Below are positions 1 to 51,396 of a stretch of 51,396 nt of DNA, one piece after another. The translations under genes and the position numbers were made by a program. The stretch lies in assembly GCA_014239265.1 (NCBI GenBank), contig JAAZZH010000007.1, positions 1 to 51,396 of the forward strand, written 5' to 3'. Numbering within the stretch: position 1 is the first letter of the stretch; each line of letters starts with the position of its first letter. The notes beneath the pieces are model-generated. The model saw nothing but the letters and a program-made list of their open reading frames with translations, did not search any database and had not been told where the DNA came from. The stretch comes from Actinomycetota bacterium. GTDB lineage: Bacteria; Actinomycetota; Acidimicrobiia; Actinomarinales; Actinomarinaceae.

Positions 1-2
1 TT

Positions 3-386
3 GAAAATACATTGTCCCTGGTTCTTAAAGACCACCTCCCATCCAAAAAATATAGAAATATAAAAAAAGTGAAGAGTGAAATCTCAAATTTAAGTTACGA
101 AGAGCTTAATAAAATCTCTCATTTGGGTTCTGTACTTTTGATGGAGCCCCTAGATGAAATTTCTACACCGAGAGGGTATAGGGTGTTAGCAAGACTACCC
201 GGACTACCAGAAAACCTTCACGACTCCCTAATTCAGAAATTTAAAACTTTACCACGATTACTTGGTGCTCCTACTGAGAAATTATTTCAAGTTGATGGTA
301 TTGGAAGGAATAGGGCACAACAATTACGCGATTATTTTGATACTTTATTGAAAAATATTGGATTTTCTTATATAAATGGACACTAG
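3..386 (+). CDS. disA: DisA C-terminal fragment (diadenylate cyclase / DNA-integrity scanning protein), 5' truncated
   Basis: The reading frame is open from the first bases of the window, so only the last ~127 residues are present and the cyclase domain lies upstream. The visible part matches the DisA C-terminus: a linker, a 'TPRGYRVLARLPGLP' stretch, then a helix-hairpin-helix ending 'VDGIGRNRAQQLRDYF', which in DisA binds branched DNA. The family makes c-di-AMP in the cytosol and couples this to DNA structure. The TTG at 12 could be read as a start but would leave out the cyclase, so I treat the gene as partial. disA lying directly before carD is a common actinobacterial order, which supports the call. 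Confidence 0.85.
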   Translation, partial: ENTLSLVLKDHLPSKKYRNIKKVKSEISNLSYEELNKISHLGSVLLMEPLDEISTPRGYRVLARLPGLPENLHDSLIQKFKTLPRLLGAPTEKLFQVDGIGRNRAQQLRDYFDTLLKNIGFSYINGH

Positions 387-418
387 ATAGTACAGAAAAT
401 ATAGTATCGTTTAGTTTT

Positions 419-973
419 ATGGCTACAAAAACAAAAAAAATTGAAGATAAATATAAACCAAATCAGTTTGTTGTTCACCCCCATCATGGTGCAGCAAAAG
501 TCGTTAGAAAAGTAAATAAAAATGTTGAAGTATTTGTTGAAGGGGAACCAAAATCAAAGAGAATTCAGTACTTTGAAATAGAAGTTTTAATGGATGGACT
601 TACAGTGATGGTTCCTGTAGATACCGTAGACGAGGTAATCAGGCCAGTAATATCAAAAAGTGCAGTTTCTAGAAAAGTATTTCCAATATTTAAAGAAAAG
701 CCTGAGGAAGCAGGGACAAATTGGAGCCGTTGGTATAAGGTTCTAACTGAAAAAATGACATCTGGAGATGTAATGCAGGTTGCTGAAGTCGTTAGAGACC
801 TCACACATGCCCAGATTAACAAAGGAATATCTCCTGCACTCAAAAGGATGCTTGCAAAAGCTAGGACAACTTTAGCAAGTGAAGTTGCTTGTGCTTTAGA
901 CATTGACGAGGAAGCTGCAGTAGAAAAAATTAATCAGTATCTTCCTGAAGAAGATCCTGACGACGGATTGTAA
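419..973 (+). CDS. carD: CarD-family RNA polymerase-binding transcription factor
   Basis: This 184-residue protein has the CarD layout. An N-terminal Tudor-like RNA-polymerase interaction domain (about residues 13-75, with 'VVHPHHGAAKV') is followed by an all-helical DNA-binding domain that carries two tryptophans (W102, W105), one likely matching the conserved Trp that wedges the upstream edge of the transcription bubble. CarD binds the RNAP beta lobe and stabilises open complexes at rRNA and many housekeeping promoters. There is no clear Shine-Dalgarno before the ATG. A possible -10 (TATAGT, 400-405) lies 13 nt upstream, so the transcript may have almost no leader. The C-terminus is acidic (EEDPDDGL). 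Confidence 0.93.
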   Translation: MATKTKKIEDKYKPNQFVVHPHHGAAKVVRKVNKNVEVFVEGEPKSKRIQYFEIEVLMDGLTVMVPVDTVDEVIRPVISKSAVSRKVFPIFKEKPEEAGTNWSRWYKVLTEKMTSGDVMQVAEVVRDLTHAQINKGISPALKRMLAKARTTLASEVACALDIDEEAAVEKINQYLPEEDPDDGL

Positions 974-1010
974 TCCAGGTTAAAAATCTTTTATTAGACT
1001 GGAATTAGAT

Positions 1011-1481
1011 ATGTTTATTGGGACTGGTTGGGATATACACAAACACTCTAATTCAGAAACACTCACTTTAGGTGGAGTGGTTTTTGACGAAGATGGTTTC
1101 GAAGCACACTCAGATGGCGATATTTTATTACATGCTTTAATAGACGCAATTTTAGGTGCTACCTCCAATAAAGATATTGGCCACTATTTTCCATCCAACG
1201 AAAAGACGCCTTCAAATATTGCGAGTACTGAAATGCTTAAATCCATTCTTGAAGAAATTAATTTTTCGACATTTAAAATAAACAATATTGATATGACCAT
1301 AATTTCTCAAAAAATTAATATTTCCTCTAAAAGTGAAGTTATCGAAGAAAACATATCAAAACTATTGAGTTTTGATAAAAACAAAATAAATCTTAAAGGT
1401 AAATCAGTTGATAAATTAGGAATTATTGGCAACAGAGAAGCATCAGCTGCTTTTGTTTCAATATCTTTGACAAATGCTTAA
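1011..1481 (+). CDS. ispF: 2-C-methyl-D-erythritol 2,4-cyclodiphosphate synthase
   Basis: IspF converts CDP-ME-2-phosphate to MEcPP in the non-mevalonate isoprenoid pathway. The 156-residue length is normal for this small homotrimeric enzyme. Metal ligands are at the expected places: D8 and H10 in 'GWDIH', and H41 in the helix after 'HSDGD' (33-37). The C-terminal 'GREA'-type signature appears as 'GNREASAAFVSISL'. It lies 37 nt after carD and overlaps cysS by 8 nt. In many actinobacteria ispD sits between carD and ispF; here it is absent, so IspD must be encoded elsewhere. No strong ribosome-binding site precedes the ATG. Confidence 0.95.
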   Translation: MFIGTGWDIHKHSNSETLTLGGVVFDEDGFEAHSDGDILLHALIDAILGATSNKDIGHYFPSNEKTPSNIASTEMLKSILEEINFSTFKINNIDMTIISQKINISSKSEVIEENISKLLSFDKNKINLKGKSVDKLGIIGNREASAAFVSISLTNA

Positions 1482-2871
1482 TTTATATAATTCATACACA
1501 AAATCACTTGAAGAGGTTGAGTTATCTCAAGATGTAATCAAAATTTATCTTTGTGGGCCAACTGTTCAATCTTCTCCACATATCGGCCATGGAAGGTCTT
1601 CAGTAGTTTTCGACTTCCTTATAAGATATTTAAAATATTTGAACCATAAAGTTTTATTCGTTAGAAATATTACTGATATTGATGATAAAATTATTTCCAA
1701 ATCTTCAGAACAAGGTATTGAATTTCAAGAGTTAGCTAATAAAGTTATGACAGAATTTGTAGATGTTTATTCAAGTTTAAACTGCCTTACTCCGGACAAA
1801 GAGCCAAAGGCAACAGAGTATATCGATGAGATAAAAGACTATATAACCCAAATTCTTAAAAAAGATATGGCATATATTTCAGAGTCCGGGGTGTATTTTG
1901 AGACATCAAATTTTACGGACTACTTAAAGCTTTCGGGAAGAAAACTAGATGAGGTTATTTCTGGAACAAGAGTTGAACTTCAAGATGATAAAAATGCCCC
2001 CGAGGATTTTGCATTGTGGAAATTTGCCAAAGAGGGAGAGCCGTACTGGGATTCAGAGTGGGGTAAAGGAAGACCAGGGTGGCATATAGAGTGTTCAGCT
2101 ATGATAAATGCCCTACTTGGGGAAGAAATTGATTTTCACTGCGGTGGTAATGATTTAATATTTCCTCACCATGAAAATGAACTAGCACAATCAAAAGCTG
2201 CTAAGCCAAGTAAAAATTTTGTCAAATACTGGCTGCATAATGGAATGATTAATTTATCTGGTAAAAAAATGTCAAAGTCTGAGGGTAACGTAAAAATTCT
2301 CAAGGATTACATTGATGAATACAGTGGCGATGTAATGAGATTTTACTTCTTAAGAGCACAATACAGAAGTCCGCAAGAGTTTACTGAAGATTTATTAATT
2401 GAGTCAAGAACTACATTCAAAAAAATATCAGAATTTGTGGAGGAATCAAAGCCAGATCCTATTGACAAGAACCTTTTGAATATTTTTGAAGTATGTATGG
2501 AAGATGATTTAAACACCCCAAAACTTATTGGAGAAATTTTTATTCAAATTAATCAATCATTAACTCTTGAAGAGGAAGAATTACAAAACTTAAGGTCAAC
2601 TGTTAGGTTTATTTTTGATATATTAGGTTTCACTTTTATAAAAGTAGAAAATGAGAAGTTACCTAAAGATAAGCTGATAAAATTTTTCGAAGAATACAAA
2701 ATAATCTTTGAAACTATAGAACAAGCTATGAGTGAATTTATAAATATTAGAGAAGAATATCGTATAGAGCGAGAGTATAAAATTGCGGATGAAATGCGAA
2801 ATAAACTTCTAGAAATTGGAATAAAGATAGAAGATGGGAAAAAAGATGGCTGGTCTTGGAACAATAATTGA
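1474..2871 (+). CDS. cysS: Cysteinyl-tRNA synthetase
   Basis: This class I aminoacyl-tRNA synthetase of 465 residues charges tRNA-Cys. The HIGH signature is at residues 36-39 and KMSKS at 265-269. The four Zn ligands used for cysteine discrimination can be placed at C27, C207, H232 and E236. The segment around HIGH ('CGPTVQSSPHIGH') resembles actinobacterial CysRS, which often has VQ-x-x-PHIGH. The start ATG overlaps the ispF stop region by 8 nt, so the two are probably translationally coupled. The C-terminal tRNA-binding helical region is complete and ends in 'DGWSWNNN'. Confidence 0.97.
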   Translation: MLNLYNSYTKSLEEVELSQDVIKIYLCGPTVQSSPHIGHGRSSVVFDFLIRYLKYLNHKVLFVRNITDIDDKIISKSSEQGIEFQELANKVMTEFVDVYSSLNCLTPDKEPKATEYIDEIKDYITQILKKDMAYISESGVYFETSNFTDYLKLSGRKLDEVISGTRVELQDDKNAPEDFALWKFAKEGEPYWDSEWGKGRPGWHIECSAMINALLGEEIDFHCGGNDLIFPHHENELAQSKAAKPSKNFVKYWLHNGMINLSGKKMSKSEGNVKILKDYIDEYSGDVMRFYFLRAQYRSPQEFTEDLLIESRTTFKKISEFVEESKPDPIDKNLLNIFEVCMEDDLNTPKLIGEIFIQINQSLTLEEEELQNLRSTVRFIFDILGFTFIKVENEKLPKDKLIKFFEEYKIIFETIEQAMSEFINIREEYRIEREYKIADEMRNKLLEIGIKIEDGKKDGWSWNNN

Positions 2872-3562
2872 AGGGAAGAATGCTGTTCTATCAGTTTTAG
2901 AATCTGAAAGGGCAATAAAAATAAGCTATCTTCATCAAGAAACTAAATCAGAAAATTTTGAAACAATATTAAATTTAGCAAAAAAAAATAAAGTAGAGAT
3001 TTCAGCGATCAGATCAAAAGAAGAATGGCCTTATCACCCTAGACATTCAATAGTTGCACTTTGCAATCCAAAGAAAACTTTTAAAGAAAAAGATATAAAT
3101 AAATTTGCAAATAAAAACTTTATTGTTTGCGACCACATTCAGGATACAAATAATATCGGAGCTATCGCACGCAGTGCGGCAGCATTTAACTTCGAAGTCA
3201 TTGCAATACCTCTTAAAAGATCAGTAAAAATAACTGAAAGAACCTTTTCTATAGCTAGTGGAGGATTAGAAAAAGTTGAAATTGTTTTTTACAATTCAAT
3301 ATTCTCACTGATTAAGAAGTTTAATTCTTTAGATATCTGGACCCTTGGCTTAGATATGACTGGTGAAATTGAAATCAGTGATATTGATCTTAAATCTCAA
3401 AAATACGCACTTTTTGTTGGTTCAGAAGAAAGTGGTCTTAGCGTTGAAGTGCAAAAAAAATTAGACTTAATTTCTCGAATTAATATGGATAACGATATTG
3501 AGTCACTAAACGTCTCAGTATCAGCTGCAGTGGCAATGTATCAATTATTTATTAAAAAATAA
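2834..3562 (+). CDS. rlmB: 23S rRNA (guanosine-2'-O-)-methyltransferase RlmB / TrmH-family SPOUT methyltransferase
   Basis: This 242-residue SPOUT-class RNA 2'-O-methyltransferase probably modifies the 23S rRNA peptidyl-transferase region. An N-terminal L30e-like substrate-binding domain (about 8-85) precedes the knotted SAM domain, with motif 1 'NIGAIARSA' (about 107-115), motif 2 'GSEESGLS' (196-203) and motif 3 'SLNVSVSAAVAMY' (224-236). The first ATG overlaps cysS by 38 nt. A second in-frame ATG at 2846, preceded by an A/G-rich stretch, gives a more typical N-terminus just before 'GTIIEGKNAV' and may be the true start. The cysS-rlmB pairing matches the actinobacterial order. The exact target nucleotide cannot be read from sequence alone. 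Confidence 0.88.
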   Translation: MGKKMAGLGTIIEGKNAVLSVLESERAIKISYLHQETKSENFETILNLAKKNKVEISAIRSKEEWPYHPRHSIVALCNPKKTFKEKDINKFANKNFIVCDHIQDTNNIGAIARSAAAFNFEVIAIPLKRSVKITERTFSIASGGLEKVEIVFYNSIFSLIKKFNSLDIWTLGLDMTGEIEISDIDLKSQKYALFVGSEESGLSVEVQKKLDLISRINMDNDIESLNVSVSAAVAMYQLFIKK

Positions 3563-3601
3563 ATTAACTCAAAAAATATGTTTGCTATCATTTTAATATT
3601 C

Positions 3602-3673
3602 GCCGGAGTAGCTCAGTGGTAGAGCAACGCACTTGTAATGCGTAGGTCAGGGGTTCAACTCCCCTCTCCGGCT
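3602..3673 (+). tRNA. trnT: tRNA-Thr (anticodon UGU)
   Basis: The cloverleaf can be drawn by eye. The acceptor stem is GCCGGAG/CTCCGGC with discriminator U. The D arm contains AGCTCAGTGGTAGAGC. The anticodon arm is ACGCA-CTTGTAA-TGCGT with anticodon TGT, and the T arm contains GGTTCAA. The anticodon reads ACA and other ACN threonine codons. CCA is not encoded. A protein-coding GTG begins only 4 nt after the tRNA end, so the tRNA is probably processed from a longer transcript running into the downstream genes. Confidence 0.97.
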
Positions 3674-3677
3674 CTCA

Positions 3678-4523
3678 GTGAGAAACTACTATTCAACATT
3701 ACGAGCAATATTCTTTATTCTTATTGGCTTACACGTCTCTCTCTATTTTTTTGGACTTCTTAGACCTTCAATAATTTATGATTATCTAGATTACTGGCCG
3801 CTTACTCTTTTTCTAATCTTTCTAGTTTTGCTTCCAAAATCATCACTCATTACTGAATCAGTTAAATTTTATTCATATGCAGTTTTGATTTCTGTGATGG
3901 TTATTTTTTTGCTTGCACACTTTACAAAAGCTTCTTTTCTCGGAACTTATTCTTATGAGTCGTCTTTTAGCAACTTAACACTCAATGAATCAGACACTTA
4001 TAGAGTCATAATAAATGAAAATAACTCGATCAACTTAAAATCCTTTCCAGGAACTGGTTACAAAGTGGATATTCTTAATAAACCCGGGTCTTCTGGTTAC
4101 CCTGAGGCTGTAGAGTCTTTAGTTGGGACACCTCGTGTACTAGTTTTGAGGGCTGTAGAGACAAGTCCATTATTACAAGTAAAAGGTTGGGATTTACAAT
4201 TAGGCGATGAATCAAAATGGGAATTAGACATTTTTGGAGTTGATTCACAATACAGTCTTGATAATTTAGAACTTAATAATGCAAGTTTATCTGGGACAGG
4301 TGAAATCTACCTAGGTAAGAATCTAAAATTAGAAAAATTAGTATTGAATGGAGTCTATGAAATCACTGTATCGAAAAATTTACCCATCGTGATATCTGGA
4401 AATGCCGAAACCCCTAATTCGTGGATAAATGCCACTATTGGAACACTCAATCAAGTAAACGAATCATACAGATTATTAGTTGAAGTTATGGATGGTTCCG
4501 AAGTAATATTTAATGATGAATGA
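3678..4523 (+). CDS. Unrecognised membrane protein with extracytoplasmic beta-rich domain (possibly LiaF/toast-rack-like)
   Basis: I do not recognise this 281-residue protein with certainty. Three hydrophobic segments lie near the N-terminus (about 8-28, 40-54, 64-82), followed by a soluble region of ~190 residues. The end of that region has short repeated strands ('DNLELNNASLSGTGEIYLG', 'LEKLVLNGVYEITV', 'PIVISGNA'), which recall the stacked-strand C-terminal domains of LiaF/DUF2154-type envelope proteins; this is a weak resemblance. The only conventional start before the first membrane segment is GTG 3678, just 4 nt after tRNA-Thr. It ends 9 nt before livH, so it may share a transcript with the transporter, but nothing in it looks like a transporter subunit. 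Confidence 0.6.
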   Translation: MRNYYSTLRAIFFILIGLHVSLYFFGLLRPSIIYDYLDYWPLTLFLIFLVLLPKSSLITESVKFYSYAVLISVMVIFLLAHFTKASFLGTYSYESSFSNLTLNESDTYRVIINENNSINLKSFPGTGYKVDILNKPGSSGYPEAVESLVGTPRVLVLRAVETSPLLQVKGWDLQLGDESKWELDIFGVDSQYSLDNLELNNASLSGTGEIYLGKNLKLEKLVLNGVYEITVSKNLPIVISGNAETPNSWINATIGTLNQVNESYRLLVEVMDGSEVIFNDE

Positions 4524-4532
4524 AAGCAGTCG

Positions 4533-5450
4533 ATGATTGAACAATTAGGAAATGGTCTTTTACTGGGCTTGATAGTGGCAATTGCTTCTGTGTCATTATC
4601 ACTTCTTTATGGCGTCACAAGAATTGTAAATTTCGCTCATGGAGAAATAATCGCACTGGGAGCTGTTTTAACATTATTTTTTTCTTCATCCCCAGAATCA
4701 AGTTTTCTATACCTAGACCGGTTTAGTCCTTTAGGTAGTAGTTTCATAGTTTCATCAATTGCAAGTATCTTACTGTGCGGAGTATTTGGTGCGCTGCTGG
4801 AGTTATGTTTATTTAGACCCTTAAGGAAGAATAACTATGGAAATGTTGCAGTTTTAGTGATTACTATTGGTCTTTCAATATTCTTGAGACATATATTTTT
4901 ATTGTTTGCCTCTGCTAGGCCTGCCTCGTATGCACTTGATCTTCAAAAACGAGAAGACTATTTTGGAATCCAACTAACTCCTAGGAATGTTCAAGTTCTA
5001 ATTATTGGAAGTGTTGTTATGATTTTAGTTGGTTTATTTTTATCCTATACCAAAACTGGAAGAGCTATGAGAGCCGTAAGAGATTCTTCAGAGCTAGCAA
5101 GTGTATCTGGAATAAATTCAGATTATATAATCACATTGACTTGGGTTTTCTCAAGTATGCTTGCAGGATTTACTGGAATCATCCAAGGTGTCATTAATAA
5201 TGTTCGTTGGAATATGGGTTTTCTAATCCTGCTTTTAATATTTGCAGGCTCAATTCTTGGTGGAATTGGAACTTCTTTTGGAGCAATGTTTGGTGGTTTT
5301 ATAATAGGTATGCTTGTTCAACTAAGTGTTGGATTAAGTTTTATGGATGGGCACACAGAAGCTAAAAATGCTATCGCACTTGCCCTTATGATCCTCATCT
5401 TACTTATTAGGCCACAGGGAATATTTGGAAGTAAAGAAAGAATCTCATGA
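4533..5450 (+). CDS. livH: Branched-chain amino-acid type ABC transporter permease LivH
   Basis: This 305-residue integral membrane permease belongs to the LivH family, with about eight hydrophobic helices. The N-terminal signature 'LYGVTRIVNFAHGEIIALGA' is typical, and the cytoplasmic coupling loop includes 'TGRAMRAVRDSSELASVSGI', which contacts the ATPase subunits. It pairs with LivM to form the pore of a HAAT-family importer for leucine/isoleucine/valine or related substrates. The family also moves urea or amides, so substrate is uncertain. It overlaps livM by 4 nt (ATGA), indicating translational coupling. Confidence 0.92.
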   Translation: MIEQLGNGLLLGLIVAIASVSLSLLYGVTRIVNFAHGEIIALGAVLTLFFSSSPESSFLYLDRFSPLGSSFIVSSIASILLCGVFGALLELCLFRPLRKNNYGNVAVLVITIGLSIFLRHIFLLFASARPASYALDLQKREDYFGIQLTPRNVQVLIIGSVVMILVGLFLSYTKTGRAMRAVRDSSELASVSGINSDYIITLTWVFSSMLAGFTGIIQGVINNVRWNMGFLILLLIFAGSILGGIGTSFGAMFGGFIIGMLVQLSVGLSFMDGHTEAKNAIALALMILILLIRPQGIFGSKERIS

Positions 5451-6502
5451 AGGACTATAAAAGATATATCATCGCCGCAGGTTTATTGACTGTATCGTTT
5501 CTCTACATTTTTACATCTAACGAAACAGGTGTTGCCCGCATCTTTGTAAACTTATTAACCTTTGCAGGTATTTATGGTCTTGCTGCGATAGGTATTAACG
5601 TACATTTTGGATGGACTGGTTTATTGAACTTTGGACATGCAGCATTTATGGGTATAGGCGCATACACAACTATTTTACTAATACCACATGCTTTAGGTAG
5701 AGAAGGTGTTGTCATTGAGACTGGACTCCCACTGCCTTTAGCTGTAATAATTGGAATGTTAGCTGCTGCATTACTAGGTCTCATATTAGGACTTCCAACA
5801 CTTCGATTAAGAGGAGATTATCTAGCAATTGTTACAATTGCAGCTGCAGAAATCTTCAGATTGTTAATTAGAGATTTCGAGGATATAACAGGAGGTGTAT
5901 ACGGTGTAATCCAGTTTTCAGAGGCTCTTCAAAGTTTAAGACCCAATTTTATTACTAACTTGGCTACAAGTATTGAAGTATCTTCTTCACAGTTGTGGGT
6001 GGGGGTAATTACTTGGATATTAATAATTTTCACTTTACTATTTTTAAATAGACTACAGAAGTCACCTTGGGGTAGAGCCTTAAGAGCAGTAAGAGAAGAT
6101 GAAGATGCTGTAAGAGCTCTTGGCAAGAATGCTGTATGGCTCAAATTACAAAGTTTTATGTTGGGGGCATCAATAGGGGGTTTATCTGGAATTCTTCTCG
6201 CTTTCAACTATGGAACATTACAGGTATCCACCTTTGTTCCAGTTTTAACCTTTTACCTCTGGGCTGCTTTGATTCTGGGTGGAGTCGGAAGCCTAACTGG
6301 ACCTGCATTAGGTGCTATTATTTTCTGGGTTATAATTTCAGGTACAGATAGTCTTGCAGAAATATTTTTTGAAAATGCGAATGGACAACAACTTGCAGGC
6401 GTTCGCTTTGTTTTTGTTGGCTTGCTGATAATGTTTACGATGATTTTTACACCTAGTGGTATATTAGGCAAAAAAGAGGAGCTTCTTCTTGACATCAAAT
6501 AA
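5447..6502 (+). CDS. livM: Branched-chain amino-acid type ABC transporter permease LivM
   Basis: The second permease of the importer has 351 residues and about nine to ten hydrophobic helices. It shows the LivM signatures 'GLAAIGINVHFGWTGLLNFGHAAFMGIGAY' in split form near residue 45-75, and the coupling loop 'SPWGRALRAVREDEDAVRALGKN' near 205-228. The start overlaps the end of livH by 4 nt and the end overlaps livG by 14 nt, so the four cytoplasmic/membrane components form one compact operon. Confidence 0.92.
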   Translation: MKDYKRYIIAAGLLTVSFLYIFTSNETGVARIFVNLLTFAGIYGLAAIGINVHFGWTGLLNFGHAAFMGIGAYTTILLIPHALGREGVVIETGLPLPLAVIIGMLAAALLGLILGLPTLRLRGDYLAIVTIAAAEIFRLLIRDFEDITGGVYGVIQFSEALQSLRPNFITNLATSIEVSSSQLWVGVITWILIIFTLLFLNRLQKSPWGRALRAVREDEDAVRALGKNAVWLKLQSFMLGASIGGLSGILLAFNYGTLQVSTFVPVLTFYLWAALILGGVGSLTGPALGAIIFWVIISGTDSLAEIFFENANGQQLAGVRFVFVGLLIMFTMIFTPSGILGKKEELLLDIK

Positions 6503-7262
6503 ACTTTTATCAGTAAGTTCGCTAAAGAAAAGCTTTGGAGGCTTACAAGCAGTGAATGTAGATTCCTTAGAGTTTTCAGAAAATGAAATAACTAGTTTGA
6601 TTGGACCAAATGGAGCTGGAAAAACAACTTTTTTTGATTTGTTAACAAAATTTCAAAATCCCGACCAAGGCAACATTTTCTTTGAAGGTGAAAATGTCAC
6701 CTCTTTTCAGTCTTATAAATTAGCCAGATTAGGTATGACTAGAACATTTCAACTTACCAGGGTTTTCGAAAAGATGTCTGTATTGGAAAACATGCAATTT
6801 TCTGGTAGTAGCGTTAAAAATGAATCAATTTCAAGATCTTTGATAAAGGGTAAATCATTAAATAATTTTGAAAAAGAACTTGAAATTGAAGTGGATAGAA
6901 TTTTGGAGTTACTTAATCTATCCCACATGAAATATTCTTATGCTAGAGAATTGTCAGGAGGACAAAAAAAATTACTTGAACTTGGAAGAGCATTAATTAG
7001 AAAACCAAAACTGTTACTTCTTGATGAGCCACTGGCAGGTGTAAACCCTAAGCTTGCTGAAGAGATATTAGATATCATAAAAAACCTGAGTATTGAGGGA
7101 ATTAATATCATCATGGTTGAGCACAATATTAATGCCGTTATGAAAATTTCGGAAAGAGTAGTTGTGATGGCAGAAGGTAAAATTATTGCAGATGGTGAGC
7201 CTGAAGCTATTCGAAATAATGAAAATGTTATTGAAGCATATCTAGGTAAAGTTAATGAATAA
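6489..7262 (+). CDS. livG: ABC transporter ATPase LivG
   Basis: This ATP-binding subunit of 257 residues has Walker A 'GPNGAGKTT' (about 39-47), signature 'LSGGQKK' (about 155), Walker B 'LLLLDEPLAGVNP' and the switch histidine in 'VEHN'. The longer signature helical region and 'TRTFQLTRVF' after the Q-loop region fit LivG rather than LivF. The chosen start is TTG at 6489, preceded by an AGAGGAG-like ribosome-binding site 7-8 nt upstream; it overlaps livM by 14 nt. It forms a heterodimer with LivF. Confidence 0.93.
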   Translation: MTSNKLLSVSSLKKSFGGLQAVNVDSLEFSENEITSLIGPNGAGKTTFFDLLTKFQNPDQGNIFFEGENVTSFQSYKLARLGMTRTFQLTRVFEKMSVLENMQFSGSSVKNESISRSLIKGKSLNNFEKELEIEVDRILELLNLSHMKYSYARELSGGQKKLLELGRALIRKPKLLLLDEPLAGVNPKLAEEILDIIKNLSIEGINIIMVEHNINAVMKISERVVVMAEGKIIADGEPEAIRNNENVIEAYLGKVNE

Positions 7263-7971
7263 AGCAATTATTGAAGTAAACGGATTAGCTGCTGGTTATG
7301 TTAAAGGTTTAAATATTCTTCAGGGAATTGACCTAGTAATAAAAGAGAAAGAAATAATCTCAATAATTGGTCCAAATGGTGCAGGGAAATCTACCTTATT
7401 AAAAGCCATTATGGGCCTAATTCCAATATCAGGGGGGAGACTCTATATTAATGGTAATGAACTTGCTAATTTTAAAAGCCATGAGCTAATTAAAAAAGGG
7501 ATTGGCTATGTTCCCCAAGTTGCAAATGTTTTTCCAAGTCTTACGATTGAGGAAAATTTAGAAATAGGTCTTTGGACAAATACAAAAAATTCTAAAGAAG
7601 GTAAAAAAGAAATCTTTGAAATGTTCCCAATTTTGTTTGAAAAAAAACGAGAGAAAGCTGGTAACTTATCAGGCGGTCAAAGACAGTTATTAGCGCTTGG
7701 TAGAGCTCTAATAACTAAACCAGATGTGCTATTACTTGATGAACCTTCAGCTGGCTTATCGCCGATAGCTATTGATGAGGTTTTTAATTCTATAAATGAA
7801 ATCAATAATAAAGGTGTATCTATTCTTTTAGTAGAGCAAAATGCAAAAAGAGCTCTTAGCTTTTGTGATAGAGGATATGTCTTAGACCAAGGAAAAAATT
7901 CCTACACTGGTACTGGCAGAGATTTATTGGATGATCCTAACGTAATAGATTTGTATTTAGGAAAGCTATAA
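7255..7971 (+). CDS. livF: ABC transporter ATPase LivF
   Basis: The second ATPase of the importer has 238 residues. Walker A is 'GPNGAGKST', the Q-loop segment 'GIGYVPQVANVFPSLTIEENL' (split at about residue 80-100) is diagnostic of LivF, the signature is 'LSGGQRQ', and Walker B 'VLLLDEPSAGLSP' is followed by 'VEQN'. The start overlaps livG by 8 nt. The stop codon directly abuts a bidirectional terminator, which ends the operon. Confidence 0.93.
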   Translation: MNKAIIEVNGLAAGYVKGLNILQGIDLVIKEKEIISIIGPNGAGKSTLLKAIMGLIPISGGRLYINGNELANFKSHELIKKGIGYVPQVANVFPSLTIEENLEIGLWTNTKNSKEGKKEIFEMFPILFEKKREKAGNLSGGQRQLLALGRALITKPDVLLLDEPSAGLSPIAIDEVFNSINEINNKGVSILLVEQNAKRALSFCDRGYVLDQGKNSYTGTGRDLLDDPNVIDLYLGKL

Positions 7972-8002
7972 AAAAAAGGCCCGAAATTAATCGGGCCTTT
8001 TT
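7971..8002. terminator. Bidirectional intrinsic terminator between convergent livF and livK
   Basis: A 7-bp GC-rich stem (GGCCCGA 7978-7984 with TCGGGCC 7991-7997) encloses a 6-nt loop. It is flanked by an A-tract upstream and a T-tract downstream, so it can stop transcription arriving from either side. It sits exactly between the stops of two convergent genes. Confidence 0.93.
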
Positions 8003-8021
8003 AAATTTAGTAAGTTATGAA

Positions 8022-9302
8022 TTAAGATCCAAAATCTATTGATTTAAGAACTTCTTCTTCATCACCTGTAGTGATCGCCCATACGTCGTATGTACTTGCA
8101 GTTGGATCACCTTGTTCATCAAGATTTATATCTCCAGATGCACCTTTGTAGTCTACATTTTCTCCTGCAGCTACTAAAGCCCAACATTCGACACCGATAC
8201 ATGCAGTACCGTTACCTGATGCTTCAACTAATCCTGACGCAATGTCAGCACCAGTTACACCATTAGCAGCAGCAGATATTGCCATTACCATTATGGCATC
8301 ATAAGCTTGAGCTGAATATGGAGCTGGAGCTTCACCAAATTTTTCCTGGTAAGCAGCTGTGAATGCATCTAATGCAACACCAGCTGTTGATCCTGGAGCA
8401 GTTCCTTTGAACCCATCCAAGGCGTTACCTAGTCCACATTCTGAACTGAGGTTTGCACCTCTTACACCATCTGTAAAGTACCAAGGTGTGCTTAGATAAT
8501 CTTGCTCGAAAGCTGATTTAAGAACACCACAACCAGTTTCTGGAAATAATATTCCGACAATTGAGTCAGAACCATTTTTACCAGCTTGGGTTACTTCAGA
8601 TGCAAATTCTGTTGCTTCTTGTGAGTGATAAACAATAGTGTCTACACTTCCACCAAGCGCTTCAAAAGACGAAGCAGTAGCTTCTGCTAAACCTCTACCG
8701 TATGAATCTGCTCTTGAAATAATTGAAACGGAAGTATGTCCATCATCAATTAAAACTTGAGCCAATACAGCACCTTGCAATAAATCTGAAGGAGCGGTTC
8801 TTGCATAAAATCCACCATTCTTTATTTTTGTAAATTGTGGGGATGTGTTTGAAGGGGATACCATAACGACTTCTGCAGCAATAGCAGTATCGATAATTGC
8901 TAGTGATATACCACTAGCTGCAGCACCCATAACTCCTTGTGCACCATCGGCAATAAGAGAGTTCAAACTTGCTAAAGCTACATCTGGAGCTGTTCCAGAG
9001 TCACCTTGTACCCAGACAACAGGTTGTCCGTTTACACCACCGGCTGCATTAATTTGCTCTACAGCAAGAATCGCACCTGATTCAATACCAGGTCCCAAGA
9101 AAGCTAAATCACCTGTTAATGGCATTAATGTACCAAGAACTAATGGGTCAGCTACAGGTGCAGCGACAGTGGTTGCAGGTGCTTCGGTAGTTGCAGGAGC
9201 TTCAGTTGCTACTGGCTCTTCAACTACTTCATCAGCTGTTCCACAAGCTGCGGCGAAAATTGCAAGTACTGCGATTAATGCAATAAGTTTGCGATTTTTC
9301 AT
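8022..9302 (-). CDS. livK: Branched-chain amino-acid type ABC transporter substrate-binding lipoprotein LivK
   Basis: This 426-residue secreted lipoprotein has a signal peptide with lipobox ending at C20 ('IFAAAC'). A Thr/Ala/Pro/Glu-rich linker of about 30 residues ('TEAPATTEAPATT' repeats) likely spans the cell wall. A Leu/Ile/Val-binding type I periplasmic-binding fold follows from about residue 53 ('LVLGTLMPLTGDLAFLG'). It would capture substrate outside the membrane for LivHMGF. It lies on the opposite strand, convergent with the other subunits, so it has its own promoter and can be expressed to a different level. The ATG is preceded by an AAAGGAAA ribosome-binding site. Its upstream region carries two palindromes (listed separately). 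Confidence 0.93.
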   Translation of the reverse strand: MKNRKLIALIAVLAIFAAACGTADEVVEEPVATEAPATTEAPATTVAAPVADPLVLGTLMPLTGDLAFLGPGIESGAILAVEQINAAGGVNGQPVVWVQGDSGTAPDVALASLNSLIADGAQGVMGAAASGISLAIIDTAIAAEVVMVSPSNTSPQFTKIKNGGFYARTAPSDLLQGAVLAQVLIDDGHTSVSIISRADSYGRGLAEATASSFEALGGSVDTIVYHSQEATEFASEVTQAGKNGSDSIVGILFPETGCGVLKSAFEQDYLSTPWYFTDGVRGANLSSECGLGNALDGFKGTAPGSTAGVALDAFTAAYQEKFGEAPAPYSAQAYDAIMVMAISAAANGVTGADIASGLVEASGNGTACIGVECWALVAAGENVDYKGASGDINLDEQGDPTASTYDVWAITTGDEEEVLKSIDFGS

Positions 9303-9317
9303 ATTTTTTAATTTTCC

Positions 9318-9332
9318 TTTCAGTCACTGAAA
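9318..9332 (-). promoter_or_regulatory. Palindrome in livK leader (TTTCAGT-C-ACTGAAA)
   Basis: A perfect inverted repeat with 7-bp arms around a single central base lies about 16 nt upstream of the livK ATG and just before its ribosome-binding site. It could be an operator or could fold in the mRNA leader; I cannot assign a regulator. Confidence 0.45.
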
Positions 9333-9338
9333 ATAAAA

Positions 9339-9361
9339 ATTCCTACATAATTTGTAGGAAT
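9339..9361 (-). promoter_or_regulatory. Hairpin followed by T-rich run in livK leader (operator or attenuator)
   Basis: Perfect 9-bp arms, ATTCCTACA and TGTAGGAAT, enclose a 5-nt loop, about 37 nt upstream of livK. Read in the livK direction the hairpin is followed at once by TTTTATTTT, the layout of an intrinsic terminator. It could therefore attenuate livK transcription. A dyad operator is the alternative. Confidence 0.45.
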
Positions 9362-9426
9362 GTATTACAACAATAGCGTGTTTTTACTACTCTACAAATA
9401 GCATATTTAAATAATTTATACATAAA

Positions 9427-10437
9427 ATGACTGAAATACTTGAAAACATATTAAACACACTAAACAATCAAGAATATGTTGATATTTTGCTATATTTATT
9501 TATTTTTTACTTTTTATATTTTGGTTGGAAAAATGGCTCAATTATGGTTATTTTTTATATTTCAGCCTTATTACTGGCTATTTTTTCAAGTTTTAGATAC
9601 TCAGAACAAGTAGGAACATATATAAGTAATTGGCTTAACTCTGGAAGGCAATTATCTGAATTATTCGCAGGGGTAATTATTTTTATCGGAATAATCACTA
9701 TTTCATCGTTAATTCAGAATATTATTCTTTCTATCAAAGGTAAAAACGACACAGGAAGCAAGCTATTAGGCTCCATACTTTCTTTGCTGTTAAGTAACCT
9801 CATGCTGACTTTTGCTTTCACTATTGTTTCTTTAATTAACACAACTCCGCTTATAGAGAATTACCTTGAAAGATCAGAGTTGGTGTCTTTTTATACAGAT
9901 GCTGATGGTACACCCCAACAAGCACTTGAGGTAGTCATAGGCAATGATTTGTTAAAAGTAGTATCAAGAATTAAGGATTTAACAGGTCAATCATCAGTCG
10001 TAGTAGATGAGTTTGGATGTTTAGAGATACCGAAAGTTTCAAGACCAAAACTTCTTGCTAAAAATAGTGAATCAAGGGAGATGTTTGAAATTATTAATAT
10101 TGAAAGGATTAATGAGAATGTTGACCCGGTTGAATTTTCCCAAAGACTTTCAGACATAGCTAACGAGTATGCCTTTTTGATGTACGAAGAAGGATTTTGG
10201 TGTCATAAAAATCCTCTCAATGGACAACAAGTTGGAGACAGGCTCAGTGAGGTAGGCCTTCCCTACAAAACTGTTGCAGAAAATCTAGCTATTTCTTCAA
10301 CCCTTGTTTCTGGTCATGAAAGTTTAATGAGCTCAGAAACACACAAAAATACAATATTGGATCGTGAATTTAAAAGAGTAGGTGTGGGAATAGTTTCTGG
10401 TCCACTAGGTCTAATTATCGTGCAAATATTTCAATGA
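9427..10437 (+). CDS. CvpA-like membrane domain fused to a CAP/SCP (cysteine-rich secretory protein-like) domain
   Basis: This 336-residue protein has two parts. Residues about 15-145 hold four hydrophobic helices arranged like the CvpA/colicin V production family ('FLYFGWKNGSIMVIFYISALLLAIF', split over helices 1-2). Residues about 215-336 match a bacterial CAP/SCP domain: 'MFEIINIERINENVDPVEFSQRLSDIA', then a conserved H near 'WCHKN', 'ENLAIS', 'SSETHKNTILDREFKRVGVG' and a final 'GLIIVQIF' strand. The CAP histidines and glutamate (H of 'CHKN', E of 'AENL', H of 'ETHKN') are present. The CAP domain is predicted to lie outside the membrane. In mycobacterial MarP, CvpA-type helices instead carry a serine protease. 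Function is unknown. It overlaps the next ORF by 4 nt. Confidence 0.75.
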   Translation: MTEILENILNTLNNQEYVDILLYLFIFYFLYFGWKNGSIMVIFYISALLLAIFSSFRYSEQVGTYISNWLNSGRQLSELFAGVIIFIGIITISSLIQNIILSIKGKNDTGSKLLGSILSLLLSNLMLTFAFTIVSLINTTPLIENYLERSELVSFYTDADGTPQQALEVVIGNDLLKVVSRIKDLTGQSSVVVDEFGCLEIPKVSRPKLLAKNSESREMFEIINIERINENVDPVEFSQRLSDIANEYAFLMYEEGFWCHKNPLNGQQVGDRLSEVGLPYKTVAENLAISSTLVSGHESLMSSETHKNTILDREFKRVGVGIVSGPLGLIIVQIFQ

Positions 10438-10727
10438 GTTATTCACCAGTACCTTTAATTAATGGATTAATAGCTGATACACAAAAATATTTAATCTCAT
10501 TAGATATTAAAATCGCAAAAAAAGAAATAGACTTATTACAACAAGCATTATCAAGTGAATTAACTAAAAATGTAAGTCTCCAAACGAATACACCCACTCA
10601 AATAGTAAATACTTTTTTGGTAGAAAATTATGAATTGTCTAACAAACTTACTCCAAGAAGTTTTTCTGAGGAAACTTTTTTTTTAATAATGCAATGGGGA
10701 GTCCATAAGGCTTCTAAGGTTTCTTAA
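10434..10727 (+). CDS. Small hypothetical protein, coupled to the CvpA-CAP gene
   Basis: I do not recognise this 97-residue, mostly helical, soluble-looking protein. The ATG overlaps the upstream stop (ATGA), and the next gene starts 4 nt after its stop, so it is most likely real and co-translated. It has no signal peptide or membrane segment. Leu/Lys/Glu-rich helices occupy about residues 10-45. Confidence 0.6.
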   Translation: MSYSPVPLINGLIADTQKYLISLDIKIAKKEIDLLQQALSSELTKNVSLQTNTPTQIVNTFLVENYELSNKLTPRSFSEETFFLIMQWGVHKASKVS

Positions 10728-10731
10728 AAAG

Positions 10732-12015
10732 GTGAATAAGGTCAAAAGTGACATATGGAATAATTCCTATCCAATTTTTATCTGGTTAGTAACAGAACCT
10801 ATTGTTGGACTTGTAGACTCTAAAATTGCTGGTCTTTTAGGAGAGCGTTCACTATCAGGAGTGGGTATTGGGGAAACAATTTACTTTGTCTTAGTTTGGG
10901 TGTTTATTTTTTTGGCCTATGGTACGACCCCCTTGGTAGCTAAATTAAATACTCAGCAAAAATTTAGAAGCCTTAAGTATTTTGTTAACTATGGAAGAAA
11001 TATGTCCCTTTTACTAGGTGTATTAGGAACACTGCTTATATTTATTTTTTCAGAAAACTTAATAGGTTCTTTTGACCCATCTTTAGAGGTTGAAAAAGAA
11101 GCAAGAATCTATCTATGGATTAGAAGTATTGGAATTACTTTTTACCTAGTAAATATGCATTCAACTGCTGTTTTGAGAGGTTTAAGGTATCCTAAAATAA
11201 CTTTACAAAGCGCTCTTCTTGTATCTACACTTAATATCTTTTTTAGCTATTGTTTTGCAATCATACTTGATTATGGAATTCTAGGAATTGGCTTAGCTAG
11301 TACCCTCTCTTTTCTTATCACTTCTATTTATTCATCATCAGTACAAAGAAGTAAGTTACGATTATTAACCCAATCAAATGAAAATGTTGATAAAAATTAT
11401 TTAAGAAAAAAATTCTTTTCTATTGGATTTCAAATTCTTCTAAGATCCATATTTTTAACTGGATTTATGACAGTATTAAGAAACCAAGCGTCATTGTTGT
11501 CCATGAAGGACATCGCAATTCAACATGTTTTATTGCAACTCTGGTCATTTGGCTATGTAGCAATTGATTCAATAGCAATAGCATCTCAAACTCTAATATC
11601 AGAACACATATCAAAAGGAATCAAATACTATAAATCTGAACTGTATTCAAACTTGATACAGTTAACTGCAGTCATTTCTATATTTCTTTTAACAACAAGC
11701 TATTTGTTTTTAGATAAGTTAATAATCTTTTTTGCTGGAGAATCTTTTTCTCAACTTAGTAATACTCAATTGAGACTCTTGTTTTCTATAAGTTTATTTT
11801 TTGGAAGCTTTGCTTTCCTTTGGGACGGAGTGCTACTGGGTCTAGATAAAGTTTATGAATTTGCATTTATAACCGTTTGGTCTTCAATTATAGGGATCGT
11901 ATTAGCCATCTACTTAATACAAAGAGATCCATCAATAATCTCTCTCTGGATTGCTTTAGTGGTATCACTAGTTATAAGAAGTTTCTTAGGGTTTAGATAT
12001 CAACGCACAGAATAG
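10732..12015 (+). CDS. MATE-family efflux protein (DinF-like)
   Basis: This 427-residue integral membrane protein has about twelve hydrophobic helices in two similar halves. The N-terminus 'IFIWLVTEPIVGLVDSKIAGLLG' followed by 'LSGVGIGETIYF' matches the first helices of MATE/DinF transporters, which export cationic compounds or lipid-like substrates using Na+ or H+ gradients. The GTG start lies 4 nt after the previous stop. Its stop is one base from the end of convergent rex. Substrate cannot be inferred. Confidence 0.85.
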   Translation: MNKVKSDIWNNSYPIFIWLVTEPIVGLVDSKIAGLLGERSLSGVGIGETIYFVLVWVFIFLAYGTTPLVAKLNTQQKFRSLKYFVNYGRNMSLLLGVLGTLLIFIFSENLIGSFDPSLEVEKEARIYLWIRSIGITFYLVNMHSTAVLRGLRYPKITLQSALLVSTLNIFFSYCFAIILDYGILGIGLASTLSFLITSIYSSSVQRSKLRLLTQSNENVDKNYLRKKFFSIGFQILLRSIFLTGFMTVLRNQASLLSMKDIAIQHVLLQLWSFGYVAIDSIAIASQTLISEHISKGIKYYKSELYSNLIQLTAVISIFLLTTSYLFLDKLIIFFAGESFSQLSNTQLRLLFSISLFFGSFAFLWDGVLLGLDKVYEFAFITVWSSIIGIVLAIYLIQRDPSIISLWIALVVSLVIRSFLGFRYQRTE

Positions 12016-12016
12016 A

Positions 12017-12661
12017 CTATTTTACTGCTTTTAAAACAGGTCTATCTAGGTAATAACTTAGTATTTGGAGTTCTTGTGATAGATCAACAGATCTAATCTG
12101 TACATCTGGAGTATTTTTTAGCAATACAGGAGCAAAATTTAATATCGACCTAACACCACATTCAATTAACTGGTCTGCAACTGATTGAGCGTATTCACCA
12201 GGAGTGGCGATTATTCCAATTGCTACACTGTACTTATCACAAACCTCTTTTAATTCAGAACTAGGCTTAACGACTAAGCCAGCTATTTGCTTATTTATTT
12301 TTTTGGGATCATCATCAAAAAGAGCAACTACGCCAAATCCTCTTTCTTTAAATCCTCCATAGTGAGCTAATGCTGAACCAAGGTTACCAACCCCAACTAT
12401 TACGGCACTCCATCCTTCCACTAAACCAAGCTCAAGTTGAATTTGGTTTCTAAGAGTTGAAATATCATAACCAACACCTCTAGTTCCTAATGTCCCTAAA
12501 TAGGAAAGATCTCTTCTGACCTGTGCATCATTAACTTTGGCAAGTTCAGCTAAAGTTTTTGATGATATACCTACTTCTGTTGAACCAACTTGTTCAAGGC
12601 ACTGTAAATAAAGAGGTAGTCTCTTTACAGTTGCTGGCGGTATTTTTTGATTTTCTTTCAC
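12017..12661 (-). CDS. rex: Redox-sensing transcriptional repressor Rex
   Basis: Rex is a dimeric NADH/NAD+-sensing repressor of respiratory genes. The 214-residue protein has an N-terminal winged helix (about 7-75) with 'IPPATVKRLPLYL' and the DNA-recognition segment 'DAQVRRDLSYLGTLGTRGVGY'. A Rossmann domain follows with the dinucleotide motif GxGxxG at 90-95 ('GVGNLG') and the acidic 'LFDDDP' at the end of the next strand. The last helix ('LSQELQILSYYLDR') is the domain-swapped dimer helix. The start is GTG at 12661. A perfect Rex-type operator sits before nuoA (14096-14113), 1.4 kb away, linking regulator and target. Confidence 0.95.
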   Translation of the reverse strand: MKENQKIPPATVKRLPLYLQCLEQVGSTEVGISSKTLAELAKVNDAQVRRDLSYLGTLGTRGVGYDISTLRNQIQLELGLVEGWSAVIVGVGNLGSALAHYGGFKERGFGVVALFDDDPKKINKQIAGLVVKPSSELKEVCDKYSVAIGIIATPGEYAQSVADQLIECGVRSILNFAPVLLKNTPDVQIRSVDLSQELQILSYYLDRPVLKAVK

Positions 12662-12778
12662 TAATGCACAATCTAATGAACTAATAAATTTAACCTAAAT
12701 TACTACTTGATATTTTATTAGAGATTGGGAGTATAAATTAACGTTTTATCCCCATTTGAGTTAACTTAATAATATCTA

Positions 12779-14047
12779 ATGAAACAAGATGAAATATATG
12801 ACGTAATTATTGTTGGAGCTGGTCCAGCCGGAGCTAATACAGCTATCTCATACAAAAAATTAAGGCCTCAATTAAAAATTGCGATTTTTGACAAAGCACT
12901 ATTCCCTAGAGATAAGTCTTGCGGTGATGCCATTGGTCCAGGTGTAATAAATGCGTTAAAAAGATTTGGGAATGAGCACATATTAGATGGTGAACCAGAA
13001 GCGGTTTCAACAACTTTATTTGGGCCTAAAAACATAGGTATTCAAAATTATATTCCAGAGGTACAAAATAAAGAAGATTCTGTAGTTTATGTGATCCCAA
13101 GATTAGATTTGGACAATAGAATTTTTAACCTTGCAAAATCTTTAGATGTAGATTCTTTCGAGGAGTACAGATATTCTGGATTCATAAGAAATCAGGATGA
13201 GTCAATAAACGTTAGTTTTAAAAATCCATCAGGAGATAGTGAGACCTTTAAAACAACAATTCTAGTTGGGGCTGATGGAGCTAATTCGAGAGTCAGAAAA
13301 GACTTGAATCTGAGTCAAAACACAGATTGGCATAAAGCAATTGCTATTAGAGCGTATATTGATAGTCCTAACTATCTGGAAATTTTTAAAGAAAGATCAT
13401 TAATGTTTGAGATTAATGTATCTGCATTAAGAGGTTATGCTTGGGCGTTTCCGAGTAAGGGTACATTAATTAATATTGGGATAGGTATGCCCTTAAGTCT
13501 CTTTAAGAAAGAGGATAAAAACATTAATGAAATGTTGGATGACTTTGTTCAAACTTTAGAAAACAGGGGAGTGATAGTCGAAAATATCAGATTAGAAAAA
13601 AGCTACATGCTTCCCTTTGCTTCCTCTAGGCCAAAATTAGCTCATGATAAAGTAGCTTTAGTTGGAGATGCAGGTTCAATGATTAATCCAATGAGTGGAG
13701 AAGGCATATTTTATGGCATGGAAGCTGGTTTTTTACTTGCTGAAAATACACATGAATTAATCCAAAACAATAAAGGAGATATCAACAAGGGTATAAAGTC
13801 ATATGAAAAAAGTTTCAATAAACGCTTTTCGAAACATTATCTGAGCTGTGCGCTTGCCAGGCTAGTACTTCAAAGTCCCTATATGACTCAACGATTATTG
13901 TTAGTTGCATCAATTGATCAACACACAATAGATTTCGTAGTGGAACTATTGTTCGATGAAGCAAGACTGACATTAAAAGAAGTTTTTCTTTTAGGCATAA
14001 AGTTTTTATCCCCACTTTGGCTTCTAAGAATCATTAAAAACAAGTAA
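12779..14047 (+). CDS. Geranylgeranyl-reductase-family FAD-dependent oxidoreductase (probable menaquinone/isoprenoid-chain reductase)
   Basis: This 422-residue flavoprotein has the FAD-binding GxGxxG at 13-18 ('GAGPAG'), the family signature 'CGDAIGPG' (48-55), 'GADGANSRVR' in the middle, and the second FAD motif 'VGDAGSMINPMSGEGIFYGMEAG'. The family saturates isoprenoid chains. In actinobacteria the member next to nuoA is generally thought to act on menaquinone side chains (compare mycobacterial MenJ). That placement here, 79 bp before nuoA, makes quinone-tail reduction the best guess, as inference. The C-terminal ~60 residues contain a hydrophobic stretch that may associate with the membrane. 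Confidence 0.85.
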   Translation: MKQDEIYDVIIVGAGPAGANTAISYKKLRPQLKIAIFDKALFPRDKSCGDAIGPGVINALKRFGNEHILDGEPEAVSTTLFGPKNIGIQNYIPEVQNKEDSVVYVIPRLDLDNRIFNLAKSLDVDSFEEYRYSGFIRNQDESINVSFKNPSGDSETFKTTILVGADGANSRVRKDLNLSQNTDWHKAIAIRAYIDSPNYLEIFKERSLMFEINVSALRGYAWAFPSKGTLINIGIGMPLSLFKKEDKNINEMLDDFVQTLENRGVIVENIRLEKSYMLPFASSRPKLAHDKVALVGDAGSMINPMSGEGIFYGMEAGFLLAENTHELIQNNKGDINKGIKSYEKSFNKRFSKHYLSCALARLVLQSPYMTQRLLLVASIDQHTIDFVVELLFDEARLTLKEVFLLGIKFLSPLWLLRIIKNK

Positions 14048-14055
14048 TTAAGTAT

Positions 14056-14085
14056 TAGACATTAATCTTGATTTCCTAGTAAAAT
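14056..14085 (+). promoter_or_regulatory. Candidate promoter of the first nuo operon
   Basis: TAGACA (14056-14061) and TAAAAT (14080-14085) are separated by 18 bp, a plausible -35/-10 pair. Transcription would start near 14092, so the Rex site lies just downstream of the start point, where a bound repressor would block polymerase. Confidence 0.5.
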
Positions 14086-14095
14086 AAAACTAACT

Positions 14096-14113
14096 TTGTG
14101 AAAACTTTCACAA
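14096..14113 (+). promoter_or_regulatory. Rex operator in the nuoA leader
   Basis: The site TTGTGAA-AACT-TTCACAA is a perfect match to the published Rex consensus TTGTGAANNNNTTCACAA. It sits 13 nt before nuoA, overlapping the region just upstream of the AAAGGAGAG ribosome-binding site. With rex encoded in the same window, NADH-dependent relief of repression of the NADH-linked complex I is strongly suggested. Confidence 0.92.
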
Positions 14114-14126
14114 TTAAAGGAGAGAC

Positions 14127-14549
14127 ATGGTTGATTGGGCACCCATTTTAATAATGTTAATAATAGCTGTAGGCTTTGCCTTAGTTTCTTTAGGAGTTAG
14201 TTATCTTCTATCTCCAAAAAATCCAACTGCTGAAAAACTAGCACCTTATGAGTGTGGAATTTTCCCTGAAGAAGAACCCTCACAAAGGTTTCCAGTAAAG
14301 TTTTATATGGTGGCAATGTTATATATTGTCTTTGATATTGAAATAATTTTCCTACTTGCTTGGGCTACAAGATTTAATGAACTTGGATGGTACGGCATCC
14401 TCGTCATTGCTATTTTTAGTTTCTTTGTGCTTGAGACACTTTATTACGTATGGAAAAAAGGTGTTCTTGATTGGAATACACCAAGAAGAAGAAGATATTT
14501 TGAAAAAACATTATTCGAACCACAACCTCAACCGGAAAAGGTTGCTTAA
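14127..14549 (+). CDS. nuoA: NADH-quinone oxidoreductase subunit A (complex I, operon 1)
   Basis: This 140-residue membrane subunit has three hydrophobic helices. The conserved loop 'PYECGIFPE' (about 47-55) carries the Cys that lies near the quinone-access region, and '[21 protein letters not shown]' forms helix 2. It is the first gene of a full 14-gene operon A-N. A strong ribosome-binding site (AAAGGAGAG) precedes the ATG, and the Rex operator lies immediately upstream. The stop overlaps nuoB by one base (TAATG). Confidence 0.97.
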
Positions 14550-15010
14550 TGTATTCACCAGATAATATTTTTACAACAACAATTGATAAAGCGGTTAGAT
14601 GGTCACGCACTCAGTCAATGTGGCCAGTAACATTTGGCCTTGCGTGTTGCGCAATCGAAATGATGGCTGCCGGATCAGCCAAATATGATCTTGCTAGATA
14701 TGGAATGGAAGTATTTAGAGCTTCTCCTCGCCAGGCTGATCTAATGATTGTTGCAGGAAGAGTTTCACAGAAAATGGCTCCAGTATTGAGACAAGTATAT
14801 GACCAGATGGCAGAACCAAAATGGGTGATTGCTATGGGAGCATGTTCATCAACAGGTGGAATGTTTAATAATTATGCATTAGTACAAGGAGTTGATCACA
14901 TTGTGCCTGTAGACATCTATGTACCAGGTTGTCCTCCAGGGCCACAATCCTTAATGCACGGAATATTGACTCTTCATGACAAGATTATGGCTGGAGAAAT
15001 TAATAGATGA
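14549..15010 (+). CDS. nuoB: NADH-quinone oxidoreductase subunit B (cluster N2)
   Basis: This 153-residue peripheral subunit carries the terminal [4Fe-4S] cluster N2. The four ligands are visible as the tandem C33-C34 ('CCAIEMMA'), C99 ('GACSSTGG') and C128 ('VPGCPPGP'). It passes electrons to quinone at the NuoB/NuoD interface. It overlaps nuoA by 1 nt and nuoC by 4 nt. Confidence 0.98.
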
Positions 15011-15417
15011 ATGAAGTCCAACAGATAGAGGTAAATGAATACCACGATCACATTAAGTCCCTATTTGAAGAAGGGTACGAAATGATGATGGACCTTACTG
15101 CTGTTGATTGGTTTAGAAAAAAAGAACCAAGATTTGAAGTAGTAGTTAATCTTTTATCTCTTTCTAAGAACATCAGAAAGACAATTAAGGTTCAAGTCCC
15201 AGATGAAAATCTCACCATCCCCTCAATTACAGATATATATCCAGGAGCCAATTTTTACGAGAGAGAAGTGTTTGATATGTTTGGGATAGTCTTTGAAAAT
15301 CATCCTGACTTAACCAGAATTTTGATGCCGGATGACTGGATAGGGCACCCTCTCAGAAAAGACTACGGTTCTGGAAGAATTCCTGTCCAATTTAAAAATG
15401 CTCCGAGCGTGGATTAA
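15007..15417 (+). CDS. nuoC: NADH-quinone oxidoreductase subunit C (30 kDa), short form
   Basis: This 136-residue protein is clearly NuoC by '[10 protein letters not shown]', '[22 protein letters not shown]' and '[17 protein letters not shown]'. It is shorter than the copy in the second operon (183 residues) because the N-terminal strand region is reduced; the conserved core is intact. It contacts NuoB and NuoD in the connecting module. ATGA overlap with nuoB suggests coupling. Confidence 0.94.
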
Positions 15418-15419
15418 TT

Positions 15420-16775
15420 ATGGTTAAAAATAAAGAAAACTCCGAAGATTTAGATTTTTGGGCAACAAATTCGGAAGAAGGTGGATGGAATATTTCATCC
15501 ACAGATGAAGGCTCTCAAAAAATGAATGATGAGGAGTCTGAACAACAGATGAAAATCCAGACTGGGTCCGATGTCGTAGATGATTATTTTATTGAAGAAG
15601 AAACCTCTGAAGATGAGAGGATGATTGTTAATATGGGTCCTCAGCATCCATCAACTCATGGAGTTCTGAGACTTCAAGTTGAACTTGAGGGTGAAGCCGT
15701 CAGAAGAGTAAAACCGATTATTGGATATTTACATACCGGCATGGAGAAAACTGGTGAAGAGCTAACTTATCTTCAGGGACCAACCAACACAACTAGAATG
15801 GACTACCTCTCACCTTTTTTTAATGAACTAGTCTTTTCACTTACCACTGAGAAGCTTTTAGACATTGAAGTTCCAGCTAGAGCAGAAACAATAAGAATAT
15901 TAATGACTGAGTTAAATAGGGTTTCATCACATCTAGTTGCCCTTGCAACCGGAGGCATGGACATAGGAGCACTTTCTATGATGATATTTGGCTTTAGAGA
16001 AAGAGAATTAGTATTAAATTTTTTCGAAAAGACAACAGGACTAAGAATGAATCATAACTACATCCGACCAGGAGGTGTAGCTGCAGACCTACCTGATAAT
16101 TGGCAAAAAGATGTTAAAGAAATATTAAAAATTATTCCTGAAAAGCTGAAAGATTATGACGAAATGTTACTTGATAATCCGATTTGGCAGGGACGACTCC
16201 AAAACGTAGGAATTATAACTCCTGAGGAATGTCTAGCTTATGGCATTACTGGCCCAAGCTTAAGAGCATCTGGTCAGGGATGGGATCTTAGGAAAATGCA
16301 GCCTTATTCTGGAATTGAAAAATTTGATTTTGATGTACCTGTTTTACAAGAGAGTGATGTCTTTGCTCGTTGGAGAATTAAAGTACTTGAAATTTTAGAG
16401 AGTCTAAAAATTGTAGAGCAAGCAATGGACAATATGCCTAAAGGACCTTATAAAATTCAAGATAAAAAAGTCACACCTCCTCCAAGGAAAAGACTTGATG
16501 AATCTATGGAGGCACTTATTCATCATTTTAAAATTTATACTGAGGGATTCAAAGTTCCTGAAGGAGATGCATATGTTGCTGTTGAGTCCCCAAGAGGAGA
16601 ATTAGGTTGCTATATAGTTTCTGATGGTTCTTCTAAACCATTTCGAATGCATGTAAGAGGTCCATCATTTTGTAATCTACAAGCCTTACCTATAGTTATG
16701 GCCGATAGTCCAATAGCAGATGCTGTTGCAGCAATAGCATCTTTAGATCCTGTAATTGGAGATGTTGATAGATGA
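15420..16775 (+). CDS. nuoD: NADH-quinone oxidoreductase subunit D (49 kDa), with acidic N-terminal extension
   Basis: This 451-residue subunit forms most of the quinone-binding cavity. The core begins near residue 67 with 'MIVNMGPQHPSTHG', which includes the quinone-site His. The partner Tyr follows in 'HTGMEKTGEELTY'. The [NiFe]-hydrogenase cysteines of the ancestral fold are absent. About 65 extra residues precede the core, rich in Glu, Asp, Ser and Gln. The ATG at 15420 is 2 nt after the nuoC stop, but internal ATGs at residues 35 and 44 are possible alternatives. The copy in operon 2 lacks most of this extension. Confidence 0.95.
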   Translation: MVKNKENSEDLDFWATNSEEGGWNISSTDEGSQKMNDEESEQQMKIQTGSDVVDDYFIEEETSEDERMIVNMGPQHPSTHGVLRLQVELEGEAVRRVKPIIGYLHTGMEKTGEELTYLQGPTNTTRMDYLSPFFNELVFSLTTEKLLDIEVPARAETIRILMTELNRVSSHLVALATGGMDIGALSMMIFGFRERELVLNFFEKTTGLRMNHNYIRPGGVAADLPDNWQKDVKEILKIIPEKLKDYDEMLLDNPIWQGRLQNVGIITPEECLAYGITGPSLRASGQGWDLRKMQPYSGIEKFDFDVPVLQESDVFARWRIKVLEILESLKIVEQAMDNMPKGPYKIQDKKVTPPPRKRLDESMEALIHHFKIYTEGFKVPEGDAYVAVESPRGELGCYIVSDGSSKPFRMHVRGPSFCNLQALPIVMADSPIADAVAAIASLDPVIGDVDR

Positions 16776-17386
16776 GCTGGGAAACAGAAAGATTAGAAAA
16801 AGCAAAACAAATAATTGAAATGTATCCTCAAAAGAGATCTGCCCTAGGACCATTGCTTTATTTAGCTCAAGATAAAGATGGATATATCTCAAATGAATCA
16901 ATTGTTGAAATTAGCGGACTTATTGGGATAACAGAAGTCCAAGTCCAATCGGTTGCATCTTTTTACTCAATGTACAAACAGGAGCCAACAGGTAAATATT
17001 TACTCAGTGTTTGTAAATCAATTTCCTGTGAGATAAGTAACTCAAGTGATGTAATTAATAGTGTTAAAAATTTTACAGGGCTGAGCAGCAATGAAACAGA
17101 TGATAAAAATTTCTTTACTTATGAGTCTGTTGAATGCATAGGCGCGTGTGGTGGAGCACCTGCAATTCAGGTCAATTATGAGACTATCGAAGGCCTTACA
17201 CCAGATAAAGCTGTAGATTTGTGCAAGTGGCTTAAAGATGAAGAACCTGAAATCGTGGTTGCCGATGAGCTACAAGATAAATTTGGTGGAGTGAAGTCTT
17301 TTGACTGGGCTATCGCAGATAACAATGGAGCAACTAGCCCTGTTCCAGGTTTTCAAACTTATGACACATTAAAGGAGAAAAAATGA
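16772..17386 (+). CDS. nuoE: NADH-quinone oxidoreductase subunit E (24 kDa, 2Fe-2S N1a)
   Basis: This 204-residue thioredoxin-fold subunit of the NADH-dehydrogenase module has the four [2Fe-2S] ligands C81, C86, C122 and C126 ('VCKSISCE', 'ECIGACGGAP'). The C-terminal ~40 residues ('DKFGGVKSFDWAIADNNGATSPVPGF') extend past the usual fold and are low in hydrophobics. Overlap with nuoD is 4 nt. A ribosome-binding site for nuoF (AAAGGAG) lies within its 3' end. No nuoE exists in the second operon. Confidence 0.96.
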   Translation: MSWETERLEKAKQIIEMYPQKRSALGPLLYLAQDKDGYISNESIVEISGLIGITEVQVQSVASFYSMYKQEPTGKYLLSVCKSISCEISNSSDVINSVKNFTGLSSNETDDKNFFTYESVECIGACGGAPAIQVNYETIEGLTPDKAVDLCKWLKDEEPEIVVADELQDKFGGVKSFDWAIADNNGATSPVPGFQTYDTLKEKK

Positions 17387-18672
17387 AAGAAACCCTTCTT
17401 CTGACCAAACATATGAGAGAAAATCCTGAAGACAGCCATTCCTTGAAATCTTATGAAAAAAATGGAGGATATAAATCTGTTAAAAAAGTACTTAAGTCTG
17501 GTACTCCTGAAGAGGTACTCCAAGAGATAAAAGATTCTAATATTAGAGGTAGAGGAGGAGCTGGTTTTCCTACAGGAGTCAAATGGGGCTTTTTAGCTGA
17601 AGATGAAGAGAGATACCTTGTTATAAATGGTGATGAATCTGAGCCAGGAACTTTTAAAGATAGAATTCTTCTTGAAAGAGATCCACATCAATTAATCGAA
17701 GGAATGATAATCACATGTTTTGCCGCAAATATTTCAAAGGCTTTCATATATATAAGAGGTGAGTATGCAAAGCCGGCAAGAAGAGTTCAAAGTGCTATTC
17801 AGGAAGCTTATGAAAAGGGATACTTAGGAAAGAATATATTTGGATCTTCTATGAATTTGGACATTGTAGTGCACCTTGGTGCAGGAGCTTATATATGTGG
17901 AGAGGAAACTGCTTTACTAAATTCATTAGAGGGCAGAAGGGGTGAACCTAGATTAAAACCACCATTTTTTCCAGCAGTAAAAGGCCTTTATAACAAACCA
18001 ACACTTGTAAATAATGTTGAAACTATCTCTTCTGTTCCGTGGATAATGAGTAACTCCGGAAAAGATTATTCAAGCTTAGGAGTTGAGGGTTCAACAGGAA
18101 CAAGAATCTTCAGTCTTTCTGGACATATAAACAATCCTGGAAACTACGAAATAGAGATGGGGTCTTCATTTGGAGAGTTCGTAGATACTTTAGGCAAAGG
18201 TGTTAAGAATAAAGCTATTAAAGCATACATTCCTGGTGGAGCGTCAGCACCATGGTTAAGGGGAGATCAACTTGATGTCAAAATGACAATTGATGATGTT
18301 GCAAATGAGGGGTCCATGCTTGGTTCTGGAGCAGTTGTAATGATGGATGAAGATACAAATTTAGTTTTAGCAGCAAAAAGCTTAGTAAGCTTTTTTGCGC
18401 ATGAATCTTGTGGACAATGCACTCCATGCAGAGAGGGAACTACTTGGCTTGAAAACATACTTGAAAGAGTTGCTTCTGGAAGGGGACGACTTTCAGACAT
18501 AGACCTACTACTTGATGTATGTGATAATATTTCACCAGGACTCACCTGGCCACCAAAGATGACAACTATATGTCCCCTTGGACCTTCTGCTACTGCATCA
18601 ATTGTATCTTTAATGAAAGACTTCAGATCAGAAGTTGAAGTTTTACTACCAAAGAAAGTAGTTATAGGTTGA
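17383..18672 (+). CDS. nuoF: NADH-quinone oxidoreductase subunit F (51 kDa, FMN/NADH site)
   Basis: This 429-residue subunit oxidises NADH. The glycine-rich NADH/FMN segment is 'RGRGGAGFPTG' (55-65), and FMN contacts include 'INGDESEPGTFKDR' and 'GAGAYICGEETALLNSLEG'. The N3 [4Fe-4S] ligands are C343, C346, C349 and C397. It overlaps nuoE and nuoG by 4 nt each. This is the only NuoF in the window, so only operon 1 can make a complete NADH-oxidising complex by itself. Confidence 0.98.
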   Translation: MKETLLLTKHMRENPEDSHSLKSYEKNGGYKSVKKVLKSGTPEEVLQEIKDSNIRGRGGAGFPTGVKWGFLAEDEERYLVINGDESEPGTFKDRILLERDPHQLIEGMIITCFAANISKAFIYIRGEYAKPARRVQSAIQEAYEKGYLGKNIFGSSMNLDIVVHLGAGAYICGEETALLNSLEGRRGEPRLKPPFFPAVKGLYNKPTLVNNVETISSVPWIMSNSGKDYSSLGVEGSTGTRIFSLSGHINNPGNYEIEMGSSFGEFVDTLGKGVKNKAIKAYIPGGASAPWLRGDQLDVKMTIDDVANEGSMLGSGAVVMMDEDTNLVLAAKSLVSFFAHESCGQCTPCREGTTWLENILERVASGRGRLSDIDLLLDVCDNISPGLTWPPKMTTICPLGPSATASIVSLMKDFRSEVEVLLPKKVVIG

Positions 18673-21002
18673 ACGAAAAAGTAACTTTTACCGTTGATGG
18701 AAAACAGCTTGAAGGTAAACAGGGTCAACTTCTAATTGAGGCATGTGAGGAATCTGGTATCCATATACCAAGATTTTGTTGGCATAAACGATTAGATCCA
18801 GTCGGTATGTGTCGAATGTGTCTGGTTGAAATTGATACACCTAGAGGAAAAGCATTAGTACCTTCTTGCACAACACAGGTAAGTGAAGAGTTAAGTGTAG
18901 AAACAGAGTCTGATACTGTTAAAAAAGCTCAAGAAGGTGTTTTAGAGTTTTTACTCATAAACCACCCCCTTGACTGTCCTATATGTGACAAAGCAGGAGA
19001 ATGCCCCCTTCAAGATCAGACCATGGCTTATGGACCAGGCGAATCAAGATTTATTGAGGAAAAAAGACATTTTGAGAAACCAATTCCTGTTTCAGATATC
19101 GTTTTACTTGACAGAGAGAGGTGTATTTTATGTGCCAGATGTACCAGGTTTTCAGATGAAATATCTGGAGATCCTTTAATTGAATTCATCCAAAGGGGAA
19201 ATAAAACACAAGTTAATACTTTTCCTGACGAACCTTTTAAATCTTACTTTTCAGGAAATACTGTTCAAATTTGTCCAGTTGGCGCGCTAACTGCAACTAG
19301 TTACAGATTTAAAGCAAGACCATGGGACCTTAAAAAAGTGTCTTCAACATGTAATTGTTGTTCGTTAGGATGCTCTGTTGAGCTTAATGTGTCTCAAAAT
19401 AAAATGTTAAGAATACTTGGTGAAGATAATGAATTTACAAATCAAGGATGGCTTTCAGATAAAGGAAGATATAATTTTGAATATCTGCATTCAGAAAATA
19501 GATTATTAAATATTCAGTCAAGAGAAAACGAAGACTATCAGACTATCAATATCTCAGATGCAATTGAAAAAATTAAAAATCAGATTAAGGACTTAGACAA
19601 CCCGGATATAAAGTTTATCGTTGGAGCGAACAGCACAAATGAAGAATATTTTGCAATCAACAAATTTGCCAATTCCCTAAATAGAAATGAATTTTTAAGT
19701 AAGGACAAATCTAATGTCTACTTTGCTGATGATCATATTTATAACGGTTATTTTAGTGAAGAATATACAAATGCTACCTTCGAAGATCTGGATACTTCTG
19801 ATGCAATTGTTGTATGGGCGGAGGATATTAAAGATAACCTGCCAGTACTATTTCTTAGAATCAAAAAAGCAGTTAAGAATGGAGTTAAGCTCGTTGTATT
19901 TGGACACACAAATACAACTTTAGAGAGTCTTGCAGACCTCTATCTTGGTGCTGGAATCGTTTCCAATAATTTTGAATTAAAAACAAGTCTTAGCAATATT
20001 AAAGAACTGAAAGATATTATCGATAGTAAAAAAGTAACTACAATTGTTGGAAAATCTACTCCTCTACAGAAAAAAGATTCACTCGATACTCTTATAAATC
20101 ACTTACAAAAGGTCTCAGACCTGAAGATATTTAACTGTTTTAGTAAAGCAAATACTTTTGGGGCGTTACAACATATTGATCAGATAAAGGGATTAAATGA
20201 ATTCTGCACAGAATATGAAGATTCAAATAAAAATATTGTGTTCACCATTGGAGCAAACCCAGTTAACTCATCATTTTTTGGATCCAAAATAAAAGATATT
20301 CTTGATGACACAGACTATGTTATTTCACTTGATATTTTTAAAAATGAAACAACAGAATTAGCTGATTTGATACTACCAACAACTGCTTTTGGTGAAAAAG
20401 AGGGGACCATAACAAATATGGAAATGAGGGTTATGAAGCAAAATAAAATCCTCCCTGACCCTGGCTCAACTCTTTCTGAATGGGAATATTTAATAATGAT
20501 TGCTAAATCACTTGGAAAAGATATTAACTATGACAGTGTAAAAGAGCTAAACAGTGAGCTAGCGAGCCAATTTACAATGAGGGAGGTATTACCCACATTT
20601 GATAATCTTAATAAACCTTCAAATCTCTTTGGAATACTAAATGAAAAAGAAATTAATTTAAATATCAAGGATGTCGATCAAGACAGTCTATCTCTTTTGA
20701 TGATTAAAAGACTATATGGAGATTCAAGTACTCAAATTAATTCACCATCTATTTCAATGCTAGGTTCTGAAAGGTTTATTGAGTTGAGTGAATCCACTTT
20801 AGATAATTATGGAATAGGGTCAAATGTTGCTACTTTAACTCAAGGCTCATCATCCATTTTTGTGAATATAAAATTGAATAATCTTTTGCCAGACAATCTT
20901 GTTTTAGCTCCGATTAATAGAAGAGGATTTGAAAAATTAGACTCTACTAAAGATTTTGATCTTAAAGAGACAAAAAACATGAAGGATTTAAGTGTCAACT
21001 GA
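18669..21002 (+). CDS. nuoG: NADH-quinone oxidoreductase subunit G (75 kDa); N7-type site with Cys-to-Ser change
   Basis: This 777-residue iron-sulfur subunit starts at TTG 18669, overlapping the nuoF stop. Ligands are visible for N1b [2Fe-2S] (C37, C48, C51, C67), N5 (H99, C103, C106, C112) and N4 (C152, C155, C158, C202). A further CxxCxxxC (C228, C231, C235) matches the optional off-pathway cluster N7, but the fourth position 28 residues later is Ser263 ('WLSDKGR') where N7-containing proteins have Cys. A molybdopterin-oxidoreductase-like domain without cofactor follows. The start is weakly supported but there is no better one upstream of the N1b domain. Overlap with nuoH is 11 nt. Confidence 0.96.
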   Translation: MNEKVTFTVDGKQLEGKQGQLLIEACEESGIHIPRFCWHKRLDPVGMCRMCLVEIDTPRGKALVPSCTTQVSEELSVETESDTVKKAQEGVLEFLLINHPLDCPICDKAGECPLQDQTMAYGPGESRFIEEKRHFEKPIPVSDIVLLDRERCILCARCTRFSDEISGDPLIEFIQRGNKTQVNTFPDEPFKSYFSGNTVQICPVGALTATSYRFKARPWDLKKVSSTCNCCSLGCSVELNVSQNKMLRILGEDNEFTNQGWLSDKGRYNFEYLHSENRLLNIQSRENEDYQTINISDAIEKIKNQIKDLDNPDIKFIVGANSTNEEYFAINKFANSLNRNEFLSKDKSNVYFADDHIYNGYFSEEYTNATFEDLDTSDAIVVWAEDIKDNLPVLFLRIKKAVKNGVKLVVFGHTNTTLESLADLYLGAGIVSNNFELKTSLSNIKELKDIIDSKKVTTIVGKSTPLQKKDSLDTLINHLQKVSDLKIFNCFSKANTFGALQHIDQIKGLNEFCTEYEDSNKNIVFTIGANPVNSSFFGSKIKDILDDTDYVISLDIFKNETTELADLILPTTAFGEKEGTITNMEMRVMKQNKILPDPGSTLSEWEYLIMIAKSLGKDINYDSVKELNSELASQFTMREVLPTFDNLNKPSNLFGILNEKEINLNIKDVDQDSLSLLMIKRLYGDSSTQINSPSISMLGSERFIELSESTLDNYGIGSNVATLTQGSSSIFVNIKLNNLLPDNLVLAPINRRGFEKLDSTKDFDLKETKNMKDLSVN

Positions 21003-22089
21003 TTTAATAATTGGAATAACAAAAGCAGCTTTGATTTTAGGGCTTCTATTAACTAACACAATTTTACTTATATGGCTCGAAAGAAAGTTAGTAGCTGGTA
21101 TGCAATCGCGAGTTGGACCAGATAGAGCAGGACCTTTTGGAATTTTGCAAACAGTTGCTGATGCAGTAAAACTACTTCTAAAAGAGCAAATACTTCCTTT
21201 AAAAGCCGACAGAGCAATGTATTTATTAGCTCCTATCCTTGCATTAGTCCCATCATTCTTAATATTTATGATTATTCCTCTTGGGCCAAGCATCGATTTG
21301 GTAATACAGGGAGAAACCGTAAATGTAGATTTAGTAGGAGCGAATATTAACGTAGGAGTCTTATTCTTCTTAGCTCTATCATCAATTGCTGTATATAGTG
21401 TTGTTCTTGCCGGTTGGTCTTCAGGATCGAAGTACCCATTACTTGGTGGAGTCAGAGCTTCTGCGCAGATGATCTCTTATGAAGCCGCTATGGGGTTAGC
21501 CTTAGTTCCGGTAATACTTTACTCAGGATCTATGTCAATGACTGATATTGTTCAAAGTCAATCAGGATTTCTATCAAGCCCTATTCCTATACTAGATTCA
21601 ATTGTTGGCTTTATTCCTAAGTGGAATATATTTCCACAGTTTATAGCATTTGCAATATTTTTTATAGCATCTGTTGCAGAGGTGAATAGAGCACCATTTG
21701 ACTTAGTTGAAGCCGAACAGGAGTTAGTAGGAGGATTTCACACCGAGTATTCTGGATTTCGCTTCGCAATGTTTTTTCTTGCCGAATATATAAACATGTT
21801 TAACATGTGTGCAATAACCGCTACATTCTTTTTAGGCGGATGGCTAGGTCCAACTTTTTCAGGATTCTTACCACCATTCATTTCTGCATTTATGCCAGCC
21901 GTTTGGCTTGGTGTTAAAACTTTTTCTTTGTTGTTTATATACGTTTGGATAAGAGCAACCCTTCCTAGATTGAGATATGATCAATTGATGGAACTAGGCT
22001 GGAAGAGACTAATTCCAATTTCACTAGTATGGCTTTTATTATCTTCAATTGTTTTAGGAGTTAGAGAGTTTGGCTTACCATGGAGTTAA
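20992..22089 (+). CDS. nuoH: NADH-quinone oxidoreductase subunit H (operon 1)
   Basis: This 365-residue, eight-helix membrane subunit closes the quinone chamber and connects it to the proton pumps. 'MQSRVGPDRAGPFGILQTVADAVKLLLKE' (split near residues 37-66) is the conserved first cytosolic loop, and 'AEVNRAPFDLVEAEQELVGGFHTEYSG' contains the acidic E-channel loop residues. GTG start at 20992, preceded by AAGGA at 6-nt spacing, overlaps nuoG by 11 nt. Confidence 0.97.
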   Translation: MSTDLIIGITKAALILGLLLTNTILLIWLERKLVAGMQSRVGPDRAGPFGILQTVADAVKLLLKEQILPLKADRAMYLLAPILALVPSFLIFMIIPLGPSIDLVIQGETVNVDLVGANINVGVLFFLALSSIAVYSVVLAGWSSGSKYPLLGGVRASAQMISYEAAMGLALVPVILYSGSMSMTDIVQSQSGFLSSPIPILDSIVGFIPKWNIFPQFIAFAIFFIASVAEVNRAPFDLVEAEQELVGGFHTEYSGFRFAMFFLAEYINMFNMCAITATFFLGGWLGPTFSGFLPPFISAFMPAVWLGVKTFSLLFIYVWIRATLPRLRYDQLMELGWKRLIPISLVWLLLSSIVLGVREFGLPWS

Positions 22090-22092
22090 AAG

Positions 22093-22707
22093 ATGAGTAG
22101 TGGATACGACTTACTAAAAGGATTAAAAGTAACATTTAAAGAGTTATTTAAAAAATCTGTAACTGATAAGTACCCGAAAGAGTTTAGAGAAAAACCCCAG
22201 CGCTTTCATGGAAGACATGTTCTTAATAAATATGAAGATGGTATGGAAAAGTGTATTGGTTGTGAGCTTTGTGCTGGAGCATGCCCTGCACAATGTATAT
22301 ACGTAAGAGGTGAGGATAATCCTGAAGAAAGCCCAGTAAGTCCTGGAGAGAGATATGGCTTCATATACGAAATAAATATGTTGAGGTGTATATATTGCGG
22401 CCTTTGTGTAGAGGCTTGTCCCACAGAGGCAATAACAATGACTTCACTTTTTGAAATGAGTGTTGCAGATCGATCTGAGGCAATATTTGATAAATCTGTA
22501 TTGCTTGTTAAAGATGATGGTTCCGCCAATACTCATGAAGAACAAACAAATTTAACAAACCCAGAAGAGTTAACGAAAAGTGATGGCTGGATGAGAGCAA
22601 CAGCTCCTAACGGTAATCCAGATTTTGAAAATGTCATTGGATGGACTAATTCCCTGGGCTACGGCGAGAGAGAGCCAGAAAAAGGCCAAACAATGGAAGA
22701 AGAGTAA
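22093..22707 (+). CDS. nuoI: NADH-quinone oxidoreductase subunit I (2x[4Fe-4S])
   Basis: This 204-residue ferredoxin-like subunit carries clusters N6a and N6b. Ligands are C54, C57, C60, C64 and C99, C102, C105, C109 in two CxxCxxCxxxCP motifs. A C-terminal tail of about 70 hydrophilic residues after the second motif is longer than in the operon 2 copy. It starts 3 nt after nuoH. Confidence 0.98.
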   Translation: MSSGYDLLKGLKVTFKELFKKSVTDKYPKEFREKPQRFHGRHVLNKYEDGMEKCIGCELCAGACPAQCIYVRGEDNPEESPVSPGERYGFIYEINMLRCIYCGLCVEACPTEAITMTSLFEMSVADRSEAIFDKSVLLVKDDGSANTHEEQTNLTNPEELTKSDGWMRATAPNGNPDFENVIGWTNSLGYGEREPEKGQTMEEE

Positions 22708-22712
22708 AGAAA

Positions 22713-23237
22713 ATGTTAGAACTACTACTTTTTGCAGTACCAGCAGGTCTGGTAATCCTAGGAGCTTTAATAGTTATATTTGCTAAAAATCCAGTTCACA
22801 ACTCAATGGGTTTAGTCTTAACACTCGCATCCCTTGCAATAATTTATATCACACTGAACGCAACCTTTGTGGCAATGGTCCAAATGCTTGTTTATGCCGG
22901 AGCTGTAATGACTTTATTTTTATTTGTGATAATGATGATTGGTGTTGATAAGCCTGAACAAACAAGAGAAGAAATTAAAGGTCAGACCCTTCTAGTATCT
23001 GGAACTCTTTTTATTTTGATTGGTTTAGTTTCATTTGTTATTATTAATTCTGGTTTTAAGTGGGATCTCTACTTTCCTGCAGTCGAGTATAGCCTAGAGG
23101 GTACACCAGATTTAATTGCTGCAAGTCTTTTTACTGAATGGGTTCTCCCATTTGAGATAATTTCAATATTACTTATCGTTGCTACAGCTGCAGCTATTGC
23201 TTTAGCTTACGACACAAAAGTAAGGAAACCAAAATGA
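22713..23237 (+). CDS. nuoJ: NADH-quinone oxidoreductase subunit J (operon 1)
   Basis: This 174-residue subunit has five hydrophobic helices. The third conserved helix region '[21 protein letters not shown]' contains the pi-bulge element and Tyr typical of NuoJ, which takes part in coupling quinone reduction to proton movement. It begins 5 nt after nuoI, with GAAGAAGAG upstream, and overlaps nuoK by 4 nt. Confidence 0.96.
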
Positions 23238-23542
23238 TTGAGGTCTCAACAGACTGGTATTTAACATTAGCCGCTATTTTATTTTCAATTGGCTTCATAG
23301 GAATGATGATTAGAAGAAATGCATTAATTATGTTTATGTGTATTGAGCTTATGCTTAATTCTGTTAATTTAACATTCATAACTGCATCAAAACATTTTGG
23401 AACAATAGAAGGACAAATCTCTGTATTTTTTGTTCTAGTGGTTGCTGCTGCCGAAGTCGTTGTAGGTTTGGCGATAATAGTTTCAATATTCAAAAAACAA
23501 TCCTCAGCATCTGTCGATTTATTAAGAACTTCCAGAGGTTAA
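23234..23542 (+). CDS. nuoK: NADH-quinone oxidoreductase subunit K (operon 1)
   Basis: This 102-residue subunit of three helices has conserved buried glutamates ('[14 protein letters not shown]' and '[13 protein letters not shown]') that form part of the E-channel proton path. The nuoJ-nuoK-nuoL order is standard. It overlaps nuoJ by 4 nt. Confidence 0.97.
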
Positions 23543-23545
23543 TTA

Positions 23546-25435
23546 GTGGATAATTTACTTTTAGTAATTATATTTTTACCATTGTTAACAGCCATTGGGA
23601 TTAAGATTATCTCGAATTTAGTAAATGAACTTTTATTAAATTATTTAACAATTAACTCAGCACTTCTATCTTTTGCAACAGCTTGCGGAATGTTTGGTCT
23701 ACTTCTTGCAGATAAGTTCAAGCCTATTCACTTAGAATTATTTACATGGATTCCAAGTCCAGAAATATTATTTGAATTTACCTTGGACGGTCTATCTGGA
23801 ATCATGATGCTTCTTGTAACAGGGTTATCAGTTATCATTCAAATCTTTTCAACGTCGTACATGAGTAAAGATAGTAATTACTCAAAATATTTTATATATT
23901 TTAATGTGTTTGTATTTTCTATGTTGCTACTGGTTATGTCAGGCAATTTTTTAGTGATGTTTTTTGGGTGGGAGTTAGTTGGACTGAGTTCCTATCTCTT
24001 GATATCATTCTGGTCAAAAAAACAGTCAGCTGCAAAAGCTGGAAACAAAGCCTTCATTCTCAATCGTATAGGAGATTTTGGGTTCTTAGTTGGATTGATG
24101 CTGACCTTAAATACCTTTGGAACATTCAATTATGAAGAAGTTTTTTCTGAAGTCTTAAATGGAAATCGTGAAAGTTTAAGCATTATTGTAATTTGTTTTA
24201 TTATTGGAGCATTTGGTAAGTCTGCACAATTTCCACTTTTTAGTTGGTTGCCAGATGCAATGGAAGGCCCCACACCTGCCAGTGCTTTGATACACGCAGC
24301 GACAATGGTTACTGCAGGTGTCTTCATGCTTGTAAGAATCTCACCAATATTACAGTTTTCGGAAACAGGGAAACTAATCATCATTACAGCAGGACTGTTG
24401 ACCGCTTTGATTGCAGCTTTTTCTGCAATTAACCAAGATGATATAAAAAAGGTCTTGGCTTACTCCACAATTTCTCAATTAGGATTCATGTTTATTGCTA
24501 TAGGTTCAGGGGCGTATGTTGCAGCTATTTTTCATTTGGTAACTCACGCATTTTTTAAAGCCCTCCTTTTCCTTGGGGCGGGTGCTGTAATACACGAAAT
24601 GCATCATGAGCAAAATATTCATAAAATGGGGAACCTCAAAACAAAAATGCCTATTACCGCTGCAATGATGGGGATAGGTACATTAGCAATATCAGGAATC
24701 CCTCCACTCGCAGGTTTCTGGTCAAAAGATGAAATACTTGCTTCTACTTTCGCCAACGGTGGCTTCTATTATGGGTATTGGGCCCTCTCATTATTAGCTG
24801 CTTTTATGACAGCTTTCTATATGGGAAGACACTGGTTATTAATATTTCATAAAGAAACCGGAAATGACATTAGTCAAGTTCATGAGGCACCAAAAGCGAT
24901 GGTAAGGCCGCTTATTGTATTGGGTATATTTTCACTCTTTATCGGATTTATTAATACGCCTTTTTTCCACGGATTAGAAAAAGTACTAGAGGAAACACTA
25001 CATTATGTAGAGATAACGCATCTTCCTGAGGGGATTACATTGATTATCCTTGCTTTAGTTTCGATAGGTGCAGGATTTACAGGTTTATTGCTTGCTTATC
25101 TGATATATATTGTTGACATACTTTCATATTTTAAAATCAAGATTCCTCTCAAAGAAGAAATAAAAGAGCTGTCTTCGAATACTTTATATTTAAACAAATT
25201 TGGAGAAATCATATTTGTAAAGGGTATGAAATCATTTTCAAGAAAAACTGCGGTTGTTGTTGACGGCCTCTTGATTGATGGTTTAGTTAACAAAATATCT
25301 AGTTTGTTTTACAATTCCTCACAAAAATTCTCAAGATCACAGAATGGTTTCGTAAGAAGCTATGTTGTTTATTTTGGATTTTTTATGCTTCTATTAATTG
25401 GGCTGTTCATCGCTACACCATGGTTATTAAATTGA
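23546..25435 (+). CDS. nuoL: NADH-quinone oxidoreductase subunit L, antiporter-like proton pump (operon 1)
   Basis: This 629-residue distal pump subunit has about sixteen hydrophobic helices. The conserved TM5 glutamate ('FFGWELVGLSSYLLI') and TM7 lysine ('GAFGKSAQFPLFSWLPDAMEGPTPASAL', split in two) are present, as is the C-terminal amphipathic arm region before the last helix. The GTG start lies 3 nt after nuoK with AGAGG upstream. The end overlaps nuoM by 16 nt. Confidence 0.96.
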   Translation: MDNLLLVIIFLPLLTAIGIKIISNLVNELLLNYLTINSALLSFATACGMFGLLLADKFKPIHLELFTWIPSPEILFEFTLDGLSGIMMLLVTGLSVIIQIFSTSYMSKDSNYSKYFIYFNVFVFSMLLLVMSGNFLVMFFGWELVGLSSYLLISFWSKKQSAAKAGNKAFILNRIGDFGFLVGLMLTLNTFGTFNYEEVFSEVLNGNRESLSIIVICFIIGAFGKSAQFPLFSWLPDAMEGPTPASALIHAATMVTAGVFMLVRISPILQFSETGKLIIITAGLLTALIAAFSAINQDDIKKVLAYSTISQLGFMFIAIGSGAYVAAIFHLVTHAFFKALLFLGAGAVIHEMHHEQNIHKMGNLKTKMPITAAMMGIGTLAISGIPPLAGFWSKDEILASTFANGGFYYGYWALSLLAAFMTAFYMGRHWLLIFHKETGNDISQVHEAPKAMVRPLIVLGIFSLFIGFINTPFFHGLEKVLEETLHYVEITHLPEGITLIILALVSIGAGFTGLLLAYLIYIVDILSYFKIKIPLKEEIKELSSNTLYLNKFGEIIFVKGMKSFSRKTAVVVDGLLIDGLVNKISSLFYNSSQKFSRSQNGFVRSYVVYFGFFMLLLIGLFIATPWLLN

Positions 25436-26922
25436 GTGGCTTAATTTATACTCTTATTTTGTTTCCATTATTTGGAGCAATGGTCATTTTTCTCATGCCA
25501 AAAAAGAGATTTGAGCTATTTCAACCTTTAGCAATATTTCTTTCAATCATTCCATTTAGCGTATGCTTATATTTATTTTCAAATGAGAATAGCAAGGGTT
25601 CGTACCAACAATTTGATTCTATAAACTGGATAAGTTCTTATGGAATAAAAATTAGTTTAGGTTTTTCAGGAATGTCCCATCTTTTATTGTCTTTAACATC
25701 AATATTGGTTCTTTTATCTTTTCTTTCGGTTACAGAAAATTATTCAAAAAGTAAGGGTTTTATGGGTTCTATATTAGTTTTACACTTTGCTGTTAATGGT
25801 GTTTTCTTGAGTGGAGACTTGCTTTCTCTATTCATATTTTTTGAGGCAATATTAATCCCTATGTATTTCTTAATGGGTATTTGGGGTGGAGACAATAGAA
25901 GATATGCAACAATTAAATTTATTATTTATACTGTCTTTGGTTCCATATTTATATTTATAGGGACTGTTTACACCGGTGTCATAAGTTATTCACAGACCGG
26001 TACATTAGCTTTAGATTATGTAACTTTATCTAATTTAAATTTTACTTCCCAACAATCTAAAGCACTTTTTCTGTTATTCACATTTGGATTTTTAGTTAAA
26101 GTGCCTCTTTTTCCTCTGCATACTTGGCTTCCAGATGCTCACGTCGAAGCCCCAACTGCTGGAAGTATATTATTAGCGGGGGTCTTATTAAAAGTTGGCG
26201 CATTCGGAATTTTAAGAGTTTCAATACCATTTTTTACAGAAGGATTCTTAGAGTACAGAGACATAATTGCTATCTTGTCCGTCATTGGAATTATATATGG
26301 AGCGGTTGTGGCGATTGCACAGATAGATATCAAAAAACTAATAGCATACTCATCAATTAGCCACATGGGATTTGTAATGCTTGGAATATCCTCTGGTAAT
26401 CTTTTAAGCCTTGAAGGTGCAATTATTCAAATGGTAAATCATGGATTAACATCGGGAGCGCTTTTCATGCTAGTTGGCTTTGTTTATGAAAGACGTCACA
26501 CCAGACGAATTTCCGATTTTGGAGGACTCAAAATAACAATGCCTAAATACGCTGCAATTTTTCTATTTACATCTTTTGCATCTATTGGACTTCCTGGATT
26601 AAATGGTTTTGTAGGAGAATTTATGATTCTAATGGGAAGTTTTGGTACGTATAAATTATTATCAGCCATTTCTGCCTTCGGCGTGGTTCTTGCAGCAATT
26701 TACATGTTATGGGCATATCAAAGGATGTTTACAGGTGAAATTAATAATGAAGAAAATGAAAACTTACATGATTTAGATACTAGAGAGCTGGTTTCAGTGA
26801 TACCACTTTTGGTTTTAATGCTATTTATTGGTGTATACCCATCTTTTATTGAAAGTTATGTATTAAATGATGCACAAATAATTACGAATGTAGTTGAATT
26901 ATTTAGCGGAGGTTTAAATTGA
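25420..26922 (+). CDS. nuoM: NADH-quinone oxidoreductase subunit M, antiporter-like proton pump (operon 1)
   Basis: This 500-residue pump subunit has the TM5 Glu motif 'FFEAILIPMYFLMGIWGG' and the TM7 Lys motif 'LVKVPLFPLHTWLPDAHVEA'. The ATG at 25420 overlaps nuoL by 16 nt; an in-frame TTG at 25432, nearer the nuoL stop, is a possible alternative start. It ends with GGAGG, which acts as ribosome-binding site for nuoN. Confidence 0.96.
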   Translation: MVIKLSGLIYTLILFPLFGAMVIFLMPKKRFELFQPLAIFLSIIPFSVCLYLFSNENSKGSYQQFDSINWISSYGIKISLGFSGMSHLLLSLTSILVLLSFLSVTENYSKSKGFMGSILVLHFAVNGVFLSGDLLSLFIFFEAILIPMYFLMGIWGGDNRRYATIKFIIYTVFGSIFIFIGTVYTGVISYSQTGTLALDYVTLSNLNFTSQQSKALFLLFTFGFLVKVPLFPLHTWLPDAHVEAPTAGSILLAGVLLKVGAFGILRVSIPFFTEGFLEYRDIIAILSVIGIIYGAVVAIAQIDIKKLIAYSSISHMGFVMLGISSGNLLSLEGAIIQMVNHGLTSGALFMLVGFVYERRHTRRISDFGGLKITMPKYAAIFLFTSFASIGLPGLNGFVGEFMILMGSFGTYKLLSAISAFGVVLAAIYMLWAYQRMFTGEINNEENENLHDLDTRELVSVIPLLVLMLFIGVYPSFIESYVLNDAQIITNVVELFSGGLN

Positions 26923-28391
26923 ACACAGTCTCACAGATTATTGGCCTTAACTGGATAGTTATCGGACCAACGTTGGCTTTAGTGGGAACAGCTCTTGTAC
27001 TGTTATTTTGCACCATAACCATTACGACTTCTGACAATGTTAAAAAAGTAGTGACTATTAGTGGAATATTTATGACACTGTTTACTATATTTTTAAAATT
27101 TGGACTATTTTCAACAGCGGGTCCTTCATCATACTTCTCAGAAAAAATTCTTCTCGACGAATTTTCACTTTTTGGCAATGTTTTACTTGGCTTAGTTCTG
27201 TTATTAAATTTTTATCCAATTTGGAATTCCTCTTTTGAACTAAAGGACAAAACAACAGAAGCTATAATTCTCACTTTAATGAGTACTGCAGGATTCATGC
27301 TCATGGTTGATTCTGAAAATTTCATGATGCTTTTTATAGGACTTGAGATTGGATCGATTAGTTTATACGCATTAGCTGGCATCAACAAGGGTAGTTTATT
27401 AAGTAATGAAGCCTCTCTTAAATATTTCCTCCTAGGTTCTTTAGCATCCTGTATCTTGGTATATGGAATCTCTTTAATGTATGTATCCCTCTCAATTACT
27501 GGAGTCTACGAAACAACTATTGCTATCTCCTTCATTGGGATTGAAAACATTCCCCTAACAACACTCGTTGGTATTTTATTACTCATAATTGGTCTGTTGT
27601 TTAAAGTAGCAGCAGCCCCTTTCCAGTCATGGGCCCCAGATGTGTACCAAGGATCACCTACAGGCTATGTAGGGTTTATGGCCGCTACAGCAAAAGTTGC
27701 ATCTTTTGTTGTACTGGCAAGGTTATGCATAGTTTCTCTTGGATTGGTAATGGATAAATTCGAATTATTTTTCTCTGCAATAATAATACTCTCAATTCTT
27801 ATAGGCTCACTATTTGCAACTGTCCAAACGGACATGAAAAGATTGATTGCTTACAGTGGAGTAATTCAATCTGGATTTATTCTTTCAGGAATAACTTCTG
27901 GGGTAAATGGTACAAGTGCTTCATTATTTTATCTTGCTGCTTATATTGTTCAGTTAATTGGAATCTTCCTTATATTCTCAGTAATTACTGGTGAGCTATC
28001 ATCAGATTTCTCTATGGAAAATCTTTCTGGCCTATTTATAGAAAACAAATATTTGAGTATATGCTTTAGTATTTTTATGTTAGGCCTTGCTGGACTGCCT
28101 CTAACAAGTGGATTTGTCTCTAAATTTATTCTTATCACCAATCTGTGGTCATATGAAAAATATATTCTAGTTTTTGCACTGATGCTATCAACTGTTGCAG
28201 GTTTTTACTTTTATTTGAAGCCAATATGGATTGCCGCAATTGATAAACCTGAGAACAGCGTTCCACCGATTCAATTGAAATTGAATGATAAAATTTCCGT
28301 TGGTGTACTTGCTGGCTTAACCATTACATTAGGATTGTTTCCAAATACCCTCATAAACATTTCCCGATGGGTAGTTCAAAATTACCTCTAA
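26919..28391 (+). CDS. nuoN: NADH-quinone oxidoreductase subunit N, antiporter-like proton pump (operon 1)
   Basis: This 490-residue pump subunit has the TM5 Glu motif 'LFIGLEIGSISLYALAG' and the TM7 Lys motif 'LLFKVAAAPFQSWAPDVYQGSP'. It starts with TTG 26919 inside the nuoM stop (TTGA), 6 nt after GGAGG encoded by the end of nuoM. It is the last subunit of the 14-gene set. Its stop overlaps the ATG of a 44-codon membrane ORF by one base. Confidence 0.96.
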   Translation: MNTVSQIIGLNWIVIGPTLALVGTALVLLFCTITITTSDNVKKVVTISGIFMTLFTIFLKFGLFSTAGPSSYFSEKILLDEFSLFGNVLLGLVLLLNFYPIWNSSFELKDKTTEAIILTLMSTAGFMLMVDSENFMMLFIGLEIGSISLYALAGINKGSLLSNEASLKYFLLGSLASCILVYGISLMYVSLSITGVYETTIAISFIGIENIPLTTLVGILLLIIGLLFKVAAAPFQSWAPDVYQGSPTGYVGFMAATAKVASFVVLARLCIVSLGLVMDKFELFFSAIIILSILIGSLFATVQTDMKRLIAYSGVIQSGFILSGITSGVNGTSASLFYLAAYIVQLIGIFLIFSVITGELSSDFSMENLSGLFIENKYLSICFSIFMLGLAGLPLTSGFVSKFILITNLWSYEKYILVFALMLSTVAGFYFYLKPIWIAAIDKPENSVPPIQLKLNDKISVGVLAGLTITLGLFPNTLINISRWVVQNYL

Positions 28392-28525
28392 TGTTAGTAA
28401 AAATAATACCACCCCCAAACTTTCATCATCAAGGGGGTTGGGATGAGCTTCTTTTCTTTTTAGTTCCAGCTTTGCTTTTAACTTGGTTAAGAAATAAACA
28501 AAAGAATCAAAATTCAGAAGAATAA
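28391..28525 (+). CDS. Small single-span membrane protein translationally coupled to nuoN
   Basis: This 44-residue ORF starts within the nuoN stop (TAATG). An N-terminal 'PPPNFHHQGGWDELL' segment is followed by a hydrophobic helix (about 19-33, 'ELLFFLVPALLLTWL') and a basic/polar tail ('RNKQKNQNSEE'). This layout suits an inner-membrane microprotein with the tail in the cytosol. I cannot name it. Its position suggests an accessory protein of complex I or of the following membrane genes. A GC-rich inverted repeat lies inside the coding region, so a purely structural RNA role is an alternative. Confidence 0.55.
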   Translation: MLVKIIPPPNFHHQGGWDELLFFLVPALLLTWLRNKQKNQNSEE

Positions 28526-28579
28526 TTTCAATTGTTTAAAACTTAAGTATTCCAATTTAAGTAAATATTTAATTATGTA

Positions 28580-28585
28580 TAAAAT
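28580..28585 (+). promoter_or_regulatory. Leaderless -10 box (TAAAAT) for the ABC-2 ATPase gene
   Basis: TAAAAT is followed by exactly six bases and then ATG 28592, so the transcript would start at the initiation codon. No ribosome-binding site or obvious -35 is seen. Confidence 0.6.
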
Positions 28586-28591
28586 AGAGTT

Positions 28592-29305
28592 ATGATTGAA
28601 ATCCAACATCTCACAATGAGATACAAAAATGGAAAAGGTGTAGAAGATATAAATATCTCTGTTGATAATGGTGAGGTTAAAGGTCTTCTTGGACCAAATG
28701 GAGCAGGAAAATCTACAACTATGAGAAGCTTAATGGGTTTTTTAAAGTCCTCAGATGGGCATCTTTCAGTTGAGGGAATTAGTACACTTGAAAACCCCGT
28801 TGAAGCAAAGAAAATTATTGGCTACCTACCAGGAGATCCACAGCTTCCTCAAAATCTAAACTCTAAGTCATTATTTAAGCTTGGTGCAGACATGAGAGGT
28901 ATGTCTATAGATTATGCAATGGAATTGGCTGAAAAATTTGATTTAGACGTAAATTTAACAATTAAAGAACTCTCAAAAGGAAATAGACAAAAAGCTGCAA
29001 TTATCTTATCTGTTCTTCACAAACCAAAAGCTTTAATCCTCGATGAGCCTACATCAGGTTTAGATCCCTTTCATCAGAGAACATTTTTTGAAATAGTTGA
29101 CGAATTTAAAAAGAATGGTGCTGCTATTTTGTTATCTTCCCATATAATTTCTGAAATTGAAAAAATATCAGACTCTATGGCTGTACTTAAAGATGGTGAA
29201 AAAATTTATGATGAGTCATATAAAACTTTTGTTAACAAAGCAAAAGAAGATGGTGTTGAATTAGAAGATGCATTTTTTGCCTTTTATGATAGGAGTGATG
29301 GTTAA
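28592..29305 (+). CDS. ABC-2 type transporter ATP-binding protein
   Basis: This 237-residue ATPase has Walker A 'GPNGAGKST' (about 34-42), the Q-loop area 'IGYLPGDPQLP', a signature of the form 'LSKGNRQK' (in place of LSGGQ, as in CcmA/NatA-like exporters), Walker B 'ALILDEPTSGLDP' and the switch His in 'LLSSHIISE'. It overlaps its permease by one base (TAATG). The pair is likely an exporter or membrane-modifying system. Substrate is unknown. Confidence 0.9.
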   Translation: MIEIQHLTMRYKNGKGVEDINISVDNGEVKGLLGPNGAGKSTTMRSLMGFLKSSDGHLSVEGISTLENPVEAKKIIGYLPGDPQLPQNLNSKSLFKLGADMRGMSIDYAMELAEKFDLDVNLTIKELSKGNRQKAAIILSVLHKPKALILDEPTSGLDPFHQRTFFEIVDEFKKNGAAILLSSHIISEIEKISDSMAVLKDGEKIYDESYKTFVNKAKEDGVELEDAFFAFYDRSDG

Positions 29306-30129
29306 TGTTAAGTTATTTAAAATATATGTTGAGTGTTCCGAGAAAATTTATAATGACATGGGCTATAGCTCCAGCCTTATATTTCACAATTTTACCCTTA
29401 GCTTTTGCAAATGAAAGTGTTGAAGGTTTAATGATTGATACTCAAAAAGAAGCATTTAGGGGAATGTCTGAAAATGACACAATGATGAATTTTTTTGGAA
29501 TAGATGATTGGGATAATGTTTTTACACTTGAAGGTATGGTCACGACTTACTTTTTAAGTTTATTTGGGGTTATCTTTGTTGCCTTAGCCACTATTGTTTT
29601 ATTAAATAAGATGAGTGCAAAAGCTGAAGAAGATGGAACATTTGAATTTGTTGCTTCTCTACCAATGACAAGAGCGACTGTTTACTTAACACATTCAGTT
29701 GTAGCTATTTTCTTTGGACTTTTCATAGCCTTTACATGGACGAATATTATGTACATACCAATTGCAACAATGGAGTTAACCCAAACACTCGATTATGCCC
29801 CTTTAATGAGCGCAACATTAATGGCAGGGTTAGCAGGTGTTAGCTATGGTGTATTAGGTTTTGCTTTAGGTGCTTATACTGGAAAATCATCTTATGCTTG
29901 GGGTTTTGGTGCAGGGTTAATGGCTATAGAGTGGATAGCAAATGCTGTAAGTGGCACTAATGACTTGTTTCTCTGGATTGATGATAATATCTCATCCTTT
30001 GGAGCTTACGGGGCTCCCTATCAAGATGGTTTAATTGGTGGAGATATAGGTCTTGTATTAGCAAAAATTGCTATCTTTTTAATTATTGGTTTTGCTGGAT
30101 TTAGAAATAGATCACTAAATCTAAGATAA
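29305..30129 (+). CDS. ABC-2 type transporter permease
   Basis: This 274-residue membrane protein has about six hydrophobic helices. Helix 1 follows a short N-terminus, a soluble loop of about 55 residues lies between helix 1 and 2, and 'FEFVASLPMTRATVYLTHS' is the characteristic cytosolic segment of ABC-2 permeases after the second helix. It is coupled to the preceding ATPase by a one-base overlap. Substrate is unknown. Confidence 0.85.
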   Translation: MLSYLKYMLSVPRKFIMTWAIAPALYFTILPLAFANESVEGLMIDTQKEAFRGMSENDTMMNFFGIDDWDNVFTLEGMVTTYFLSLFGVIFVALATIVLLNKMSAKAEEDGTFEFVASLPMTRATVYLTHSVVAIFFGLFIAFTWTNIMYIPIATMELTQTLDYAPLMSATLMAGLAGVSYGVLGFALGAYTGKSSYAWGFGAGLMAIEWIANAVSGTNDLFLWIDDNISSFGAYGAPYQDGLIGGDIGLVLAKIAIFLIIGFAGFRNRSLNLR

Positions 30130-30158
30130 ATTAACTTAATACAACTTCAGTAATCGCT

Positions 30159-30164
30159 TACAAT
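30159..30164 (+). promoter_or_regulatory. Leaderless -10 box (TACAAT) for the SRPBCC gene
   Basis: TACAAT, then six bases (TAGTTA), then ATG 30171. Confidence 0.55.
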
Positions 30165-30170
30165 TAGTTA

Positions 30171-30599
30171 ATGCCAACATATTCAAAAACAATAACCGTC
30201 AAAGAAGATATCAAAACTTGCTTTGACTTTGTTGCAGATTTTAGAAATTTAAATAAGTGGAATCCTCATGATGAGGCTGAGCTTATTACAAAAGAGCCTT
30301 TGCGTGAAGGAAGTATTTTTAAGGTTAATACAGAATTCAATAACAGAAAAATGTTGCTTAAATATGAAGTTATAGAATGGGGTGAACCATTAAGGGCATC
30401 ACTAAAAACAGAAACCAAAGGGTTTGAAATTATTGATACTTTATTCTTTTCAGCAACTTCAAAAGGGACTGAAATAACTTACTCAGTAAATATAAAGTAC
30501 AAAGGATTGTATATGATTCTTGGGCTATTTTTAGGTGGAGTATTTAAGAAGCTTATGGATAATATTTATAATCTTGAAGAAATCCTTGGTACTCCGTAA
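30171..30599 (+). CDS. SRPBCC (START-like / polyketide-cyclase-like) family protein
   Basis: This 142-residue protein fits the helix-grip ligand-binding fold. The N-terminal 'VKEDIKTCFDFVADFRNLNKWNP' is typical of the family, followed by alternating strands and a long C-terminal helix ('KKLMDNIYNLEEIL'). Members bind hydrophobic ligands or act as cyclases/hydratases, and the exact role cannot be read. It overlaps the next lipoprotein gene. Confidence 0.8.
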   Translation: MPTYSKTITVKEDIKTCFDFVADFRNLNKWNPHDEAELITKEPLREGSIFKVNTEFNNRKMLLKYEVIEWGEPLRASLKTETKGFEIIDTLFFSATSKGTEITYSVNIKYKGLYMILGLFLGGVFKKLMDNIYNLEEILGTP

Positions 30600-31125
30600 A
30601 TTAACATGGTGCTCTTTAGTATTCATTTTATTGGTGAGTTGCCAAGCTAGTGGGGATTCAGTAATGGAGTCATCCGAAGGTGTGTTTCCAAGCATTCAGG
30701 GAAATAATTTAAATAAGCAAAGTAAAACTGTTCCCGATGATTTTGTTGATAAAGATTTAATAGTTATTGTTGCATTTCAGCAATGGCATCAAGCAATAGT
30801 GGATGAAACGATAGATTCTTTAGAGGAAAATGGTATTGGAGACACTCATAATATAATTGAAGTACCAACTATTCAAAAAACATCTAAATTAAGTGAAATC
30901 TATCTTGATGGAATAATGAGAGCAGGAATTAGAGACGATAGAATCAGAAATAGAACCATAACTGCCTACATTAATAAAGAAGAATTCAAAGATGTATTAG
31001 GAATTCCAGATGAACAAACTATATATTGGTATCTGATTAAAAAAGGAACCAGTGTTATTCAAAAAAAAGGATACGGAGTTATTTCAGAGGAAGAGATATT
31101 TGAAATAAAAGAGCTAACTAGTTAG
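30586..31125 (+). CDS. Putative lipoprotein of unknown function
   Basis: The protein has a lipoprotein signal: basic 'LRKL', hydrophobic 'CSLVFILLV', and lipobox Cys in 'LVSC'. I choose TTG 30586 because it gives a normal-length signal peptide. TTG 30574 or ATG 30535 would overlap the upstream gene by 26 or 65 nt. The mature part (~160 residues) has a strand-rich region ('KDLIVIVAFQQWHQAIVDETI', split by a turn) and 'IYWYLIKKGTSVIQKKGYG' that loosely recalls thioredoxin-fold proteins such as YtfJ/Atp10. I see no CxxC, so no thiol-redox role is claimed. Confidence 0.6.
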   Translation: MVLRKLTWCSLVFILLVSCQASGDSVMESSEGVFPSIQGNNLNKQSKTVPDDFVDKDLIVIVAFQQWHQAIVDETIDSLEENGIGDTHNIIEVPTIQKTSKLSEIYLDGIMRAGIRDDRIRNRTITAYINKEEFKDVLGIPDEQTIYWYLIKKGTSVIQKKGYGVISEEEIFEIKELTS

Positions 31126-31171
31126 AAATTAATTTAGCTTACAGCTCTTTGGAAGCGTCTTTCAATTGAGC

Positions 31172-31549
31172 TTAGATATAACTTACTGCTAAATAAAGTA
31201 CAATCAATCCGACCAATAACATAGAACCATTGATCATTCCCTTAATTGCGGCACTTAAATTTGGAACGTAGCTATGTAGAAAAATTATTAATCCTGCAAA
31301 ACCCAATAAGCCAACCTCTAAAATCCAGTTAGAAGAATCCTCGATTGAAATAATTATAAAGATTCCAGATACGAGTGCCAATGAATATGATATCCATGAC
31401 AACTTTGTAAAAACAATTCTTAAAGTGTTAGTTGTATTCTTAGTAGGATCAATATTTCCTAATTTAGGGGCAAACATTGCCCAGGTCACCATAGAACCCA
31501 ACCAAATGGAAAGTCCTAATATATGTAGAAAAAATATTGCGTTTGTCAT
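31172..31549 (-). CDS. Four-helix membrane protein, CopD-like
   Basis: This 125-residue protein has four hydrophobic helices. Helix 1 ('LHILGLSIWLGSMVTWAMFAP') has the His-x-x-x-x-x-W-x-G spacing seen in CopD/DUF-type membrane domains and in some b-heme proteins. A second His lies in helix 3 ('IIFLHSYVPN'). A heme or copper role is possible but unproven. It faces the preceding lipoprotein gene convergently. Confidence 0.6.
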   Translation of the reverse strand: MTNAIFFLHILGLSIWLGSMVTWAMFAPKLGNIDPTKNTTNTLRIVFTKLSWISYSLALVSGIFIIISIEDSSNWILEVGLLGFAGLIIFLHSYVPNLSAAIKGMINGSMLLVGLIVLYLAVSYI

Positions 31550-31555
31550 ATTTCT

Positions 31556-31561
31556 ATATTA
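31556..31561 (-). promoter_or_regulatory. Leaderless -10 box (TAATAT) for the CopD-like gene
   Basis: On the minus strand TAATAT is followed by six bases and then ATG at 31549. Confidence 0.55.
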
Positions 31562-31590
31562 CAAAAAAGAAAAAGATATCGATAAATGAC

Positions 31591-31596
31591 TAATAT
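31591..31596 (+). promoter_or_regulatory. Leaderless -10 box (TAATAT) for tdk
   Basis: TAATAT, then six bases (TAAAAT), then ATG 31603. The divergent CopD-like gene has the same arrangement 30-40 bp away. Confidence 0.55.
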
Positions 31597-31602
31597 TAAA
31601 AT

Positions 31603-32205
31603 ATGGCAAAGTTTTATTTTTATTATGCAGCGATGAATGCTGGGAAAAGTACGAACCTCCTTCAATCTGCTCATAACTATGAAGAGCGCTATATGAAAAC
31701 TATTATCTTCACCCCAAAACTTGATGATAGATACGGAGTAGGGAAAGTTGCCTCAAGAATTGGGTTAGATCGGGAAGCTGAAATCTTTGAAGGTGAAGAT
31801 GATCTTTATGTATGGACAGCACACGAACATCAAAGAGAAGCATTGTCTTGTGTACTTGTTGACGAAGCACAGTTTCTTTCTCCAAAACAAGTACTGCAAC
31901 TAACTCTAATTGTAGACAAACTAAAAATACCAGTATTGTGTTACGGTCTTAGAACAGATTTTAGAGGTGAGCCATTTCCTGGGAGTATGTACTTAATGGC
32001 ATGGGCTGATGAGCTAGTAGAGTTGAAAACTATATGTAAGTCAGGTAAAAAAGCAACTTTCAATGCAAGATTAGACGAAGACGGAAATAGGGTTACTGAG
32101 GGTGATCAAGTTTCTATTGGGCTAAATTATGAAGCTCAAGCAAGAGACATTTTTGAATTAGATAAAGTATCGCCTATCGGGTATCAAATTCCAGAAGTTA
32201 ATTAA
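31603..32205 (+). CDS. tdk: Thymidine kinase (type II, TK1-like)
   Basis: This 200-residue enzyme phosphorylates thymidine in the salvage pathway. The P-loop is 'AAMNAGKST' (about 9-17), the Walker B/catalytic segment '[10 protein letters not shown]' (about 86-95), then '[15 protein letters not shown]' and the lasso region. Of the usual four Zn ligands only one Cys remains ('[14 protein letters not shown]'); later positions read 'YEAQARDIF' with no Cys/His. The structural zinc is therefore probably lost. Its end overlaps the convergent ybaN-like gene by 4 nt. Confidence 0.95.
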
Positions 32206-32684
32206 TTAAGTTTTTCCAGAGGTGGCTCAGGTCTTGTTGCCAGCCAAGCACAAAGGGAAACACCAAAGAAGCCAAAAATTAAATCTCCAACTAATGAAAA
32301 TGCTAAAAATATCGTAAATGCAAAAGTAGGTATGATAGTTAATATTGCTACTTTTTTTGCTCTTCTTGATAATCCTCGATATTGTTGCCAGTTCAATATC
32401 ATAGGACCAAAAAGCCTATGACTTTCTAACCATAGTGTAAATCTAGTAGAGCACTTTGAGAACGCCCATGCTGCTATAAGGATAAAGACAGTAGTCGGTA
32501 AACCTGGAATAATTATTCCTACATACCCAAGAGATAGGGACAAAATACCTATCGTAAAGAAGACTGGTTTATGTATTTTTAAAAAAAACTTTGGAAAAAA
32601 TTTGTAGATAATAACAAAAAACATTATTCCACCACCAAGGTAAGTAAATGTTTCGTACGGTATGTTGTTGATTAGATTTTCCAT
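32202..32684 (-). CDS. YbaN/DUF454-family inner-membrane protein
   Basis: This 160-residue protein matches DUF454 through '[27 protein letters not shown]' (two parts near 50-75) and the following '[12 protein letters not shown]' with a basic '[12 protein letters not shown]'. It has about four hydrophobic helices. No function is established for the family as far as I know. Its stop overlaps the end of tdk. Confidence 0.8.
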
Positions 32685-32690
32685 ACCTAA

Positions 32691-32696
32691 ATTATA
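32691..32696 (-). promoter_or_regulatory. Leaderless -10 box (TATAAT) for the YbaN-like gene
   Basis: A consensus TATAAT on the minus strand, six bases (TTAGGT), then ATG at 32684. Confidence 0.65.
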
Positions 32697-32719
32697 ATTT
32701 CCTCTTGAGTAAAGATAAA

Positions 32720-33397
32720 TTAATTTACGAAGACTCTCTCTGCAATGTATTGATCTAAACCAAAGAATTTCTTATTTTCTGTGCTGACAGTAATCGAAAA
32801 TTCATTTGCATCCGCAATACTTATGTTGGAACCAGGAACTATTTTATTTTCTTGGAGAAAACTAATCATTGAGGCATCTCTTTTTAATTCTTCGGTAATT
32901 TTATTGATAGAGTATTTTCTATCTTTTTCAGCATTAAGTAAGTTAAATGTTTTTTGCTTTTTGTACTCTGAATAAGGTATCGGGTTCCCAAATAATCCCG
33001 TAGTAGGATTTCCCAGAAGAGAAAGCATAGCTTTTTCAGTTACTGGGCTCAAGATATTTTCCCACTTGGTTGCTTCCTCATAAACCTTCTCCCAAGGGAG
33101 TCCAAGAATTTCGGAAAGGAACCTTTCAACGATTCTGTGTCTTCGAGCAACTGTTTTTGCTAAGAACATTCCTTTTTCGGTAAGCTCAAGACTATCTTGG
33201 AACTTAATAAGGCCATTGTTTTGCATCCTTCCAGTAATTTGTGAAATATTTGCTCTACTTACATCTAGCCAGTCAGCTATTCTGGTTTGCTTAACTTCTA
33301 TTCCCACTTCAGTCAGATGAAAAATAGCAACAGCCTGGGTATAAAAAGAAGAAGGGAGTTTCTCCATTTCTTCATGTGATAATTTATTATTGTTCAT
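32720..33397 (-). CDS. DtxR/IdeR-family transcriptional regulator with altered metal-binding residues
   Basis: This 225-residue protein has the three DtxR parts: a winged helix-turn-helix (about 15-75, 'QTRIADWLDVSRANISQITGRM' split), the dimerisation/metal domain (about 78-140, 'RRHRIVERFLSEILGLPWEKVYEEATKWE' split, then 'LFGNPIP') and a C-terminal SH3/FeoA-like domain ('LQENKIVPGSNISI'). Aligned by eye to DtxR, H79, E83 and E105 are kept, but M10 becomes T, H98 Y, C102 T and H106 N. Classical Fe/Mn activation is therefore doubtful. The gene is divergent from ferrochelatase and iron-transport genes and has a TGTTAA-N6-TTAACA dyad 11 nt upstream, suggesting autoregulation. Confidence 0.88.
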   Translation of the reverse strand: MNNNKLSHEEMEKLPSSFYTQAVAIFHLTEVGIEVKQTRIADWLDVSRANISQITGRMQNNGLIKFQDSLELTEKGMFLAKTVARRHRIVERFLSEILGLPWEKVYEEATKWENILSPVTEKAMLSLLGNPTTGLFGNPIPYSEYKKQKTFNLLNAEKDRKYSINKITEELKRDASMISFLQENKIVPGSNISIADANEFSITVSTENKKFFGLDQYIAERVFVN

Positions 33398-33407
33398 TTT
33401 AAATACA

Positions 33408-33425
33408 TGTTAACAGGAATTAACA
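33408..33425. promoter_or_regulatory. Candidate operator 1: TGTTAA-N6-TTAACA before the DtxR-like gene
   Basis: A perfect dyad with 6-bp arms and a 6-bp spacer (CAGGAA) lies 11 nt upstream of the regulator's ATG. The same arms recur before hemH and the iron-binding lipoprotein gene, within 1.4 kb. Confidence 0.6.
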
Positions 33426-33443
33426 AACTACGAAATTTTAAAG

Positions 33444-33539
33444 TTAAAATAGCGGACAGCCCACAACAGCTGTTAAGGCTATAAAAAGAACCCAAACAAT
33501 TGGTTCATATTTAGTAATTAATTTAGGATTATTTTCCAT
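33444..33539 (-). CDS. 31-residue putative membrane microprotein
   Basis: A 32-codon ORF upstream of, and on the same strand as, the DtxR-like gene. It encodes a charged N-terminus ('MENNPKLITKYEP') and one hydrophobic helix ending 'AVVGCPLF'. A TAATAT -10 box lies 7 nt before the ATG, consistent with a leaderless mRNA. It is divergent from another tiny ORF that also carries a 'GCP' tripeptide. I do not recognise it; short length keeps confidence low. Confidence 0.4.
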   Translation of the reverse strand: MENNPKLITKYEPIVWVLFIALTAVVGCPLF

Positions 33540-33575
33540 AGTAAATATATTATACATGCGCTAGAATTAAATATT

Positions 33576-33689
33576 ATGGGATGTCCATTTGCTTACTTAT
33601 TATTCGGTTTTATGTGGGTTGTAAGAACCGGTGGAAAAATTATGCCCTTTTCAATGAGCTCGTTTAAGAAAATTAAACTTTCCAAATAG
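33576..33689 (+). CDS. 37-residue putative membrane microprotein
   Basis: A 38-codon ORF encodes a hydrophobic helix from the start ('MGCPFAYLLFGFMWVV'), a Gly-Gly turn and a basic tail ('SSFKKIKLSK'). It lies between the divergent tiny ORF and hemH. Possible -10 boxes are TATACAT at 33551-33557 or TAGAAT 8 nt before the ATG. The basic tail after one helix gives a sensible membrane topology. Function is unknown; an iron/heme link is only positional. Confidence 0.4.
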   Translation: MGCPFAYLLFGFMWVVRTGGKIMPFSMSSFKKIKLSK

Positions 33690-33722
33690 CAATTTCAAAA
33701 GCCCAATTTATCATTAAAAATC

Positions 33723-33742
33723 TAGTTAATTAACATTAACAA
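33723..33742. promoter_or_regulatory. Candidate operator 2: TAGTTAA-N6-TTAACAA before hemH
   Basis: One mismatch from a perfect 7-bp-arm dyad. It ends 4 nt before the hemH ATG, where a bound regulator would block initiation. The spacer is itself TTAACA, giving a tandem half-site. Confidence 0.55.
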
Positions 33743-33746
33743 GATA

Positions 33747-34778
33747 ATGAATGAAAAATCTCATGCTACTTTACTTGTAAACCTAGGGTCTCCTAAAGAG
33801 CTGGATAAAAAAAGTGTTAGAGAATATTTAAAAATATTTTTATCAGATGATTACGTTGTTGATATTCCAAAAATCATACAACAATTAATTCTACGACTTT
33901 TTATCTTGCCATTCAGGCCGAAAACAACACTTCATGCTTATAAACAAATCTGGAGAAAGGACGGCTCACCCTTGATAGTTTCAACTTATAAAATAGCTGA
34001 AAAACTATCTAAAAAAACTAAGTCGAAAGTTTCTGTTGCTATGAGGTACGAAGAACCAAGTATTAAAGATGCACTCATAGAACTAAGAGAAGAAGGCTAT
34101 GAAAATATTACAGTAGCTCCACTCTATCCACATAATGCCATGGCAACCGTAATAACTACTCAGGTTGAAGTTATGAAAATATCTAAAGAGTGCTTTCCAG
34201 ATGCAAACATAAAATTTATTGAACCTTTTTATGGTAACCCTATGTACATTGATGCTATGGTTAAATCAATAAAGCCCTATCTAGAAAACAATAATTTTGA
34301 AAAATTAATATTTAGTTACCATGGTATTCCAGAAAGACAGGCGAGAAAAACTGATGAAACAGGATCACATTGTTTTGAGTCAGAAGATTGTTGTGAGCAA
34401 AACACTCTAGGGTCTAAAGATTGTTACAAATCTCATACTGTAAAAGCGTCAAATCAAATTGCTAATTCACTTGGCCTAGACGATGATCGTTGGGAAATAG
34501 CATACCAGTCAAGAATTGGACCAGGATGGCTAAAGCCATTTACTGACAAAAGGCTTGCAAGTCTACCTAATGAAGGTAAAAAATCTATTGCAGTAGTGTG
34601 TCCATCATTTATATCAGATTGCCTAGAAACACTCGAAGAAATAAATATAAGAGGCAGAAATACCTTTATTGATGCAGGTGGTGAAGAAATGACCTACATT
34701 CCATGTTTAAACGAAACTGATTTAACTATAGAGCTCATACAAGACCTAGTTAAAAAAGTTAAAAATAATTTTGCTTAA
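33747..34778 (+). CDS. hemH: Ferrochelatase
   Basis: This 343-residue enzyme inserts Fe2+ into a porphyrin. The catalytic His motif is 'FSYHGIPERQARKTD' (about 190-204), and the acidic face includes 'CPSFISDCLETLEEI' near 285-300. The segment 'YQSRIGPGWLKPFTD' and the order of motifs resemble protoporphyrin ferrochelatases of proteobacterial/Bacteroidetes type more than the coproporphyrin (CpfC) type usual in actinobacteria. This is a by-eye judgement. Four Cys between 206 and 225 ('HCFESEDCCEQ...DC') might be a metal site. The start carries no clear ribosome-binding site, and a candidate iron operator lies just upstream. Confidence 0.92.
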   Translation: MNEKSHATLLVNLGSPKELDKKSVREYLKIFLSDDYVVDIPKIIQQLILRLFILPFRPKTTLHAYKQIWRKDGSPLIVSTYKIAEKLSKKTKSKVSVAMRYEEPSIKDALIELREEGYENITVAPLYPHNAMATVITTQVEVMKISKECFPDANIKFIEPFYGNPMYIDAMVKSIKPYLENNNFEKLIFSYHGIPERQARKTDETGSHCFESEDCCEQNTLGSKDCYKSHTVKASNQIANSLGLDDDRWEIAYQSRIGPGWLKPFTDKRLASLPNEGKKSIAVVCPSFISDCLETLEEINIRGRNTFIDAGGEEMTYIPCLNETDLTIELIQDLVKKVKNNFA

Positions 34779-34784
34779 CAATTA

Positions 34785-34804
34785 TTGTTAAGTATTATTA
34801 ACAA
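34785..34804. promoter_or_regulatory. Candidate operator 3: TTGTTAA-N6-TTAACAA before the iron-binding lipoprotein gene
   Basis: A perfect dyad with 7-bp arms and spacer GTATTA, 29 nt upstream of the ATG. An overlapping larger palindrome (CTTAACAAT-T-ATTGTTAAG, 34774-34792) adds a third half-site. Confidence 0.62.
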
Positions 34805-34833
34805 AAGTAAAGAAAGAATAAGGATTGTATATT

Positions 34834-35946
34834 ATGAATAAAAAAACCACTTCTGTTCTTGTCGCCTTTCTGATGATCTTCACTGCATGTACAGGTGGAA
34901 GTTCTAGAGAAGCAGGTCCTCAAGGACAACAGGGAGAAAAAGGAGATGCAGGAGAAGTTAGTCAAGATTTAGTAGAAGCTGCAGTTGAGGCTGCTTTGGC
35001 TGAAGAAGAAGCACCAATAGAGGGATCTATAGTAATTTATAGCGGAAGAAAAGAAAGTTTAGTTGCTGACGTTATAGCTGCATTTGCAGCTGAAACTGGA
35101 GTAGAAGTTGAAGTTCGTTATGACAAAAGTGCTGCATTAGCAGGTACATTAGCTCTTGAGGGAGCAATTAGCCCAGCTGATGTTTTCTTATCGCAAGATC
35201 CAATAAGTCTAGGCGTAGTTGCAAAGGAAGGACTTTTTGAGGTCTTACCAGCTGACGTATTAGACAATGTTCCAGCATGGGCAGTTGACCAAAAAGGATA
35301 CTGGGTTGGAACATCTGGAAGGTCACGCTCACTTGTTATTGACACTAGAGATACAACTGATGCAGAAATGCCTTCAGATATTTATGGTTTAAATGATGAA
35401 AAATTTAGAGGAAGACTTGGTCTTGCCCCAGGTAACTCATCTTTCATAGCTATGGTTGCTTGTATGATTGAGTCAGATGGTGAAGAAAAAGTCGCCGAAT
35501 GGTTAAAAGCTATAAATGGTCTTGGGTATACAGAATATCCAAAGAACTCCCCTCAAGTTGCTGCGGCAGATGCAGGTGAGTTAGACATTGGAATGGTTAA
35601 TCATTATTACACATTGAGAGTATTAGCTGAAAATGGCGATAGCCCAGTTAAAAATGTTTATCTTGATGGTGGATGTGGTGCAATGGTCATGCCAGCTGGA
35701 GCAGGAGTTTTATCTTCTAGTCAAAATAAACCAGCAGCTATTGCATTTATTGAGTATCTACACTCAACAAATGCACAAGAGCATTTCACAAATACTGTAT
35801 TTGAGTTCCCACTGGTTCCAGGTATTACTCCAAATGCCTTATTACCAGAAATCGATAGTTTGAACTCTCCTGAGGATTTGAACTGGTCTGCATTAGCTTT
35901 ATGGCAAGAAAAAGCAGTAGAACTAATAGCACAGGCAGGTTTCTAA
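34834..35946 (+). CDS. fbpA: Fe(III) ABC transporter substrate-binding lipoprotein with collagen-like linker
   Basis: I start at ATG 34834, which has AAGGA upstream, rather than the TTG three codons earlier. The signal peptide ends at lipobox Cys19 ('FTAC'). The linker contains five Gly-X-Y triplets (GPQ GQQ GEK GDA GEV, about 28-42). From about residue 67 ('GSIVIYSGRKESLV') the protein matches FbpA/FutA-type iron-binding proteins, including 'RYDKSAAL' and the adjacent tyrosines of 'MVNHYYTLRVL' that ligate Fe3+ in the family. It would deliver iron to the permease and ATPase encoded after the next terminator. Confidence 0.92.
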   Translation: MNKKTTSVLVAFLMIFTACTGGSSREAGPQGQQGEKGDAGEVSQDLVEAAVEAALAEEEAPIEGSIVIYSGRKESLVADVIAAFAAETGVEVEVRYDKSAALAGTLALEGAISPADVFLSQDPISLGVVAKEGLFEVLPADVLDNVPAWAVDQKGYWVGTSGRSRSLVIDTRDTTDAEMPSDIYGLNDEKFRGRLGLAPGNSSFIAMVACMIESDGEEKVAEWLKAINGLGYTEYPKNSPQVAAADAGELDIGMVNHYYTLRVLAENGDSPVKNVYLDGGCGAMVMPAGAGVLSSSQNKPAAIAFIEYLHSTNAQEHFTNTVFEFPLVPGITPNALLPEIDSLNSPEDLNWSALALWQEKAVELIAQAGF

Positions 35947-35979
35947 AAGTCATTAGATACTAATGCTATATACAAAAGA

Positions 35980-36015
35980 AAAAAATCTGGTCACATCAAC
36001 CTGGCCAGATTTTTT
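35980..36015 (+). terminator. Intrinsic terminator after the iron-binding lipoprotein gene
   Basis: AAAAAATCTGG (35980-35990) pairs with CCAGATTTTTT (36005-36015), extendable by three pairs including a G-T wobble, with an 8-nt loop and T-run. It separates the highly expressed binding protein from the permease/ATPase genes. Confidence 0.88.
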
Positions 36016-36039
36016 CTTTATATAACTCATTAACATAGA

Positions 36040-36045
36040 TATTCT
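36040..36045 (+). promoter_or_regulatory. Leaderless -10 box (TATTCT) for the iron permease gene
   Basis: TATTCT, then six bases (TATAAC), then GTG 36052. It supports GTG as the true start and gives the permease/ATPase pair its own promoter after the terminator. A lone TTAACA half-site lies at 36030-36035. Confidence 0.55.
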
Positions 36046-36051
36046 TATAAC

Positions 36052-37608
36052 GTGAAAACTCCAAAAGCACTCATAATCACTAACTTCATTATTCTTATTA
36101 CCTTCCTACTCCCTACATTTTATTTAATCTGGAGATTTCTAACTTTTAGTAGATCTTATCTAAGTTTTTTTAGATCTTGGAATGTCTTTGACTTACTTTT
36201 AAATACAATGCTTTTATTTATTTTTGTTGTTATTTCAAGCTTAATTTTAGGTTTATTGATATCAATAATCCTTGTTCGCTTTAATATACCTGGTTCCAAA
36301 ATCTTATTTACCCTATCTGTGCTTCCTTTGGTTATCCCTTCTTACATTGGAGCATTAACTTATGTTTCAGCTTTTTCTCCTAAAGGTCTATTCGTACAAT
36401 TATTTTCCAGTCTTGGAATTAATGAGATAGCTGGAATTGATGGTTTTTTTGGTAGTTGGTTAGTTTTGACTTTATTTACATACCCTTACGTCGTATTAAT
36501 TTGTAGTAGCGCACTTCGAAATCTTGATTCTACTGTTGAAGATGCTGCACGATCGTTAGGTAAAAACAGATTTAATGTTTACACACAAGTTGTAATACCA
36601 AGATTAAAAAAACCAATTATCTTCTCTGGTCTCCTGGTTGGCTTGTATGTGATATCAGATTTTGGTGCAGTCTCATTGATGAGATACTCAACTCTTACAA
36701 AGGCTATTTATAGTTATTATGAATTTAATATAAACGGCGATCCAGTTATTTTTTACTCAAGCATCTTGATAGTTTTAGCACTGCTAATAAGTTTTATTCA
36801 AAGAGGATCGGAAGAGGCAAGATCAGCGAAAGTCAGTGGAACTCCAAAAATATCTGAAAAAACTAATCTAAGCCCAAGGTCTAAAGTACTAATTTATACC
36901 TTTTTGAGTTTAATTATTTTTTCAGGACTCGTTCTGCCGATATCAGTCTTAAGCTATTGGCTCATTAGAGGACTCTCAGCGGGGAATAGTGTTAGAGCTG
37001 TGTTTGGAGGAGTTGTTGGATCTCTAAGTGTGTCTCTGTTGGCAGCACTTTTTTCTGTAGTTGTGTCGACACCTATTATTATTATGGTCTCGCAATATCG
37101 ATCAAAATTTGGAAATATTTTAGAGAGAATTATGCTCGCACTTTATGGCTTACCACATATATCTGTAGGTGTTGCAATCTTATTTATTACAATTAAAATC
37201 TTTCCAGCGATATATCAAAGTTTTACAGCTTTAATTATCTCTTACTTAATAGTCTTTCTTCCTCAAGCAATTGGAGCAGGCCAGGCGTCTATGGAGCAGG
37301 TAAAATCAAGTTACTTAGATGCAAGTGCTGGATTGGGCTTGTCAAAGTTAAAAAGTTTTTACAGAATTACTCTACCATTAATATATAGAGGCTTATTTGC
37401 AGGTGGATCACTCGTCTTCTTATCAACAATGAAAGAATTACCACAAACGTTACTACTTAGGCCAACGGGTCTAAATACTATGGCTATTGATATATGGTCA
37501 TATGCATCTGAAGGATTATTTACTCAAGCAGCATTTTCTTCATTTATTTTGTTGGCAATAAGTGCAATTCCTACTTATATATTAAGTACAAGGAATTTAA
37601 CAACATAA
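36052..37608 (+). CDS. fbpB: Fe(III) ABC transporter permease (two fused permease domains)
   Basis: This 518-residue protein has about twelve hydrophobic helices in two homologous halves, the FbpB/SfuB/ThiP layout. The cytosolic EAA loops are 'EDAARSLGKNRFNVYTQVVIP' (first half, in two parts near 162-183) and 'LDASAGLGLSKLKSFYRITLP' (second half, near 422-443). It moves Fe3+ across the membrane. The GTG start is supported by a leaderless promoter. Its stop overlaps the ATPase start by one base. Confidence 0.92.
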   Translation: MKTPKALIITNFIILITFLLPTFYLIWRFLTFSRSYLSFFRSWNVFDLLLNTMLLFIFVVISSLILGLLISIILVRFNIPGSKILFTLSVLPLVIPSYIGALTYVSAFSPKGLFVQLFSSLGINEIAGIDGFFGSWLVLTLFTYPYVVLICSSALRNLDSTVEDAARSLGKNRFNVYTQVVIPRLKKPIIFSGLLVGLYVISDFGAVSLMRYSTLTKAIYSYYEFNINGDPVIFYSSILIVLALLISFIQRGSEEARSAKVSGTPKISEKTNLSPRSKVLIYTFLSLIIFSGLVLPISVLSYWLIRGLSAGNSVRAVFGGVVGSLSVSLLAALFSVVVSTPIIIMVSQYRSKFGNILERIMLALYGLPHISVGVAILFITIKIFPAIYQSFTALIISYLIVFLPQAIGAGQASMEQVKSSYLDASAGLGLSKLKSFYRITLPLIYRGLFAGGSLVFLSTMKELPQTLLLRPTGLNTMAIDIWSYASEGLFTQAAFSSFILLAISAIPTYILSTRNLTT

Positions 37609-38633
37609 TGGTATTTAACAGTCTTATTCTGAGAGCTAGAAACCTATCTAAGTCATATGGGGCTGAATCTGTTCTTTCCAATTTTAATATTGATATATGG
37701 GAGGGTTCAATTTTCGGAATACTAGGTACTTCTGGATCTGGAAAAACTACGGCTTTAAGAATGCTCGCAGGGTTTGAATTACCAGATTCAGGAAGCATCG
37801 AAATGTATAACAAAGTAATTTTTGATCAGGAAACTAACACACCACCTGAAAATAGAAACATAGGAATGGTTTTTCAAGATTATGCATTATTCCCACACCT
37901 AAACGTTGAAAAAAATATAGCTTTTGGTCTCAGCATAGAAGAGCAAAACAGTGGGCGATTGCAAGAAGTAATAGATATGTGTAACTTGACACAATATAAA
38001 AATAAATTTCCTCAAAAACTATCAGGAGGACAACAACAAAGAGTGGCTTTAGCTAGAGCACTTGCACCAAAACCAGAGATGATTCTCCTCGATGAACCCT
38101 TTACAAGTTTAGATGCCCAAATGGCGAGAGTCCTTAGAGATGAGGTCGTGTCTCTTTTGAGAGAGACTCAAACTACTGCAATAATTGTTACACATGATCA
38201 AGAGGAAGCCTTATCGGTATGCGATATCGTCAGTGTTTTGGAAAATGGAAATGTTATACAAAGTGCAACTCCTCAAGAGATTTACTTGAATCCAATCAGT
38301 CAATCTGTAGCAAATTCAGTTGGGGATCCAAATATTCTTAAGGGATTTTCAGTAGATGGAAGAGTAGAAACATCCCTTGGAAGTTTCACCTCAGCATATG
38401 AGGGTGCTCTAGATGTATCAATACGTCCGGAGTGTATCGAAATCAACTTAGACTCTATGGGTCCTTATACAGTTAAAGAGTGCACTTTTTACGGACATGA
38501 TCAAGTTATCTCTTTTCAGAACAACAAAGGCGAGATATTCCGATCAAGATCTCTTCCGTCTGTTATTTATGAACCAGGGGATAAGATTTGTATTGAAGTT
38601 TCGGAAGTAACTACTTTTCCTTCAAATAAGTAG
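37608..38633 (+). CDS. fbpC: Fe(III) ABC transporter ATP-binding protein
   Basis: This 341-residue ATPase has Walker A 'GTSGSGKTT' (about 41-49), Q-loop 'VFQDYALFPHL', signature 'LSGGQQQRVALARAL', Walker B 'MILLDEPFTSLD' and switch His in 'VTHDQEEAL'. The last ~95 residues form a TOBE-like regulatory domain ('SIRPECIEI'). The 3' end overlaps a small minus-strand ORF by 12 nt. Confidence 0.93.
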   Translation: MVFNSLILRARNLSKSYGAESVLSNFNIDIWEGSIFGILGTSGSGKTTALRMLAGFELPDSGSIEMYNKVIFDQETNTPPENRNIGMVFQDYALFPHLNVEKNIAFGLSIEEQNSGRLQEVIDMCNLTQYKNKFPQKLSGGQQQRVALARALAPKPEMILLDEPFTSLDAQMARVLRDEVVSLLRETQTTAIIVTHDQEEALSVCDIVSVLENGNVIQSATPQEIYLNPISQSVANSVGDPNILKGFSVDGRVETSLGSFTSAYEGALDVSIRPECIEINLDSMGPYTVKECTFYGHDQVISFQNNKGEIFRSRSLPSVIYEPGDKICIEVSEVTTFPSNK

Positions 38634-38816
38634 TTTAATCTTAGATACCTTTCCTGCGATTGCTTGAAGTGCTATTTCAGTTTCAGAAAGATAATTTGTA
38701 GCTCTTTTAAAGTTATTCTCTGCAATAAGCTCTCTTGAATTTGCTAGTGACTTTACTAAAGTGTTTAATTCGCGAATTAAGTTATCTAATTCATTATTAA
38801 TTTCATTAATATCCAT
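38622..38816 (-). CDS. Small coiled-coil protein, divergent from heliorhodopsin
   Basis: I do not recognise this 64-residue ORF. It is almost entirely predicted helix with heptad-like hydrophobic spacing ('INNELDNLIRELNTLVKSLA', then 'YLSETEIALQAIAGKVSKIK'). A TAGTAT -10 box 7 nt before the ATG supports leaderless expression. It is head-to-head with the heliorhodopsin gene, with 48 bp between start codons, so the two may share regulation. A chance ORF is possible given the overlap with the upstream gene's end. Confidence 0.5.
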   Translation of the reverse strand: MDINEINNELDNLIRELNTLVKSLANSRELIAENNFKRATNYLSETEIALQAIAGKVSKIKLLI

Positions 38817-38864
38817 ATCTGTAATACTAGGGTTTAGAGTATTTAATAAAAAAGGTAAAAAATA

Positions 38865-39668
38865 ATGGAAGCAAAAATTCAGAAGCTTAAGAAATTTAAT
38901 TTAAGGATGGGATTAGTACACCTTATCCAAGGAGCAGGTTTATTTTATTTGGGAACCGTAGTAAATACAGGTTTCACAGTACCTTTAACAATTACTCAAC
39001 TTATTGGAGTTGGAACTCCTGAAGACCCATCAAGCTTCGCTTTAGTTCCAGAACTACAAATCTGGAGAGAGGTATCAAACTTCGGACCTGCAGTTGCAAC
39101 ATTTTTGTTGGCATCAGCACTCGCACATTTTCTTATATCGGGCCCTTTCTATAACAGGTATAAAGCAGATTTAATGAAAGGTATTAATAAAGTCCGCTGG
39201 ATAGAGTACTCCATTAGTGCTTCAGTAATGATTGTGTTAATAGCTTTACTTGTAGGAATTTATGATGTTTGGGCACTAGCTGGAATTTTCGTCATGAATG
39301 CTGCAATGTGTTGGTTTGGTTGGATGATGGAAGTACACAATCAATATACTGAAAAAGTTGATTGGACTGCTTATATCATGGGTTGTTTAGCTGGTATTGC
39401 ACCGTGGATTTTTATTTTTATTAATTTAATAGGTGATGGAGTTGCTACAGATGCAAACCCTCAAGGGGTTCCCCAGTTCGTAGTTTGGATATTTGTTAGT
39501 ATATTTTTCTTTTTTAATACCTTTTCAATTAATATGATTCTTCAATATAAAGGTGTAGGAAAGTGGAAAGACTATTTATACGGCGAAAGAGCCTATATAT
39601 GGTTAAGTTTACTTGCTAAAACTTGTCTAGCTTGGCAAGTATTTGCTGGAACATATCAACCAAACTAA
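38865..39668 (+). CDS. Heliorhodopsin (type-3 retinal protein)
   Basis: This 267-residue protein has seven hydrophobic helices and clear heliorhodopsin signatures. Helix C reads 'RWIEYSISASVM' (111-122), with counterion E114. Helix G reads 'WLSLLAKTCLAWQVFAGT' (246-263), with the retinal Schiff-base Lys at K252 and the preceding Ser248. Retinal-pocket histidines are at H19 and H88. A long A-B loop (about 36-62) fits the extracellular beta-hairpin. It lacks the DTE/DTD-type pump motif, and heliorhodopsins in general are not known as proton pumps; sensory or enzyme-modulating roles are proposed. Family topology is inverted (N-terminus inside). AAGG lies 10 nt before the ATG. No retinal-synthesis gene is in the window. 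Confidence 0.97.
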   Translation: MEAKIQKLKKFNLRMGLVHLIQGAGLFYLGTVVNTGFTVPLTITQLIGVGTPEDPSSFALVPELQIWREVSNFGPAVATFLLASALAHFLISGPFYNRYKADLMKGINKVRWIEYSISASVMIVLIALLVGIYDVWALAGIFVMNAAMCWFGWMMEVHNQYTEKVDWTAYIMGCLAGIAPWIFIFINLIGDGVATDANPQGVPQFVVWIFVSIFFFFNTFSINMILQYKGVGKWKDYLYGERAYIWLSLLAKTCLAWQVFAGTYQPN

Positions 39669-39675
39669 TTTAGGA

Positions 39676-39747
39676 TTATTTAATCTTTCTCCCAAAGAAG
39701 ATTACTAAAAGGATTATTAAGAAAAGCCCAATGTAGGAAAAGGCCAT
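39676..39747 (-). CDS. 23-residue single-helix membrane ORF coupled to the DUF4349 gene
   Basis: The ATG shares its first base with the DUF4349 stop (TAATG). The 23 residues form one hydrophobic helix followed by a basic end ('LLVIFFGRKIK'), resembling a TatA N-terminal helix without its amphipathic helix. It might be a microprotein or a chance ORF. Confidence 0.35.
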   Translation of the reverse strand: MAFSYIGLFLIILLVIFFGRKIK

Positions 39748-40520
39748 TATTCTCTTTTTCTCAGTTTCTTAATTAATAAGAATATTAAGAAAATTGGGAA
39801 AGCAATTATTCCGATTGAAAAAGTAATTCCAACGATGCTCTCAATCCAATTAAGGCTTCTCTCAAAATAATAATTCCAGGAAAATAATGAAATTCCAGAA
39901 CCTTCCCTGATATTTAATGTGAGTTTTGAGTAAGAAATGGCATTTGTGTAGTATTCTTTTTGACCCTTAAGCATCTCAATATCCTGATTGATATAACGAA
40001 GTTGATTTTGAACCTCTAAGCGGTCAGATGTTGTTTTCGCTTCAAGTTTGATCTCCTCAAGTGCTTCTTTTTCATTCGCCAATGAAGATAACCTTGAGTC
40101 AATATCTAAAACATAAGTTGTAACATCGTTTGCATTGATGCTGATATCTGAAAAGTCTTTAATATTTTCAACGTCGAGTATAAATTGATCAAAATCTGTG
40201 GCAGGTATGTTTGAGGTGATACTAAAACTCTTTAAGCCTTGATAATTAGTAGATAAATATGAGTCAGAAACATTGCCATTGTATTGAGTAACAAGATTTT
40301 TAAATTCATCAACTTTCTTATCAAAATTAGATGTGCTGACATCCATACTTCCATAGGCAGATTTGATGATGTACTCTCCAGGAGAAAGTGAACTACTTTC
40401 TATTGAGTCAGATGCCATCCTATATGGCTCAATGCCTATCTCAGTAAAACCCTCTTCCGTTATGTTTGCCTGGCATGCACTAAGGATTATTAATATAAAT
40501 AATGTTTTTAAAAATTTCAT
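39747..40520 (-). CDS. DUF4349-family lipoprotein
   Basis: This 257-residue protein has a lipoprotein signal (lipobox 'LSAC', C16). The extracytoplasmic region carries DUF4349 features: 'KSAYGSMDVSTSNFDKKVDEFKNLV', 'DVTTYVLDIDSRLSSLANEKEAL' and a helical 'LEVQNQLRYINQDIEMLKGQ' region (each given in part). A C-terminal membrane helix follows (about 225-252) with a basic end. It is therefore anchored at both ends. Function is unknown. It lies 16 nt after the phosphatase-like gene. Confidence 0.82.
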   Translation of the reverse strand: MKFLKTLFILIILSACQANITEEGFTEIGIEPYRMASDSIESSSLSPGEYIIKSAYGSMDVSTSNFDKKVDEFKNLVTQYNGNVSDSYLSTNYQGLKSFSITSNIPATDFDQFILDVENIKDFSDISINANDVTTYVLDIDSRLSSLANEKEALEEIKLEAKTTSDRLEVQNQLRYINQDIEMLKGQKEYYTNAISYSKLTLNIREGSGISLFSWNYYFERSLNWIESIVGITFSIGIIAFPIFLIFLLIKKLRKRE

Positions 40521-40526
40521 CTGTAC

Positions 40527-40532
40527 AGTTTA
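40527..40532 (-). promoter_or_regulatory. Leaderless -10 box (TAAACT) for the DUF4349 gene
   Basis: Minus-strand TAAACT, six bases (GTACAG), then ATG at 40520. Confidence 0.5.
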
Positions 40533-40536
40533 ACTA

Positions 40537-41631
40537 TTAAAAGTTTTTAATTTCTATAACAGGGACCCGCATTTCTTCTGGTGTAATTCCTCCATGGTAT
40601 CCAACCAAGTCGGCCTTTAAATGTTTTGGAAAAATAATGTATCCATCATCTACAAGGAAACAGTGTTCAGGATAAATCCTTTTGTTTAAATTATTTATAG
40701 GTTCTCCGATTAAGTGTCTCATTTCTACACTGTTAAGAAAATGTCCAGGGACATTCTTAAATATTTCTTTAACCTTCGTCTCATCACCATTGATATAAAC
40801 ACTTCTCTGATCTCCGTAGATAACAACATCCTCCTCATAATCTAGGTAAATCCGATTTTCATTAGAGATGTTTGTGAGACCATGATCTGCCGTTATCAAG
40901 GTATACATTTTTTTGGATTGAGTACTGTTTAAATTCTTTATAAACATTTCAAAAATACCAACCTCCTCATGCCACTGAGCACTACCTACTCCAAAAACAT
41001 GGGCTGAGATATCAATATTCGGATAGTAAATAAAATTAAAGCGATTATCCAATATTGAAGAATCACTAACTATTTCATTTAACTCTTCTGTATCTCTGTA
41101 TGCAATCTGATGGGAGTCTTTGTAGATGTATTCAGACAATGCACTATCTACTAAGTCGCGAGGCTGAAGGTTATTAGAGGTAATACCCCTTGTTTTTAAA
41201 AGTGTCCATATGGTTTGTCGGTCTAAAATATCTGGATGTTTTAATAATGATTTGTTTTCTTTATTCCAGTTTAAGGCATTAATAAGTCCGTGCTCTTGTC
41301 TATCAAAGAGATAATAACCTAAAATTGATGTCTCCACGGGCTTAGATACATAGTTAATAGTGCTTAAAGCAACATTTGTTGAACTAGGAAAAGTTGAATT
41401 TACAGAAAAAGAATTTGAATCCTTTAAATAATCAGACTCAGCTAGTTTTAAGTTTTCACTTCCAAGGCCATCTGCTAAAACAAAATTTATGGTTTCTGCT
41501 TCAAGAATTTTAGAATCAAGATTTATTTCATGTTCTTCGTGAAAGTCATCTGTCCCCGTAACTACATTAAAGAGTTTTTTTGATAGGTCGAGTAAGTTAC
41601 TTTTTCCTAAAATATTTTCAAGATTGCTCAT
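40537..41631 (-). CDS. Alkaline-phosphatase-superfamily phosphodiesterase/nucleotide pyrophosphatase-like enzyme
   Basis: This 364-residue protein has the metal-binding pattern of the NPP/alkaline phosphatase fold: 'FVLADGLG' (D54), a nucleophile Thr in 'FPSSTNVALS' (T85), 'YYPNIDISAHVFG' (Asp/His pair), 'ITADHGLT' and the late 'YHGGITPEEMRVPVI' His. It lacks a signal peptide, so it appears cytosolic. Substrate is unknown. It is divergent from the second nuo operon with 76 bp between starts. Confidence 0.85.
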   Translation of the reverse strand: MSNLENILGKSNLLDLSKKLFNVVTGTDDFHEEHEINLDSKILEAETINFVLADGLGSENLKLAESDYLKDSNSFSVNSTFPSSTNVALSTINYVSKPVETSILGYYLFDRQEHGLINALNWNKENKSLLKHPDILDRQTIWTLLKTRGITSNNLQPRDLVDSALSEYIYKDSHQIAYRDTEELNEIVSDSSILDNRFNFIYYPNIDISAHVFGVGSAQWHEEVGIFEMFIKNLNSTQSKKMYTLITADHGLTNISNENRIYLDYEEDVVIYGDQRSVYINGDETKVKEIFKNVPGHFLNSVEMRHLIGEPINNLNKRIYPEHCFLVDDGYIIFPKHLKADLVGYHGGITPEEMRVPVIEIKNF

Positions 41632-41637
41632 AAAAAA

Positions 41638-41643
41638 AGTTTA
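41638..41643 (-). promoter_or_regulatory. Leaderless -10 box (TAAACT) for the phosphodiesterase-like gene
   Basis: Minus-strand TAAACT followed by six T and ATG at 41631. Confidence 0.5.
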
Positions 41644-41695
41644 CAAACAATTACGCTCAACTTTCAAATAAAACTAAAATTTCCTACAGGTTGGT

Positions 41696-41701
41696 TAAAA
41701 T
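41696..41701 (+). promoter_or_regulatory. Leaderless -10 box (TAAAAT) for the second nuo operon
   Basis: TAAAAT, six bases (CAAATT), ATG 41708. There is no ribosome-binding site and no Rex-type dyad in the 76-bp upstream region, unlike operon 1. Confidence 0.6.
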
Positions 41702-41707
41702 CAAATT

Positions 41708-42073
41708 ATGAATTCTTATTTTCAGGAGTACGCAACAGTAGCAGTATTGTTAGCAGTGGGCATTATATTTATGCTCATTTTGACATCTATTGCAGCTATT
41801 CTCAGACCGAATAATCCCTCTCCCGAAAAACTAACAACCTATGAGTCAGGTGTTGACCCCGTCGGGACTGGTTGGAGTCAGACTTACATCCGATACTATA
41901 TTTTTGGCCTATTGTTTGTAATTTTTGATGTTGAAGCAGTATTCATATTCCCATGGGCAATTAATCTTGAGAAGCTAGGTTATTTTGGTTTAGTAGAAAT
42001 GCTAGTTTTTATTTTTATTTTGTTAATCGGATTAATTTATGCAATCAGAAAGGATGTATTGAAATGGGAGTAG
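41708..42073 (+). CDS. nuoA: Complex I subunit A (operon 2)
   Basis: This 121-residue three-helix subunit has the conserved loop as '[10 protein letters not shown]' (about 44-53). The Cys of the usual ECG loop is Ser here ('ESG'), as in several NuoA/NdhC proteins. It is the first gene of an ABCDHIJKLMN operon that lacks EFG. The end overlaps nuoB2 by 10 nt. Confidence 0.94.
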
Positions 42074-42561
42074 TTGATAAATTCGGATTACCAAAACCGA
42101 TATCGTCAGTTTTAAACTGGGCTAGGTCATACTCTTTGTGGTATTTCCAATTCGGATTAGCTTGCTGTGCAATAGAAGTTATGGCAGTAAGTGGACCTAG
42201 ACATGATTTCATGAGACTTGGAATTATCCCACTACCTGCATCACCAAGACAAGCTGATTTAATGGTTGTCGCTGGAACAGTTACTGACAAAATGGCGCCG
42301 GCAGTAAAAAGACTATATGATCAAATGCCAGAGCCAAAATATGTTATATCTATGGGTTCTTGTTCAAATAGCGGTGGTCCATATTGGGATTCATACTCTG
42401 TTACAAAAGGTGTAGATCAACTTATCCCTGTTGACGTATACGTACCAGGATGTCCGCCAAGACCTGAAGCATTACAAGAGGGAATTATTCTCCTACAAGA
42501 AAAAATAAGAGGAGAAGACATGAAAGAAAAATGGAAAGCAGATCAAAATGAACCCGTCTAG
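42064..42561 (+). CDS. nuoB: Complex I subunit B, cluster N2 (operon 2)
   Basis: This 165-residue subunit has the N2 ligands C34-C35, C100 ('GSCSNSGG') and C130 ('VPGCPPRP'). It is diverged from the operon 1 copy but retains every ligand, so electron delivery to quinone should be intact. Overlap with nuoC2 is 14 nt. Confidence 0.97.
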
Positions 42562-43099
42562 CAATGCAGAGTTTATAGAGTCAATATCTACAAGATTTTC
42601 TAATGTAGAAAATGAATTTGATACCCTTAAAATAAAAGTAAAACCAGAAGAATGGGTAGAAACAGCAAAAATTCTTAAAGAAGAATTCCAGCTTACTTAC
42701 TTTTCATGGCTAAGCGCCATTGATTGGGAAAATGAAGTTTCAGTAGGAGACCCCCCAAAAGAATCAGTATCACCACATTTTGAAATAGTTTTTTGCTTAT
42801 CAGAGTCAATTGAAGGCAATATTGTTTTAGTATCTACTGAAATAGAAAAAGAAGATGCAATGATTCCTTCTTTAATTGAGGTTTTTGCAGGTTCTAATTG
42901 GCATGAACGAGAAGCATATGAAATGTTTGGTATAGAGTTCAATAATCATCCAAACCTGACAAAAATGTATCTTCCAGATGACTACGAGGGAAATCCAATG
43001 CTCAAATCATTTGAGTTAATTAGTAGAGAAGTAAAGCCATGGCCTGGTGAAGTAGATGTTGAAGGTATGCCAGAAAACGGTTCAAAGGAAGGTAACTAA
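42548..43099 (+). CDS. nuoC: Complex I subunit C (operon 2)
   Basis: This 183-residue protein is identified by '[13 protein letters not shown]', '[23 protein letters not shown]' and '[17 protein letters not shown]' (each in part). It has a fuller N-terminal domain than the 136-residue operon 1 copy. The stop is 1 nt before the nuoD2 start, and AAGGAAGG near its end serves nuoD2. Confidence 0.94.
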
Positions 43100-43100
43100 A

Positions 43101-44297
43101 ATGGATGATATTTTAAATACCGGAAATGTTCCTTATATTTCAGAAGCTTCGGTCTCAGTTGAAATAGAAACTGAAGATATGACTTTAAACATTGGCCCAC
43201 AACATCCCTCAACTCATGGTGTATTAAGACTGGTTGCCAAAGTAGATGGAGAAAAAATTTCAAGTGTCGAGCCTGTCCTGGGTTATATGCACAGAGGCTA
43301 TGAAAAATTAGCTGAGGTCAGAACATATCCCCAAATTACAACACTTGTTAATAGAATTGATTGGGTATCGGGTTTTGCTAATGAGATACCTTTCATTGCT
43401 GCAACTGAAAAGCTAATGGAGATAGAAGCACCTGAAAGAGCAAAGCACATCAGGTTAATTCTCACAGAGATGGCAAGAATTGCTTCTCATTTTGTATTTA
43501 ACGGAGCTTACGCATTAGAGATTGGAGCGTTAACTCCTATATTTTTAGCAATGGAGGATAGAGAAAGAATACTTGATTTAATAGAATCAGTAACAGGTGG
43601 TAGGTTTCATCCCAATTTTAATAGAATAGGTGGAGTAAAACCAGCAGCAGGTTCTGGCCCCACAACCAAAAAAAATGTACAAGATCTACCAGCAGGTTTC
43701 TATCAAGAAACTAGAGATGCAATGGAGAAGGTTCTAGAAGCAGTTGAGAGAATGGAAGATTTAGTTGGTGGCAACGAAGTCTTTAAGGCTAGGACCAAAG
43801 GAGTTGGGATAATATCCAAAGAACTTGCTGAAGAATATGGAGTCTCTGGTCCGATATTGAGAGCATCTGGAGTAAAGTTTGATTTAAGAACTCAAACCGA
43901 TTTCTTACCCTATGACAAATTTGAATACGAGATTCCTGTTGGAGAAAATGGAGATTGTTATGATCGTTGGTACGTTCGACTATTAGAGATGAGAGAGTCA
44001 GCTAAAATTATACTTCAAGCTATCGACTCTATGCCAAGTGGACCCCTACAGACAAAAGTTCCGAAGGTTATAAAAGTACCTAAGGGACGATCTTATGTAA
44101 GGACAGAGAATCCAAAAGGTGAAATGGGATACTATGTAATTTCTGAGGGTGGGCTAGGTCCATACCGACTAAAAATTCGAACACCCTCCTTTAGCAATAT
44201 TTCAATCCTACCGGTGCTGCTTGAGGGTCAATTGTTACCTGATCTGATTGCAATCATGGGTAGTCTAGATTTTGTTTTAGGAGATGTTGATAGATGA
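43101..44297 (+). CDS. nuoD: Complex I subunit D (operon 2)
   Basis: I start at ATG 43101, which follows AAGGAAGGT and the nuoC2 stop. A further upstream in-frame ATG (43056) would add 15 residues inside nuoC2. The 398-residue protein has 'LNIGPQHPSTHG', quinone-site His, and Tyr in 'HRGYEKLAEVRTY'. Neither pair of [NiFe] cysteines is present, so this is a quinone-reducing complex rather than a membrane hydrogenase. It overlaps nuoH2 by 4 nt, directly skipping E, F and G. Confidence 0.95.
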   Translation: MDDILNTGNVPYISEASVSVEIETEDMTLNIGPQHPSTHGVLRLVAKVDGEKISSVEPVLGYMHRGYEKLAEVRTYPQITTLVNRIDWVSGFANEIPFIAATEKLMEIEAPERAKHIRLILTEMARIASHFVFNGAYALEIGALTPIFLAMEDRERILDLIESVTGGRFHPNFNRIGGVKPAAGSGPTTKKNVQDLPAGFYQETRDAMEKVLEAVERMEDLVGGNEVFKARTKGVGIISKELAEEYGVSGPILRASGVKFDLRTQTDFLPYDKFEYEIPVGENGDCYDRWYVRLLEMRESAKIILQAIDSMPSGPLQTKVPKVIKVPKGRSYVRTENPKGEMGYYVISEGGLGPYRLKIRTPSFSNISILPVLLEGQLLPDLIAIMGSLDFVLGDVDR

Positions 44298-45274
44298 TTG
44301 ATGGTTCTCAAATATTAGTAACCGCAGGTATCGTTTTAGCATTTGCACTAAACGGAGCGGTAATTTTTACAATTCTTGATGTTAAAGGAGCATCATGGAT
44401 GCAAAGAAGACCTGGACCCCTTCACGTTGGCTTAAGAGGATTCATTTTTCCATTAGCTGAAATAATTAAATTTTTCCAAAAAGAAGACATTACACCGACA
44501 AATGTTGACGCTCCTGTCTTTAAATGGGCACCAGCTTATGTACTTGCATCAGTCTTTGGTTTGTTCGTTGTTGTACCAATCAGCCCAACTTTAGTTGGGA
44601 GTGATTTAGAATTAGGAGTCTTCTATTTGCTAGCCATAAGTTCACTATCAACACTAGGGGTTCTTACTGCGGGTTGGTCCTCAGCAAACAAGTACTCTTT
44701 AATGGGTGGAATACGTGCTGCAGGACAGCTAATTGCATATGAACTTCCATTAATTCTTTCTGTAGTTGGAGTTGTCATCCAGGCCGAAACCATGTCACTT
44801 GTGGGGATAGTTGAGAAACAAATAGAATTTGGACTTCCATTTGCACTTTCTGGCCAAGGTCTTGCCTTCCTAATTTTTATGATAGCTGCAACAGCTGAAA
44901 TGATGAGAGTACCATTCGATATGCCAATTGGTGAGTCTGAACTTGTTAGTGGATTTTTAACAGAATATTCTGGCGTAAGATTTTTAATATTTTATATTGC
45001 TGAATACATGAACATGTTTGTCTTATGTGCAGTTGCTTCCACATTATTTTTAGGTGGATATCATGTTCCACTTCTCCCACCTGAATGGGTCAATTTTTAT
45101 GGACCAGTTGTCTTAATTACCAAAACAGTTTTGCTTGGCTTCATATTAGTTTTAGTGAGATGGTCATTTCCTAGATTCAGGGAAGATCAGCTACAAAACT
45201 TAGCATGGAAGGTTTTAATTCCCCTTTCTTTACTCAACATATTGATAACATCCATTATGAAAGTTGTATTTTAA
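44294..45274 (+). CDS. nuoH: Complex I subunit H (operon 2)
   Basis: This 326-residue eight-helix subunit has a diverged first cytosolic loop: 'QRRPGPLHVGLRG' (about 36-48) replaces the RVGPxRxGPxG pattern of operon 1. The acidic loop 'AEMMRVPFDMPIGESELVSGF' retains the Glu/Asp residues. The shorter length and altered loop fit complexes without the N-module. nuoI2 starts immediately after the stop. Confidence 0.95.
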   Translation: MIDGSQILVTAGIVLAFALNGAVIFTILDVKGASWMQRRPGPLHVGLRGFIFPLAEIIKFFQKEDITPTNVDAPVFKWAPAYVLASVFGLFVVVPISPTLVGSDLELGVFYLLAISSLSTLGVLTAGWSSANKYSLMGGIRAAGQLIAYELPLILSVVGVVIQAETMSLVGIVEKQIEFGLPFALSGQGLAFLIFMIAATAEMMRVPFDMPIGESELVSGFLTEYSGVRFLIFYIAEYMNMFVLCAVASTLFLGGYHVPLLPPEWVNFYGPVVLITKTVLLGFILVLVRWSFPRFREDQLQNLAWKVLIPLSLLNILITSIMKVVF

Positions 45275-45760
45275 ATGAAAAAATTTAGACCTAAATTACC
45301 AGGCTTTTTGACAGGAATGAAAATTCTTTTATTTAATATGTTCAAAACATTATCTCCACTAAGTCCAAATCCAAATGTTAATTATCCGTTTGAAAAAGAA
45401 ATTGTTGCACCCAGAGCAAGGGGAGTCATAGCCCTTGATACAGATGCTTGTACTAGCTGCATGCTTTGTGCGAGACAATGTCCAGATTGGTGTATCTACA
45501 TAGAAGGACATAAAGAATTACAACCCCCTGCAAAACCTGGTGGTAGGGAACGCAGTAGAGCAGTTCTTGACAGGTTCGATATTGATTACGCTCTCTGCAT
45601 GTATTGCGGAATTTGTGTTGAAGTATGCCCTTTTGATGCATTATTTTGGACACCAGAGTACGAATATTCAGAATACAATATGGGAGATATGCTTCATGAT
45701 AAAAATAGACTCGATCAATGGCTAAACACAGTTCCTGAAGTGGAAGGTTTAGAAAGTTAA
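45275..45760 (+). CDS. nuoI: Complex I subunit I, 2x[4Fe-4S] (operon 2)
   Basis: This 161-residue subunit has ligands C59, C62, C65, C69 and C108, C111, C114, C118. In a complex without EFG this is the outermost cluster-bearing subunit, so it is the likely docking point for a soluble donor such as ferredoxin (inference). An unusual basic N-terminus (MKKFRPK) and a loop 'PPAKPGGRERSRAVLDRFD' between the motifs are exposed candidates for binding. Confidence 0.96.
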   Translation: MKKFRPKLPGFLTGMKILLFNMFKTLSPLSPNPNVNYPFEKEIVAPRARGVIALDTDACTSCMLCARQCPDWCIYIEGHKELQPPAKPGGRERSRAVLDRFDIDYALCMYCGICVEVCPFDALFWTPEYEYSEYNMGDMLHDKNRLDQWLNTVPEVEGLES

Positions 45761-45761
45761 A

Positions 45762-46280
45762 ATGGAAGCACTGGACATAATTAGTTATTTTTTACTTTTA
45801 GGACTTTTATTAGTTTCTGTAAAAGTTGTCACAACTTCAAATGTTATTCATGCCGCAATATCTTTAGTTTTCACATTAGCCATAACTGCAGCAACTTTTT
45901 TACTACTGTCCGCTCAATTCGTTGCACTCGTGATAGTTCTTGTATACATAGGAGCTGTAATAGTTCTTTTCTTGTTTGGAATAATGATCACTAGAGCACC
46001 ATTAGGTCAAAATGCGGAATTAGATAATGATAACAATAAAAGCTTTGCACTAGTTGTCTCACTATCAATTTTTGTAATTTTTTCATATGTGATGTTTAAT
46101 ACATTCGATACGCAAATTATTGTTACAACAGGAACCTCAACAGAATTACTTGGTGAGATTTTATTAAGTAGGTTTGTATTTCCTTTCGAAGTAGTCTCTT
46201 TTGTTTTACTCGCAGCTTTAATTGGTGGAATCACCTTGGCAAGGCAAGATAATGCCTTAGTTGATGAGAATCAAATATGA
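45762..46280 (+). CDS. nuoJ: Complex I subunit J (operon 2)
   Basis: This 172-residue subunit has five hydrophobic helices, with the conserved helix 'LVIVLVYIGAVIVLFLFGIMI' at about 56-76. It starts 1 nt after nuoI2 and overlaps nuoK2 by 4 nt. Confidence 0.95.
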   Translation: MEALDIISYFLLLGLLLVSVKVVTTSNVIHAAISLVFTLAITAATFLLLSAQFVALVIVLVYIGAVIVLFLFGIMITRAPLGQNAELDNDNNKSFALVVSLSIFVIFSYVMFNTFDTQIIVTTGTSTELLGEILLSRFVFPFEVVSFVLLAALIGGITLARQDNALVDENQI

Positions 46281-46582
46281 GCGTTCAACCCTTTTTAATT
46301 GCAGCAGCAGGATTATTTTCAATTGGGATTTATGGAATTCTAGTTAGAAGAAATGTTGTTATGGTGTTGTTGTCTATTGAGCTAATCCTTAATGCTGTAA
46401 ACATAAACTTTGTAGTCTTCAACGCAATGTTAGGAGATGTATTGTTACAGGGTCAAATTTTTACTATTTTCATTATCACCATAGCCGCTGCTGAAGTAGG
46501 TATTGGTTTGGCGATTGTTTTAATGTTGTTTAGAAATAGAAAAACTGCAAATATTGATGAATTTGATTTGTTGAAATGGTAA
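46277..46582 (+). CDS. nuoK: Complex I subunit K (operon 2)
   Basis: This 101-residue, three-helix subunit has the buried glutamates in 'VMVLLSIELILNAVNI' and 'IITIAAAEVGIGLAI'. It overlaps nuoL2 by 7 nt. Confidence 0.96.
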   Translation: MSVQPFLIAAAGLFSIGIYGILVRRNVVMVLLSIELILNAVNINFVVFNAMLGDVLLQGQIFTIFIITIAAAEVGIGLAIVLMLFRNRKTANIDEFDLLKW

Positions 46583-48594
46583 ATAGTAATTTAATCACCT
46601 TTCTAGCTGAAGGAAAACTTACATACACCGACGGTGGAGCTTTCGCTGAATACACTTGGTTGATTGTCGTTCTCCCATTTATAGCTGCTCTTCTAATTAC
46701 TTTTTTTGGTAAATATCTACCACTTAAGGGTGCTGAAATTGCGCTTGCTACGATAGGTTTTATCTTTGCTTTCAGTTCGTATCTACTCTATTTGAATGTC
46801 ACAGAAGGGGTAGCTTCAGAATTTTTTATCAATGTGGGAAGCATTGGTTCATTTGATCTTGAATTTGGTTGGGTGGTAGACGGCCTTTCTATAATGATGT
46901 ATTTTGTTGTTGGGACAGTGGCTAGTTTAGTTTTCATTTACGCCACAAATTATATGCAGGGAGAAGTCAGATATACTTTTTTCTTCACCTCTCTAACTTT
47001 GTTTGCTGGAAGTATGTTAGTTTTGGTTTCCTCACCAACATTATTACAACTTTTAATTGGATGGGAGCTAGTAGGTGTTTGCTCCTATTTGTTAATTGGT
47101 CATTATTGGGAAAAGAAAGAGAACTCATCTGCTGCTATGAAGGCTTTTATAACTAACAAAATTGCAGATGTTGGATTAATGATTGGAATAATTGTGCTGG
47201 CGCTTTCTACGGGTACGATGAGAATAAGTGAAATTTTATATCAATCAACTCATGATTATGAGTCACTTAAATCAGTTGCGTATCTGGCTGGAGTTTTACT
47301 ATTCATAGGGGCTATGGGTAAAAGTGCTCAGTTCCCCCTTCATGTCTGGCTACCTGATGCAATGGCGGGTCCAACACCAGTCTCAGCACTAATGCACGCA
47401 GCAACAATGGTTACAGCAGGTGTTTATTTACTAGCAAGAATGTTTCCTTTTTATGAAGGTATGGCAAGCGAAGCATTGGACGTAGTTTTACTGTTTGGAG
47501 TTATAACCCTTTTTGCAGCTGGAATGATAGCCATAGTTCAAGATGATCTAAAAAAAGTTCTTGCATATTCAACTGTTAGTCAGCTTGGATACATGGTGGC
47601 TGCTATTGGATCTGGAGCTTATACAGCTGCATTATTTCACCTTTGGACACATGCTTTTTTTAAAGCCCTACTGTTTCTTGGTGCAGGATCAGTAATTCAT
47701 GCTGTACATACAAACAGCATGAAAGAAATGGGTGGGCTTAGAAAAGAGATGCCCAGAACATATACAACATTTATTCTGGGAACAATTGCTCTTGCAGGAC
47801 TACCCCCTCTTGCTGGCTTTTTCTCAAAAGATGAGATACTTGCCTCTTTAAATCATGGAGGATATAGCACTTATTTTGCTATTGCTGTAGCAGGTGCTTT
47901 TATCACTGCTTTTTATATGACTAGAGCAGTGGTTCTAACATTTTTTGGGGAGTATAGAGGTAATGGACATCCCCACGAGTCAGACTCTATGATGACGACA
48001 CCCCTTATTGTACTTGCAGGCTTCGCAGTAACCGCTGGGTGGGTAAACATTCCAGGAATATATACGGGCTTTACTGATTGGGTTACCACAAGGAAAAACC
48101 CTATAGTCGAGTATCATCCTGAATCTTTTGACTATTTTGCATTAACAAGTGGCTTACTCGCTGGGCTAGCTGGTATTGGACTTGCTTACTATGTATATCA
48201 AATTTTAGGTAGACCAGAAGACGGAGATGAAAAGATTAAAGTTGAGCCAATATGGAACCTTCTTGAAAATAAATATTACTTAGATGATTTTTATTTCAAA
48301 TACATCATAAATCCAACTAAATCCACACTTGCAAATACTATTGATAGGTTTAATACAAATATTCTAGATAAAGCTGTGAATCTATTTGGAGTTGCAGCTA
48401 TATTCCTTGGAAATATTGTGTACAACAAATTTGACCAAGGGGGGATAGATAAAGCGTTAAACATATCATCTTCATCTACTGACGCATTGGGTGCAAGGGT
48501 AAAACTTCTTCAGACTGGAAAAGCTCAACAATATATTATGTATTTTTTAAGCGGAGTAATAGTAATTAGCTTATTAATTTTGTTAGTGTTATAG
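46576..48594 (+). CDS. nuoL: Complex I subunit L, antiporter-like proton pump (operon 2)
   Basis: This 672-residue pump subunit has the TM5 Glu motif 'IGWELVGVCSYLLIGHYW' and TM7 Lys motif 'GAMGKSAQFPLHVWLPDAM'. It is about 40 residues longer than the operon 1 copy, with most of the extra length in the N-terminus ('MVNSNLITFLAEGKLTYTDGG') and the C-terminal arm. GGAGG after its stop serves nuoM2. Confidence 0.96.
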   Translation: MVNSNLITFLAEGKLTYTDGGAFAEYTWLIVVLPFIAALLITFFGKYLPLKGAEIALATIGFIFAFSSYLLYLNVTEGVASEFFINVGSIGSFDLEFGWVVDGLSIMMYFVVGTVASLVFIYATNYMQGEVRYTFFFTSLTLFAGSMLVLVSSPTLLQLLIGWELVGVCSYLLIGHYWEKKENSSAAMKAFITNKIADVGLMIGIIVLALSTGTMRISEILYQSTHDYESLKSVAYLAGVLLFIGAMGKSAQFPLHVWLPDAMAGPTPVSALMHAATMVTAGVYLLARMFPFYEGMASEALDVVLLFGVITLFAAGMIAIVQDDLKKVLAYSTVSQLGYMVAAIGSGAYTAALFHLWTHAFFKALLFLGAGSVIHAVHTNSMKEMGGLRKEMPRTYTTFILGTIALAGLPPLAGFFSKDEILASLNHGGYSTYFAIAVAGAFITAFYMTRAVVLTFFGEYRGNGHPHESDSMMTTPLIVLAGFAVTAGWVNIPGIYTGFTDWVTTRKNPIVEYHPESFDYFALTSGLLAGLAGIGLAYYVYQILGRPEDGDEKIKVEPIWNLLENKYYLDDFYFKYIINPTKSTLANTIDRFNTNILDKAVNLFGVAAIFLGNIVYNKFDQGGIDKALNISSSSTDALGARVKLLQTGKAQQYIMYFLSGVIVISLLILLVL

Positions 48595-48602
48595 GAGGAA
48601 AA

Positions 48603-50192
48603 ATGGAAATAGTAACTAATAATTTTGAATTTTTAGAGAATGGACTGGGTATAACCTTAGTTGTATTCCTCCCTCTAGTCAGTGCTTTAGTCGTTGCACT
48701 ATTGCCAAAAAAACAAGAGTTATTGATAAAATTAACAGCACTTGGTTCTTCACTAATCACTTTCATATTAAGCGTAATTATTGCTATTCAGTTTGATTAC
48801 TCCAAAGCAGAACAGTTTCAGCTGGGAAATAAACTTTCTTGGATAGAGGCAATAAATTCTAATTATGAAATTGGTATTGATGGCATATCCTTACCTATGC
48901 TCCTTCTTTCAACCTTTATTACAGTATTAGCAATAATTTATTCCTTCGAGCATTTACCGGAGCCAAAAAGTCCAAAGGGAATGATGGCGCTTATTTTAAT
49001 CTTAGAAACTGGAATGAACGGTACTTTCGTAGCGTTAGATTTAATACTCTTCTTTGTATTCTTTGAACTTGTTCTACTACCTATGTATTTCATGATTGGA
49101 ATTTGGGGAGATAAAACAATGAGGAGTGTTGCTGGTCTTAAAAATGAAGTTGAGACTCGCTTATACGCAAGTATTAAGTTTTTTGTTTTTACACTTTTCG
49201 GTTCTGCTTTTATGCTGCTTGGGTTTTTAGGTCTTTATTTCAGAGGAGCCAAAACTTTCAGTATTCCTGAGTTAATAGAATTAGGAACAAGTGGGGCATT
49301 TACTGGAACTTTTGCAACACTCGTTTTTGCAGTTCTATTCTTGGGCTTCGCAGTTAAGGTTCCAATGTGGCCTCTCCATACTTGGCTTCCAGATGCTCAT
49401 ACGGCAGCACCAACAGTTGGATCAGTGTTACTTGCCGCAATACTTCTAAAATTAGGTTCCTATGGATTTATAAGAATTGCTTTACCAATTTTACCTGAGC
49501 AAGCACAAGCTTGGGCGCCGGCTATTGCAATATTGTCAGCTATTGGAATAATTTATGGTTCATTAGCATGTCTAGCACAAACTGACCTCAAAAGGTTAAT
49601 AGCTTTTTCATCAGTGGGTCACATGGGTTTTGTAATGCTAGGAATCTCCTCTTTGACTTCTATTGGTATAAATGCTGCAATAATTGGCATGGTTGCACAC
49701 GGTGTCATTACGGGCTTACTTTTCTTCTTATCTGGATCGATGGCCCACACTTATCACACCAGAGATATGGGAAGACTTGGTGGAAATATGAAACTTTTAC
49801 CCAAAACTGGTGGATTACTTGCATTTACAGCAATGGCCTCACTTGGACTACCAGGACTAGCAGGTTTCTGGGGAGAATTTATGGCTCTATTAGGAGCATA
49901 CAATCCATTACCAGGACTAAATATCACAATATTCAGAACATCCATGGTTGCTGGGGCAATAGGTACAGTTCTGACTGCTGGCTATTTACTCTGGATGCTT
50001 CAAAGAGTTAATTTAGGAGAGCCAAATGACGAATGGAAAGATAAGGAACTCCATGATGCAGATGCATACGAATTAGCAGCTTGGATACCCCTCGTTATTT
50101 TAACGATTTTAATTGGCGTATTCCCTAAGTTAATTTTCGGATCTACAAATGATGCTGTAATCAGTTTGGTTACTAAAGCATTCGGAGGCTAA
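48603..50192 (+). CDS. nuoM: Complex I subunit M, antiporter-like proton pump (operon 2)
   Basis: This 529-residue pump subunit has 'FFELVLLPMYFMIGIWGD' (TM5 Glu) and 'AVKVPMWPLHTWLPDAH' (TM7 Lys). The strong ribosome-binding site AGGAGG lies before ATG 48603. An insertion 'MRSVAGLKNEVETRLYA' follows TM5. The 3' end encodes GGAGG (50184-50188), placed to start nuoN2. Confidence 0.96.
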   Translation: MEIVTNNFEFLENGLGITLVVFLPLVSALVVALLPKKQELLIKLTALGSSLITFILSVIIAIQFDYSKAEQFQLGNKLSWIEAINSNYEIGIDGISLPMLLLSTFITVLAIIYSFEHLPEPKSPKGMMALILILETGMNGTFVALDLILFFVFFELVLLPMYFMIGIWGDKTMRSVAGLKNEVETRLYASIKFFVFTLFGSAFMLLGFLGLYFRGAKTFSIPELIELGTSGAFTGTFATLVFAVLFLGFAVKVPMWPLHTWLPDAHTAAPTVGSVLLAAILLKLGSYGFIRIALPILPEQAQAWAPAIAILSAIGIIYGSLACLAQTDLKRLIAFSSVGHMGFVMLGISSLTSIGINAAIIGMVAHGVITGLLFFLSGSMAHTYHTRDMGRLGGNMKLLPKTGGLLAFTAMASLGLPGLAGFWGEFMALLGAYNPLPGLNITIFRTSMVAGAIGTVLTAGYLLWMLQRVNLGEPNDEWKDKELHDADAYELAAWIPLVILTILIGVFPKLIFGSTNDAVISLVTKAFGG

Positions 50193-50193
50193 T

Positions 50194-51396
50194 ATTTCCA
50201 TTAATTACCTTGCAATTTCTAGTGAATTAATTGTTGTTTTTACGATCATAGCTACAATATTTTTTGATCTCATTTTGCCAAGAAGATCAAAATTTTACAT
50301 TGCGTTAGTTGCACTGTTGGGATCATTGATTTCCTTCCTACCTTTAATTTTTCAGTGGGTAAATTACGAAAATCCAATAATCCTTTTTGAAGGAAGCTAT
50401 GTTATTGATAAATTTTCTATTATTTTAAAAGGACTTTTCATCTTGGTGACCTATCTGACATTCCTACTTTCAATTAACTTTATAGAGAGTGACAGATATT
50501 ACCAGGGGGAGTATTACTACCTACTATTAAGCTCACTACTCGGAGCGTTGGTTGTTGCATCCTCAAGAGATATGTTGACACTTTTTATTGGTATTGAATT
50601 AGCTTCCGCACCTATGTTTTTATTGTCTGGCTGGAAAAAAGGAGATCAAAAGTCTAATGAGGGAGCAATTAAATTTTTCTTGTTAGGAGTATTATCTGCA
50701 TCACTCATTTTGTACGGATTCTCTTTACTTTACGGATTGACTGGAGAGTTAATCTTTTCTGAAATTTCTAAAATCTTATTAGTAAAGAATCTGTCAACAT
50801 CACCAGCGGCATTATTGAGCGTAATGTTAATACTCGCTGGTATAGGTTTTAAAATTTCCGTTGTACCCTTTCATTCATGGGCACCAGACACATATGAGGG
50901 ATCACCACTCCCAGTAACAGCTTATTTATCAGTTAGTTCTAAAGCTACTGGTTTTGTAGCCCTAATGATTATCCTGACAAAGGTCTTCCCAGATTCAGGT
51001 TCAAGTTGGGGTATTATATTGGTCTGTATTTCAGGTCTAACAATGTTCATCGGAAATTTATCTGCTCTTCAACAATCAAATCCAGTACGCCTTTTAGCAT
51101 ATTCATCAATAGCTCAAGCAGGATTTATTTTAGCTCCACTTGCAGTAGCTGGAATTTCGGGAGACTATGCTGATGGAATTTATGCCAGCGTCACGTATTT
51201 AATTATTTATGCATTCATGAACTTGGGCGCATTTCTAGTCGTAAATGTTCTTATAAATACTAGTGGCAGTAAAGATATCTATGAATGGGGAGGTCTAGCA
51301 AAGCATCAACCATTAACAGCTATTTTTGCAACTGTTTTTTTCTTCTCACTTGCTGGAATACCACCACTTGGTGGTTGGTTTGCAAAGTTCGTTGTA
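50194..51396 (+). CDS. nuoN: Complex I subunit N, antiporter-like proton pump (operon 2), 3' truncated; probable ATT start
   Basis: The frame is open to the window end (401 codons). It is NuoN by 'LFIGIELASAPMFLLSGW' (TM5 Glu), 'GIGFKISVVPFHSWAPDTY' (TM7 Lys), 'LLAYSSIAQAGFIL' and 'PPLGGWFAKF'. No ATG, GTG or TTG occurs in frame before TTG 50275, which would remove most of the first helix. ATT 50194 lies 5 nt after GGAGG, mirroring the operon 1 nuoM-nuoN junction (GGAGG, 6 nt, TTG). I therefore place the start at ATT. Confidence 0.85.
   Translation, partial: MSINYLAISSELIVVFTIIATIFFDLILPRRSKFYIALVALLGSLISFLPLIFQWVNYENPIILFEGSYVIDKFSIILKGLFILVTYLTFLLSINFIESDRYYQGEYYYLLLSSLLGALVVASSRDMLTLFIGIELASAPMFLLSGWKKGDQKSNEGAIKFFLLGVLSASLILYGFSLLYGLTGELIFSEISKILLVKNLSTSPAALLSVMLILAGIGFKISVVPFHSWAPDTYEGSPLPVTAYLSVSSKATGFVALMIILTKVFPDSGSSWGIILVCISGLTMFIGNLSALQQSNPVRLLAYSSIAQAGFILAPLAVAGISGDYADGIYASVTYLIIYAFMNLGAFLVVNVLINTSGSKDIYEWGGLAKHQPLTAIFATVFFFSLAGIPPLGGWFAKFVV

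Follow-up and report, generated by a model that had tools for sequence, protein, structure and literature searches.

The heliorhodopsin locus of Candidatus Actinomarina: a monocistronic heliorhodopsin gene beside two small conserved genes

The function of heliorhodopsins (HeRs) is unsettled in most lineages, and Candidatus Actinomarina, a widespread surface-ocean group, carries one of them. Regulation of a partner protein through positively charged cytoplasmic loops has been published for two HeR systems, in which the partner is glutamine synthetase or the OmrDE ABC transporter. Proton transport has been reported for coccolithovirus HeRs, and in viral HeRs it is described as needing Glu191 and Trp195 (V2HeR3 numbering). 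For Ca. Actinomarinales, PMC7771536 (Lopez-Perez et al. 2020) places HeR always between two nuo operons, with a ferric-iron ABC transporter, a ferrochelatase and an iron-dependent repressor of the DtxR/IdeR type lying between the same operons, and it suggests that the second nuo cluster, which has no nuoEFG, may use F420. The layout of HeR, two nuo operons and ferric-iron genes has thus been known since 2020.

The window analysed here is a stretch of 51,396 nucleotides with the same nuo and iron layout, including a second nuo cluster devoid of EFG. Its relatives at 80-100% identity are single-cell genomes and MAGs of Candidatus Actinomarina, to which the source genome belongs. The gene at 38865-39668 on the plus strand encodes a canonical and genuine heliorhodopsin of 267 amino acids, as the original prediction had claimed. 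Residues 8-263 match Pfam PF18761 (E=5.5e-88, 294.8 bits against a cut-off of 26.7), the NCBIfam model NF038020 is matched with 312.8 bits (cut-off 100), so that the protein passes curated thresholds over its full length, and its relatives with solved structures are the heliorhodopsins TaHeR (6IS6) and 48C12 (6SU3). The helix C motif R111-W112-I113-E114-Y115, the Schiff-base Lys252 and the pair His19/His88 all sit where they had been predicted, and together with the counterion Glu114 they reproduce the Schiff-base Lys, Glu counterion and His pair of TaHeR and 48C12, from which the Actinomarina protein differs in a longer first extracellular loop. Glu114, Lys252 and His88 are identical in 149/149 aligned HeRs, and His19 in all 145 that have a residue at that position. 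Simple pairwise estimates give a median dN/dS of 0.028, demonstrating strong purifying selection.

The family and the counterion are shared with the proton-transporting viral V2HeR3, whose Glu191/Trp195 gate is missing from the Actinomarina protein. Mapped via TaHeR, the two positions are filled by Ile213 and Phe217, which are invariant in 24/24 Actinomarina HeRs checked, and TaHeR likewise carries hydrophobic residues there. Proton transport of the coccolithovirus kind would find some encouragement in a conserved Gln227/Glu241 pair, which matches the proton-accepting region of TaHeR, but both residues described as needed for transport have been replaced, and this reading is regarded as highly improbable. 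A non-transporting, sensor-like HeR is the default reading of these gate residues.

The explanation favoured here, with moderate confidence for the whole of it, is that the Actinomarina HeR would act as a slow retinal photosensor that pumps no ions and would use its cytoplasmic loops to alter the state of a partner protein bound to it. Such a sensor acting via a partner is the best-supported view by analogy, leaning on the glutamine synthetase and OmrDE precedents: AbHeR (glutamine synthetase) and OcHeR (OmrDE) have a positively charged cytoplasmic loop 3, as does the Actinomarina HeR, in which Lys229 and Lys233 of this loop are invariant. AbHeR and OcHeR share an operon with their partners, whereas the Actinomarina HeR is transcribed alone. 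Special conservation of the cytoplasmic loops was sought by within-genus entropy and among the aligned HeRs and was absent; within the genus, these loops are no more conserved than the extracellular ones (mean entropy 0.50, 0.22 and 0.15 against 0.38, 0.20 and 0.14), so the sequences give no sign of a special cytoplasmic interface. Loop entropy counts against the favoured explanation, as do the undetected retinal-forming dioxygenase described below and a gene order drawn from one genus.

HeR is present in 36/42 Actinomarina genomes, including 8/8 of those with at least 90% completeness. True loss in the remaining six was ruled out: the fbpB orthologue and the phosphodiesterase gene, which flank HeR in three near-complete genomes included in the same search, are missing from all six as well, and the misses are therefore read as assembly gaps. 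The gene looks universal, part of the core genome of Candidatus Actinomarina, and highly constrained. In the drawn tree, the Actinomarina HeR has a long stem and does not fall within the main Acidimicrobiia HeR clade, nor do four other acidimicrobial HeRs (L142, L143, L145 and L161). Its grouping with the main clade has a support of only 36/75 and the rival grouping was not rejected, a placement too insecure for an origin by horizontal transfer to be either favoured or dismissed.

The original prediction had set HeR between iron transport and an 11-subunit complex I operon, about 2 kb upstream of nuoA2 and head-to-head with a small ORF, and each of these statements was borne out. Upstream lie a DtxR/IdeR-type metal-dependent repressor gene (32720-33397, minus strand; NCBIfam DtxR E=4e-37, below the curated cut-off) and, on the plus strand at 33747-38633, the ferrochelatase gene hemH and the ferric-iron ABC importer genes fbpA, fbpB and fbpC, assigned by profile and PDB matches. 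The ferric-iron specificity of the importer is read from its binding protein, whose best PDB match is an iron-utilization protein (E=5e-64). hemH (33747-34778) is on the plus strand in the window and in L034, whereas most relatives in which it has stayed close by have it on the minus strand. The small ORF encodes a 64-aa protein (38622-38816, minus strand) and is separated from HeR by a divergent spacer of 48 bp between the start codons (38817-38864; 44-60 bp in relatives). Downstream on the minus strand are a gene for a DUF4349 protein, a probable lipoprotein with a C-terminal membrane span (39747-40520; PF14257, E=5e-32), and one for a protein of the type I phosphodiesterase/alkaline-phosphatase superfamily (40537-41631; PF01663, E=6e-11), which comes after HeR in every locus that is long enough to tell, whether DUF4349 is present or not. 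The second complex I cluster occupies the plus strand from 41708 to 51396, and profile matches identify nuoA, B, C, D, H, I, J, K, L, M and part of nuoN, cut by the window end, 11 nuo genes in total with no E, F or G; the first nuo cluster (14127-28391) has all three. The HeR stop lies 2.04 kb from nuoA2 (41708).

Both immediate neighbours of HeR are on the opposite strand and the genes between HeR and nuo are convergent with it, so HeR and nuo share no transcript. HeR is monocistronic, with no same-strand neighbour in a common transcription unit, unlike the HeR groups that have glutamine synthetase, photolyase or an ABC transporter as operon partner. A promoter and terminator scan gave nothing above chance.

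The same surroundings recur throughout the genus. In 35 Actinomarina loci, which are related genomes rather than independent events, the genes follow one another, as far as each contig extends, in the almost unchanging order thymidine kinase, a gene for a small membrane protein, repressor, fbpABC, 64-aa gene, HeR, (DUF4349), phosphodiesterase and nuo. The original prediction would have been refuted had no neighbour been conserved, but neighbours are kept in all Actinomarina loci. Since nearly every adjacency in the region is conserved across the genus, that of HeR says little, and the gene order of one genus cannot separate functional linkage from inertia. Beyond the genus the linkage is not conserved. 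Among 40 HeR loci of other Acidimicrobiia (9-20 kb each, most 18-20 kb), the 64-aa gene, DUF4349 and the phosphodiesterase of the Actinomarina locus were found in none, and nuo was near HeR in one, L152, with nuoABCD one gene away. The L152 HeR falls in another HeR clade, and L151, its close sister, is without nuo in the vicinity. By our own rough estimate, in a 1.1 Mb genome with two nuo operons a HeR would have a chance of ~6% of lying within 10 kb of either, and 1/40 is about what chance would give for long operons. After this class-wide check, nuo linkage was set aside as weak functional evidence, and the closeness of HeR and nuo looks like a one-off arrangement.

These data bear on a further explanation, by which light sensing for the 11-subunit complex I, or else for iron uptake, would be the dedicated role of HeR and would be reflected in its neighbourhood. 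With one exception, every Actinomarina locus that is long enough has HeR set between the two nuo operons with iron genes alongside; in the exception, contig L058, nuo is inverted, which may be an assembly artefact. HeR is nevertheless neither co-oriented nor co-transcribed with nuo, the regional order is nearly fixed in the genus regardless, nuo is near so few HeRs elsewhere in the class, and a placement with the chance estimated above amounts to a single evolutionary event; a dedicated sensor is considered improbable. The link of HeR to respiration or iron drawn from the neighbourhood is weakly supported, light control of either being neither shown nor excluded, and recognizing this heads off an inference that is appealing but poorly founded. 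Under the favoured explanation of a non-pumping photosensor acting via a bound partner, the spot between the nuo operons and iron genes would be a single ancestral placement kept by the general stability of gene order in streamlined genomes, and no indication of an action on complex I or iron uptake. In L058 (11784-12929), nuoB2-D2 are seemingly inverted beside the phosphodiesterase gene at a contig end, which could be a single-cell amplification chimera.

The use of F420 by the second nuo cluster, as suggested in PMC7771536, was also examined. The FrhB/FpoF-type C-terminal domain (PF04432) was found in 0/42 Actinomarina genomes while the positive controls matched, which leaves an F420H2 dehydrogenase (Fpo) reading without an F420 input subunit in these genomes and weakens the published suggestion. 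In addition, NuoD2 fits NuoD better than FpoD, with an FpoD score below the cut-off of that model.

The 64-aa ORF is the best of the leads given by the original prediction: it lies next to HeR in all Actinomarina loci that were inspected and, judged by its conservation, is a real gene. The protein keeps a constant length in 20/20 aligned homologues with 15 invariant columns, the median dN/dS from simple pairwise estimates is 0.15, and AlphaFold2 predicts a two-helix hairpin with a mean pLDDT of 96. The gene occurs in exactly the 36 HeR-bearing Actinomarina genomes, a presence that tracks the assembly of the same contig as HeR. Searches of 353 other Acidimicrobiia genomes and of 396 genomes sampled from the phylum gave no further significant homologue, so that as far as searched it is confined to Actinomarina. 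Assignment to a known family was dropped, as Pfam, NCBIfam and Foldseek returned noise only. The 3' end of the gene shares 12 bp with fbpC in the window and 9-12 bp in 35/35 measurable loci, and this overlap by itself discourages separation of the 64-aa gene from its place.

Open reading frames of 72 bp are so short that gene finders would usually skip such genes. One of them, MAFSYIGLFLIILLVIFFGRKIK, occupies the roughly 80-bp spacer 3' of HeR (39676-39747, minus strand) and was absent from the original prediction; it encodes a 23-aa peptide with a predicted single hydrophobic membrane span and a basic tail at the end. It is convergent with HeR, the two stops being 7 bp apart. The ORF begins with ATG or GTG, ends with a stop and spans 23 codons free of indels in 36/36 loci (the window and 35 relatives), and the other reading frames of the region contain stops in 25-36 of the 36. 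Differences across these loci concentrate at third codon positions (7205, against 4501 at first and 1052 at second positions), and simple pairwise estimates give a median dN/dS of 0.19. A family search returned sub-threshold matches only, and a known family was dropped for this peptide as well. In the window, the DUF4349 stop and the start of the 23-aa ORF overlap (TAATG), and in loci lacking DUF4349 the ORF generally lies close behind the phosphodiesterase gene; from this overlap and position, the phosphodiesterase operon probably ends with it. The 64-aa and 23-aa genes appear to be conserved and undescribed, and the available portion of PMC7771536 contains no mention of either, or of DUF4349 loss.

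DUF4349 itself, which the original prediction had proposed to test for synteny and partnership with HeR, proved dispensable: among 36 HeR genomes it is adjacent to HeR in 23, elsewhere in two and absent from 11, and with 13/36 absent or moved it was ruled out as the partner. Where it is lacking, only ~80-140 bp separate HeR from the phosphodiesterase gene. In the two genomes with DUF4349 elsewhere, the 23-aa ORF remains beside HeR. The moved copies, in L225 (2724-3518) and L226 (2234-3028), have another neighbourhood with no 23-aa ORF, beside a DUF1295-like membrane protein gene, reflecting relocation or separate acquisition.

If the partner of HeR were a genetic neighbour, the 64-aa hairpin protein would be the first candidate, a tentative suggestion, with the 23-aa membrane peptide as the candidate after it. 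A more specific proposal makes HeR, the hairpin protein and possibly the peptide a photoreceptor-adaptor module in which light-changed HeR would bind or release a small protein. Both small genes lie beside HeR in every locus examined with fixed size and under purifying selection, they remain where DUF4349 has been deleted or moved, no other home for the 64-aa protein emerged from the class and phylum searches, and the divergent spacer of 44-60 bp suggests that HeR and the 64-aa gene are controlled together. However, the upstream adjacencies are conserved just as well, the fbpC overlap alone resists rearrangement, the 23-aa ORF reads as the final gene of another operon, the 64-aa gene is lacking from 136 relatives of the same class that carry HeR, and Foldseek gave no significant structural relative of its product; the module is accordingly considered unlikely. 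That HeR and one or two undescribed small proteins, the soluble hairpin and the membrane peptide, would form a compact photoreceptor-adaptor unit is doubtful, and if true it would be a mode not found reported in the heliorhodopsin literature surveyed. For the favoured photosensor with a bound partner, the two genes are concrete candidates that can be tested cheaply.

Retinal is probably scavenged by Actinomarina. The retinal-forming dioxygenase family PF15461 gave no match in 42 genomes, in a search whose controls gave no signal either, and with no dioxygenase detected retinal would have to be scavenged, which agrees with PMC7771536. The source genome also encodes a type 1 rhodopsin.
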